Source: Lachnoanaerobaculum orale
GTDB lineage: Bacteria > Bacillota > Clostridia > Lachnospirales > Lachnospiraceae
NCBI RefSeq assembly: GCF_003862485.1
Contig: NZ_RRCM01000005.1
Location: forward strand, 1-47,817
DNA: 47,817 nucleotides
Direction of reading: 5' to 3'
Shown here: positions 1 to 47,817 of the stretch, piece by piece
Numbering within the stretch: the first letter of the stretch is position 1
Layout: the number at the start of each line of letters is the position of its first letter
Notes under the pieces: model-generated
What the model was told of the DNA's origin: nothing
Databases searched by the model: none
What the model saw: the letters and a program-made list of their open reading frames with translations, nothing else
Program-made: the position numbers and the translations under genes

Positions 1-423
1 ATCCTGTATCTCCTTAAATCTATATTTTTTTTAAATAAAATACAAACTCTAAGACTTTATTACGTAACATGTCGGGTAAAAGGAATATAAACAATAGTAA
101 ATCCCACAGGATACAATAATTAATTTTATTGTTAGCACAGGAGATAGACTAATATAGAAAAATAACAACGGATAAATATGTTGTTTATCTCTATCGGAGC
201 TAATTCAGCTACCGAGAATATCTATCTTTACTAATAAATACCCCTTAGTTATGACAAAACAACAAATATACTTATATTATTTACAAATTTTTATATTCCT
301 TATCTGACTACGATAGTACCACATATACAGAATATTTTCAAGTTTTTTTAATATAATTTACATCTATATTACAATACATAAAATGGCATTAAAGCTATGG
401 TTAGTTGTACTGATTTTCAGCCA

Positions 424-548
424 TAAACTCTATTAGTAAACTCTATTAGCAAGCACAGTAAGTGCATATGCACTTAAGAAAAAATGGACTTTAGTGTTCC
501 ACAATGGAGCTGCTATTTTCGTCCATTTTGCTTGCTGGGGAAATCCCC
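424..548. other. Candidate origin of transfer (oriT)
   Basis: Upstream of mobC and the relaxase lies a compact array: two perfect tandem copies of TAAACTCTATTAG (424-436, 437-449); AGCAAGC at 448-454 pairing with GCTTGCT at 530-536; inside that, an 18-bp perfect palindrome TAAGTGCATATGCACTTA at 459-476 and a 9-bp inverted repeat AAAATGGAC (481-489) / GTCCATTTT (521-529); then GGGG-AAAT-CCCC at 537-548. Inverted repeats next to MobC/relaxase genes are typical of oriT regions, where accessory proteins bind and the relaxase nicks one strand. Assignment as oriT is inferred from position and structure; the nick site is not identified. Confidence 0.55.
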
Positions 549-563
549 AAACCCCTGTAAAAA

Positions 564-584
564 ATATAAAATATAAAATATAAA
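564..584 (+). repeat. Three tandem copies of ATATAAA
   Basis: Three perfect adjacent copies of a 7-mer, with a partial fourth. It sits between the candidate oriT and the promoter of the next gene and could act as a melting-prone segment or an UP-like element. No function is demonstrated. Confidence 0.6.
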
Positions 585-598
585 ATAAGCAGAAAATC

Positions 599-627
599 TT
601 TACTTATATTTTATCTTGATTTATAAT
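599..627 (+). promoter_or_regulatory. Candidate promoter for the 111-aa gene
   Basis: TTTACT (599-604) and TATAAT (622-627) are separated by 17 bases, close to the sigma-A consensus, and lie about 48 bases before the start codon of the next + strand gene. Confidence 0.5.
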
Positions 628-674
628 ATAGCTAGTATCAATTATCACACAATATCAAAAAGGAGGAACGGCGT

Positions 675-1010
675 TTGAACATATTTAGAGAACTAAAAAA
701 TTTAGCTTTAGAAAAAATAAATGAAGGCAAATTGTCCTATACTTTTGGAGATTTAAATTTTCAATTTTATGAAAGTAATGTGTGTGAATTTAATATTTCT
801 ACCATTACAGCAGATTTCCCTGTAATAAAATTTGAAGAAAGAAGCGATGAAATATTTACAGTTGCTGTTGCAGAAAAAAATGGAACTGAGGAAATATTAT
901 ATGCAAAATCAAAGCAATTCCAAATGGATGACAGTATAACCACTTTATTACGATATTTTGATTATGGAAAAGATATAAATATTGTCGTCGGAGATTTATT
1001 AAAGTTGTAA
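675..1010 (+). CDS. Hypothetical protein, 111 aa
   Basis: I do not recognise this protein. The start is TTG, eight bases after a strong AGGAGG ribosome binding site, with a sigma-A-like promoter upstream and a strong intrinsic terminator (1051-1087) after it, so it appears to be an independent transcription unit. The product is small, soluble and acidic, with no signal peptide or membrane segment. It lies between the candidate oriT and mobC, so a role in DNA processing or control of transfer is possible, but nothing in the sequence shows it. Confidence 0.65.
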   Translation: MNIFRELKNLALEKINEGKLSYTFGDLNFQFYESNVCEFNISTITADFPVIKFEERSDEIFTVAVAEKNGTEEILYAKSKQFQMDDSITTLLRYFDYGKDINIVVGDLLKL

Positions 1011-1050
1011 ATCAGGAGTTTTCTTGACAAAGAAATATAAAAATAAATGA

Positions 1051-1096
1051 AACCTGTATATCAAGTTTGTGCTTGATTTTACAGGTTTTTTCTTTT
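1051..1096 (+). terminator. Intrinsic terminator after the 111-aa gene
   Basis: AACCTGTA at 1051-1058 pairs with TACAGGTT at 1080-1087, with a second internal pairing ATCAAG/CTTGAT, followed directly by a T-rich tract. It separates the small gene from mobC. Confidence 0.85.
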
Positions 1097-1136
1097 GTAA
1101 ACTTTTAAATACATCTATGAATTTGGAGGTTATAAT

Positions 1137-1505
1137 ATGGCAAACAGAACAAGAAATAACGGAATATACCTTATGCTTTCCGATGATGAACTTAAAATTT
1201 TAAACAAAAAATATGAGCTCTCCGGTTGTAAAACTTTGCGTCAGTTTATTATGAAATGCATCCTTGGCAAGGATATTTTTGTATTGGATATGACAGTTTT
1301 TAGGGAACTTTCCGCAAGTATAGGTAGAATAACTGGCAGCATAAATCAGATTGCAAAGCGGGTAAATTCCACTGCAGTGATTTATAAAGATGACATCCTT
1401 GATATACAGGAGCTACTAAAAAAGCAGGGAAAAGATATTTACTCTCTGCGAAAAAAACTATATGACCTTGGAAATTTAGAAACCATAAATACGGAGGAGA
1501 TATAA
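1137..1505 (+). CDS. mobC: MobC-family mobilization accessory protein
   Basis: A 122-aa relaxosome accessory protein. The N-terminal part looks like a ribbon-helix-helix DNA-binding fold, and the segment IGRITGSINQIAKRVN (about residues 62-77) matches the conserved motif of the MobC family. Such proteins bind oriT and help the relaxase reach and open its nick site. The start has GGAGG seven bases upstream. The stop codon overlaps the relaxase start (TAATG), indicating translational coupling. Position just downstream of the inverted-repeat block fits the role. Confidence 0.85.
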   Translation: MANRTRNNGIYLMLSDDELKILNKKYELSGCKTLRQFIMKCILGKDIFVLDMTVFRELSASIGRITGSINQIAKRVNSTAVIYKDDILDIQELLKKQGKDIYSLRKKLYDLGNLETINTEEI

Positions 1506-2875
1506 TGGCTGTTACAAAGATTCATCCCATAAAAAAAACTTTGCACTTAGCCCTAAACTACATAATGAATGCTGATAAAACTGATGAAAAAATCCTTATT
1601 TCCTCTTTTAACTGCAATCCTAAGCTGGCTCATCTTGAGTTTGATCAGACAAAAAGAGAATGTAATTCCAAGGCAAAAATATTGGCAAGGCATTTAATTC
1701 AATCTTTTGCTCCCGGAGAAACCACTCCTGAACAGGCACACAAAATAGGTCTTGAACTATGTGAAAAGGTCTTTCAAGGAAAGTATGAGTATGTACTCAC
1801 TACCCACATAGATAAGGGGCATCTTCATAATCATATTTTATTTAATAATGTAAGTTTTGTAACAGGTAAGGCATATCAAAGCAACAAAAGAAGTTATCAT
1901 CAAATCAGAACTGTCAGTGATGAGATTTGTAAGGAAAACGGTTTATCTGTCATTGATGAAAACTATAAAAAATTCAAGAACAGATATTCCACAAACGGTA
2001 AAAGCTATATTGAATATATGGAATTTAAGAAAGGCGGTTCTTGGAAAAACAAGCTTCACCTTGCTATTGATAAAGCAATTCTAAAATCCGGTACTTACGA
2101 AGAGTTTTTAAAAGCAATGGAAGATTTAGGATATGAAATTAAGATTGGAAAGTATCTTTCATTCCGCCATAAAGACAAAAAAGATAGCGGAAGATTTACA
2201 AGAGCAAAGGCAAATGTACTTGGAGAAGATTATACAAAAGAGCGAATTAAAGAAAGAATTGAAGATCCGACTAAACAGCAGATTTATAATAAAGAACAGC
2301 TTTATGACAAACTCTCTTATAAAAAGCCTGATACTATTGTAAATGTAAAGAACAATGAAAAGGTAAAATCCTCAAAAGGTTATGAAGTGTGGGCAGGTAA
2401 ACATAACATGAAAACAATGGCTTCATCCTTAAACGAAATGAGAAGATATGGAATAAACACCTATGAAGAACTGGAATTAAAATTAAAGAAGGCAGCCTCA
2501 GACAGGCAACAATTATTAGATCGAATAAAGCAAGTTGAACAGGAAATGAAATCCATATATTCTGTGATAGAGAATAAAAACACCCTTTCTAAAAATCAGC
2601 TGATCTATGACATGTATATTGAAGATAAAGAAAATATCACCTTTTATGAAGAATACAAGCCACAGATTATTGCCTATGAAATCGCCTTAAAAGAACTTGA
2701 AAAATCAGGATACTGTACATTAAGTATTCCGGAACTGTCAGATAAATATGCTGTTTTGGAACAGAAAAAAATTAGCCTTATGGAAGAATACTCCTATCAA
2801 AACTTCATGCTCCACGATCTTCAACAAGCAAAGAAAAATACGGATATATACCTTAATAACCATCTGGAAAAATAA
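1505..2875 (+). CDS. Relaxase / mobilization nuclease of the element
   Basis: A 456-aa relaxase (Relaxase/MobA superfamily, Tn1549-like ICE type). It would nick oriT, attach covalently to the 5' end and pilot the strand into the secretion channel. The likely catalytic tyrosine is Tyr19 (ALNYIMN). The metal-binding histidines are in THIDKGHLHNHILFNN, about residues 101-113. The C-terminal half (about 320-450) is charged and predicted coiled coil. The gene is coupled to mobC and is the last + strand gene of the element in the window. Length and layout match intact family members. Confidence 0.92.
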   Translation: MAVTKIHPIKKTLHLALNYIMNADKTDEKILISSFNCNPKLAHLEFDQTKRECNSKAKILARHLIQSFAPGETTPEQAHKIGLELCEKVFQGKYEYVLTTHIDKGHLHNHILFNNVSFVTGKAYQSNKRSYHQIRTVSDEICKENGLSVIDENYKKFKNRYSTNGKSYIEYMEFKKGGSWKNKLHLAIDKAILKSGTYEEFLKAMEDLGYEIKIGKYLSFRHKDKKDSGRFTRAKANVLGEDYTKERIKERIEDPTKQQIYNKEQLYDKLSYKKPDTIVNVKNNEKVKSSKGYEVWAGKHNMKTMASSLNEMRRYGINTYEELELKLKKAASDRQQLLDRIKQVEQEMKSIYSVIENKNTLSKNQLIYDMYIEDKENITFYEEYKPQIIAYEIALKELEKSGYCTLSIPELSDKYAVLEQKKISLMEEYSYQNFMLHDLQQAKKNTDIYLNNHLEK

Positions 2876-2927
2876 AAGAAGGAGACCACTCCTACCTGAT
2901 TTTTGGTAGAAAGCAGCCTCCTTCTTT
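2875..2927. terminator. Bidirectional terminator after the relaxase
   Basis: A perfect 10-bp stem AAAGAAGGAG (2875-2884) / CTCCTTCTTT (2918-2927) with an internal CTACC/GGTAG hairpin. The - strand side is followed by TTATTTTTCC and the + side by a shorter T run, so it may separate the converging + and - transcription units. Confidence 0.7.
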
Positions 2928-3049
2928 ATAAGTAACAAAAACATATAGACATAGTGGTAGACTTTTTCTTATAGGCTAATTCAAAACAGTATGATTACCC
3001 CCAGTGTTAAATTTTTCTGCAAGATCTGTTTTTTAATAACACTGTTTTC

Positions 3050-3526
3050 TTATACCTTGTCCATTTCTATAAGATAATCTTCTCTTCTTTTCCATACAAC
3101 TAAAGAGATTATACCTATTATGATATAGTTTACCACCTGATTGGCTAAATCATTGTTTAAAAGGGGTAGGAAATAAGATTTTTCATTTGTAATAAACCCA
3201 TTTACCAAAATACAATACACTGTCATAGAGCTGAAGAATGAAATGGCTAAATTAAGAATCTTTCCAATCAACCCAAATTTATCATGAATGAGCTTAAATA
3301 AGACAGAATATAGCACTACAGCCACTATTGCTGCTAATATATCCCAAAAATATACTGCATATTCGGATGAAAACTTGATGGAAAAATAATTGTGAGTATA
3401 GTACCAACTTGCTATAAATACCGCAAGCTTATCCATTGCAAATAAGCTTATTTTTACAAATGTTGTTCCTACAAACAGGATAACTCCCAAATATAGTATA
3501 ATTAAGGCTATAAAAATAACAATCAT
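3050..3526 (-). CDS. Hypothetical integral membrane protein, 158 aa
   Basis: Family not recognised. The protein has about four hydrophobic membrane segments: residues 1-30 (starting MIVIFIALIILYLGVILF), about 60-82, about 90-112 and about 132-148, with a short charged C-terminus. It is the last - strand gene before the relaxase and lies beyond the terminator of the upstream operon, so it may be transcribed separately. The ribosome binding site is GGAT-like. Possible roles include an entry-exclusion or envelope factor, but that is a guess from position only. Confidence 0.65.
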   Translation of the reverse strand: MIVIFIALIILYLGVILFVGTTFVKISLFAMDKLAVFIASWYYTHNYFSIKFSSEYAVYFWDILAAIVAVVLYSVLFKLIHDKFGLIGKILNLAISFFSSMTVYCILVNGFITNEKSYFLPLLNNDLANQVVNYIIIGIISLVVWKRREDYLIEMDKV

Positions 3527-3621
3527 ATCATTTCATCCTTTCTACTAAATAATCCTATTTCTTATAATATAACGCCCCTCTCCTTTTTTAGCAAACCCTT
3601 ATTTTAAGTTTAAAAGAGAAT

Positions 3622-3667
3622 CAAAAAAAACAGGGGAAAGCAACTTATCAGGCTGCAATCCCCCTAC
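3622..3667 (-). terminator. Intrinsic terminator of the long leftward operon
   Basis: On the - strand AGGGG pairs with CCCCT, with an internal GCAGC/GTTGC pairing, followed by a run of eight T. It lies directly after the stop of the OB-fold protein gene and probably ends the topB-to-SSB transcript. Confidence 0.8.
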
Positions 3668-3669
3668 TT

Positions 3670-4641
3670 TTATCTTTCTATCCCTTTTTCACTTTTCATT
3701 TTCCCTTGTTCTTGTGATCTGCCATCCGTTTTTTCTTTATAATCATTTAGTTTTTTAAGTGTTGAAACCTTCTCCTTTGTATCTTGAGATTGTCCTCTGG
3801 CTTTTAACAGCTTGGCGGAATATACCTTAAAGTTTGTATATTGCTTTCCATTCTTTCCGGTACTAAGCTTTTCTTTTCCTGAAAGCGAAACAAAATCACC
3901 TTTTCTAAAGTCCTTTACTGCTTGAACCTGCTCATTATAGGCAAAGCAATTCATAAACTTTACATTCCCCATTCCGTCATTTTGAGCAATAGAAAAGCTT
4001 GCCACTCTAAAATCCTGTCCCTCATTTGATCTTAGATCCTTTATTTCAACATCGGCGGTAAGATTACCTTTTATATACTGCTTTTCTTGATCCCCGTTAT
4101 CTTTCATACCTGTGTTTGCTTTTTCAACATTGTTCTGTGTTGTAGACTTCCTATTCTCACTTACTTTTTGTCCGGTTTGCTCCTGTGTGCCTGCCTCTTT
4201 TTGTACCTCTTCCTGCCTCGTATCTTTCATTGTTTCCAATCCTTCATCAATAAAGTCCATAAATCTTTCATCAATCAACCCCATATAAGAGTCATTCATA
4301 TAGTTGTCATAGGCATTATCAAGTATATCTTCATTATTTATATCTGTTTCCAGTGATATTATTCCCTTGATGAAATCACTATGATTGTATTCCGCCAAGA
4401 ATGATAGCGTTTCTTTCATACTTTCAAAGCTGTTGTTTTGCATATTTGAAATACTTTTTAAATCATTTGCATATCTTCCGTTTACCCACTCAAACTTACC
4501 GTTTTCTTTATTTTCTTTAATTCCTGATGCTATAACAAATTGTTCACCTGTAAATAATACTGCCTGATTTTTCTTTACATCTAATACCGTTGTATGTTCT
4601 CCCAGTGCCGTTTTAATAATATCTCCTTTTTTTAAGTTCAT
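3670..4641 (-). CDS. Single-stranded-DNA-binding-like (OB-fold) element protein
   Basis: A 323-aa protein. The start is placed at ATG 4641 because GGAGG lies five bases upstream; an earlier in-frame ATG contains that ribosome binding site and is unlikely. Residues 1-60 form a small beta-rich domain (starting MNLKKGDIIKTALGEHTTVL). Residues about 140-185 are a charged linker. Residues about 185-285 resemble an SSB OB-fold, with the pattern GNLTADVEIKDLRSNEG followed by VASFSIAQND, CFAYNEQ and KGDFVSLSGK. It likely coats single-stranded element DNA after transfer or during replication. It is the last gene of the operon headed by topB, and is the element's second SSB-like gene. Confidence 0.75.
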   Translation of the reverse strand: MNLKKGDIIKTALGEHTTVLDVKKNQAVLFTGEQFVIASGIKENKENGKFEWVNGRYANDLKSISNMQNNSFESMKETLSFLAEYNHSDFIKGIISLETDINNEDILDNAYDNYMNDSYMGLIDERFMDFIDEGLETMKDTRQEEVQKEAGTQEQTGQKVSENRKSTTQNNVEKANTGMKDNGDQEKQYIKGNLTADVEIKDLRSNEGQDFRVASFSIAQNDGMGNVKFMNCFAYNEQVQAVKDFRKGDFVSLSGKEKLSTGKNGKQYTNFKVYSAKLLKARGQSQDTKEKVSTLKKLNDYKEKTDGRSQEQGKMKSEKGIER

Positions 4642-4690
4642 AAATTCCTCCATTTCTGTCTTTACACTTTATTTTTCTATTAAGATTGAG

Positions 4691-4716
4691 AAAAGAGTAC
4701 CCATAAAAGATACTCT
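4691..4716 (-). terminator. Weak hairpin between the giant gene and the SSB-like gene
   Basis: On the - strand AGAGTA pairs with TACTCT and is followed by TTTTCTC. It may be a partial terminator that lowers expression of the last gene. Confidence 0.4.
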
Positions 4717-4753
4717 CTTCCCATATTTTCATATGATATTTTTTATCCGGATC

Positions 4754-7700
4754 CTACCTTGCCTCCTCAAAGTATTCTAATTGATTTTCCCTTGCACCTG
4801 TTTGACTGATTTGTTCCTTATACCCGTTTAATTTATCTACTACAGAGTTTCTATCTCTTTTATTAAAATCTCCGATACTTTGTACCTTGCTGTCTCTAAA
4901 GTCGGCATCGTACCTGTCCGCTACACCGTCCAAGTCCGTATCTTTTTCTAACGGATCATAAAAATTCCCATCATCATCGATTTCAAGCCCAAGTGCCTCT
5001 TTTAACTTTTCTTCATCCACATAAATAAGCTCATTAAAATCCCAAAAACCTATGTTTGCCTTTATCTGCACAAGCTCACTTCTATCACTTGCATCAAGAG
5101 GATCATAGGTATACTGAAAGCTGTTAACTAAAGTATTATCAACATAGGTATTCATTTTATAATTGATTAAATCAAGGCTTGTCTGTATTTCATGCTTTTC
5201 ATCCGGTGTAGTTGTATAAGCAAGCCCTATATCACTTAAATCGGGAAACAAAGTATCAAAATCCTCTATACTATGGTTTTCCTCATACTCCTTATTTAAG
5301 AAATGAATCAATTCTTCTTTTACCTCTTCAAGTAACGGATTTTTCCCTTCTGTTACTGCTTCTTTTTGCCCCATATCCAGTAGATTATTTACCTCAGCAA
5401 GCCTTAATGTCTTTTCTTTTAGAAGCTGTGCCTGAGAAAATTTCTTCTGAATTTCAAGTTTTGCGGTTTCAAGTTGACTTTCAGTATCATTAAGCTTACC
5501 TAAAGTTTGCTCCAGTCTCTCAGGCATTTTATCAAGGACATTATCCATTCTCGTTATATTTCCTATACCATCCGCTCCAAATTCACCATAATGATTCTCT
5601 TCGCCTTTTAGATTAAATTTATACTGATTTGAAAAGCTGTCATAGTATGCAAATAAATCAAAGTTTCTGTACTCTCCGATTTTTACTTCTTCCGACTTAA
5701 AATCATCCGTCTTTTTTATGCTTTTTATCTTGCTTATCAAAAATTCTCCGGCTTGTCTTTTATCCGTATATTTTTTGCCGTCAAGAATAAGAGAGGTGAA
5801 TTTTGATACTGCTTCTTTATCCGACTTTTTCTCTGTTTCTATTGAATTTTCCCCTACATTCTCCAAACTTGACTGAATATATACTGCCTTATCTGTATTT
5901 TCTTCTCTATATGGCTCTACTGCTTTTATATCTTTTTTCAGATTTTCTATTTTATTTTTTAAATTTTCTATTTCTTTAGGGTAAACCTTTACCACCTTAT
6001 CCTCAAGTTTATACAGGTTTGACTTGAAGTTGGACTCAAGCATTTTTAACTTAGATACCTCCACATCAAGATCCATCTTCTCACGAATTAAAGGATTACC
6101 TGTAGCAAGTGCCTTTATTTCAGCATAATTTAATGTAGCCTCATCCACATCTTCTGCAACTCTTACCGGTGTTTTACTTGTCATTATCTGTGAAATATAC
6201 TTTTGTTTATTTTCAAGTGTTTGGAAAAGATAAGCATCAAAGGTGTTTTCAGTTACATATCTGAAGATATAAACATCCTTATTTTCATTTCCCTGTCTTA
6301 CGATTCTTCCGGCTCTTTGAGAAAGATCCGCAGGTCTCCATGGGACATCAAGATCATGAATGGCAATGAGTTTATCTTGTGCATTGGTTCCTGCTCCCAT
6401 CCTCTGTGTGGAACCTAAAAGCACACGAATTTCTCCTTTCCTTACCTTATCAAAGATAGCATCCTTTTCTCTGTTGTTGTTTGCATTATGGATAAATTCA
6501 ATTTCCCCTTCAGGGATACCCATTACTATAAGCTTGTTTTTGATATCATCATAAATATTAAACTCGCTTGAGGGTGTAGACATATCACAAAAGACAAGCT
6601 GAGCCGACCTTTTATCTGCATATTTATCCCATATGCTGAAGATATTTTTTACACAAGTATTTACCTTGCTGTTCTCATCATCGGGAAGTAAGGGATTTAT
6701 AAGCCTCTGATCAAGTGCCATCTTCTTTCCGTCATTAGTAATAAGCAGCATATTATCGACAGAGGAATCCACCTGTTTTGCTCGAACCTTATCCGCCCTT
6801 TCTGAAAAAGTTTCAAGTATTTGCTTTTGCTCCTCGGTAGGCTTTGTCTTTATGGTTTCAAAATGTGCATTTGGAACGGGAAGATTTAATACATCCGCCG
6901 TTTTTATATCCATGAACTGCTTAACCATGTTCATAAGCTCCGGGAGGTTGTAAAACTTTGAAAATCTTGTCTTACTTCTATATCCGTTCCCTTCAGGATT
7001 AAGCTCTATTGCCGTAACCGTTTCTCCAAAAGTAGATGCCCACGAATCAAAGTGCTGAAGGTGCATTTTTTTAAGTCCGTCATACTGAAGATACCTTTGC
7101 ATGGTATAAAGTTCAGCCATACTGTTGCTAACCGGAGTTCCTGTTGCAAAAACAACTCCCTTACCACCTGTTATCTCATCCATATATCTGCACTTCATAA
7201 GCATATCACTTGACTTTTGCGAATCCGTTGCACTGATTCCTGAAACATTTCTCATTTTTGAAAACAGGTACAGATTTTTATATGCATGGGCTTCATCCAC
7301 AAAAAGCTTATCAATTCCCAGTTCCTCAAAGGTTACCACATCATCTTTTTTATAATCATCATTAAGTTTCTTTAATTTTGCTTCCAGACTTTTCTTTGTT
7401 TTTTCAAGCTGTTTTACACTAAATCTTTGATCCCTGTCTCTTTTATACTCTCCAATAAATTCCACAATCTCATCGATCTGACTTTTAAGTTCATACTCCT
7501 GTCTTTCCTTTGAAATCGGAATTTTCTCAAATTGACTATGTCCGATAATCACCGCATCATAGTCTCCTGTTGCAATCCTACTGCAAAATCTTTTCCGCTT
7601 GTCCGGTGTAAAGTCCTTTTCCGTAGCACAAAGTATATTGGCTGCCGGATAAAGCTCGTTAAACTCACGCCCGAACTGTTCCACGATATGATTTGGAACT

Positions 7701-10700
7701 ACAAACATGGCTTTAGAACTCATCCCAAGCCTTTTAGACTCCATCGCAATTCCTATCATCTCAAAGGTCTTTCCCGCCCCTACTTCATGTGCAAGCAGGG
7801 TATTCCCTCCAAAAAGTCCCCTTGCTATTGCATCTTTTTGATGTGGTCTAAGCTTAATTTCAGGATTTATTCCATCAAAAGGCAAATGCCTTCCGTCATA
7901 CTCCCTTAATCGAATGGAATTAAATCTTTCATTATATTTTTTCACCAGTCTGTTTCTTCTGTCCACATCCTCAAAGATCCAGTTTTTAAATTCTTCTTTT
8001 ATAATTTCCTGTTTACTCCTTGCAAGCATGGTCTCTTTTTGATTTAGAACTGATGTTTTTCTTCCATCCGAATCAATTATCTGGTCATATACTTTAGTAT
8101 CTCTAAGATTTAGACTATCCTCTATAAGCTTATATGCACTCACTCTGCTTGTTCCATATGTGAAATTAGCCAGGTCGTTATTTTTATCTGTGCTTTTTCC
8201 CTCTACCCTATACTCTCCCGTAAAATCAGTATATTTAATATCTATATTCCATCTGTTTGATGCGGAGGTCTTTAACAGATTAAACATAAAGCTCTTATAG
8301 TCTTTTTCAGGTATCCATGTAGAACCCATCTTGACAGTTATATCACTTGCTTCAAGAGTTTTCGGCATTACTTCTTCTAACTTTTTCTTTTGATAATTAA
8401 GAGCTGATAATTCCTGTTTTAATACCGAAATTTTCTCTGTTATTTCTGATTTATGTGATAATTCTTCCTGCTTGGATCTTCCCCCGTCAATACCCGATTG
8501 TAATACCTGAGGCTTATCTAACTCCTCTTTATTTTTATTAACTTCATAATCTATATTTTTTATATATGCGTCTACTACTTCTATTTTCTCTCTGATATTA
8601 CCTGATAAGTATTCATCTGCACTGACATATTCTCTTGAAAAATCCAATAAATCCAAAGCTGATGAAAAAGGCGTAATATCACTTGGTTCAAAACTGTCAA
8701 GATTTAAGAATATCTCTCCTTTTAGCCCTTCTATCAGCTCTTTTCTTATCTTTCCTGTAAGCTCCTCCATATACTCAAAGTTTACATTCCCTTTTTGAGA
8801 TATAGAAAGAATCAGTGCTTCGCTTAAGCTATCCGTATGTTCAATTACCATAGCTTTTTTAATAGTTCTTTTTGTAAAAATGTCAGACTTACCGATAAAG
8901 TTACCCTCTTTATCTAGGTTTTCCAAGGTGGATACTAAAGAGTAGTTGGCATCCTCCTGAAGTAGTCTTTTATTTGCCCTTGAATTAATCAGTCCATATT
9001 TATTAGAAAAATCATCATAAAGCTTATTTAATCTCCCCTGTAAGGCTTTTATTTCCTCTTCCGGATAATCTTCCTTTTGATAGGTAATTACTCCTCTTAA
9101 CGCTTTTTCTATTTCAAGATATGCTCCTATCTTCTCCTCATCAGCTTTATTTAAAAGTAACCTTTGCATAATGGAGTTTTCTCTAAAGAACACCTTATCT
9201 TCAATCACTGCATAGGAATAATTTTTAACATTGTCATCAGCCGAAAGTATTTCTGTTTCAAGTTCTTCATTTAACTTCGCCTTTTCATAAGTGCCTTTGA
9301 TATTTTTAATTGCATCCTCAAGCTGCTCTTTTATTGATTTACTTTCATCTGCAATGCAAGCAAGAGTAGTGCCGAACCTGCCCGGTACTTCCTGCATACT
9401 ACCAAGTACCATCTGTGGATTATCTACAAAGTATTTGTTATAGCTTAGTCCCTGCCTGTTCTTATCAAGCTTAACCCAGTCCTCATCTATCTTTAACAGC
9501 CTGTCTCTTTTCTTTAAGAAAATAATATCACTTGTAACCTCTGTGCCTGCTTCACCTTTAAATGTATTATTCGGCAGTCTTATAGCTCCCAGAAACTCTG
9601 CCCGCTCACTTATATATCTTCTTATGTCCTCATTTCTTTTATCCATTGTGCCTGATGAAGTTATAAAAGCAATCACTCCTTTGCTACGCACCTTATCCAG
9701 TGTTTTGGCAAAAAAATAATCGTGAATAAGAAAGTTGTTTTTTTCATACTCACGATCGGATACCCTATACTCTCCAAAGGGTACATTTCCTACAGCTATG
9801 TCAAAAAGATTATTTGAAAAAGCAGTTTCTTCAAAGCCTTTTACCTGAATATTTGCATTAGGGTATAACTTTTTAGCAATCTGTCCGCTGATACTGTCAA
9901 GCTCTATACCGTAAAACTTTGACTTTTGCATTGACTCCGGTAGGTTTCCTATAAACCTTCCCGTTCCCATACTTGGCTCTAAGATATTTCCACTCTCAAA
10001 TCCCATATCCGATAAAGTATGATAAATAGCATCTATTACTACCTTTGGTGTATAAAAGGCGGTTAGCGTACTTTCTTTAGCAGCCTCATACTCTGACTGT
10101 GATAGGTTTTCTTTTAAGAACATCCTTGCCTCCTGCCACTGACCTCCCCGCTCTTCATCAAATACATCTGAAAGACCTCCCCAACCTACATAGCGGCTTA
10201 AAATATCCTGCTCTTCTTTACTTGCATTTCTGTTTTCTTTATTAAGTCTCTTTAGTACCTTTATTGCCTCAATGTTGTTTTTTAATCGCTCTGAGGGTGG
10301 TAGGACTTCATCTTCTCTTGTTATCCTGTAATTTGCAGGTATAATGTTTTTTGTATGTTCTCTACCTGTATATACATCTTCTTGTTTTAATGTTTCACTT
10401 AAAGATTCTTTATTTAAGACAGGTAAAGCTTCTTTATCTACACTTTTCTCCGGTGATTTTTCTTCTGTGGAAAGTATCTCAAAGTCAAGTTCGTTTTCAT
10501 TTCTAAATGTCAGGATCTCACTTCCTGTAACAAAGCCGCTAAGATACTCTTCATTATCATCCAATTTTATTGTTTTACAGTTTCCATAATCACTTATTTC
10601 TGAAATCAGGTATTCCTTTCCTTGATATCTTACCTGCATACCTTCTTTAAAAATCGGCTCATTTACATTTTCTTGTTCATTTGCCTTTTTAATCTGTTCA

Positions 10701-13700
10701 TTTATATAACCTGTAAGAAGTACATTTCTATGGTTATCATCAAGCAAGTAAGAGAGGTTTTGAAGCATTTCATGATAACTTTCATACTCGATTGCACGAT
10801 TAGAATTAAGCATATATCCATTGTATCTCAGGTTTTGCTTTAGCTGTCTGTTTTTCATATCTAAAACAAGCTCCGCTTCATATCCGACTTTCCCGTCTAT
10901 GCTGTTCGTTATATGCTCCGGTACTTTTAAGTTTCCTTCATCTACAGTCTTTTTAAGCAAAGTAAATTCTTCATTTTGTGGGTTGAATTGATATTCATCC
11001 TCTTTCTTTACTTCCTTAAAAGTCAGAGCAGATATAATCTCATTTTTAGCTCTAAGCTCTGATGCCTTTTTATTTTCTTCTTTTGATTTTGGCTGTTTTT
11101 GTACATCGGACACAATATCCTTATTTTCATATCGATCATTCTTTATTAAGTCTTTAATCCTTACTGCCACTTGACTCCAGCTAAGCATAACTTCCGGAGA
11201 GTTTCCCTTTTTAAGCCCGATTCCCTTAGCATCATGCCATTCACTGCTTTCCATATTTCCTGATAAAGCATGAGTTCTTCCACCTGTGCCGTACTCATTT
11301 TTTAAAAACTCCGCCTGTTCTGAAAGTGTATGATTTTCTCTAAAAAAGTCGGCAATCCGTTTTTCACCTCCTGAAATACCGCTTCCTCTTCTTAAATTTT
11401 CATCTATCTCATCTTCTGTGATAAATTCTTTTATCTTTGGTAGTTCAATAAGACCTGAACTAAATTCCTTCCTTGGTATCTCCAAATCATTCAGACTTTT
11501 TAAAATCTCTTCCACCTTGTGAAAATGAAATCTTAATATCCCCTTATTTTCCATATAGTCCTGTAAAAATATGCTATATTCTTCTCTAAGCTTATTTCTA
11601 AATTCAGGACTTCTAAGCTTTTCTGAAAGTTCTTCGGTTTCGTCAGGAAATCCGTTTTTTTCTGTTCGGTCAAGAACCTGTAGGTAAGCTTCTTTTACAT
11701 CATCTGCAAAATCTCTTTTTAAGTACCACAATTTTTCTACAAGTTTTTTTCTTTCATAGTAAAAGGCTTCCGCCACCTCTACATTGGTTGCATATTCACC
11801 GCTTTCAATAAGTTCTCCTATACGTTTCGCTGCATTACTCCATGATAAAATCTGCATCGGATTTGTTTTTGATGAAATATCATTGGATAAGTAAACTCCT
11901 TCTTTATCATACCATGCACAAACCTTATTCCCGGCTACCTCATAACCGTTTCCACCTCTAAAGCTGCTTTGAAGGAAATCAGCTAATTCTTCTATACTTT
12001 TTCCCTTAGAATACTCAGCCAAAATCTTTAATCTTAGGTCTTCTTCATTTCCTCCATAAATTAAAACCGTATCTACTTCTTTTTGCTGTAAGGGCAAGTT
12101 AAATCGCACCTGACCGCCCTCATTCCCGGCAAAAGAAAAGGAAGTCTTTTCAACTTCCCTTTCAATATTTCTGATATTTAGTCGTGAATCACTTTCTATG
12201 CCCAGACTATCTGTTCCAATACCATCCTTGTAAGTGTCATATCGAGATTTTTCTTCAGTCCCATATATTTCAGAAAATCCTCCGACTTCAGTTCGTTTGT
12301 CAGCCCCCAGATTTGCATCATTTTCGGCTCTTCCTTCTCCAAAAACTCCTGTGCCTGTTCCTCTATATTTAGAAGATGCTCCATCAGTGTCTCTTTGTAA
12401 TACATACTCTGATACTGATTCTCCCTGTTCTCCTTCAGGAATTTGAGCCTCTCCCTGCCAAATCTGTTCAGTCTGCTCTGATCTACTATCTTTGGCATCT
12501 TTATATTCGGTATCAAAACTTCCTCTCCATCTTCCATCTTCTCCAAACTGTATGTTCCCCCCTGTTTCTCGAACAGATTCTCTTTGACTATCGGGGTGTG
12601 GGTTTCTTCCTCCAAAAGATATTCCCTGTTCGCCAGTATTACTGTTTCTCTCATCAGCCAAGCCTCCTTTATTTTCTTCTATCTCATTATTTATTGCTCC
12701 GGTATTTTCACTGCTATCATTTACATTATAATGCTCCTTGTCGGTCTTTGTCTGCTCTTTTATCTCTATTTCTTTAAGTTTTTCTCTCTCACCTATCCTC
12801 CCTATTTCTCTTCCGATAGCTATAAGCATTTCTTTAGAAATTAAAGATATTTCTCCAAGAAGGCTGTCAATATCCTGTCCATGCTTAATACCTGATACGG
12901 TTTCCAGTTTGCCCTCATCAACAGGAATACCTATATCCATTCTTTGTGCAAGTGAAACCTTTATGGATTCTGTGATAAATTGCATCAATTCTACTTTGGT
13001 ATAACTCTTAAGCGTATCATCCGTCATCATATCAAAGATGGTATATATCTTTTTCCTAACATATAAATCTATAAGTGCGGTTATCTTTTCTTCCTGTGAA
13101 AAAAGTAGCCTGCTGTTTCTTTCTTTAAAGCTGTCAATCAGTGAATCTACAGCTAAAGTATGCTTCTCAGGTTCATATTTCCACAGTTTTACTTCATTGA
13201 TCTTATTTCCTATACTGACTGTTTGACTGACATCAAATACATACTTTACCTTTGGTATGCTTCTACTTAAATCAAGAATCGGTATTCCCTTTTCTCCTCT
13301 TTTTACACTTCTTCCAAGCTTTTTCCAAAAATCATACTCCGCACAGGCAGTTGCTCTCTTGTAGGTACTGTAAATACTTAACTGGTGCATATATGAGTAT
13401 TTATAGTTATTTCCCATTGTCTTTAGAAAATCTTTGTAGGCACTTACATCCCTTCTGATTTCCTCTAAAGAGTGAGATAAAATATCACTGATTTTTTCAG
13501 TTGAATATCTTGGCATCTTTCCCTCCTTCTTATTTTCAGTCTCTTCTTGTTTTACATTATTTATAATATCGGCCTTTTCTTTATTCCAATCATAAAACTT
13601 TCTTATGCCGTTCATTGCCCTGTCTGCAATATAGTGTATATAGTCCGTACTTCCTCGCCTTTTATACCACTTATTTCTTTTAAGCCCGCTATTTTCCATA

Positions 13701-14506
13701 AGGCTGATTGACTTTTCCACATCTGAGGTGTAATAAAGCAACCTCCCAAGCATAAAAAAATCAGCCTCAGACCGGCTGTTAAAATAGTTTTGATAATTCC
13801 CGTTATATATTTGTCTTAGATCTTCTCCGCTATAGTTAAAGTATCTCCTATTAAAAAGTATGTTTAGAATATCATCTTGTGAAAATCTGTTTTTATCAGC
13901 CAAACTGCTTGGACTTAAATTAATCCTACCGACTTTGGATTCCCCATAATCTATCCTTGACATATATGTTTTATAAAGTGGCAACAGCTCCTGATTGATA
14001 TTTACTATTTTACTTCTGTCTTTATCCTTTAATATATTCCCGGTTATCGTAAAAAATCTGTCCCTGTCATAAATTTCAAGGTTTTTATATCGCTTCCTTT
14101 CTCCCGGTACTTTACCCTTTCCTATAAAATGCAGTCCTGTTTTTGACGGAGAGATTTCCGCATAGGTGGAAATCCCTCTTAGAAAATCTGCTGTCATGGA
14201 AGCGGCATTTAAGTCCATACTGTATTCCATTATCTCATCACTTACCTTATCTATATCAATTCCTATATACCCGTCCCCTAAGAAAAATCCCAAGCCGGTT
14301 TCTTGATTTTTACATAAAGTATCCATGCAATCATCAAAACTGTGCCAAGTTTTTCTATCATTTGACTTGGCAGGTTTTCCATTTGGCATAATAGGCATTT
14401 TTGTGTTTTTTCCGTCTCTTACAATGATTTTATAAAGGCACCATCTTTTCTCTTGCTTTAATTCATCAGGAATATTTTTATATTTGATAAGGTCGGCTTC
14501 TTTCAT
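4754..14506 (-). CDS. 3250-aa polyvalent protein: primase-like, ArdC-like, DNA methylase and SNF2 helicase
   Basis: A single intact frame of 3250 codons. Regions in order: primase/polymerase-like N-terminus ([15 protein letters not shown], near residue 80) plus a helix-bundle region (about 200-300); an ArdC-like ssDNA-binding domain (about 340-440); a low-complexity linker (about 600-780) that overlaps a second gene; two related repeats (about 870-930 and 1080-1150) sharing LSW(S)xxAxRIxxLI; an adenine methylase with motif [10 protein letters not shown] near 1510 and GNVPFG near 1573 in place of NPPY; an SNF2-type helicase with HEVGAGKT near 2242, VDEAHAYKN near 2404, TGTPVSN near 2456 and [10 protein letters not shown] near 2734; a coiled-coil tail; and a C-terminal DTDLDG motif. 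Known relatives on ICEs and phages are thought to enter with the DNA and protect or replicate it. Start and stop overlap neighbours tightly (TAATG). Confidence 0.9.
12196..12654 (-). CDS. TnpV-like protein encoded in an alternative frame inside the giant gene
   Basis: A 152-codon frame on the same strand but in a different frame from the 3250-aa protein. Its ATG is preceded by AAAGGAGG at an eight-base spacing, an ideal ribosome binding site buried in the other frame. The protein resembles TnpV proteins of conjugative transposons: LFEKQGGTY, then IPNIKMP, then [24 protein letters not shown] and LTNELKS, ending MVLEQIVW. TnpV function is not established. The host frame is here a low-complexity G/E/S/R-rich linker, as expected when one frame is constrained by the other. 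The N-terminal 25 residues extend beyond the usual TnpV start. Confidence 0.72.
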
Positions 14507-15309
14507 TATATTTCCATTCTCTTATCCTTTTTTACTGTCTTTTCTCCTTTCCCATTTTCTTCCTGCCTGATCTTTTGCTGATTTTCTTTAAGTGTTTTTA
14601 ATACGGAAGGTTTTCTTTCCATACTTTTAGGCTTTTTCTCATTGCTTTTTTGAATGTTTGTACCTTGCCTTTCACCTCCATTTCTCACAGCTGTTTTTTC
14701 ACTTGTCTTAATGTCTTTATTTTCATTATCCGATTGACTAATCTCTTCCTTATTTCCCTTATTTAACTTTTCCTCATCCTTTTGTATCTCTTTAGATAAG
14801 GTATCCAGTTTTTCAAGGCAGTTATTAAGCTTCTTTTGCTGCTCTTTTATGAAACTTTGCATTGAGTTTACAAGTCCCTTTACAATTCCTATTTTCATCT
14901 CAACAAACTTTTCCTGTGCCTTCGTAAGGTTATAGGTAAGCTGATGTTTCATACTGTCATAAAGGTGCTTAATACTTCCTACCGCCTTTTCCTGAAGATT
15001 AATAAGAGATTTCCCTACTGCCCTAATATCCTTGGCAATAAGGGAGCTAAGGCTTATATTATCCATTTCATTAAGTCTTTTGATCTCCGCCTTAAGACCT
15101 GTTATTTCATCTTTAAGTGCCTTTAACTCTTCAATATTTACATCAAAGTCATTATTTTTTAGCTCTTCTTTAAGCTCCCCGGCAATTTTAAGCTGTGTAT
15201 CCGTATTATCTTCTAAAAAGTCGGCTGTTTTTGTATATTCTTTTTTGATCTCATTTATAACTTCCTTGGTCTGTTCTTCCTGTCTTTGAATGTTTTTATT
15301 ATCGTTCAT
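14506..15309 (-). CDS. Coiled-coil hypothetical protein, 267 aa
   Basis: No family assigned. Residues 1-90 and 130-185 are strongly helical and heptad-like, rich in Lys, Glu and Leu (for example [17 protein letters not shown]). The last 80 residues are basic and disordered. No signal peptide or membrane segment. The start has AAGGAGG with good spacing, and the stop overlaps the start of the giant polyvalent gene, so the two are probably made together. A structural or DNA-associated partner of the polyvalent protein is plausible but not shown. Confidence 0.7.
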
Positions 15310-15342
15310 TTCGTCCTCCTTAAATTCTGTTCTTTATTGTTT

Positions 15343-15894
15343 TTATAAGATCCATTGTAGTTGCGTAATTCCTGTATAACCTACTTCCCATATAAACCAT
15401 GCAAATGCAATGGCATTGCTTTTATACTTTTCAAACTCGGCATTTTTAGCACAGTTAAGTCTTTTGGAAAATACATATACCTTTTTTATAGGATATTTTT
15501 TAAATAACTCATATCTTTTTTGTCCCTCCAAAAATGCTAAGCGAAAAAGCATTGCTATTTTTACTTTCGGGGCAGATATTTCAAGGGCGTGTTTTAGAAA
15601 TTTATCCGCACAAAAATAAGGCGGATTGGTTACTATGTCTAAGGTATTTTCCTTAATCGTAAAAAAATCCACCTCTCTTTTGCTTCCATATCCTCTGTAA
15701 CAAATATCCTCCGCTTTTACCCTGTATCCATGCTCTACCAGTACTTTTCCAATATGCCCCTGACCGCAGGCAGGCTCATATATTGTTTCTCTGAAATTTT
15801 CTCTTATTAAAAGCTCCTTTGTTGCTCTTTTATCTGTGGCATAAAAATCCAAGACCTCTCTGTCTTTACCAAGTTTCATCAATGTATCAAACAT
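15343..15894 (-). CDS. Class I SAM-dependent DNA adenine methyltransferase-like protein
   Basis: A 183-aa Rossmann-fold methyltransferase. Motif I is EPACGQGHIG (residues 40-49) and the catalytic motif is NPPY at 90-93, which indicates N6-adenine (or amino-) methylation of DNA. It is short and lacks an obvious target-recognition domain, as is usual for orphan methylases on ICEs. The gene begins four bases after the topB stop and precedes the coiled-coil gene. No restriction endonuclease is adjacent, so anti-restriction modification of the element is the likely role. Confidence 0.75.
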   Translation of the reverse strand: MFDTLMKLGKDREVLDFYATDKRATKELLIRENFRETIYEPACGQGHIGKVLVEHGYRVKAEDICYRGYGSKREVDFFTIKENTLDIVTNPPYFCADKFLKHALEISAPKVKIAMLFRLAFLEGQKRYELFKKYPIKKVYVFSKRLNCAKNAEFEKYKSNAIAFAWFIWEVGYTGITQLQWIL

Positions 15895-15897
15895 AGA

Positions 15898-17619
15898 TTA
15901 TCTTCCCTGATACTTGGCAATAGTTTCTTTTATCTCGGTTTCAACACACGATAAAAATGCTTCATTTGATGCTTTACCCAGTGCTATATCAGACAAGTTC
16001 ATTTCCCACTTGGCTGTTGTTTTAGCTGACTTAAAGTTATCCTCCACTATCTCTATAAGAGCTTTTCCTTTTTTGGTTGCAATAAGATTTTTCTTATCTC
16101 TTTCTATGAAATCCTTGGAAATTAAATTTTCTATAATACCTGCTCTTGTTGCCGGTGTTCCAAGTCCCCTTCGCTCAACCTCAATTCCCTTTTGCAGTGC
16201 ATCATTACCTGCAATCTCCATAGCCTTAAGAAGAGTATCCTCTGTAAAATGCTTTGGTGGTATCGTATATTTTTCTTTTATCTCTTTATCCTTGATTTTA
16301 AGTACATCTCCCACATTTATATCAGGTAATACAACATCTTCATTTTTCTTTGAACCGTACTGTTTAAGATATTTGGTAAAACCTTCATCTGTAATGACCT
16401 TACCGCTTACCTTAAATTCAAATATATCACCCTGACTTTCATATACCGCAACAATCTTTGTTATATTTTCAATTAAGGGATAGCCTGTACTTGCATGGAG
16501 TTTATTTAAGATAAGGTTATATATTTTTCTTTCACTTTCAGGAATTGTGGACATATCTTCCTCTAAAGAACTTACTGTAGGTATGATTGCATGGTGATCC
16601 GTTACCTTAGCTGAGTTAAAAATAACTTTAATTCTCTCCGTATCAAAGTCATTTTTACCAAGTATGTTATTTATCGTATTTATAATCATATCTTCCGAAA
16701 GATATCGGCTGTCCGTCCTGGGATATGTAATCATTTTCTTTTCATAAAGGCTTTGTGCATAGTCAAGTGTCTGTTTTGCACTGTATCCGAAGTACTTGTT
16801 ACATTCTCTTTGAAGTGTTGTAAGATCAAACGGCAAGTCAGGTTTTGTAAGCTTTTCCTTTTTCTCCACATTTCTTACTGTGATTGTATTTCCTACCACA
16901 TTTACTAAATCTTCTACAATTTCAAGGCTGTCTATTCTGTCTGTTGAAAGAGTAAAACCGGTAAAATAAAGCTCACCTATATAATATTTTTCTTTCTTAA
17001 AAGCTGTTATTTCATCATCTCTTTTTACTATCATGGCAAGCGTGGGTGTTTGTACTCTTCCAACAGAATAATTTTGATTGTAAATAAGGGAATACAGCCT
17101 GCTCATGTTCATGCCGACAAGCCAATCCGCCTTACTTCTGGCAAGAGCTGATTGGTATAGATCTTCATACTCTTTTCCCTCTTTTAGCTGCTTAAAGCCT
17201 TCTTTAATTGCCACATCTTCCATTGATGAGATCCAAAGTCTTTTGATATTCTTTTTACAACCTGCCTGCTCATACACAAGCCTAAAGATCAACTCTCCCT
17301 CACGCCCTGCATCACAGGCATTAATAACAGCCTCAATCTCTTTAGAGTTCATCAGCTTTTTAAGAGTGTTAAACTGCCCCCTAGTTGCCTTTAAAACCTC
17401 ATACTTATACTCACCCGGAATAATCGGTAAATCCTCCAAGCTCCACTTGCCATACTTTTCATCATAAGCTGAAGGACTTGCCATCTGTATTAAATGTCCC
17501 ACACACCAACTTACAATATATCCACCTCCTTCATAGTATCCGTCCTGTCTGCCGGTTGCACCGATTACCTTTGCAATACTCATTGCGACACTCGGCTTTT
17601 CACATATCACTAAATTCAT
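15898..17619 (-). CDS. topB: DNA topoisomerase III
   Basis: A 573-aa type IA topoisomerase. The Toprim domain starts at residue 1 (NLVICEKPSVAMSIAKVIG, and DAGREGELIFR near 104-114). The active-site tyrosine lies in MITYPRTDSRYLS, about residue 298. The protein lacks the C-terminal zinc fingers of long family members, as is common for ICE-encoded TopB. It would resolve intermediates during conjugative replication. The ribosome binding site is AAGGAGG with ATG. It follows a terminator that separates it from the cargo block and heads the leftward DNA-processing operon. Confidence 0.92.
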   Translation of the reverse strand: MNLVICEKPSVAMSIAKVIGATGRQDGYYEGGGYIVSWCVGHLIQMASPSAYDEKYGKWSLEDLPIIPGEYKYEVLKATRGQFNTLKKLMNSKEIEAVINACDAGREGELIFRLVYEQAGCKKNIKRLWISSMEDVAIKEGFKQLKEGKEYEDLYQSALARSKADWLVGMNMSRLYSLIYNQNYSVGRVQTPTLAMIVKRDDEITAFKKEKYYIGELYFTGFTLSTDRIDSLEIVEDLVNVVGNTITVRNVEKKEKLTKPDLPFDLTTLQRECNKYFGYSAKQTLDYAQSLYEKKMITYPRTDSRYLSEDMIINTINNILGKNDFDTERIKVIFNSAKVTDHHAIIPTVSSLEEDMSTIPESERKIYNLILNKLHASTGYPLIENITKIVAVYESQGDIFEFKVSGKVITDEGFTKYLKQYGSKKNEDVVLPDINVGDVLKIKDKEIKEKYTIPPKHFTEDTLLKAMEIAGNDALQKGIEVERRGLGTPATRAGIIENLISKDFIERDKKNLIATKKGKALIEIVEDNFKSAKTTAKWEMNLSDIALGKASNEAFLSCVETEIKETIAKYQGR

Positions 17620-17644
17620 TTATAAATCCTCCTTTTTTTGCATG

Positions 17645-17679
17645 AAAAAAGGCAATCCGAGTTTTTCCTTCTGATTGCC
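17645..17679 (-). terminator. Intrinsic terminator after the cargo helicase
   Basis: GGCAATC (17651-17657) pairs with GATTGCC (17673-17679). The - strand side is followed by TTTTTT at 17650-17645. It ends the helicase transcript before topB. Confidence 0.85.
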
Positions 17680-17762
17680 TTTTGGTTTTTGGTGTTTAAT
17701 TGTTCAAAAATATAATTTTGGCTTAAATCTATTACGGTTTACTTTCATGTGATTTTACCCCT

Positions 17763-20117
17763 TTAACTCTTTCTCTCAAACTTAACTGTATACATATTAA
17801 CAATATCATCTTTTCTAAGCTTATATATATGCAGCAATTCATTAATTTTATTTATATCATTGATATTCCCGTTATGACACAAAGTACTATAAAAATCACG
17901 TAGATTCTTTCTAAAAAATGTCAGTTCTTTCTCAGTCATAACTCTCATATTTTCATTTGGAGAAGCAACTATATCAACAAATTTAGATGGGTGAACAATT
18001 ATTGGTATACATTCATTTGGGTATACATAATTCTCCTTAAACCAATGAACCGATCCTGATAATTGATTACAATAATCTTTCTTTATTGTTTGAGTAGTAG
18101 CCTCCGTCTTACATTCAATTACCAAATACTTACTTGAATCAATAGCCCATAAATTATCTGGTCCATATCCTCCAGTTTCTTTGTCTGGTCTCGAACATAC
18201 AAAACCAAGAGATACCCCAACTTGATTTAGTGCTTCCTCAAATTTCTCATATTCACTCTCCATACATAAATTTGACAAAATTCCGTCTATATATACTAAT
18301 AATTCATTTAACCCAAGCTTTCTTGCAGATATATTTGTGCTAATAGCTTGTGCTTGCGGAATTGTATTAATTGTTCTTTTATACTGTATACCTCTAATAG
18401 GTGAAAGAATAGCTGCACTTAAATTCTTTCCAACTGTTAATATTTCTTGAGCAAGAACAGGGTCTGTTTTATTTGTATATTCAGCCTGAATCTGACATAA
18501 ATATCCTTTTGTTCTTTTGTCATCCTCTTTATCCTTAACCATTTTAATAGTTTCTGCAGCATCAATCCATTGCATATTTATGGATTTTTCAAAAGCTTTT
18601 CTTTGAGCAACTATCCTTTCATCTACCCTCGCCTCATTTGAATACTTAACCGTGGCTAAACTCTCCTTGCAAGTTTTTATCCATTCTGGATTTTTTTCTA
18701 AAGAATAATTTGCAAGTTCAAATATCTGATCAATTGTTGGCTTTGAACCTGTTTCACTCACTAATAAATCCCATAATTGTTTTGAAAGATCATATTGACA
18801 TTTCGTAGCCGCACTAAAATAATCTATTCCCTTACCTCTTGATAACACATCTGAAAGTTCATCCCCCATAAGAACAACACAACATTCATCATCATTAAAA
18901 CGCACTCCTCGTCCCATACCTTGTTCAATTCTTTGAACTTGCTCTCGTAGCAGAATAGTACTTTGAGGAGCTACACTTTGAATATATCTATCTTTAATAC
19001 TATTTAAAGGCGGAAGTCCATCAATGACCAACATTCTACAAGCATCACCTGGCAAATCAATCCCATCATATCTATTAACAAAAATCACTTTTCCTAAATG
19101 AACACCGCTTTTTAATTTATTAACTACTTTATCTATATTATCTTTTGTCGCTGTTCGTTCCCTTTGTTCATCCCAAAATTCCGCTCTAGAAAAAGAAGGC
19201 ACAAGTATCACTACATTATATTTTTTAGCTATTTCCTCAACTTTTTTCTTTATCTCAACTTCTGATATCTCGCTGTTTATATGCTTAGGAAAGATAACTA
19301 ATCTATCTCCAATATCATTAGCATTTTCTGGTGTGATAATATTTTTCATATCCCCTATATCTAATCCAAGTGCAGAAATAAACACACTATCATCGGCTAG
19401 TGTTGCACTCATATATATACGTCTACTTGCATCTTCAAGACTAGATATATTATATAAATCAATTCCTTTAGGAGATATTTCAATCGTAGAAGCTGTAATT
19501 ATACAATCACATGTATCCAAACTTCTCTCTAGCAATGGTAGTCCAAAGTATATTTCGCTATTATCCTTATTATTATATTTCTTTAATATTCTATAAACAT
19601 TGTCTTGCTGTCTTTGCCATTCCCAATATGGAACCAGTATATTTTTTCGACAATCTTTCATTTCAACAACATCAATGTAACTCTTTGGATTATAATCTCT
19701 TAATGACGAACTAAATATAGCTATTAGTTCCCTATATGCATCCGTTCCAGCATTAATTCTTATCATAAATTGGTCAGTAATTTTATCCATACATGCATGA
19801 ACATCATCAATAATAATACTTCCTATTGGATAATTCCCACACTCTCTCATCCCAAAATAACTATGACCATTTACAATAGTCTGAATAGAGGTAACAAGAA
19901 TTGCTTTTGAGTTTGAATAGTTATAATCATCTTTGTCCGCTGTTACAAAAATTCCTAATCTCTTAGCTTCATCAATAACCTGCATAACCAAGTAATTATC
20001 AGGTACCACATATATAGCTGGTCCTTTTCCCTCGTTTAAACAACTCTGAAGCATAATTAACCCAACTACTGTTTTTCCACTACCCGTATTCATTTTCAAA
20101 ATTACATTTTTTTTCAT
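17763..20117 (-). CDS. DinG/XPD-like SF2 helicase with C-terminal PD-(D/E)xK-like nuclease domain (frame-broken at the 5' end)
   Basis: 784 codons from the first in-frame ATG. Walker A NTGSGKT (about 10-16), DEAD-box-equivalent IIIDDVHA (about 103), MSATLADD (about 236), then the DinG/XPD-type motif GIDLPGD (about 353) and QGMGRG (about 401). Near residues 651-670, GPDNLW then YLVIECKTE fits a PD-(D/E)xK nuclease core. The true N-terminus is almost certainly the overlapping 62-aa frame at 20080-20268, joined across a run of eight A. This ATG has no good ribosome binding site. The gene sits with a PIN-like gene between conserved transfer genes and topB, so it looks like cargo, and anti-phage or anti-plasmid defence is the leading inference. 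A dedicated terminator follows. Confidence 0.8.
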   Translation of the reverse strand: MKKNVILKMNTGSGKTVVGLIMLQSCLNEGKGPAIYVVPDNYLVMQVIDEAKRLGIFVTADKDDYNYSNSKAILVTSIQTIVNGHSYFGMRECGNYPIGSIIIDDVHACMDKITDQFMIRINAGTDAYRELIAIFSSSLRDYNPKSYIDVVEMKDCRKNILVPYWEWQRQQDNVYRILKKYNNKDNSEIYFGLPLLERSLDTCDCIITASTIEISPKGIDLYNISSLEDASRRIYMSATLADDSVFISALGLDIGDMKNIITPENANDIGDRLVIFPKHINSEISEVEIKKKVEEIAKKYNVVILVPSFSRAEFWDEQRERTATKDNIDKVVNKLKSGVHLGKVIFVNRYDGIDLPGDACRMLVIDGLPPLNSIKDRYIQSVAPQSTILLREQVQRIEQGMGRGVRFNDDECCVVLMGDELSDVLSRGKGIDYFSAATKCQYDLSKQLWDLLVSETGSKPTIDQIFELANYSLEKNPEWIKTCKESLATVKYSNEARVDERIVAQRKAFEKSINMQWIDAAETIKMVKDKEDDKRTKGYLCQIQAEYTNKTDPVLAQEILTVGKNLSAAILSPIRGIQYKRTINTIPQAQAISTNISARKLGLNELLVYIDGILSNLCMESEYEKFEEALNQVGVSLGFVCSRPDKETGGYGPDNLWAIDSSKYLVIECKTEATTQTIKKDYCNQLSGSVHWFKENYVYPNECIPIIVHPSKFVDIVASPNENMRVMTEKELTFFRKNLRDFYSTLCHNGNINDINKINELLHIYKLRKDDIVNMYTVKFERKS

Positions 20118-20268
20118 TTCTTACATCAAACCATTTTTTCCATACCTCACTTTGAACATCCCGAGGATACCCGTACCCCATTGCTTTTGAAGGTAATGTC
20201 ATAAAAATCTCTCTAGGCTCAATCGTTTTTGTCTTTGAACTAGAATTAAGTTTTGATAAAAGATTCAT
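20080..20268 (-). pseudogene. N-terminal fragment of the cargo helicase, out of frame with the rest
   Basis: A 62-codon frame with an excellent AAGGAG site six bases before its ATG. Its sequence runs through a helicase N-terminus (PRDVQSEVWKKWFDVRNEK) and would continue directly into NVILKMNTGSGKT if one A were absent from the eight-A run (20107-20114, T on the + strand). As written it ends 16 codons beyond the helicase ATG at TAG. Possibilities are a genuine frameshift mutation, phase variation in the homopolymer, transcriptional slippage, or an assembly/sequencing error. It is not an independent small gene. Confidence 0.75.
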
Positions 20269-20289
20269 TGTATACTCCTTGAATTTTAA

Positions 20290-20338
20290 ATTATAGTATA
20301 TTTACAATTATTGTACCTCAAATACTAAGTATAGTATT
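20290..20338 (-). promoter_or_regulatory. Candidate promoter and operators of the cargo helicase
   Basis: On the - strand TATAAT lies at 20295-20290, before the ribosome binding site. Upstream are a perfect palindrome TACAAT-T-ATTGTA (20303-20315, + strand) and a perfect 7-4-7 inverted repeat AATACTA-AGTA-TAGTATT (20321-20338). No good -35 at 17 bases is visible (TTGAGG lies 20 bases away). The repeats may bind a regulator. Confidence 0.4.
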
Positions 20339-20378
20339 TTTTTATTTACTTAAAATCTTTAGCTCTAGTTTCTTCTCT

Positions 20379-21257
20379 TCACATAAGCTTACAACACTCA
20401 TTATACGACATCAAAATTTCGGAAATATTTTCTTTAGAACAGAGTATAACCTCTGTATCTACCTGAAGAAAATAGTATACAGCTTTACATTTATTGAAGA
20501 ATTTTCTATCTACAGTAAATAACTTATCTGCTTTTGTTGCATATATTGCATGTGAAACATCATGAATTCCTGAAATCGTTGTATCCTCTTTTTTTTCTGC
20601 ATTATAGCCATTTATATTTAGTATACGAAATAGTATCTCTATTATAAATTCTAATACCTTATGAGAATCCTTTATTTTAGAATACATCCCTGAGTATATC
20701 TTTAAATCTTCCGGTAAGTCTTTATCTACACCGCACAATTTAAAAACCGAATTTTCATACCTGTTATTATGTTTTTTTATAATATCTTTCATATTAGTAT
20801 TTAATTGACTTATTGCATTAACCATATCCTCATACTCCCAAATTTTGTCAAATTCAATATTAGAGATATTTTGATATTTTTTCTCTTTATCACAAAGTTC
20901 TTTGTAATGCTCTTTGTCTACTTTATACTTATGTTTACCATCAATCTCTATCCTTTGAGTTGTATCATATTTTACTATACGTTCATAGCAAATAAAAGGC
21001 GATTCTTTTTTAATTATTATACTTGTCATAGATGGCAAATACTCCATATCATTAGTAAATTTAGAAATTTGCGAAAGAATATTTTTTTTATTTTCTAAAT
21101 AATTACTATCCCCTTTTTTTAATGCCTTATAAACTTCTTCAATATGGGCTGGGCTATAACAAAAGTTCACAGACTTTTTTAATAAGTCTACTGCTGAAAC
21201 TATTGATTTATCTATTAATGAGTAAATATAAATATTATGATCCAGATAAAAATCCAT
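20379..21257 (-). CDS. PIN-like nuclease-domain protein, cargo partner of the helicase
   Basis: A 292-aa protein. The N-terminus MDFYLDHNIYIYSLI has the Asp-x-Asn pattern opening a PIN-like fold. The C-terminal part GIHDVSHAIYATKADKLFTVDRKFF (about residues 227-251) supplies further acidic residues in the expected HDxxHAxxA...FTxD arrangement, so metal-dependent RNase/DNase activity is plausible. The middle (about 85-200) is a charged helical insertion. It is longer than VapC toxins and has no antitoxin next to it. AAGGAG precedes the ATG. It lies upstream of the helicase-nuclease gene on the same strand. Domain assignment is by pattern only. Confidence 0.62.
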   Translation of the reverse strand: MDFYLDHNIYIYSLIDKSIVSAVDLLKKSVNFCYSPAHIEEVYKALKKGDSNYLENKKNILSQISKFTNDMEYLPSMTSIIIKKESPFICYERIVKYDTTQRIEIDGKHKYKVDKEHYKELCDKEKKYQNISNIEFDKIWEYEDMVNAISQLNTNMKDIIKKHNNRYENSVFKLCGVDKDLPEDLKIYSGMYSKIKDSHKVLEFIIEILFRILNINGYNAEKKEDTTISGIHDVSHAIYATKADKLFTVDRKFFNKCKAVYYFLQVDTEVILCSKENISEILMSYNECCKLM

Positions 21258-21288
21258 AATAAATCTCCTTTTAATTTGATGTTTCTTA

Positions 21289-21306
21289 TAGATAATAGCT
21301 TATCTA
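21289..21306. promoter_or_regulatory. Perfect 7-4-7 inverted repeat upstream of the PIN-like gene
   Basis: TAGATAA-TAGC-TTATCTA lies about 32 bases before the start codon, overlapping the region where a promoter would sit. It has the same 7-4-7 geometry as the repeat before the helicase but a different sequence. Candidate operator. Confidence 0.4.
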
Positions 21307-21389
21307 TGATTAGTAAATACTTTTATATTTGTATCTATAAATATCATACTATATATGAATAAAAAATGCACTATATTCTTTATCCTTTT

Positions 21390-22265
21390 CTACTCATCAT
21401 CATCTTCCTCATAAGCATCTATTGCCATATCATCAACTTCTTCCTGCTCCGTTTCCTCTTGTATTTCTTCCGGTTCTTCTATATTATCCTCGCTTTCATA
21501 ATCATCCTCAAGTTCATTATAGTCTTCATCCTCACTTTCTTCCTGTTTTTTCTTATAAATCTTAAAATAATATCCTGCTCCGGCAACTGCCATAACAAGC
21601 AATCCTAAAAATATATAAAGTCCTCCTCCTTTACCTTCTTCCTTCTTTTTAGGCTCTTCCTTTACCGGTTCTTCTTTTGTTACTTTTGTTGGTGGCGGTA
21701 CCTCTTCTATCTTTTTTACTTCCTCTTTAGGTTTTTCTTTTGCTTCAACCATATTTAATAAATCATCTTCGCTTACTTCTGTAAGCAGCATGACATTTTG
21801 TCCTTCTTCATCATAATTAATGATTAGATGAAAGGTCTTTCCGGACTTTGTTTTAAATGTAATGAACTGTCTGGCATCGGCAAAATATTTACCACTTTCA
21901 TCCCCCGTATTTTCTCCATGATAAATAGGATAGCTTTGATTAGCATTATTTACATTTTCTATAAGATCCGCCTTGGCACTGCCCTCTGCTGTAGGAATAC
22001 CTTTATTTATACCATCACTTTGGCTACCTAACTGATTATCACTTGGAGGCTCTTTTGCATCCAGTTTATTCGGAAAGCGTACTTCCCTTTCTTCTTTATT
22101 ATCTTTACTTGCTGTTTCCTTAATTGCCTCAGTTTCTATTTCACTTTCATTAACCTGTGCAAAAATATATGTAGGGTAAACATTCCCTATAATAAACATC
22201 ACAAGTAGGCAAATAACTCCTACCAATCTTTTCACCCTGTTCTTTTTAGATTTCATTTCCTTCAT
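21390..22265 (-). CDS. DUF4366 (CD1107-family) mobile-element membrane protein
   Basis: A 291-aa surface protein of the ICE transfer module. It has an N-terminal signal/anchor (about 12-32, LVGVICLLVMFIIGN), a soluble extracellular region with the conserved segment GKYFADARQFITFKTKSGKTFHLIIN split over about 125-150, a Pro/Glu/Lys-rich stretch (about 175-215), a transmembrane helix (about 217-237, YIFLGLLVMAVAGAGYYF) and a highly acidic cytoplasmic tail. The start ATG has GGAGG six bases upstream and overlaps the end of the DUF4315 gene. Its role is presumed to be in the cell-envelope part of the conjugation channel. Confidence 0.85.
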   Translation of the reverse strand: MKEMKSKKNRVKRLVGVICLLVMFIIGNVYPTYIFAQVNESEIETEAIKETASKDNKEEREVRFPNKLDAKEPPSDNQLGSQSDGINKGIPTAEGSAKADLIENVNNANQSYPIYHGENTGDESGKYFADARQFITFKTKSGKTFHLIINYDEEGQNVMLLTEVSEDDLLNMVEAKEKPKEEVKKIEEVPPPTKVTKEEPVKEEPKKKEEGKGGGLYIFLGLLVMAVAGAGYYFKIYKKKQEESEDEDYNELEDDYESEDNIEEPEEIQEETEQEEVDDMAIDAYEEDDDE

Positions 22266-22542
22266 TTGTATCCTCCATGATTTTTTCTCTGTTTTCCTCT
22301 ACTCCTTTAGAATTTTCCGGCTCTTTCATTTTCTTTTCACTTTGCCTTTCCTTTTTGTAATTTCTCATCATTTCTAAAAACTCATCAAGTGAAATATCAA
22401 TGCTTCTATATTCTTTTAGAACCTCGACTTGCTCCATTTCCTCCTGCTCTTCTTTAAGTATTTCCTGCCTCAGCCTAAGTTCTTCTATTTTTTCTTCTAT
22501 TGCCTTTTGATTTTCGATATTCTTTTGATACTTTTTATTCAA
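22246..22542 (-). CDS. DUF4315-family small coiled-coil protein
   Basis: A 98-aa protein. TTG at 22542 is chosen as start because AGGAGG lies six bases upstream; an in-frame ATG at 22578 has no such site. Residues 1-45 form a Lys/Glu coiled coil (KAIEEKIEELRLRQEIL), followed by the family's conserved helix here reading SIDISLDEFLEMMRNY. The gene lies between the NlpC/P60 hydrolase and DUF4366, overlapping both, which is the usual ICE order. Function unknown; the context implies the transfer apparatus. Confidence 0.75.
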   Translation of the reverse strand: MNKKYQKNIENQKAIEEKIEELRLRQEILKEEQEEMEQVEVLKEYRSIDISLDEFLEMMRNYKKERQSEKKMKEPENSKGVEENREKIMEDTNEGNEI

Positions 22543-22555
22543 CTTCTTCCTCCTG

Positions 22556-24994
22556 TTATTTAACTCTACCGAAACCATAGAAATGTTCTATCCAGTAAGG
22601 TGTATTTATACTTACAAAACGAATAGGATTGCCTGCATGTATCATCATTCCGTCTCCTGCATAGATACCTACATGGGATATCGGACTATTGCTGTTATAA
22701 GTGTTTTTAAAGAAGATAATATCCCCCGCCTTTGCTTCACTTGGAGATACAGGATTACAATAAGTTTTATAAATCCCCCAAGCAGTGGTTCTTGGCATAT
22801 TTTTAACTCCTGAATGCGTAAAACTCCAGCATACAAAGGACGAACAATCAAAGTTATTCGGTCCGTTTGCTCCAAATACATATTTTTTACCTATATGTTT
22901 CTCCGCTTCGTTAAACAATGCCTTAACCGTTACATCATCAAAGGCAATTCCCGGATTTGAAAAGTCGGGATTGTTTATAATCTCTGATAAGTTCCCGTTA
23001 CCACTTCCAAAAACAAGCTCCATATTACCTTTACTTGAAAGCAGTGCTTCATAGTGGGCTAAATTGTTGGGATAAGAATTAAATACTTCTCTTATGATAT
23101 CGTCCATTTCTCTTTTTTCTAAGTTTACAATGAGTTTTTTATATTCATAAGCTTCTTCATGGCTTTCTGTCTGCTCATTCCCTGCTTCATCAATATAGCT
23201 TGATGTAACGGTTTTATATCTGATTTCAATTTCTTCATTATAGGTCAATGTATACATTTGATTAAACAGCTGTTGTATTTCTCCGGCTATTTCAGATATT
23301 TCTTTTACCACACCATAGCGGGAAGTGATGTATGAGAGCAACTCATGGACATTATGACTGATTTTTTCTTTCCCGTTTATTATATATTCATCATATCCCG
23401 GATGTGTCTCTTCTACGCTTTCCATTTCCTCTTGCAGTCCTTGCTCCAAGGAAGAAAATTCCTGATTGATATTCCTTAAGGTATCTTCTGAGGAAAGATA
23501 GGTTGTAGAAACGGTATCACTGATTGTTCCCGTTCCTATATCCATCACCATGCTTCCTACCTGAAAGAGCATAAAAAATGTCCCTACCACCAAAAGTATT
23601 AGGAACATTATCTTTTTACTTCTTTCTTTTATAAATTCTGCAAACCTTTTACTTCCCTTTGCTAAGGATTTTTTAAGCCCGTTCTTTATCCTTTCTTTGT
23701 ATTTCTTTTGAAGTTGCTTTTTATACTGCCTCCTTTTAAAAAACTGTCTTAACCTTGAAGTGTTTTGATACTCACTACTTTTCTTAAATTCTTCCATATT
23801 TTTCTTGAAAAACAGCTTTTTTTCCTGATTTTCAATATCTTTTTCAAGCCTTACTACCCTTTTTTGTCTTTTTGATGCCCTACCTTTTCCATGATTGTGG
23901 GCTTTTCTTGCAAGACTTTCTATGCCGTCTGTCGTCTTATGAGCGGCGCTGACACCGGCATTGTCCTCTTGTCCACTTTCAAGATACCTGTTTACCGCTC
24001 CTACTACAACTATTGCACTCTTAGAAGATATGCCGTCTTTACCTTTATTTTTAAGTTTCTTTTCAAAGCTTTGCTTTTTATGCTGAAGCTTTAAAATCTT
24101 CTTTTCCTGTTTTCTAAATTTATCATTGGCTTTTTTTGAATATTCTTTAGGCTTAGGCTTTGAATTATCCGCTATTTCTCCTTTATTATCGTTTTTTTCT
24201 TTTACACCATCATTTGTGTTTAGAGGTTTTTTCTTATTCTTAGTCCTTGTAAATTCTTCATCTTCAAAGTTACTTTTAAAATATTTCTTTGGACGATCTT
24301 TTAAGCTTAAATCTTCTTTGTCATGGTTTTCTTGCAAAATTTTCTTATATCTTTTCCTATTTGCTTTTACTTTATTTTTAGGCTTATCAGAATATGCGTT
24401 TACAGTTTTTTCTTTGTATCTTTGTTCCTTGGCTGATACCTTTTGTAAAGCTTTATCATCCCTAAAGCCCATATCACACTGATTAGAAGCTATATTTTTA
24501 TCCGTATCTTTAGATAATTCTTCATAGGTTTCTTTTTCTTTCTGATGAAATCTGCCTATCTGTTTTTGCCTGACCTTTTTATTCTTTTTTGGCTCAAGAA
24601 AAGATTTATTTTGACTTATCTTTCCCTTACCCGGTATCTCATAAGAATCCCTACCTTTATTTAAGTTATTTAAGTCCTTATATTTATCCTCTATATCCGT
24701 ATGATTTATAAATGTTTTCTTAGATGAAGATGTCTTTACTTCAGTCGGCATATCATCTTTAATAAGAACACCCTGATTTTGAACATCTTCTTTTTTATAA
24801 CCGGATTGACTTTCAGATAAAAAAGACTGTATCTCTTGATTTAAAGGCTTTTCTCTACTGTTTTTATACCTTATATTCTTTTTCTTTCTCAAGTTTTTTA
24901 CCTCACTTTCTGTCTTTCTTCCAAATCCTATATATTCTGTATTTATCTTGGATTCTGCATACTGCTTCTCACTTTTTATCTTTTCCCGTTTCAC
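22556..24994 (-). CDS. CD1108-family NlpC/P60 cell-wall hydrolase of the transfer apparatus
   Basis: An 812-aa VirB1-like protein. Residues 1-455 are cytoplasmic, very Lys-rich and low complexity. One membrane helix lies at about 460-482 (MFLILLVVGTFFMLFQ). After an extracellular stalk, the NlpC/P60 domain occupies about 695-812: FDCSSFVC with catalytic Cys near 715, ISHVGIYAGD with catalytic His near 771, and IHAGNP. It would cut peptidoglycan so that the channel can cross the wall. The GTG start overlaps the end of virB4 by the usual few bases and has no clear ribosome binding site, so the exact start is uncertain. Confidence 0.87.
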   Translation of the reverse strand: MKREKIKSEKQYAESKINTEYIGFGRKTESEVKNLRKKKNIRYKNSREKPLNQEIQSFLSESQSGYKKEDVQNQGVLIKDDMPTEVKTSSSKKTFINHTDIEDKYKDLNNLNKGRDSYEIPGKGKISQNKSFLEPKKNKKVRQKQIGRFHQKEKETYEELSKDTDKNIASNQCDMGFRDDKALQKVSAKEQRYKEKTVNAYSDKPKNKVKANRKRYKKILQENHDKEDLSLKDRPKKYFKSNFEDEEFTRTKNKKKPLNTNDGVKEKNDNKGEIADNSKPKPKEYSKKANDKFRKQEKKILKLQHKKQSFEKKLKNKGKDGISSKSAIVVVGAVNRYLESGQEDNAGVSAAHKTTDGIESLARKAHNHGKGRASKRQKRVVRLEKDIENQEKKLFFKKNMEEFKKSSEYQNTSRLRQFFKRRQYKKQLQKKYKERIKNGLKKSLAKGSKRFAEFIKERSKKIMFLILLVVGTFFMLFQVGSMVMDIGTGTISDTVSTTYLSSEDTLRNINQEFSSLEQGLQEEMESVEETHPGYDEYIINGKEKISHNVHELLSYITSRYGVVKEISEIAGEIQQLFNQMYTLTYNEEIEIRYKTVTSSYIDEAGNEQTESHEEAYEYKKLIVNLEKREMDDIIREVFNSYPNNLAHYEALLSSKGNMELVFGSGNGNLSEIINNPDFSNPGIAFDDVTVKALFNEAEKHIGKKYVFGANGPNNFDCSSFVCWSFTHSGVKNMPRTTAWGIYKTYCNPVSPSEAKAGDIIFFKNTYNSNSPISHVGIYAGDGMMIHAGNPIRFVSINTPYWIEHFYGFGRVK

Positions 24995-27446
24995 TTAATT
25001 TTGTAGTAATCAATGAATACAGTTTTGTATTTTTAGGGAACCGGTCTATAAAAGGTACAATGGTATTTCCATAGAATATTAAGCCTTCTCCCTCATTGGA
25101 ATTCGTTACATAGGAAAGCTGGTGCTTTGAAATATTAAGTTTCTTAGCCAGTGTATCTCTGTCCGTTCCCGCCTGATTAAGCATTAAAATAAAGTCGGTA
25201 TTATCAAAGATATTTTCAATCTCCGGACTTGCAAGAAGATCTTTAATATTCTGTGTTAAACCTGTAGGCATACCTCCCCATTTTCTAAAACGCTTCCAAA
25301 TCTCTATAGAATAGTTGGCTGTTTGCGGTTCTTTTAAAAGAAGGTGAAATTCATCAACAAAATATCTTGTTGCTTTTTTACTTGCCCTATTTATTGTTAC
25401 TCTGTTCCAAACCTGATCTTGTATTATTAACATTCCTATTTTTTTAAGCTGTTTTCCAAGTTCTTTAATGTCATAGCAAACCACCCTGTTGTTTGTATCT
25501 ACATTCGTTCTGTGATTAAATACATTAAGGCTTCCCTTTACATAGATCTCCATCTCTACCGCAAGTTTCTTTCCTATTTTCTCCTCCTGTTTTCTAAGAA
25601 GATTATATAAATCTTCCAGTATAGGCATATTTTCAGGTATCGGATTTTCAAAATAGGCTTTATAAAGAATTGGCAAGCACCTGTCAATAACTGAGATTTC
25701 TTCCGCACTTAACTTTTTCTCTCCAACCACAAGCTCAAAAAGGGACAGTATAAAATCAGATTTTAATGACAACGGATTATCTTCATCCGCATAGTCGGTG
25801 TTGATATCAAGGGGATTTATATAGTCTTTTGAAATCGGTGATATTTTAATAACCTGCCCTTTTAGGGCATTAACAAGAGGAGAATATTCAGCCTCAGGAT
25901 CTGCAATAATAATATCATCATCAGTAATCAGGAAAGCATTGGTAATCTCTCTCTTTGCCGCAAAAGATTTTCCGCTACCCGGTGTTCCAAGTATCAGCCC
26001 GTTCGGATTTTTAAGTTTCTTTCTGTCAGCCATGATAATATTTCGACTTAACGCATTTAAACCGTAATACAAACTTTCACCCTTAATAAAGAGTTCCTCC
26101 GTTGTAAATGGAATAAATATAGCCACCGAACTTGTAGTAAGTCCTCTTTCTATTTCCACCTCATTTATTCCAAGCGGAAGACTTGCAACAAGCCCCTGTT
26201 CCTGCCTGTAGTTTAAGTTTTTAATGTTACAGTTGTGCCTGTTTGCAATAGATTTTAATGTAAACACGGTATTCTCAAGCTTAGTCCTACTTTTACCTGT
26301 ACTCATAATAAGGATCGTTACTAAAAACATCTTTTCATCATGATTTTGAAGTTCAGAAAGTAAGTTCTTTGCCTCCGCACCATAAGTTACAAGATCACTT
26401 GGCAGTATGTCTATATCATATCCTGCTCTGATTGCTTTTTTATTTTCCTCAAGTTTCATCTTATCAAGATCTGTTATTTTTCTTTTTATATTTTTAATCG
26501 CTTCCATCCTGTCAACAGCTTTGATATGAAAGGTAACGATCATATTTTCTTCCACCTCTAAAAATTCTGAAAGCATTTCATCCTTTATATCCGATGCTAA
26601 AATCTGTAGAAAGTTTACTTCTGCAAATACTTCTCCCATCTTAAAATAGGTAGGCTTTGAAAAATTAAAGGAAGTCGGTACAATATATTCCTTTGTTGTA
26701 AGCCCGCTGTATTTCAAATCTTCAAAGTTAAAAATAAACCTGTCCTCAGGATTTAATATATCATGAATGACTTTTAAGCGTTCTTCTCCGTCAAGTACAT
26801 AGCCCTTTACACCCATCTGCCTAAAGTTATTTAATATATCCGATTCTATTCTCTCTAATCTGCTTTTTGCCTGTTTTAAATCCTCAGCTTTTATGGTAAA
26901 GGTTAAATACATATTTTTTGACAGTCCGTTATTTCCCTTGCTACTTTGATTTAGGAGCATTTGTCTGTATTCATTTCTTATCTCATTAAAATCATCCTCG
27001 GTTTCTTTGATATTAATAAGCTCTTTCCTTTCTTCATTCTCACCTATGCTGTTAATATAGTTAAACTCCACTTCCACACTTGAATCAAAGAAATTAAGAA
27101 AAGAAGAAAAGTCGGCAAATATCCCCTCCTGATCCTCTTCTTCCATAAGCCTATAATTAATATCAAAAAAGCGAATGGTTTTATTGTATTTATCCTTTTC
27201 AACCTGACAGATCCCGTCCTTTAACATTCTTTTATAGGGAATTGTATCCTGTACCGTTTCCTTTTTCTTAGACTTTATCAGAAAGGGAAACCATCCCTTT
27301 TTTATGAATGATTCCCCGTCTTTTTTATTGCCTGTATTCTTTCTGCTTAACTTTCTTAACTCGGATAATTCCTTATTGTTTTTCCTAAGCTCCATTTCAT
27401 CCCTTTGTATTCTTTGCTCTTGTTTTTTCTTCTTCTCCTTATTCAA
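24969..27446 (-). CDS. virB4: VirB4-like ATPase of the type IV secretion system
   Basis: An 825-aa conjugation ATPase (VirB4/TraE type). Walker A GTPGSGKSF is near residue 490 and Walker B YFVDEFHLLL near 700. An N-terminal basic coiled-coil tail precedes the conserved VirB4 N-domain. The start is set at TTG 27446, which has GGAGG seven bases upstream; an ATG at 27461 (5 codons earlier) contains the ribosome binding site itself. The gene overlaps PrgI upstream and the NlpC/P60 gene downstream. It powers assembly and substrate passage at the inner face of the membrane. Confidence 0.93.
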   Translation of the reverse strand: MNKEKKKKQEQRIQRDEMELRKNNKELSELRKLSRKNTGNKKDGESFIKKGWFPFLIKSKKKETVQDTIPYKRMLKDGICQVEKDKYNKTIRFFDINYRLMEEEDQEGIFADFSSFLNFFDSSVEVEFNYINSIGENEERKELINIKETEDDFNEIRNEYRQMLLNQSSKGNNGLSKNMYLTFTIKAEDLKQAKSRLERIESDILNNFRQMGVKGYVLDGEERLKVIHDILNPEDRFIFNFEDLKYSGLTTKEYIVPTSFNFSKPTYFKMGEVFAEVNFLQILASDIKDEMLSEFLEVEENMIVTFHIKAVDRMEAIKNIKRKITDLDKMKLEENKKAIRAGYDIDILPSDLVTYGAEAKNLLSELQNHDEKMFLVTILIMSTGKSRTKLENTVFTLKSIANRHNCNIKNLNYRQEQGLVASLPLGINEVEIERGLTTSSVAIFIPFTTEELFIKGESLYYGLNALSRNIIMADRKKLKNPNGLILGTPGSGKSFAAKREITNAFLITDDDIIIADPEAEYSPLVNALKGQVIKISPISKDYINPLDINTDYADEDNPLSLKSDFILSLFELVVGEKKLSAEEISVIDRCLPILYKAYFENPIPENMPILEDLYNLLRKQEEKIGKKLAVEMEIYVKGSLNVFNHRTNVDTNNRVVCYDIKELGKQLKKIGMLIIQDQVWNRVTINRASKKATRYFVDEFHLLLKEPQTANYSIEIWKRFRKWGGMPTGLTQNIKDLLASPEIENIFDNTDFILMLNQAGTDRDTLAKKLNISKHQLSYVTNSNEGEGLIFYGNTIVPFIDRFPKNTKLYSLITTKLSETGKDKK

Positions 27447-27828
27447 TTCTTCTCCTCCCATTACTCTTTAAGCCGGACTTATTTATAGTTATTTTATCTT
27501 TTATTTTATCTTTCTTATCAGTGTTATAAATGCTTTTTATCTTATATACCCTTATCTTTTCAGCCTTATGAAACCTTACTATATATGCCAAATGCTTTTC
27601 AAATGGCAGGTTATCTTTTTCATAAAGCGTTGCAAACAAAATCGGAAGTACTACTATACTCATCAGTATCATTGAAATATCCGTACTTAAAAAGTTTTTA
27701 CATAACAGATAAACAGGAAAACCTAATAATCCTGCTATACTAAAGCCGATCAGCTGCCTTTTAGTAAGGTTAAGGGCTACCTTTGTTTTTACTTTGCTAA
27801 GATCCTTCGGTACTTTTACATATGCCAT
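27439..27828 (-). CDS. PrgI-family membrane protein (VirB3-like)
   Basis: A 129-aa protein with the typical family opening MAYVKVPKDLSKVKTKV, followed by LNLTKRQLIGF and two membrane helices (about 27-45 and 51-70), then a conserved LPFEKHLAYIV segment. PrgI proteins take the VirB3 place next to VirB4 in Gram-positive conjugation systems. The gene overlaps its neighbours on both sides, which implies coupled translation with virB4. Confidence 0.88.
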   Translation of the reverse strand: MAYVKVPKDLSKVKTKVALNLTKRQLIGFSIAGLLGFPVYLLCKNFLSTDISMILMSIVVLPILFATLYEKDNLPFEKHLAYIVRFHKAEKIRVYKIKSIYNTDKKDKIKDKITINKSGLKSNGRRRIE

Positions 27829-28109
27829 AAACTTTTCTCCCTTGATTTTTCGCTATTTGAAAGCGCTTCTATATGTTCCCAAAGTGAGATGATCTCCTCT
27901 TTTATCTTCTGCAATTCTTCTGCAAGTTCGAAATCAGCTTTACATAAGATATTTTCATCATCTTTTATTTTTACAAAGTCAAAATCTTTATCTAAAGGTA
28001 CTGATATATCCTGCTTTTTCCTGCTTATGATCTTTCCAAGCAAAACCCCTATAAAAAGCATTACTCCTGCTCCTGATATTATTATCATTTTTTTATTTAA
28101 TATTTTCAT
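27816..28109 (-). CDS. Small membrane-anchored hypothetical protein, 97 aa
   Basis: Not recognised as a named family. It has an N-terminal membrane helix (residues about 7-27, KMIIISGAGVMLFIGVLLG) and then a charged helical cytoplasmic or external segment with predicted coiled coil (ELAEELQKIKEEIISLWEHI). GGGAGG lies five bases before the ATG. It overlaps the PrgI start, so it belongs to the secretion operon, between the VirB6-like gene and PrgI. Confidence 0.7.
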   Translation of the reverse strand: MKILNKKMIIISGAGVMLFIGVLLGKIISRKKQDISVPLDKDFDFVKIKDDENILCKADFELAEELQKIKEEIISLWEHIEALSNSEKSREKSLWHM

Positions 28110-28175
28110 TGCTACCTCCCGGTACTTATATTTTTACTTAAACCTACTGTTTTAATTTCATCATTTCAATCTTTT

Positions 28176-28200
28176 ACTTTTGCTCATTTTGAACAAAAGT
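28176..28200. repeat. Conserved-loop hairpin, copy 1
   Basis: ACTTTTG and CAAAAGT form a perfect 7-bp stem around the 11-base loop CTCATTTTGAA (+ strand reading). It begins four bases after the stop of the VirB6-like gene. The same loop with changed stem bases occurs at 29691-29721 and 29986-30016. Confidence 0.75.
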
Positions 28201-28203
28201 CAT

Positions 28204-29067
28204 CTAATGACTGTTAAGAATAGCCTTTGCTATACTTCCAGACTTCATCATCATTACTCCAAGTATCAGTCCGTATGCCAGCACCTTTAAAATACTTACA
28301 TGAATATCCGTAAAGTTTACGGTTTTTACAAGTACCGCATAGATCCCGAAAAAGATTAAAATAAACAGTCCTTGAAGTCCAAGTGCAAACAAACTTTTTA
28401 TATAATTTGTTCCTATACTGCTCCATTCCTTATTTCCCATTGTGGCAAAAGGAATAGCGGCTACGGAACAGTAAATATAAATTTCAATCATTCTTCCGTA
28501 TAAGATTACTGTAATTAAAACAGAAAGTATTGTTAAAGAGATTTTAACAAGTCCTGTCTCAAGTGAAATTCCGATGAGTGTTCCAACACTTTTCTCTTTT
28601 AGGGCATCAACCATAGCATCAAAATCTCCTGGTGCAATATTCGCACTGCTTCCCACAACTCCGGCTGCCTTTCCTACCATGTCCTGTGCAACATCAAAGA
28701 CCGCCATGGAAAACTCAAAGGCATGGGATACAAGCCATACAGCTACCCACATCTTGATGATGTATTTGAAAAACTCAAATGTATCCGTATCATGCATGGA
28801 GTTTTTTTGCATTACCACTTGAATTAATTCAATACAACAGATTGCTGTAAGGATTATTACTGCTATGGGTAAAACAACATTCTCATTGATTGATTTTATG
28901 AAGGCAAATACCTCCGAGTTCCATGAACTCGGAGTTTTGCCAACCTCTCCGGCAACTGTTCCCACTTTCTCATTAATATCTAAAAGCATTGCCGAGAGAT
29001 TATCCTTAATTACATCAATCATGATATTCTTGAAAAACTCATCTATTTTTCCAAATAAATCCAACAT
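28204..29067 (-). CDS. VirB6/TrbL-like polytopic channel protein
   Basis: A 287-aa protein with about six membrane helices (for example VVLPIAVIILTAICCIELI, about 66-84) and the family opening MLDLFGKIDEFFKN. VirB6-type proteins form the inner-membrane translocation pore. ATG 29067 is used because it falls on the stop of the Maff2 gene (TAAGATG), implying coupling; an upstream in-frame TTG would add seven residues without a ribosome binding site. A conserved-loop hairpin follows the gene at once. Confidence 0.85.
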   Translation of the reverse strand: MLDLFGKIDEFFKNIMIDVIKDNLSAMLLDINEKVGTVAGEVGKTPSSWNSEVFAFIKSINENVVLPIAVIILTAICCIELIQVVMQKNSMHDTDTFEFFKYIIKMWVAVWLVSHAFEFSMAVFDVAQDMVGKAAGVVGSSANIAPGDFDAMVDALKEKSVGTLIGISLETGLVKISLTILSVLITVILYGRMIEIYIYCSVAAIPFATMGNKEWSSIGTNYIKSLFALGLQGLFILIFFGIYAVLVKTVNFTDIHVSILKVLAYGLILGVMMMKSGSIAKAILNSH

Positions 29068-29068
29068 C

Positions 29069-29284
29069 TTAATTAAGTACAGTGGCAAGTAGCGGAATCA
29101 GTTTTAGCCCTATTAAAACTATTCCTCCCCCTGCCATAAGCTGCTTTATTCCCTGTGATTTCGCTCCGGGGTTGTCATTTCCATAACCTTCAAGCAGGTT
29201 TATGACTCCCCATGCTCCAAGTCCTGCCCCTATTGCTGTTACCAAAATCTTTAATACATCTACCGCCTGTGTAAAAAATGCCAT
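29069..29284 (-). CDS. Maff2-family mobile-element membrane protein
   Basis: A 71-aa protein with two hydrophobic helices (about 8-28 and 48-68) separated by a Gly/Asn-rich loop (LLEGYGNDNPGAKSQ). It is characteristic of Tn1549/CTn-type ICEs. The size and topology resemble VirB2/TrbC pilin-type subunits, so a role in the channel or surface filament is inferred. GAGGAGG precedes the ATG, and the start overlaps the ssb stop (TAATG). Confidence 0.9.
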   Translation of the reverse strand: MAFFTQAVDVLKILVTAIGAGLGAWGVINLLEGYGNDNPGAKSQGIKQLMAGGGIVLIGLKLIPLLATVLN

Positions 29285-29607
29285 TATTCTTCCTCCTCAT
29301 TTACTGTCTTATCTGCCTTGTTAAGATGTTTTACAATAAAGTTTCTATAACTTTTATCTTCCTTTTTAACCTCTTTAAAATAGCCGAAAACATGGATAAA
29401 ATCGCCTTTTTCAAAGTCCTTTGTAAGCTCGGCTTTTTCACCGTAAACATTGCAATTTATATACTCCTTCTTTTTCTCTCCTACCTTTCCCATCTTTCTA
29501 AAGAGGGTAAAATTAGCAGCTTTAACTTCCCCGTCCTTACCATTGATAACTTTTATCTCCACCTCATTAATCAGATTTCCGTTGATGTTAAACATTTCTT
29601 TTTGCAT
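29284..29607 (-). CDS. ssb: Small single-stranded DNA-binding protein
   Basis: A 107-aa OB-fold protein: FNINGNLINEVEIKVINGKD, then ANFTLFRK, YINCNVYGE and KGDFIHVFGYFKE match the SSB strand pattern. It ends in an acidic tail (VNEEEE), as in SSBs that bind partner proteins. ATG 29607 is chosen because CGGAGA lies just upstream; an in-frame start at 29649 has none. It sits within the transfer operon between the 53-aa gene and Maff2, and probably protects single-stranded transfer intermediates. Confidence 0.85.
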   Translation of the reverse strand: MQKEMFNINGNLINEVEIKVINGKDGEVKAANFTLFRKMGKVGEKKKEYINCNVYGEKAELTKDFEKGDFIHVFGYFKEVKKEDKSYRNFIVKHLNKADKTVNEEEE

Positions 29608-29633
29608 ATAATTTCTCCGTTTCCTATTTGATT

Positions 29634-29656
29634 TAATAAAAAAGACCATAGTCTTT
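29634..29656 (-). terminator. Terminator-like hairpin in front of ssb
   Basis: On the - strand AAAGAC-TATG-GTCTTT is followed by TTTATT. It precedes the ssb ribosome binding site by about ten bases, so it could attenuate transcription from virD4 into ssb and the channel genes. Confidence 0.5.
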
Positions 29657-29690
29657 TCAAGTTACCATAGACTTATTTATATTTTTTATG

Positions 29691-29721
29691 CTGACTTCTG
29701 CTCATTTTGAACTAAAGTCGG
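29691..29721. repeat. Conserved-loop hairpin, copy 2
   Basis: CTGACTT pairs with AAGTCGG (one G-T pair) around the same CTCATTTTGAA loop core as copies 1 and 3. The inner stem has mismatches, but the outer stem is extended by paired bases absent from copy 1. It lies between the 53-aa gene and ssb. Confidence 0.7.
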
Positions 29722-29791
29722 AGGGCTTCTTACCTTTGCTTTCACTTAACCATTTCTCCTTTTTTTCAACAAAAAAAGACTAAGATTTGAT

Positions 29792-29953
29792 TTATCTTAA
29801 TCCTTTACTTTGGCTGCTATATGCTTTATGAAATTCATTCTTAGCTTTTAGATGTTTGAGCTTTTGATTTAATATGCTTATTCTTATTTTTATCTGCCCT
29901 AACCTCTTCCCTGCTTTTTTAATTCTCATTTCTATCTTTTCCCATTCATCCAT
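29792..29953 (-). CDS. Small basic coiled-coil protein, 53 aa
   Basis: A short frame with ATG, TAA and AAGGA about ten bases upstream. The product opens MDEWEKIEMRIKKAG and is almost entirely charged helix with heptad spacing (ISILNQKLKHLKAK). It fills the gap between virD4 and ssb, flanked by conserved-loop hairpins on both sides. Family unknown. Confidence 0.5.
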   Translation of the reverse strand: MDEWEKIEMRIKKAGKRLGQIKIRISILNQKLKHLKAKNEFHKAYSSQSKGLR

Positions 29954-29985
29954 TTCTTAATATTCCTTCCAAAATCTATCCGTTA

Positions 29986-30016
29986 ATAACTTTTGCTCAT
30001 TTTGAACTAAAGTTAT
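29986..30016. repeat. Conserved-loop hairpin, copy 3
   Basis: ATAACTTT pairs perfectly with AAAGTTAT around the same CTCATTTTGAA loop. It lies eight bases after the virD4 stop. The outer stem bases differ from copies 1 and 2 yet remain paired. Confidence 0.75.
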
Positions 30017-30023
30017 CACGAGC

Positions 30024-31823
30024 TTACCTATCAACCTCCACTACTTTTACCCGCATTTCTTCTTTTAAGTTGACCTTATCTCTTCTTTTTAAATATTTTT
30101 CTATATCAAAGGTATTTTTCTTGTTGTAGTCTGAAAGCAGCTTATAATTTTTATGCTTTGTAATATCGAATTTATCTGAATAAAAAGGTCTTGCTCCTCT
30201 TATCTCCAGTATGCACTTTCCACCATCCATCACTTTAAGTTCATCCCTGCTCATCAGTTCCTTTCCAAGCTTTTGATAGTTCAGTCCGAAAGATTTTTGA
30301 TTTGACCTTGTTTCCGATGTGTTATACAGGTCTATGGTTTCTTTTCCTAAGTTTTCAGAAAGTTCTTTTATGGTTGTCCCTTCTTTTCCTCCCAAAAACA
30401 ATTCGCTATCACAATTACCTGAAATCGTATCGGCATTATCTTTATATATAGCTTTAAGTTGTGATTTTGCTTGAAGGATTATGCTTGCAGATATTTCTCT
30501 TGAACGAATGGTTGCAATTAACTTTTCAAACTTTGGAATCTGACCGATGTTACTGAACTCATCCAATAAACACCTTACATGAACGGGAAGTCTGCCGTCA
30601 TAGACATCATCCGCCTTATCACAAAGTAGATTAAATAGCTGAGTATACATCATTGCCACTACAAAGTTAAATGTGTCATCGGTATCGGATATGATAATAA
30701 ATAAGGCTGTTTTTTTATCTCCAATGGTATCAAGCCCCATCTCATCATACTCCATAAGGTTTTTAAGCTCCTCAATATCAAATGGAGCAAGCCTCGCACC
30801 ACAGCTTATAAGAATCGATTTGGCAGTTTTTCCGGCTGCAAGCTTGTATTTACGGTATTGCTTTACCGCAAAGTGATTCGGCTTTTCTTTTTCTAGTGCA
30901 TCAAAGATATAGTCAACTGCATTTTTAAAGTTTTCATCTTCTTCTCTTACCTCACTGGCATCAATAAAAGCAAGCAGTGTTTCAAAGTTTTGCTCTTCCT
31001 CCGGTGCTTCATAGTAAAGATATCCAATCAGTGCGGTGTAATAAAGTCGTTCGGCTTTACACCAAAAATCTTCAGTAGATTTTTCTCCTTCTCCCTTTGT
31101 GTTTACCATAATCGTCTGTACCAGTTTTAGAATATCTTTTTCACTTCTCAGATAGGCAAATGGATTGTAGTGCATGGATTTTTTGAAGTTTATAGTATTT
31201 AGCACTTTAATATCGTATCCGTTTTGCTCAAGCATCTTTCCACACTCTATAAGAACGGTACCCTTAGGATCTGTTACAACATAGGATGAGTGCATTTGCA
31301 TAAGATTTGGCTTTAAGAAAAATCTGGTCTTTCCACTTCCTGATCCTCCCACTACAAGTATATTTTTATTTCTTGCATATTTAGGGTTTTTAGGTCTACC
31401 ATTCATGGTAAGTCTTTCTGTATCAGTTAAAAGAATGTTATTTTCAAACTTTTCATCTACATACGGTTCTATATCTTTTGAGTTTCCCCATCTTGCTGAT
31501 CCATACTCTTTACCTTGCCTAAACTTTTTGGCATTTTTTCCTTTGGTATAGACAATTACTTTGATTAGGGCTGCTACTATTATTCCCACCATTATATCTA
31601 TTAAGTGAATACTTGGAATAAAACTTATTTTGCCAATTTCTAAAATCGCCTTGAAAATCTTATCTAAAATATCTCCGCCTATATAACTTCTAACATGTGC
31701 TGATAGGATGTTTCCCGGATAAAATAAAAAGAGATAAGGTAAGTTTTGAATTACAAACTTTTTCTTATCTCTTATATGAAATATATTTTTTATATCTTTT
31801 AGTATCCCTTTTACAATCTTCGT
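30024..31823 (-). CDS. virD4: VirD4/TraG-type coupling protein
   Basis: A coupling ATPase that links the relaxosome to the channel. Walker A VVGGSGSGKTRF is near residue 162 and Walker B CLLDEFSNIGQIP near 421. The first canonical in-frame start (ATG 31592) would give 522 aa and remove the N-terminal membrane region. The open frame continues 77 codons upstream without a stop and encodes family-typical sequence (NLPYLFLFYPGNIL, then FIPSIHLIDIMVGIIVAA). It reaches an ACG codon at 31823, seven bases after AGGAGG. ACG gives 599 aa, the usual family length. ATG mutated or mis-sequenced as ACG, or a true near-cognate start, are the options. Confidence 0.88.
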   Translation of the reverse strand, partial: TKIVKGILKDIKNIFHIRDKKKFVIQNLPYLFLFYPGNILSAHVRSYIGGDILDKIFKAILEIGKISFIPSIHLIDIMVGIIVAALIKVIVYTKGKNAKKFRQGKEYGSARWGNSKDIEPYVDEKFENNILLTDTERLTMNGRPKNPKYARNKNILVVGGSGSGKTRFFLKPNLMQMHSSYVVTDPKGTVLIECGKMLEQNGYDIKVLNTINFKKSMHYNPFAYLRSEKDILKLVQTIMVNTKGEGEKSTEDFWCKAERLYYTALIGYLYYEAPEEEQNFETLLAFIDASEVREEDENFKNAVDYIFDALEKEKPNHFAVKQYRKYKLAAGKTAKSILISCGARLAPFDIEELKNLMEYDEMGLDTIGDKKTALFIIISDTDDTFNFVVAMMYTQLFNLLCDKADDVYDGRLPVHVRCLLDEFSNIGQIPKFEKLIATIRSREISASIILQAKSQLKAIYKDNADTISGNCDSELFLGGKEGTTIKELSENLGKETIDLYNTSETRSNQKSFGLNYQKLGKELMSRDELKVMDGGKCILEIRGARPFYSDKFDITKHKNYKLLSDYNKKNTFDIEKYLKRRDKVNLKEEMRVKVVEVDR

Positions 31824-31843
31824 ATTGATTCCTCCTTCCTGAC

Positions 31844-32074
31844 TTACTCATCTTTATACCTAATTACAGGAACTTGCTTTGTTTTTTCACCTATCTTTTT
31901 CTTTTCTAATTCAAAAATCATATTCCCTGTTCTTTCAAAATATCCCATATCTTTATGATAGCTCATACCGCATTTACAATGTAACAGTCCTACAAACTGT
32001 TGCTTCATCTTACGATTACATCTTGGACATAAATTTTTCTTCACTGTAGGCAGCTTTCCTTTCTTTATCATCAT
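31844..32074 (-). CDS. Small zinc-ribbon protein, 76 aa
   Basis: CPRC near residue 17 and CKCG near residue 33 make a CxxC...CxC metal-binding ribbon, followed by YHKDMGYFERTGNMIF. Otherwise the protein is basic and unrecognised. No Shine-Dalgarno is seen; instead TATAAT at 32096-32091 lies only 17 bases before the ATG, suggesting a very short leader. Its stop is directly followed by the virD4 ribosome binding site. Confidence 0.6.
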   Translation of the reverse strand: MMIKKGKLPTVKKNLCPRCNRKMKQQFVGLLHCKCGMSYHKDMGYFERTGNMIFELEKKKIGEKTKQVPVIRYKDE

Positions 32075-32297
32075 TTCAATATTATATCACTTTTTACTTA
32101 ATTCCACCGAATATTCCATCCTTTTGTTTTCATTATTGCAAATAATCCTAGTTTTCATGTATCTTCTACCAATTCTATGATTTTATTTCTTACAATACTC
32201 GACTTTTTACTATGTTAGCCCAATGGGAAGAAGATAAACTGAAAAACTTTGTTGGACTTTCTTTTATATATTCCTCTTTTAACTAAAAGACATATTT

Positions 32298-32783
32298 CTA
32301 TAAGCTTTGCTCCTTAAGTTTTTCTTTAACCTTATCTTTTTTCGGTACGTTTTTCACCTTTTCTTTAAATTGATTTAGTTTACCCATTACCGATTCTCTT
32401 TTCTTATTCTTTCCGGCAAATTTTTCTACTGCTTCCTTAAACGCCTGTTCCATGACCTTTTCATCCTTTGCCTGAAAGAAGATAATGTTATTTCCTGTAG
32501 TAAGATCTTTTTTTATGCTGAATTTTACTCCGTTTTTATTCAGCTCTCTTTTTAAGCCCTTAAAGTCAAGGTCATTTAGTTCTAATGTTTCAACTTTCCC
32601 TTTCTTCACTAAATCTTTTACGGTTGTCGGTTTCTTTTCTTCTATAAATTCCTTTAGACTTTTCCCTTTTTTGGCTGCCATATTCAGCACCCTTTTCATA
32701 AGGTCTATTACCATTTTAGCTGTCCTTATATTTCCTCTTTCTACCACGGCAATAACCTGTCTGCTTACTTCTTCATTGATCAA
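32298..32783 (-). CDS. PcfB-like (DUF3801) conjugation protein
   Basis: A protein of about 161 aa. PcfB is a coupling-protein partner in Gram-positive conjugation. The segments TVKDLVKKG, then LNDLDFKGLKRELNKNGVKF and KKDLTTGNNIIFFQAKD (about 85-105) match the DUF3801 core, followed by a basic tail. TTG 32783 has AGAGAGG seven bases upstream and leads into the family-like NEEV opening. ATG 32804 is the alternative, without a ribosome binding site. It lies in the virD4 neighbourhood as expected. Confidence 0.8.
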   Translation of the reverse strand: MINEEVSRQVIAVVERGNIRTAKMVIDLMKRVLNMAAKKGKSLKEFIEEKKPTTVKDLVKKGKVETLELNDLDFKGLKRELNKNGVKFSIKKDLTTGNNIIFFQAKDEKVMEQAFKEAVEKFAGKNKKRESVMGKLNQFKEKVKNVPKKDKVKEKLKEQSL

Positions 32784-32909
32784 TATTTCACCTCTCTTAT
32801 CCATTTATAAAAAACATGCTTACATTCCTATTTCTTTCTTCCTCTTTCACCTTGACAATTCTTTTTAACCAATTTCATATCTTTTCATTTGCCAGTATTA
32901 ATATAAAAA

Positions 32910-32955
32910 AGGAGCAGTTTCATTTCTACGCCAAGTTCTGAATCTGCTTCCTATC
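32910..32955 (-). terminator. Intrinsic terminator after the replication/partition genes
   Basis: On the - strand GGAAGCAG pairs with CTGCTCC (one bulge), followed by TTTTTT. It lies after the 43-aa gene and separates the ParA-ParB-Rep unit from the transfer operon. Confidence 0.7.
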
Positions 32956-32971
32956 ACTATCATATTAATAT

Positions 32972-33103
32972 TTATTTTCTAAAATATTGTTTTAACAAAT
33001 ATTCCTTATCTGCTTCCATATTATATTCTATATCAATATCCAAAATATAAAGCACTAACGTAATTGCATCTGCCAATGATTCATTTGAAATAATTTCTTT
33101 CAT
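32972..33103 (-). CDS. Small acidic hypothetical protein, 43 aa
   Basis: ATG 33103 follows GAGGGG at seven bases, better than the longer in-frame start at 33163, which would overlap the end of the Rep gene. The short acidic helical product opens MKEIISNESLADAITLVLYI. It lies directly after the replication initiator on the same transcript. Function unknown. Confidence 0.55.
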   Translation of the reverse strand: MKEIISNESLADAITLVLYILDIDIEYNMEADKEYLLKQYFRK

Positions 33104-33119
33104 GCTTTTGCCCCTCAGC

Positions 33120-34163
33120 TTACATATCAAAACTGACCTTCTCTTCATTCCTTTTCTTTTCAATCATCTTAAACCATTTATCACTGTGCATATCATGATA
33201 AACAAGCTGAGTATAAAAGTTGTTCATTGTTGTAGGTGCATTAAAGAGTGTGGCAATCATATATTTCTTTATGTTATGGATTTCTCCAAGATTCTCTGAA
33301 AGCTTCCACATTGCATATTCAAGATGGCTTGCGTTCAAAGACATAAAACGTTTTTTTATAATGAACTGTGAATACTCTGTTCCTCCAATAACCAATTTAT
33401 CACGCTTTCCTACTACCATTTCAACGATTATCTGGAACATTTCCTCATAGCGATTATTATATTCTGCATGATATCTGGATGCATATTCATCATAATCAAT
33501 ATTGACCTTAATTTGTTCTATGAGCTTTTCAACCTCACCTTCATCACTATCATATTGCGACTTATCCACTCTAATTTGTTCCCTTATGTTATTGCCGATA
33601 CCTTGGATCAGATTATGATTAGTCTTATTAAACTCATTTGTCTTTAAATTAGTATTATTAGATACGGATTTTTCCACTTCTAAAGTTTGGTTTTTCATGT
33701 CTCTTGAAATTGATTTTTTCTCTTTCAAGAGTTTGGATTTTTCCTTCTCAGAAAAAAAAATTTCACAAACACCTGCTTTTTTTAATGGGGATATTTCCAA
33801 TTTCTTAGTTACAAAGTTCTTCACATAAATAATGTCCGGTTTTCCCTGTCCTCTTCTTTTTTTCTCAATAAGTCCAAAATCAATGAGGTTTTTCAGTGTA
33901 GATCTTGCTTTATCAGGGCTGCAATTACACAGAAGCTTCTGAACTGATTCCAATGACCTTATAACATATGTTCTTCCGTATTCATCAACCCATCCATTCT
34001 TCTTTGAGAGAGCAACCTGTTCATGTAAAAAACCATACAAAATACATTCTGCCAAACCTAATTCTTCGTAATCAGAGTCTTCAAAAAACACCTTGGGTAT
34101 CTTCAAAAATCGAAACTGTTCACTTTCCGCACCCGAGTAATAATCGTATTCAAACTTAGCCAT
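33120..34163 (-). CDS. RepA_N-type replication initiator
   Basis: A 347-aa protein. The N-terminal winged-helix region has the RepA_N signature: FLKIPKVFFED, then LAECILYGFLHEQVALS and WVDEYGRTYVIRSLESVQKLL, continuing with RSTLKNLIDFGLIEKKR (to about residue 105). The middle is a variable linker. A C-terminal domain lies at about 215-340. Such proteins start replication of plasmids and of excised ICE circles. ATG 34163 is preceded by GGAGG; a TTG six bases earlier is less likely. The start overlaps the end of parB, so Par and Rep are co-translated. Confidence 0.85.
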   Translation of the reverse strand: MAKFEYDYYSGAESEQFRFLKIPKVFFEDSDYEELGLAECILYGFLHEQVALSKKNGWVDEYGRTYVIRSLESVQKLLCNCSPDKARSTLKNLIDFGLIEKKRRGQGKPDIIYVKNFVTKKLEISPLKKAGVCEIFFSEKEKSKLLKEKKSISRDMKNQTLEVEKSVSNNTNLKTNEFNKTNHNLIQGIGNNIREQIRVDKSQYDSDEGEVEKLIEQIKVNIDYDEYASRYHAEYNNRYEEMFQIIVEMVVGKRDKLVIGGTEYSQFIIKKRFMSLNASHLEYAMWKLSENLGEIHNIKKYMIATLFNAPTTMNNFYTQLVYHDMHSDKWFKMIEKKRNEEKVSFDM

Positions 34164-34165
34164 AA

Positions 34166-35080
34166 TCAAATACCTCCATGCTTCTTACGATAGTCTTCAA
34201 GAAGTCTTACAATGAGACTCTCTATTTCAGCATCACTCACTTCAGCAGGAAAATATTGCATAATGACCTCATGCTTAATTACCACATTTCTTTCCTTAAT
34301 ACTTGCTACTGAAAGCAGAGCATGAAGTGCTTCCTTAGTACATGACTTTTCTTGCGACAGTTTTTTTATTTGATGAGCTTGGGCTAAAGATGGAACCACA
34401 TTATCTACTTTTATAACTTCTAAAAGTAAACATTGCTCGTTTGGGCTTATGTATGAAATTTCTACAGCGGGATTGAATTTTAATTTTTTATTGTCTACCA
34501 TCTCCAATAGCTCGGGAAGCAACTCTGTAAGACGGATATATCTACGTACTTGGTTCTTGCTATCACCTACTGTTTCTCCAACCTTATTTGCTGTCTCCGA
34601 CTTCCACCCAACTTGGGTGGAAGCTGCTAAGTCTTCTTTCTTACCCTGATGAGACAATGCATCAAGCTTCATCTTGTATGCATACGCCTTTTCACTTGGA
34701 AGAATCTCTTCTCTTTGGAGATTAGCATCCACCATAGCAATTACAGCTTCATCGTCTGTCAAATCTCTGATAATAACCGGAACCGTCTCAAGCCCAACTA
34801 TTTCAGCAGCATGTTTACGCCTATGACCCGATATCACTTCATACCCACCCTTTAGTCTGTTACGAACCATAATCGGTACAAGGATACCATTTTCACGAAT
34901 ACTATCAACTGTCTGTAGCATCTTGTCATCATCCAGTACCTTAAATGGATGATTCTGAAATGGAAATAGATCTCTTATAGAGACTTCCAGTACCTGTCCT
35001 GTCTGTTCCTGGTTGATTCCAAATAATGAGTCAAGATTTTTAAGCTGAACCCGTTCAGGAAGAGTTTTCTTAACAGCCAT
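34166..35080 (-). CDS. parB: ParB-family partition protein
   Basis: A 304-aa protein. The ParB/Spo0J N-domain has IRDLFPFQNHPFKVL, then ENGILVPIMVRN and the arginine patch SGHRRKHAAEIVG (about 85-97). A helix-turn-helix region follows (about 125-185) and then a C-terminal dimerization part. It would bind a parS-like site and stabilise the excised circular element with ParA. The start overlaps the parA stop by a few bases. Confidence 0.92.
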   Translation of the reverse strand: MAVKKTLPERVQLKNLDSLFGINQEQTGQVLEVSIRDLFPFQNHPFKVLDDDKMLQTVDSIRENGILVPIMVRNRLKGGYEVISGHRRKHAAEIVGLETVPVIIRDLTDDEAVIAMVDANLQREEILPSEKAYAYKMKLDALSHQGKKEDLAASTQVGWKSETANKVGETVGDSKNQVRRYIRLTELLPELLEMVDNKKLKFNPAVEISYISPNEQCLLLEVIKVDNVVPSLAQAHQIKKLSQEKSCTKEALHALLSVASIKERNVVIKHEVIMQYFPAEVSDAEIESLIVRLLEDYRKKHGGI

Positions 35081-35855
35081 GTTCCATTACCTCCCTTGTT
35101 AATTCTTCAAATGACTTTGCAACCTTGCCTTTGCCATCATACTTATAGATACTTACTCCAAAAGCAGTACATTCCTTTGCCCTCACCGACTCAGGAATCA
35201 TAACATCAAAGATTTTTATCTGACCCCCATATGCTTCCCGAAGTTTGCCTATTATATCCTTCTCATGATTGGTACGAGTATTAACCTTATTTATGACAAT
35301 TCCTTCGACTTCCAGCTTACGATTAAGTTTTCTCTTCGTTGAACCTATTGATGCAAGAAGCTGTTGTAACCCAGTCATCGAAAGATACGAAGCCTCTACA
35401 GGAATGATTACTGAATCAGATGCAGTCAACACATTGATTGTCACCAAGTTAAGGCTAGGTGAACAATCAATTAAAATATAATCATATTTATCCCTTACAT
35501 TTGATACAAAGGCGTCAAGCAGATACTCTCTACTTAACGCATTCATAATCATATAGTCCATTCCTGCAAGTTTGATATTACATGGCATAATATCCACTCC
35601 CTCTTCATTATGCATAATATATTCTGACAGTTCAATCTGTCTCTCCGTTATCTCACGCTCTATGAATGATGCAAGAGTGTTCTCTAATTCATCTGCATTA
35701 TCAATTCCAAGGCTAGATGTAAGATTACCCTGTGGATCTGCGTCTATAACCATTACCTTCTTTCCATTCATTGCAAGGCCTACACTTAGGTTGCTTGATA
35801 CAGCGGTCTTGCCCACTCCGCCTTTCTGATTCGCTATTGCGATTACTTTTGACAT
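35070..35855 (-). CDS. parA: ParA-family partition ATPase
   Basis: A 261-aa Walker-type ParA/Soj ATPase: IANQKGGVGKTAVSSNLSVG (deviant Walker A, about 7-26), VIDADPQGNLTSSLG (A' motif, about 37-51) and YILIDCSPSLNLVT (Walker B, about 119-132). GGAGGG precedes the ATG. It heads the parA-parB-rep unit next to the element's right end. Confidence 0.94.
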   Translation of the reverse strand: MSKVIAIANQKGGVGKTAVSSNLSVGLAMNGKKVMVIDADPQGNLTSSLGIDNADELENTLASFIEREITERQIELSEYIMHNEEGVDIMPCNIKLAGMDYMIMNALSREYLLDAFVSNVRDKYDYILIDCSPSLNLVTINVLTASDSVIIPVEASYLSMTGLQQLLASIGSTKRKLNRKLEVEGIVINKVNTRTNHEKDIIGKLREAYGGQIKIFDVMIPESVRAKECTAFGVSIYKYDGKGKVAKSFEELTREVMEHGC

Positions 35856-35873
35856 AACCGTATCCCTCCATTA

Positions 35874-36071
35874 CTATTCTACAGTCTTTGACTCTCTGGC
35901 AACTATCTTAGTTTTTTTATCAACATCTGTGAAAACTCGAAAAATCCTATTAGTTCCTTTATTTTTCAATGGCCGTGACTTGCTTATAATCTGATAAATT
36001 TTATCTTTCTTCATATGTTCAAGGTAATCCTTAAGTTCATACGTAGCCCCCGAAATTCTTATTTTCAACAT
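35874..36071 (-). CDS. DUF3970-like small protein, 65 aa
   Basis: The start is placed at ATG 36071, nine bases after AGGAGG. An upstream in-frame ATG (36215) would lie in the terminator region and lacks a ribosome binding site. The opening MLKIRISGATYELKDYLEHM, then NKGTNRIFRVF, resembles DUF3970 proteins of Gram-positive mobile elements. It precedes parA by 18 bases and is probably the second cistron of the right-end operon. Confidence 0.7.
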   Translation of the reverse strand: MLKIRISGATYELKDYLEHMKKDKIYQIISKSRPLKNKGTNRIFRVFTDVDKKTKIVARESKTVE

Positions 36072-36172
36072 ATTTTCATTCCTCCTATAATTGGACATAA
36101 TTTCTGTTTCATTTTGGGAACGGTTATTCTTTGCATCGCATCCACCGCACCTATCGCTGTACAAATTCCCAT
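36065..36172 (-). CDS. Possible 35-aa leader peptide or small protein
   Basis: A short frame with AGGAGG at an ideal distance from its ATG. Its TGA overlaps the DUF3970-like ATG (ATGTTGA), the typical arrangement for coupled translation. It opens MGICTAIGAVDAMQ. No family recognised; real translation is uncertain. Confidence 0.4.
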   Translation of the reverse strand: MGICTAIGAVDAMQRITVPKMKQKLCPIIGGMKIC

Positions 36173-36213
36173 GTTTTTTCCTCCTAAAGTTTTTTACTAA
36201 ATTTATTCTAACC

Positions 36214-36252
36214 ATAACAAAAAAGACACTCTCAAAAGATTTCTCTTTTAGA
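36214..36252 (-). terminator. Strong terminator insulating the element from lysS
   Basis: On the - strand a long stem (GACACTTTCTAAAAGA with TCTTTTGAGAGTGTC, one mismatch) around GAAA is followed by TTTTTT. Transcripts arriving from lysS would stop here before the parA operon. Confidence 0.85.
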
Positions 36253-36254
36253 AA

Positions 36255-36405
36255 GTGTCCTTAATTTTGCAAATATTAATTGACTCACCAAGATTTAAAT
36301 GCATTATCATGTATTATCCTGCATTTACTATTGGAACTTTTATGGTACTTTTGTGGTACACAAGCTCTCCTTACCACTCAAAACCCTTGGTTTTTCCGGG
36401 GTTTA
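36255..36405. other. Element-chromosome junction, putative attachment region
   Basis: This lies between the terminator and the lysS stop. It contains ATGGTAC and GTGGTAC four bases apart (about 36342-36359), a further ACCAC, and AAACCC/GGGTTT pairing with lysS-proximal CCGGGG (36376-36401), which also looks like a weak lysS terminator. Short TGGTAC-type repeats near a gene 3' end are common at tyrosine-recombinase attachment sites. The exact att core cannot be set because the other end is outside the window. Confidence 0.4.
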
Positions 36406-37896
36406 TCACCTACTTGACTTTAATGTAGGGAAGAGCAATACATCTCTGATAGCAGGTGAGTTTGTAAGCAACATAACAAGTCTGTCGATACCGTATCCGA
36501 TACCTCCTGTAGGCGGCATACCTATCTCGAGAGCATTTAAGAAGTCTTCATCTGTATGATTTGCTTCCTCATCTCCTGCTGCAAATGCTTCTTCCTGTGC
36601 CTGGAATCTCTCTCTTTGGTCGATAGGATCGTTAAGCTCAGAGTACGCATTTGCCATCTCTCTACCGTAGATAAAGAGCTCAAATCTTTCTACATATCTT
36701 GGATCGCTTGGCTTTTTCTTTGTAAGTGGTGACACCTCTATAGGATGATCCATTACAAATGTAGGCTGTATAAGTTTCTCCTCTACAAACTCCTCAAAGA
36801 AGAGATTGATGATATCGCCTCTTGAGTGACGCTCTTCAAACTCAATACCTTTTTCCTTTGCAAGTGCCTTTGCTTCCTCTGTTGTCTCTATTTGGTCAAA
36901 GTCAATTCCTGAGTATCTCTTTATAGCCTCAACCATTGTAATTCTCTCAAAAGGCTTTCCAAGGTCAATCATTGCCTCGGCATAAGGTATTGTAGTAGTA
37001 CCGCAAACTTGCTCTGCAAGGTATCTGAACATATTTTCTGTAAGGTCCATCATACCGTGATAATCTGTATATGCCTGGTAAAGCTCCATAAGTGTAAACT
37101 CAGGGTTATGTCTTGTATCAACTCCCTCGTTTCTGAATACTCTTCCTATCTCATATACTCTCTCAAGTCCGCCGACAATTAGTCTCTTAAGATAAAGCTC
37201 AAGTGAAATACGAAGCTTTACATCTTCATTTAACGCATTGAAATGTGTGTTAAAAGGTCTTGCTGCCGCACCGCCTGCATTGCTTACAAGCATAGGGGTC
37301 TCAACTTCCATGAATCCCTGACCGTCAAGGAATTTTCTGATCTCTGTTATTATTTTTGATCTCTTTATGAATGTGTCTTTAACATCCTCATTCATTATAA
37401 GATCCACATATCTCTGACGATATCTTGTATCTGTATCTGTAAGTCCGTGGAATTTCTCAGGAAGCGGCTTCAAACTCTTTGAAAGCAGTACCACATCTGT
37501 AGCATGAAGACTTATCTCACCTGTCTGTGTTTTAAATACCGTACCTGTAACACCTACAATATCACCGATATCAAGCTTTTTGAAAGCCTTATACTCGTCC
37601 TCTCCTACAGAATCTCTTGCTACATATGCCTGTATCCTTCCTGTTAAGTCCTGTACATGGCAAAAAGATGCTTTACCCATGACACGCTTTGACATAAGTC
37701 TTCCGGCAATCTTGACACTTTTTCCGTCCAACTCATCAAAGTCATCCTTTATATCTGCACTGTGCTTGTCCACATCGTACTTTGTGATAAAGAACGGATC
37801 GTTATTTGCCGCCTGTAACTCGGAAAGTTTGTCTATTCTTGCTTTTAAAATGTGATTCAAATCCTCACTTGCCATTGGTTCATTGCTCTTTGCCAT
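36406..37896 (-). CDS. lysS: Lysyl-tRNA synthetase, class II
   Basis: A 496-aa enzyme that charges tRNA-Lys. The N-terminal OB-fold anticodon-binding domain covers about 55-150. Class II motif 2 is [20 protein letters not shown] (about 245-265) and motif 3 [13 protein letters not shown] (about 467-479). The start has AAGGAGG. It lies ten bases downstream of greA in one operon. The protein ends FPTLKSSR, close to normal length, so the adjacent element has not truncated it, although the last codons may derive from the attachment site. Confidence 0.97.
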
Positions 37897-37905
37897 ATTT
37901 CCTCC

Positions 37906-38388
37906 TTAAGATACCCTTTGTATTTCTAATACTATATATTCTGAAACACCTGCCTGTGTTTCTACTACCGCTGTTTCACCGACCTTTTTACCAAGTAGCG
38001 CCTTACCAAGCGGTGACTCGTTGCTTATCTTTCCTGCAAGTGAGTCCGCCTCTGTAGAACCTACTATTTTGAAATCAAGTTCCTCGTCAAAGTCCTTATC
38101 AAGTACCTTAACCATACAGCCGATACCTATTGTATCCAAATCAACTTCGTCTTCTACAACTACTTCAGCGTTTTTAAGTAGTGCCTCAAGCTGTTCTATT
38201 CTTGCCTCTATATCTCTTTGTTCATCCTTGGCAGCATCATATTCTGCATTCTCTGAGAGATCGCCCTGTTCTCTGGCCTCTTTTATCTTTCCGGCTATTT
38301 CTTTTCTCTTATTTACCTTCAGATCCTGTAGCTCTTCCTCTAAGTTTCTAAGTCCCTCATAAGTTAATATATGCTTTTTCTCTGCCAT
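37906..38388 (-). CDS. greA: Transcription elongation factor GreA
   Basis: A 160-aa protein. The N-terminal antiparallel coiled coil (about 1-75) includes the tip segment DLSENAEYDAAKDEQ, with the acidic residues that enter the RNA polymerase channel. The C-terminal FKBP-like domain covers about 80-158 (SPLGKALLGKKVGE). It rescues backtracked polymerase by stimulating transcript cleavage. Ribosome binding site GGAGG. A consensus promoter and an early terminator lie in its leader, and lysS follows. Confidence 0.96.
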   Translation of the reverse strand: MAEKKHILTYEGLRNLEEELQDLKVNKRKEIAGKIKEAREQGDLSENAEYDAAKDEQRDIEARIEQLEALLKNAEVVVEDEVDLDTIGIGCMVKVLDKDFDEELDFKIVGSTEADSLAGKISNESPLGKALLGKKVGETAVVETQAGVSEYIVLEIQRVS

Positions 38389-38497
38389 ATTTCCTCCATT
38401 TTGACTTCTATTTCACTCCTGCTTAAGTAAAACTGTCCTTATATTTTTATTTTGAAGTCAAAACTTTAACTTCAATCTGTCAACTCGTTTAAGATTA

Positions 38498-38526
38498 GAA
38501 AAAAACCACTATACCGGCGTATGTGG
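38498..38526 (-). terminator. Early terminator in the greA leader (candidate attenuator)
   Basis: On the - strand CCAC pairs with GTGG, with inner TAC-GCCG-GTA, followed by seven T. It begins about 30 bases after the predicted transcription start of the greA-lysS promoter, so it would yield a leader RNA of roughly 55 nt unless read through. Confidence 0.65.
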
Positions 38527-38560
38527 CGAATTTAATACATAATCTAACTAGTTCCGATGC

Positions 38561-38589
38561 ATTATACAATGGACTTTGTAAACTGTCAA
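38561..38589 (-). promoter_or_regulatory. Consensus sigma-A promoter for greA-lysS
   Basis: On the - strand TTGACA (38589-38584), a 17-base spacer and TATAAT (38566-38561): both hexamers are perfect. Confidence 0.88.
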
Positions 38590-38668
38590 GTGGTAAAATC
38601 TCATATTTTAAGCCGATTTTTAAGTGTTTTGCACCATATATATTATGTATAAATATTTATTCCAAATA

Positions 38669-38702
38669 AAAAGACAGGCTTGCTCAAGGCCTGTCTTTTA
38701 AG
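38669..38702. terminator. Terminator after the flavodoxin gene
   Basis: AAAAGACAGGC pairs with GCCTGTCTTTT around a nine-base loop. The - strand is followed by TTATTT, serving the DUF3793-flavodoxin transcript. The + side also ends in TTTT. Confidence 0.85.
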
Positions 38703-38771
38703 TAAGAGGAAATTTCAATATGTGTAACACTGTATATTATCAAATAAGGTTGCTCAAGTCTTACTTGATAT

Positions 38772-38809
38772 ATATGATAGCCGCCCATATTAAATAACAG
38801 CTATCATAT
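38772..38809. repeat. 10-bp inverted repeat downstream of the flavodoxin gene
   Basis: ATATGATAGC (38772-38781) and GCTATCATAT (38800-38809) pair perfectly around an 18-base loop. There is no T run, so it is more likely an RNA-stabilising or protein-binding structure than a terminator. Confidence 0.6.
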
Positions 38810-38844
38810 CTTAAATTAGGAAAACCTAATATTAAGACCTAAAA

Positions 38845-39273
38845 TTAAAATGCAGCTAACTGCTTTCCTGCCGCCTCGAGTGCAGCTTTTGCGTCTTCAT
38901 CCGGCTCAAGGTTTGCTATAATGCCTTCTCCACCTATGATATTGGCACCTGCATTCTGCATACGCTCAACCCATAGTCTCATCCACTCTCCGTCGCCCCA
39001 ATCATATGAACCGAACAGAAGAATATTCTTGCCTGATACCTTGCCTTCAATCTCTGTTACAAAGCTATCTACCGATTCGTCTAACTCCTCGGCACCCATT
39101 GCAGGGCATCCGATAGCAAATGCAGGCTGCGCCAGTAACTCGTCAACATTTACACTGTCAACAAATACAAGCTCAGGTGTTCCGCCTGCAACCTTTACTC
39201 CTTCAGCTATCGCATTTGCCATAGCCTCTGTGTTTCCTGTTGAACTCCAATAAACAATAATTGCTTTATCCAT
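38845..39273 (-). CDS. Flavodoxin
   Basis: A 142-aa FMN-binding electron carrier. The phosphate loop is YWSSTGNTEAMA (about 8-19), and GSYDWGDGEWM (about 87-97) is the second flavin-contact loop with its stacking tryptophan/tyrosine. Full length for a short-chain flavodoxin. It follows the DUF3793 gene by about 30 bases on the same strand, a common pairing in Lachnospiraceae, and is followed by a terminator. Confidence 0.93.
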   Translation of the reverse strand: MDKAIIVYWSSTGNTEAMANAIAEGVKVAGGTPELVFVDSVNVDELLAQPAFAIGCPAMGAEELDESVDSFVTEIEGKVSGKNILLFGSYDWGDGEWMRLWVERMQNAGANIIGGEGIIANLEPDEDAKAALEAAGKQLAAF

Positions 39274-39305
39274 TTTTTCTCCTTATTTCTAGGCTGAAAT
39301 TATTA

Positions 39306-39887
39306 TCAACAAGCTATACTCTCCAACTCTCTGCCGGATAAAAACTCATCAATAGCAATCTCTCTCGCCTCATCATAGCTTAGAAACTTTTTTCTGGTCT
39401 CCTCCAAGTTGCCGTATATTTTCCAATAACCGCTATGTAAATATCTCTCTCCCTTGTTCTCAAGAAAGCCCTTTATATCACATATCGGATATCCCAGGAA
39501 TACGCCGACCTCATGTGGAAACTCTTTCATCTTATTATAAAAGCCGTTCATCCTTTGATGCAGTCTAATAAGATTTGATATAAAATCATCTCTCCTATAA
39601 CCAAACTCTCTCAGGTAGTCACTAACCTCTTTACTCCTCAGATGTTCTTCCAACTCTTTTGCTCTGTATACCATCACCAAATGTCGTTTCTTACAGGTAC
39701 AAAGGATAATCAAGCTGATATTCGTATTATGCAGTTTCATACTTATTCTGGCCAACTCTTTGTCATTTAAAAAGAGCATACCGGAAATCCTTTTCCCCTT
39801 CAGCACTGCGGCATTTTGAATGATAAGTCTGAGTTCTACACTGTTCTCACCATCAGTTGCCAGCTTATTTACTATCTCAACCGGCAT
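39306..39887 (-). CDS. DUF3793-family protein
   Basis: A 193-aa protein. ATG 39887 is chosen because CGGAGG lies just before it; the longer frame from 39911 begins at TTG without a site. The segment FPHEVGVFLGYPICDIKGF (about 140-158), followed by YLHSGYWKIYG, is the conserved core of DUF3793. Function unknown. The association with flavodoxin suggests a role in redox or metal metabolism, inferred from context only. A TTGACA promoter with a small palindrome lies upstream. Confidence 0.8.
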   Translation of the reverse strand: MPVEIVNKLATDGENSVELRLIIQNAAVLKGKRISGMLFLNDKELARISMKLHNTNISLIILCTCKKRHLVMVYRAKELEEHLRSKEVSDYLREFGYRRDDFISNLIRLHQRMNGFYNKMKEFPHEVGVFLGYPICDIKGFLENKGERYLHSGYWKIYGNLEETRKKFLSYDEAREIAIDEFLSGRELESIAC

Positions 39888-39929
39888 ACCTACCTCCGTT
39901 TTATTTTTCAAGGAAATTTATTCCTCTTG

Positions 39930-39972
39930 GTTAGTACTCCCTAACTTTATCATTTTAATTGCACTTTGTCAA
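39930..39972 (-). promoter_or_regulatory. Promoter and possible operator for DUF3793-flavodoxin
   Basis: TTGACA (39972-39967), 17 bases, TAAAGT (39949-39944). An inverted repeat GTTAG-GGAGTA-CTAAC (39945-39930) overlaps the start-site region and may bind a repressor. Confidence 0.6.
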
Positions 39973-39991
39973 TAGTTTTTTTCTGATTTTC

Positions 39992-40642
39992 TTAAAAATC
40001 CGCATCTATTTTAAAATTCATGTTTTTACCTGTCTTAGGATGATTGAAACTTAGCTCTACAGCCGCCAAAGTAAGCACTTTATCGTATTCCGACTTTTCT
40101 TTTGCCAATCTCTTATTGTATTTATAATCACCGAAAAGCGGAAAACCGTGAGCGGCACACTGAAGCCTTATCTGGTGATGCCTTCCTGTAAGCAGATTTA
40201 TTCTCAGCCTTGTAATATCCTTACCTTCACTGTGCTTTGTCTCCACAACCTTATATTCAAGTATTGCTTCCTTAGCATCCTTGGTGTTTTTATCCGCTAT
40301 CCTACTGATGTTGTTGTTTTCTTTCTTTATAAAGTCTGTAAGCCTGCCTGTATCTTCACTTGGCAATCCTTCCACCAAAGCTTCGTATGTCTTTCCTATA
40401 TTCTTCTTTTTAAGATCACTGCAAAGTATATCTGTAGCCTTTTTATTCTTTCCATAGACCATTATACCGTATACAGGCTTGTCAAGTCTGTGTATTACTC
40501 CTATATAACCGTCCCTTCCCAAATGTTTCTTTAAAAGGCTTACCATATCCTCTTCAAAGCTTGAACTTGACTGACTCAAAACGCCTCTGGGCTTTACTAC
40601 CACCACAATATCCTTATCCTCATACAATATCTTCAATGCCAT
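39992..40642 (-). CDS. RluA-family pseudouridine synthase
   Basis: A 216-aa enzyme of the RluA/RsuA group. The catalytic motif VIHRLDKPVYGIMVYGK is near residues 49-65, with Asp in HRLD as nucleophile. The NLLTGRHHQIRLQCAAHG segment near 147-165 binds RNA. No N-terminal S4 domain, so it is the short form. It converts uridine to pseudouridine in rRNA or tRNA; the target is unknown. It overlaps the end of the GIY-YIG gene. Confidence 0.9.
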   Translation of the reverse strand: MALKILYEDKDIVVVVKPRGVLSQSSSSFEEDMVSLLKKHLGRDGYIGVIHRLDKPVYGIMVYGKNKKATDILCSDLKKKNIGKTYEALVEGLPSEDTGRLTDFIKKENNNISRIADKNTKDAKEAILEYKVVETKHSEGKDITRLRINLLTGRHHQIRLQCAAHGFPLFGDYKYNKRLAKEKSEYDKVLTLAAVELSFNHPKTGKNMNFKIDADF

Positions 40643-40949
40643 TTATCAATCTTTCCTTTTGCAATTTTGTCAATTGTTTTATCTCGTATTCCCTTTTCAT
40701 CGCAATTATCTTATCCTCATATACCTCAAAGTAAACAAGTTTGACCGGAAGCCTTGTTTTGGTATATTTTGCCCCTTTTCCTGTATTATGCACTTTCACT
40801 CTTTTTGATAAATCGGAGCTCCATCCGCAGTACAGGCTGTTGTCATTGCAACGAAGTAGGTATACAAATGCTTTTTCTTCTAAAAAAGCAGACAAGTCGG
40901 AAATCGAATGCCCGACTCCCAATTGTCTGCTGTATATGTCCAATTCCAT
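40620..40949 (-). CDS. GIY-YIG domain protein (UPF0213 type)
   Basis: A 109-aa protein. The GIY-YIG motif is FVYLLRCNDNSLYCGWSSDL (about 29-48), followed by the conserved Arg in LSKRVKVHN and the family segment MKREYEIKQLTKLQKERLI. Single-domain members are uncharacterised, probably acting on DNA structures. ATG 40949 overlaps the cysE stop (TAATG). A TTG 12 bases earlier is the alternative. Confidence 0.8.
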   Translation of the reverse strand: MELDIYSRQLGVGHSISDLSAFLEEKAFVYLLRCNDNSLYCGWSSDLSKRVKVHNTGKGAKYTKTRLPVKLVYFEVYEDKIIAMKREYEIKQLTKLQKERLINGIEDIV

Positions 40950-41653
40950 TAAATTACCCAATCAGTAAATTCCGTAGTATCTCTGTTAGTTTCCAAGCTG
41001 CTCGTATCAATGCCGTTTTTCTTAAGCAATTCTTCCATCTGACTCAGTCTTTCATTGAGGATATCAATAGTCTCTGCCAACTTTGATATATCGGCATTTA
41101 CCTGCGCAAGCTTATGCTTTTTCTCAACCGCCTGACCGTTCAGCTTAACCGGTCTTGCAGGTATTCCGACAGCCGTCGAATCGCTCTCCAAAGGCTTTAA
41201 AAGTACGGAATTTGCTCCTATAGATGCATTGTCACCTACTTCAAATGAGCCCAGAATCTTTGCACCTGCGCCTACCATAACATTTTTACCGAGAGTAGGA
41301 TGTCTCTTACCTTTGGCGGTACCTACACCTCCCAAGGTTACACCCTGATAGAGTGTACAATTGTCACCGACAACCGCCGTCTCTCCTATTACGGTACCGC
41401 AACCATGGTCTATAAGCACTCCTGTACCTATCTCGGCTCCCGGATGAATTTCTATCAGTGTAAAAAATCTTGAAACCTGTGATATCCATCTTGCTATAAA
41501 GAACATATGCTTTTTATAAAACCAATGTGCAATCCTATGCATAATCAGGGCATGGATACCTTGATATAAAAATAATACTTCAAATGCATTTCTGGCCGCC
41601 GGATCTCTTTCCTTTACAGCCTTTACATCCTTCCAAACATCCTTAAAAAACAT
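40949..41653 (-). CDS. cysE: Serine O-acetyltransferase
   Basis: A 234-aa enzyme that makes O-acetylserine for cysteine synthesis. Left-handed beta-helix repeats occupy about 60-165, including HPGAEIGTGVLIDHGCGTVI with the catalytic Asp-His, and GVTLGGVGTAKGKRHPTLG. The N-terminal helical part is short, as in the CysE form of Firmicutes, and the C-terminus adds a predicted coiled coil (LAETIDILNERLSQMEELL). Confidence 0.92.
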   Translation of the reverse strand: MFFKDVWKDVKAVKERDPAARNAFEVLFLYQGIHALIMHRIAHWFYKKHMFFIARWISQVSRFFTLIEIHPGAEIGTGVLIDHGCGTVIGETAVVGDNCTLYQGVTLGGVGTAKGKRHPTLGKNVMVGAGAKILGSFEVGDNASIGANSVLLKPLESDSTAVGIPARPVKLNGQAVEKKHKLAQVNADISKLAETIDILNERLSQMEELLKKNGIDTSSLETNRDTTEFTDWVI

Positions 41654-41674
41654 AACCTCTCCAAAATTATGAAA

Positions 41675-42472
41675 CTATATAAGACCCAGTTCCTTCATTG
41701 CCGAATATATTCCATCCTCCGATACTTTTTTTGCAAAAAATGTCGCATATTCCTCCAATGCGGTATCATGCTCACCAAGTACAATTCTGTTCTTTGCACC
41801 ACAGGTAAACATAGGCAAATCATTCATACTGTCACCGAACACATAGGCATCTTCCAATGCTATATTATAATAATCAAGAACTTTTAAAACGCCTTCACCC
41901 TTTGAGCAAGGATACGGTACACATTCATAAAATCCTGCACCGCGATCTATAATATCAAAATCGCCGCACTCGGCAAAGAACGATTTTAAATCACTTTTTG
42001 AAAATCTGGGATCGTCAAATATGCAAAACTTGTCAAAGTCATAATCATCCTTGTCAAATTCACCTACAGACGGCTCTATAACTGTACTTATTGCATCCAG
42101 ACCTCTCTCAGTTATCTCCGGATATATAAAAGGTTTGGCAGGAAAATAAATTCCCTGCCTTGCCTCTAACATACCTTCAACATTGAATTTCTTCAATAGT
42201 TTCTTTATTTCAATGCCTCTTTTATGATCTACCCTCTTCTCAAAGATGGTCTTATCTCCTACGACTATCTGTGTACCGCATCCGCATATATAGCCGTCCA
42301 TTTGGAAACGACTCTTTATATTGCCGATGATACACTCTACACGGCCGGTATTGATAAATGTCAAATGTCCCGCTTGCCTTGCCTCTTTTATAGCTTTAAG
42401 TGCTGACTTAGGCACTTGTTTGGTCTCATTGTCAATCAAAGTTCCATCTATATCAAAGAAAAGTGCTTTCAT
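41675..42472 (-). CDS. Cof-type HAD-superfamily phosphatase
   Basis: A 265-aa HAD hydrolase, subclass IIB. Motif I is FFDIDGTLIDNE (about 5-16) with the nucleophilic Asp, and motif IV YVFGDSMNDLPMF (about 220-232). The cap domain lies between about 85 and 190. Cof-type enzymes hydrolyse sugar phosphates or flavin/pyridoxal phosphates; the substrate here is not predictable. Its start overlaps the stop of the FKBP lipoprotein gene. Confidence 0.9.
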   Translation of the reverse strand: MKALFFDIDGTLIDNETKQVPKSALKAIKEARQAGHLTFINTGRVECIIGNIKSRFQMDGYICGCGTQIVVGDKTIFEKRVDHKRGIEIKKLLKKFNVEGMLEARQGIYFPAKPFIYPEITERGLDAISTVIEPSVGEFDKDDYDFDKFCIFDDPRFSKSDLKSFFAECGDFDIIDRGAGFYECVPYPCSKGEGVLKVLDYYNIALEDAYVFGDSMNDLPMFTCGAKNRIVLGEHDTALEEYATFFAKKVSEDGIYSAMKELGLI

Positions 42473-43728
42473 TAATGTGCAGCCTCACTGCTCTGTGCAG
42501 ATTCACTCTCTGCTGCGGTAGTCTCTTCAGATTGACTCTCTGCAGCACTGCTCTCTGCAGCTTCGCCTGCGCTCTCTGCACTTGTCTGTCCTTCTTCACT
42601 ACCCACAGTCTCACCGTTTAAGTTTACGGTAGATGCACTTCTCTTTGCCTTTTCTACAAGGAAGTTTACAACCTTGTATGACTTTACAGCCTGCTCTACC
42701 TTGTCTTTACCATACTGCTTTATAAGCTCATCCTTTGTTGTGGTAAGTCCGCTTGCTTCTATAATCTTTTGATAATCTTCATCCTTTAAAGACATCTTCT
42801 CTTTCTTATAGATTGCATCTATTGTAACTCTTTCCTTTGCAACGCTCTCAGCCTGCTCTCTGACCTTAGCCTTAAGACCTTCTTCATCTGTACCGTATGC
42901 CTGTGCGTACTGCTCAATTGTCATACCGTACTGCTTGATCATATTGTTGATAGGCTCCATAGCTGAATCGTACTCATAATCTACAGCCTTATCATTAAGC
43001 TTATAAGTAGAATTCTTCATTACAGCTGTCAAGGCATTGTACTGATCCTGTTGCTCTGCACTCTTCTTTCTCTGGTCCTCAATCTGCTTTTTAACCTCAG
43101 CCTTATATGCATCAACTGTTGTCTGAGCACCGCTTGTATGCTTGCTTACCCACTCGTCTGTAAGTGTAGCCGGCTTTGAAACTGAGATAGAATTGATCTT
43201 TACATCAAATACTACTGCGGCACCTGCCAAATCCTTGTTGTTATAATCTGAAGGGAATGTAAGATTAAGCTGTACATCTTCACCGATATTGTGGCCTATA
43301 AGTCCGCTCTCAAAACCTTCAATAAAGTTGTTGCTGCCGATAACCAAATCATAACCCTTTGCACTACCGCCGTCAAAAGCAACTCCGTCCTTTGTTCCTG
43401 TGTAGTCAATATTTACAGTATCGCCTTCCTGAACGGCTCTGTCTGTAATCTGCTCTTTGTCAGGGTCCTGCTGTAACTCTGTATTTATCTGTGCATCTAC
43501 ATCCTGATCACTTACAGATGTATCTATATTAGGTATTTCTACTCCGATATAATCTCCAAGCTCTACACTTCCGTAATCACTTGGTGCCTTTTCATCTGTC
43601 TTTGCCTCTGTGGCTGTCTTTGCGTCGGTACTGTCGGTACTGTCTGTGCTGCTTTTTTTGCTGACACCGCAGGCACTCATTGTAGCCAAGACTACCATAC
43701 TCATCAAAGCTAACTTCTTTAATCTCAT
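42472..43728 (-). CDS. Lipoprotein with FKBP-type prolyl isomerase and trigger-factor-like region
   Basis: A 418-aa protein. The signal peptide MRLKKLALMSMVVLATMSAC ends at lipobox Cys20, so it is membrane-anchored outside the cell. After a linker, the FKBP domain (about 95-190) contains GDTVNIDYTGTKDGVAFDGG and FIEGFESGLIGHNIGE. Residues about 190-370 resemble the trigger-factor C-terminal chaperone arms. The trigger-factor ribosome-binding domain is absent. The last 45 residues are Ser/Glu/Ala-rich. Probably an extracytoplasmic folding factor rather than the ribosome-bound trigger factor. Confidence 0.85.
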   Translation of the reverse strand: MRLKKLALMSMVVLATMSACGVSKKSSTDSTDSTDAKTATEAKTDEKAPSDYGSVELGDYIGVEIPNIDTSVSDQDVDAQINTELQQDPDKEQITDRAVQEGDTVNIDYTGTKDGVAFDGGSAKGYDLVIGSNNFIEGFESGLIGHNIGEDVQLNLTFPSDYNNKDLAGAAVVFDVKINSISVSKPATLTDEWVSKHTSGAQTTVDAYKAEVKKQIEDQRKKSAEQQDQYNALTAVMKNSTYKLNDKAVDYEYDSAMEPINNMIKQYGMTIEQYAQAYGTDEEGLKAKVREQAESVAKERVTIDAIYKKEKMSLKDEDYQKIIEASGLTTTKDELIKQYGKDKVEQAVKSYKVVNFLVEKAKRSASTVNLNGETVGSEEGQTSAESAGEAAESSAAESQSEETTAAESESAQSSEAAH

Positions 43729-43745
43729 AAAATAAAACCTTTCAA

Positions 43746-45140
43746 TTATAAATAAAATGCCTTAAAAGCAAGATATGTATTGTATAAATCCAGTTTGGAT
43801 ATTACTTCATAAGGTGAATGCATAGATATAACAGGTACACCAAGGTCCACTACATCTATATTCATCATTGCTACAAACTTTGCGATAGTTCCGCCGCCGC
43901 CGACATCTACCGCTCCAAGTTCACCTATCTGCCAATGCACTTTATTCTCATCCATAATAGAGATGACCTTATTCATAAACTCAGCACTTGCATCTGATGA
44001 ACTGCTCTTTCCTCTGGCTCCTGTATACTTTGTAAGTACACATCCCTTATTCAGATATGCGGAGTTGTTAGGCTCATACACATCAGGGAATGTAGGATCG
44101 AATGCGGCATTTACATCTGATGAAAGACAAGCGGACTTTTCACATACTTCCTTTACATCCGCTCCGAAGCACTGTGAAAGATACTCTATATAATCGTATA
44201 CATAGTGTGAATCCAAACCTGTATTGCCTTCAGAACCTATCTCTTCTTTATCTGCAAGAATTGTAAGTGTAGTATGCTTAGGTGCCTTTGCCTCAATCTC
44301 GGCAATTATAGCGAGATATGCACAAACTCTGTCGTCATGACCGTATCCGGCTACAAGTGAGCGGTCAAATCCTACATCTCTTGCCTTTAATGCAGGCACA
44401 AACTCTATCTCCGCTCTTGCAAAGTCTCTCTCTGTGATACCGAACATTTTATTTAAGATCTCAAGAGTCTTTAGCTTTACACTTTCCTTAACATCATCGC
44501 TGTCGTCAAAAGGCAATGTACCAAGGAAAATATTGAGCTCTTCTCCCTTGATTCCTTCATCAAGTGTTCTCTTATCCTGTTTCTTTGACAGATGAGGAAG
44601 CAGATCACTTATATAAAATACAGGATCCTCTTCATCTTCACCTATGTTTATCTCTACAAAACTTCCGTCTTTTTTGAAAATAACTCCATGCATTGAAAGA
44701 GGTATGGTTGCCCACTGATACTTCTTTACTCCGCCATAGTAATGTGTCTTAAAGTAAGATATCTCACTCTTTTCATAGAGCGGATTCGGTCTGAGGTCAA
44801 GTCTTGGAGAGTCTATATGCGCCCCATTGATTCTTATGCCTTCAGTAATAGGCTCGGTACCTATTGTAGAAGCGAGTATCGCCTTTTTTCTGTTTACTTT
44901 ATAAATCTTATCTCCCGGCTTATAGCTCTTTTTCGGATCAAAAACTGTATATCCGTTTGCCTCAAGTAAACTTGTAACCTCTTTTACAACTTCTCTTTCA
45001 GTCTTTGACTTATTCAAGAAATTCTTATAACCCTTTGCAAACTCTGCAGCCTTTTCTATATGCTCAGGAGTTGCCTTGGCTATATGCGGATATTCATATG
45101 AAAGTTCTTTTTTCAGAGCTTTTGCTTTACTTTCTGCCAT
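43746..45140 (-). CDS. M18-family aminopeptidase
   Basis: A 464-aa zinc metallopeptidase. The metal-binding motif INGAHIDSPRLDLRPNPLYE is at about 103-122 and ADKEEIGSEGNTGLDSHYV at about 295-313 (catalytic Glu pair), with a further ligand in the C-terminal SMHSPYEVISKLD segment. It removes N-terminal residues from peptides in the cytoplasm. The ribosome binding site is GGAGG, and the gene follows the S1-domain gene by about 11 bases. Confidence 0.93.
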   Translation of the reverse strand: MAESKAKALKKELSYEYPHIAKATPEHIEKAAEFAKGYKNFLNKSKTEREVVKEVTSLLEANGYTVFDPKKSYKPGDKIYKVNRKKAILASTIGTEPITEGIRINGAHIDSPRLDLRPNPLYEKSEISYFKTHYYGGVKKYQWATIPLSMHGVIFKKDGSFVEINIGEDEEDPVFYISDLLPHLSKKQDKRTLDEGIKGEELNIFLGTLPFDDSDDVKESVKLKTLEILNKMFGITERDFARAEIEFVPALKARDVGFDRSLVAGYGHDDRVCAYLAIIAEIEAKAPKHTTLTILADKEEIGSEGNTGLDSHYVYDYIEYLSQCFGADVKEVCEKSACLSSDVNAAFDPTFPDVYEPNNSAYLNKGCVLTKYTGARGKSSSSDASAEFMNKVISIMDENKVHWQIGELGAVDVGGGGTIAKFVAMMNIDVVDLGVPVISMHSPYEVISKLDLYNTYLAFKAFYL

Positions 45141-45151
45141 TTAAAACCTCC

Positions 45152-45850
45152 TTAGTCTAACTTAATGTCCTTTAAAAGTCCTGCCAATGATGTAGATGCA
45201 ACACCTTTTTCTACATACTTAAATCCTCTTGAAGGATCCTTTTGCTCTACATTCTCCTCAAGTACCTTCTTTGAAAGTGAAATCTTTCCGTCTTTGATTC
45301 CTGTAACTTTTACCTTTATGCTCTCACCCTCTTTGAGTACGGCTGCAGGATTCTTTACTCTCTGATTTGAAATCTGTGATACATGAAGCAATCCTGAGAT
45401 ACCGTCACCAAGATCGATGAATGCGCCGTAGTCCTTGATTGAATCTACTTTACCTTCAAGTACATCGCCAACCTTAACGCTGTCAAGCTTAGCCTGTCTT
45501 TCCTTCTTTGCCTCTTCCTTTTCAAGAACTCTGTGGCTTAGAACGAGCTTTTTCTTAGCCGGCTCCGCTGTAATAACTACAACCTCAAGACTCTTACCGA
45601 GGTAATCGTCAAGGTTCTCAACATACTGACTTGACAGCTGACTTGCAGGGATAAATCCTCTTACTTCCTCCAAGAAAGCGATACATCCGCCCTTAACCAC
45701 TTCTGTGATCTTAACCTTTGAAACTGTCTTATCAGCTAACATCTGCTCAAAAACTTCCCACTTATTTGCCTGTGGATCCTCTTTTGTATCCATATTTTTA
45801 TATGACTCTTCAAGCTCCTTTTCAAAGTCCTTCATTGTCTCTTCTGCCAT
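45152..45850 (-). CDS. S1 RNA-binding domain protein (RpsA-like, two S1 domains)
   Basis: A 232-aa protein. ATG 45850 is chosen because GGAGG lies five bases upstream; the longer frame from 45940 runs through the promoter. There are two S1 domains: about 38-105 (VKGGCIAFLEEVRGFIPASQ) and about 122-190 (GKVDSIKDYGAFIDLGDGIS then LLHVSQIS). It is shorter than ribosomal protein S1 (4-6 domains), and resembles the small S1-like proteins of Firmicutes involved in mRNA binding or translation. Confidence 0.88.
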   Translation of the reverse strand: MAEETMKDFEKELEESYKNMDTKEDPQANKWEVFEQMLADKTVSKVKITEVVKGGCIAFLEEVRGFIPASQLSSQYVENLDDYLGKSLEVVVITAEPAKKKLVLSHRVLEKEEAKKERQAKLDSVKVGDVLEGKVDSIKDYGAFIDLGDGISGLLHVSQISNQRVKNPAAVLKEGESIKVKVTGIKDGKISLSKKVLEENVEQKDPSRGFKYVEKGVASTSLAGLLKDIKLD

Positions 45851-45928
45851 ATTGACCTCCAAATATTTTTTTCGTTTTAACCGCGGCAAGTTTTCATGCC
45901 GCCTTTGTATCATAAAACAATAGATAGT

Positions 45929-45958
45929 ATTATAACACACCTTTACTGCATTTGACTA
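45929..45958 (-). promoter_or_regulatory. Promoter for the S1-domain gene
   Basis: On the - strand TAGTCA (45958-45953), 18 bases, TATAAT (45934-45929). Confidence 0.6.
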
Positions 45959-45975
45959 TAGTTCTGTTAAATATT

Positions 45976-46002
45976 AAAGGCCCCCCAATTGCTTGAGGAG
46001 CC
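45976..46002 (-). terminator. Intrinsic terminator after rubrerythrin
   Basis: On the - strand GGCTCCTC pairs with GGGGGGCC (G-T pairs included) around an eight-base loop, then TTTAATATTT. Confidence 0.8.
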
Positions 46003-46039
46003 TAACTTATATAAGATTTTATACTATTTACAGTTTATT

Positions 46040-46576
46040 TTAGTAGTTTACAGTCATTCTCTCAAAATATGCCTGTGGATGAGCACAACATGGACATACT
46101 GTAGGAGCCTCTGCACCCTCATGGATATATCCACAGTTACGGCACTTCCAACCAAGAGGAGCATCTCCCTTGAATGTACCGTCGTTCTTTAAATGCTCAA
46201 GAAGCTGAAGATATCTCTTCTCATGACTTGCCTCTACTTTAGCTACAAGCTCAAACTTCTTTGCAAGAGCCTCGAAGCCTTCTTCTCTTGCTTCTCTTGC
46301 CATACGAGCATACATATCTGTCCACTCGAAGTTCTCTCCTGCAGCTGCATCTACAAGGTTCTCCTCAGGTGTTCCGATACCGTGGAACTCCTTAAACCAC
46401 ATCTTTGCATGCTCCTTCTCCTGATCTGCTGTCTCAAGGTAAAGAGCTGCCATCTGCTCATATCCGGCCTTCTTAGCTACTGAAGCATAATATGTGTATT
46501 TATTTCTAGCCTGTGACTCACCTGCAAATGCATCCATTAAGTTCTTCTCTGTTTTTGTTCCTGCGTACTTTGACAT
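46040..46576 (-). CDS. rbr: Rubrerythrin
   Basis: A 178-aa non-haem iron peroxidase of anaerobes. The ferritin-like diiron domain (about 1-140) has the Glu/His ligands in AFAGESQARNKY, TADQEKEHAKMWF and EASHEKRYLQLL. The C-terminal rubredoxin-like domain (about 143-178) has CRNC and CPCC for one FeS4 centre. It reduces hydrogen peroxide. The ribosome binding site is AAGGAGG. The upstream region shares a PerR-box-like core with the perR promoter. Confidence 0.96.
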   Translation of the reverse strand: MSKYAGTKTEKNLMDAFAGESQARNKYTYYASVAKKAGYEQMAALYLETADQEKEHAKMWFKEFHGIGTPEENLVDAAAGENFEWTDMYARMAREAREEGFEALAKKFELVAKVEASHEKRYLQLLEHLKNDGTFKGDAPLGWKCRNCGYIHEGAEAPTVCPCCAHPQAYFERMTVNY

Positions 46577-46597
46577 AAAAATTTCCTCCTTATAAAT

Positions 46598-46614
46598 ATC
46601 AAATTATTACTATA
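46598..46614 (-). promoter_or_regulatory. Candidate PerR box at the rubrerythrin promoter
   Basis: AATTATT core (46602-46608) followed by ACT on the + strand. On the - strand this sits directly after a TATAGT -10 element (46614-46609). The same AATnATTACT string occurs at the perR promoter. Confidence 0.4.
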
Positions 46615-46644
46615 TTTGTATGAAATATTATCTTAATTCAAAAG

Positions 46645-47061
46645 CTATACTGCTTTTTTTGAATCAATATAGAGCATCTTTTGATAACATTCCTTACAAT
46701 ATCCGTATAAGATGAGCGAATGACTCTCCACAATTCCGATATCTTCATGCTTGAACATATTGTCTAAACCGACTATTGTAGCTGCCGGTAAATCCATAAG
46801 CTTTGAGCAAGCCTTGCAAGCAAAGTGATAATGATCTGTGGTATTGTAATCATATCTCTCAATTCCGTTTATATCAGATAACTTTCTTATCTTACCGATC
46901 TCAGTGAGCAAACCGAGATTTCTATAAACGGTACCTAAGCTAATCTTAGGATCATCTTTGCGTAGTGACTGAAAGAGCATATCAGCTGTAGGATGATCGA
47001 CTCTAGACTTCAAGTTGTCTAAAATAGCCTCCCTTTGTCTACTGTATTTTAGATCCTTCAT
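46645..47061 (-). CDS. perR: Fur-family regulator, PerR-like
   Basis: A 138-aa protein. The winged-helix N-terminus (about 1-75) has SLGTVYRNLGLLTEIG, the Fur-family recognition helix. The C-terminal part has the regulatory metal residues DHYHF and two CxxC motifs (CKAC near 92, CKEC near 126) forming the structural zinc site. The neighbouring rubrerythrin and the shared operator-like motif favour the peroxide sensor PerR over Fur or Zur. It is transcribed from its own promoter. Confidence 0.88.
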   Translation of the reverse strand: MKDLKYSRQREAILDNLKSRVDHPTADMLFQSLRKDDPKISLGTVYRNLGLLTEIGKIRKLSDINGIERYDYNTTDHYHFACKACSKLMDLPAATIVGLDNMFKHEDIGIVESHSLILYGYCKECYQKMLYIDSKKAV

Positions 47062-47080
47062 GTATATCCCTTTCTAAAAA

Positions 47081-47127
47081 TAAGAATCATTACTGTTTTA
47101 GTATATCATCAATTTTTAGAATGTCAA
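47081..47127 (-). promoter_or_regulatory. perR promoter with PerR-box-like operator
   Basis: On the - strand TTGACA (47127-47122), 16 bases, TATACT (47105-47100). Just downstream at 47095-47081 lies AGTAATGATTCTTA, containing the AATnATT core of PerR boxes. This position fits autorepression. Confidence 0.6.
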
Positions 47128-47215
47128 GACAAAATAAAAAACTTATTTGTACTTATTTATAGACAACCGGTTATTTTAAAACCGTTTTCAAGTCTGTTTT
47201 TAAGTTCTTTGCAAA

Positions 47216-47245
47216 ACAAAAAGCCTTGTAAAAACAAGACTTCTA
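47216..47245 (-). terminator. Terminator of the rRNA-tRNA transcript
   Basis: On the - strand GTCTTG pairs with CAAGGC (one G-T) around TTTTTA, followed by TTTTTG. It is 10-15 bases after the tRNA 3' end. Confidence 0.8.
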
Positions 47246-47256
47246 AAATAAAAAAG

Positions 47257-47329
47257 AGCGCGAGACGGGACTCGAACCCGCGACCCCGACCTTGGCAAGG
47301 TCGTACTCCACCAACTGAGCCACTCGCGC
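47257..47329 (-). tRNA. tRNA-Gly (anticodon GCC)
   Basis: 73 nt. The acceptor stem GCGCGAG pairs with CTCGCGC. The D-arm contains GGCTCAGTTGG, the anticodon loop is TTGCCAA (GCC), and the T-arm contains GGTTCGAGTCC. CCA is not encoded. It lies downstream of the 23S gene on the same strand and is probably cotranscribed, since no promoter is evident. Confidence 0.97.
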
Positions 47330-47687
47330 ATACAACTATTATATCAATATAATAAATACTTGTAAAGGAAATACTATGAACTTACTACGTAAGTTCAAGT
47401 ACGCTATTTTTCTAAGTTCGTACTTCACTACGCTCGTACTCACTAAGAAAGGCTAATGTAGCACTATGACTTTACTATGTAAAGTCAAGTGTACTTTTCT
47501 TCTAAAACTCAAACTGCACTTCGTTTGTTTTCGTTAAGAAGAAAATGCACCTTCAAAACTGCCTACCAAACTACTTTTCTCACTTAGCGAAAACTTTGTT
47601 TGAGCTTTAGTGAGAAAGTACACCTCAAATTCGCTTGCGGATTTGATGGTGTTTCCGATTATATACATAAATTTTTTCCTATCTTTT
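47330..47687. other. Spacer between 23S rRNA and tRNA-Gly, rich in hairpins
   Basis: There is no gene and no 5S rRNA. It contains two related palindromes GAACTTAC-TAC-GTAAGTTC (47378-47396) and GACTTTAC-TAT-GTAAAGTC (47468-47486), a TACTTTTCTCACT/AGTGAGAAAGTA pairing (about 47571-47621) and CAAAT...ATTTG (about 47626-47645). These are likely rRNA-processing structures. Confidence 0.6.
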
Positions 47688-47817
47688 GGTTAAACCCTCG
47701 ACCTATTAGTAACCATCAACTCAATACATTACTGTACTTACATCTTGGCCCTATCTACCTCGTAGTCTTCAAGGGGTCTTACTGTTTTCACATGAGATAT
47801 CCCATCTTGAGGGGGGC
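47688..47817 (-). rRNA. rrl: 23S ribosomal RNA, 3' end (partial)
   Basis: The - strand reads the conserved 23S 3' terminus: CCCCTTGAAGACTACGAGG, later GGTTACTAATAGGTCGAGG and ending about GGTTTAACC. The gene continues beyond the right edge. The 3' end is placed at about 47688 by comparison with the known terminal stem; it may be off by a few bases. Confidence 0.93.

Follow-up and report, generated by a model that had tools for sequence, protein, structure and literature searches.

The block of cargo genes at 17763–21257 in the stretch of 47,817 nucleotides of Lachnoanaerobaculum orale DNA analysed here (the window) very probably consists of two independent genes at a variable site of an ICE of the CD1110/CD1115 type. 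To judge from its sequence, the larger gene is hna, the published single-protein abortive-infection system, and the smaller one, which codes for a PIN-like protein, most likely encodes a small, independent nuclease of the defence or toxin type that is carried along as a passenger. Hna was reportedly first described by Sather et al. in 2023, and the find is mostly ordinary: a known system at a new location, in an apparently damaged copy. The preliminary description of this DNA is partly confirmed in what it observed and partly supported in its interpretation.

Identity and distribution of the helicase-nuclease

The open reading frame (ORF) of 784 amino acids at 17763–20117 on the minus strand has by far its best profile match with PDC-S28 of PADLOC (916 bits), residues 2–782 being aligned to positions 52–829 of the 831 in the profile. 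The sole match in the PDB at 1e-5 is Hna (E 1.9e-113, residues 2–780); entries 10UJ and 9YKJ are Hna of Sinorhizobium meliloti (PMC13381803). The helicase part scores above the Pfam cut-offs for DEAD, ResIII and Helicase_C_2 and carries the SF2 helicase motifs NTGSGKT (residue 10), DDVH (104), GIDLPGD (352) and QGMGRG (399). A PD-(D/E)xK nuclease part follows at the C-terminus, with GPD at 652–654 (in GPDN, 652) and ECK at 668–670 (in ECKTE, 668), which align with the catalytic residues of Hna. These correspond to P712, D713, E727 and K729, the residues that were mutated in S. meliloti (PMC13381803), and are kept in all 24 aligned Hna rows, representing 23 distinct loci (L001 and L049 are one place; the fragmentary L050 and L122 were left out). 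A DinG/XPD-like helicase fused to a PD-(D/E)xK nuclease with GPDN...ECK as its motif, as proposed in the preliminary description along with the helicase motifs and the two ORFs, is thus borne out, whereas its view that the combination matched no named system no longer holds for the helicase-nuclease, which corresponds to Hna (PDC-S28).

The protein of the window and Hna of S. meliloti have in common an SF2 helicase pair followed by the nuclease part, the same catalytic residues, and a location on horizontally moving DNA, which is a symbiotic plasmid in S. meliloti and an ICE here. They differ in that sequence identity is 31%, the frame is broken in the assembly, and the dimer-interface loop has other residues, T30, D31 and P34 of S. 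meliloti being replaced by M, G and Y in L001. Since 5 of 21 rows retain P34 and there is an alignment gap nearby, these loop residues do not seem to be family-wide; together with the low identity, the different loop suggests that regulation of Hna here may differ from that in S. meliloti. In the Q-motif of HEL1, Q39 is kept in every one of the 21 rows with a residue at that column, and R36 in 16 of them. Type IV-A DinG also has helicase domains in common with the window protein (typeIV_DinG, 4e-14; DinG models, 2e-4 to 6e-4), but the DinG matches are far weaker than that of PDC-S28. Hna has been likened to ExoDinG and is without an iron-sulphur cluster (PMC13381803). A Bacillus cereus group survey places PDC-S28 among the candidates that comprise the same proteins as a differently named DefenseFinder system.

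In the family sample, the Hna profile matches 86 of 397 genomes at E 0.001. Ranked by best place, only 8 of these genomes exceed 800 bits and another 4 fall between 223 and 347; all others stay below 54 bits, and we read them as general helicases. Plasmid records matching Hna number 249, of which 183 cover 80% or more of the query, and the searches of viral contigs gave no confirmed Hna.

The apparently interrupted reading frame of hna

On its own, the 784-aa ORF does not make up the whole hna gene. About 50 first residues, including the Q-motif, are located in another frame, in a 62-aa ORF at 20080–20268 (minus strand), and the translation of 20107–20265 matches positions 2–54 of the PDC-S28 profile at 1.8e-11, whereas the 784-aa ORF has no counterpart of profile positions 1–51. 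The RDVQ of the Q-motif, which is present in the intact Hna of the sister element, is found in this piece and is therefore out of frame in the window. The preliminary description was right about the fusion in one protein but missed the broken frame and the absent N-terminus. An ATG at 20268 is preceded by AAGGAG, a good ribosome site, and no such site was seen by eye before the ATG at 20117. The shift occurs within a run of A residues near 20110 (20107–20114). The frame is uninterrupted in L001–L004 and L048, and L002, L003, L004 and L048 have intact hna genes of 834–835 aa with 77–85% identity. The interruption touches the function of the window copy, which would be expected to make little or no normal Hna, and not its membership of the Hna family.

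The trigger and mechanism of Hna have been worked out in S. meliloti (PMC13381803). By homology, intact Hna would be an autoinhibited dimer held by ATP, which a phage single-stranded DNA-binding protein would break; set free in this way, the protein would degrade ssDNA as a 3'-5' exonuclease, and the infection would abort (PMC13381803). We infer that the copies in Lachnospiraceae act in the same way. In S. meliloti, mutation of R36/Q39 and the dimer loop frees the nuclease, and the unrestrained nuclease is toxic (PMC13381803).

These properties bear on whether the window copy could be a working short form, either started at the ATG at 20117 and devoid of the N-terminus, or restored to full Hna at low level by slippage in the A-run. 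In favour of this, the 784-aa frame is open throughout and its identity to the intact sister Hna is 99.9%; because the N-terminal region holds the nuclease-restraining R36/Q39 and dimer loop, a short Hna is not expected to be merely silent. Against this stand the lack of a visible ribosome site before 20117 and the toxicity of the unrestrained nuclease. In addition, of four other Lachnospiraceae copies that were compared (the sister not counted), two, L004 and L048, do not have the A-run, which makes a programmed frameshift site unlikely; a working short form is accordingly improbable. An assembly error, with an ordinary and intact gene behind it, is a possible but minority explanation. The break sits in an 8-base A-run, and the stretch common with the sister element has three frame-changing indels as opposed to only 17 substitutions, which fits sequencing error in either genome. 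On the other hand, the PIN-like gene of the window contains a further two runs of 8 bases (at 20589 and 21082), and its frame is open. The broken frames of hna in the window and of the PIN-like gene in the sister element are each seen in a single assembly, and sequencing error may have affected one or both genomes.

The PIN-like protein and its relation to hna

The 292-aa protein encoded at 20379–21257 (minus strand) can be called PIN-like because of four acidic residues, D6, E41, D233 and D250, that are invariant in 6 of 6 alignment rows; when the short L058 is added, only D6 and D250 are still invariant. The order of the acids, D..E..D..D, is that of PIN proteins. The earlier assignment as PIN-like agrees with these residues, but the protein has nothing above cut-off in Pfam (PIN included) or NCBIfam and no match in PADLOC, and its PHROGs matches are only at E 0.1–0.5. 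Residues 168–266 resemble L058, the one of seven aligned family members that passes the Pfam PIN cut-off. Profile comparison of the family with a PIN set gave a confident alignment of about 20 N-terminal residues only (P 0.0025), and against a VapC set the value was P 0.086; a single-sequence structure model has a pLDDT of 34.1, too low for fold assignment. Compared with PIN ribonucleases such as VapC, the protein has the same order of acids, but it is roughly double the length of the VapC proteins in the comparison, lacks a Pfam PIN match of its own, and has hna as the sole same-strand ORF of at least 60 aa beside it between the border genes.

The family is uncharacterised in the libraries searched, and it is rare. 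It occurs in 1 of 398 genomes in the phylum sample (its own) and in 6 of 397 in the family sample at E 0.001, a count that takes in its own genome and some weak matches; with the alignment as query, 2 of 391 genomes in the class sample match at 1e-6. Elsewhere, two plasmid records and one phage record were found; an Acetobacter plasmid has one relative beside a type I restriction system, and a Clostridioides phage has another. Searches of viral contigs confirmed no relative. A motif search found one viral contig with a PIN-like motif at the contig end, which was not counted.

The preliminary description took the two genes for one system. Such a two-gene defence, in which the PIN-like protein would be the partner or second effector of Hna and perhaps cleave RNA after phage detection, would be in line with the arrangement of the genes, which lie side by side on one strand, separated by about 110 bp, in both elements that have them. 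These two elements count as one event, however, since their common block is one recent exchange. To compare neighbourhoods, the PIN-like profile was run against 944 ORFs (60 aa or longer) taken from the window and from the surroundings of 24 further distinct Hna loci. Of these 24, one gave a clear match, the sister element of Lachnoanaerobaculum gingivalis, and the other 23 gave none in their available flanks, which include those of the intact hna genes in L002, L003, L004 and L048; a 13-bit match in L066 falls on a gene annotated as DUF932. Conversely, the loci of PIN-like relatives that were examined (L044, L045, L057–L061 and L108) have no Hna-like ORF. The preliminary description had named a failure of the two genes to co-occur elsewhere as a refutation of its proposal, and apart from the sister element the pair was found at no other locus compared. 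The loci are a selected set and not a random sample, with 10 of the 249 plasmid records opened, and since flank lengths vary (623 bp upstream in L002; a contig of 5.1 kb for L051), a distant partner could be missed. PIN-type genes of other kinds are found near Hna in two plasmid loci, namely a vapC at about 1.2 kb in L117 and a PIN gene at about 3.5 kb in L121, but neither matches the profile of the window family. Furthermore, Hna is intact and the PIN-like gene broken in the L. gingivalis element, the reverse of the window, a pattern that speaks against one gene being tolerated only in the presence of the other. In the S. meliloti study, Hna is described as a single-effector system, and Hna alone restored resistance to cells without pSymA (PMC13381803). 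A two-gene system is therefore rejected as very unlikely, and Hna is a single-gene system without a conserved partner as tested with the PIN family of the window.

The cargo site of the element

The preliminary description placed the block between a DUF4366 gene and topB, and both borders are confirmed: topB at 15898–17619 (minus strand) matches PF01131 (Topoisom_bac, 379 bits) and Toprim, and the CD1107-like/DUF4366 protein at 21390–22265 (minus strand) matches PF14283. In sister elements the flanks of this gap are common and the contents differ, which marks the gap as a cargo site, with Hna as defence-type cargo of the ICE, as had been supposed. The insert covers approximately 17705–21337, between stretches common to sister elements with other cargo: a backbone flank upstream of topB (17620–17704, minus strand) and one downstream of the DUF4366 gene (21338–21389, minus strand). 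Other elements have AbiE, ATPase-TOPRIM, CSD-AAA, metabolic or unknown genes at this position, or nothing. The region 11000–22850, which differs from the L. gingivalis element by just 17 substitutions and 3 indels within a diverged background, is, as far as this comparison goes, a recently exchanged block that includes the cargo.

Folding was examined for three stretches. A terminator hairpin at 17647–17683 is real (z −3.9), but it also occurs in elements with other cargo and so belongs to the element backbone; the terminator ascribed earlier to the block itself is rejected. Of the other two stretches, the one between the PIN-like gene and hna does not stand out (z −0.9), and the one before the PIN-like gene is moderately stable (z −2.6). 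A pattern scan listed no terminators, and the search for promoters of the block's own gave 24 promoter-like sites as compared to 23.4 in shuffled sequences.

Tentatively, the gap between the DUF4366 gene and topB might be a site where this ICE lineage exchanges cargo by homologous recombination via the conserved flanks, a good part of that cargo being anti-phage modules (Hna, AbiE, ATPase-TOPRIM, perhaps CSD-AAA), and the 292-aa protein might be the founder of an undescribed, independently acting family of defence or toxin nucleases, represented at this site, on the Acetobacter plasmid and in the Clostridioides phage. The results place Hna in ICEs of Lachnoanaerobaculum, as exchangeable cargo, and the sister elements argue for Hna needing no PIN partner. 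With intact hna in one and a broken copy in the other, these elements are suited to testing protection of the host versus burden on the element, and the cargo site is a possible source of further defence genes.

An Hna-type helicase-nuclease in the cargo block

The larger gene of the cargo block belongs to Hna, a known single-gene system of helicase-nuclease anti-phage proteins. Its ORF of 784 aa (17763–20117, minus strand) and the PIN-like ORF of 292 aa (20379–21257, minus strand) together occupy an interval bordered by the CD1107-like/DUF4366 gene and by topB. The ICE to which these border genes belong has a VirB4 of the CD1110 family and a VirD4 of the CD1115 family. Pfam finds general helicase domains only in this protein, and the PADLOC profile for Hna (PDC-S28) matches it with 916 bits, positions 52–829 of 831 being aligned to residues 2–782. 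A search of the Protein Data Bank gave a sole match at 1e-5, Hna of S. meliloti (E 1.9e-113, residues 2–780; 10UJ and 9YKJ are Hna entries according to the accessible text of PMC13381803, Nat Commun 2026). The combination does fit a named system, although the preliminary description could not match it to one, and its proposal that helicase and nuclease motif GPDNLW...ECK occur in one protein is borne out, as the residues P712, D713, E727 and K729 that were mutated in the S. meliloti enzyme align exactly with the P, D, E and K of this motif. These four are kept in 24 of 24 aligned Hna rows, which represent 23 distinct loci including the window (L001 and L049, both from the sister element, are one place; the fragmentary L050 and L122 were excluded).

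S. meliloti Hna is described, in the accessible text of PMC13381803, as an autoinhibited, ATP-held dimer with 3'-5' ssDNA exonuclease activity that is switched on by phage SSB. The accessible text of a second paper (PMC12445080, J Bacteriol 2025) reports that S. meliloti without pSymA regains phage resistance from hna alone, and states that hna moves horizontally. Within an open-licence library, PDC-S28 was mentioned in one paper, and no paper combined Hna with ICEs, phage defence and Lachnospiraceae. A small SSB-like protein is encoded by the ICE itself (29284–29649, minus strand; PF00436, E 4.8e-4, under the curated cut-off). Since S. meliloti Hna is triggered by phage SSB, an element carrying both Hna and its own SSB-like gene would need to escape self-triggering.

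Apparent interruption of the hna frame

The hna copy in the window appears to be damaged. The PDC-S28 profile begins about 50 residues upstream of the start of the 784-aa ORF, and the lacking N-terminal piece is found in a different frame as an ORF of 62 aa (20080–20268), which alone matches profile positions 2–54 (1.8e-11), contains the RDVQ Q-motif region and has AAGGAG preceding its ATG. This piece is important because mutation of R36/Q39 in S. meliloti Hna, according to the same accessible text of PMC13381803, abolishes ATPase activity and increases nuclease activity and toxicity. Intact genes of 834–835 aa are present in the sister element (L001) and in four other loci (L048, L002, L003, L004). 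The frame switch lies inside an A-run near 20107–20114, and an error in the window assembly (2.80 Mb, 13 contigs) is a possible explanation. Among the 25 distinct Hna loci including the window, hna is also split or interrupted in three others: the gene of L122, on a Geobacillus plasmid, contains an IS3 element, that of L050 has stops and that of L056 a split frame. The Hna of L052 is without about the first 105 profile positions. Loss of hna may be frequent.

The PIN-like neighbour and its relation to Hna

The 292-aa protein had no hit over the cut-off in Pfam (best PL48, 18 vs 31.4 bits), no match in PADLOC or NCBIfam, and a best PHROGs match of only E 0.1–0.5. In an alignment with five relatives, from a Clostridioides phage (L061), two plasmids (L045, L044) and two same-family genomes (L057, L060), D6, E41, D233 and D250 are invariant, as are S35, A37, H38, H236, A240 and T248. 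Such an arrangement is typical of PIN nucleases. A seventh sequence (L058), resembling residues 168–266, exceeds the Pfam PIN cut-off (25.3 vs 23.6 bits); when it is added, D6 and D250 are the only acids that remain invariant. The PIN fold is putative: AlphaFold run without an alignment gave a pLDDT of 34, and when profiles were compared, a PIN set could be aligned with confidence over about 20 N-terminal residues only (P 0.0025), while a VapC set gave P 0.086. On an Acetobacter plasmid, the L044 relative (6001–6723) is followed about 400 bp on by a type I restriction-modification operon, the first gene of which is the next annotated gene. The gap upstream of the PIN gene in the window (21270–21400, minus strand) folds better than shuffles (z −2.6, 3/200 shuffles as good).

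The pair had been read as one two-gene system, which a search for the conserved pair does not support. A PIN-family profile was run on 944 ORFs of at least 60 aa, drawn from the window and from the available surroundings of another 24 distinct Hna loci, and the only clear match outside the window was in the sister element. L066 gave a match of 13 bits, to a gene annotated as DUF932. PIN genes of other types occur near Hna in two plasmid loci (vapC in L117, a PIN gene in L121) and RelE-type toxin-antitoxin genes flank the Hna of L066 on both sides; in our view all of them are neighbours of the kind usual on plasmids.

The closest named relative of the block is in Lachnoanaerobaculum gingivalis KCOM 2030. 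About 11.8 kb common to the window (11.0–22.85 kb) and this sister element (G485 C1, very likely the same genome) differ by 17 substitutions and three indels, against a background of 25–129 substitutions per fully aligned kb, which is a sharp sign of recent recombination (11000–22850). Such a near-identical block in a diverged background indicates that the PIN-Hna pair was shared once, recently. The indels break hna in the window and, in the sister, the PIN gene and a 183-aa gene adjoining topB (15343–15894, minus strand; open in the window). The surviving PIN ORF of the sister starts at residue 71, without D6 and E41. Hna is thus intact and the PIN gene broken in one assembly, whereas in the other the PIN gene is intact and hna broken. 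Provided that both breaks are real, this speaks against the two being linked as toxin and antitoxin, whichever of them had which role. The PIN-like neighbour is probably unrelated to Hna.

The 183-aa gene is also split in the G780 element (L102), into ORFs of 84 and 56 aa. Elsewhere, the window encodes a 3250-aa protein (4754–14506, minus strand) in which an SNF2 helicase domain and an NrS-1 polymerase-like domain pass the cut-off and an Eco57I-type methylase match falls slightly under it.

A variable cargo site in the genus

Five further Lachnoanaerobaculum genomes were available for comparison. The 52 bp that follow the CD1107-like gene and the 70–85 bp that precede topB recur in other elements of the genus, and the hairpin terminator at 17647–17683 (z −3.9) lies within the topB-side flank, so that it is not the block's own, contrary to what had been proposed. 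Seven gaps in ten elements are occupied and three are empty (G402, and G1160 C1 and G1161 with about 0.1 kb), in a small, non-random sample. Besides PIN-like and Hna genes in the window and G485, they contain AbiEi/AbiEii and a small ORF (G1179), cupin, MsrA-rhodanese, phosphorylase and GNAT genes (G1160 C28), a 248-aa protein without match (G780), or proteins of 737, 298 and 128 aa (G1160 C27; L100, 2477–6414), possibly an undescribed defence set. The 737-aa protein has a cold-shock domain and an AAA/STAND-like ATPase. The G1159 gap (L105, 3116–4606), where the CD1107-like gene was not found though the topB-side flank is conserved, encodes an ATPase-TOPRIM protein of 496 aa that resembles the PADLOC model ATPase-Toprim_I-B (1.5e-38), which describes a retron effector. 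In two more distant pairs (G1160 C11, and G1161 near 1235253), CD1107-like and topB matches are nearly adjacent.

A clear defence-family match occurs in four of the seven occupied gaps, or three of six if the window and G485 blocks are taken as one, in this small, non-random sample. With shared flanks and differing contents, the suggested defence-type cargo between DUF4366 and topB is upheld, and both the defence-family gene and the cargo site are real. The gene, however, belongs to a known single-gene system, this copy of it appears damaged, and the PIN-like gene beside it is probably unrelated.
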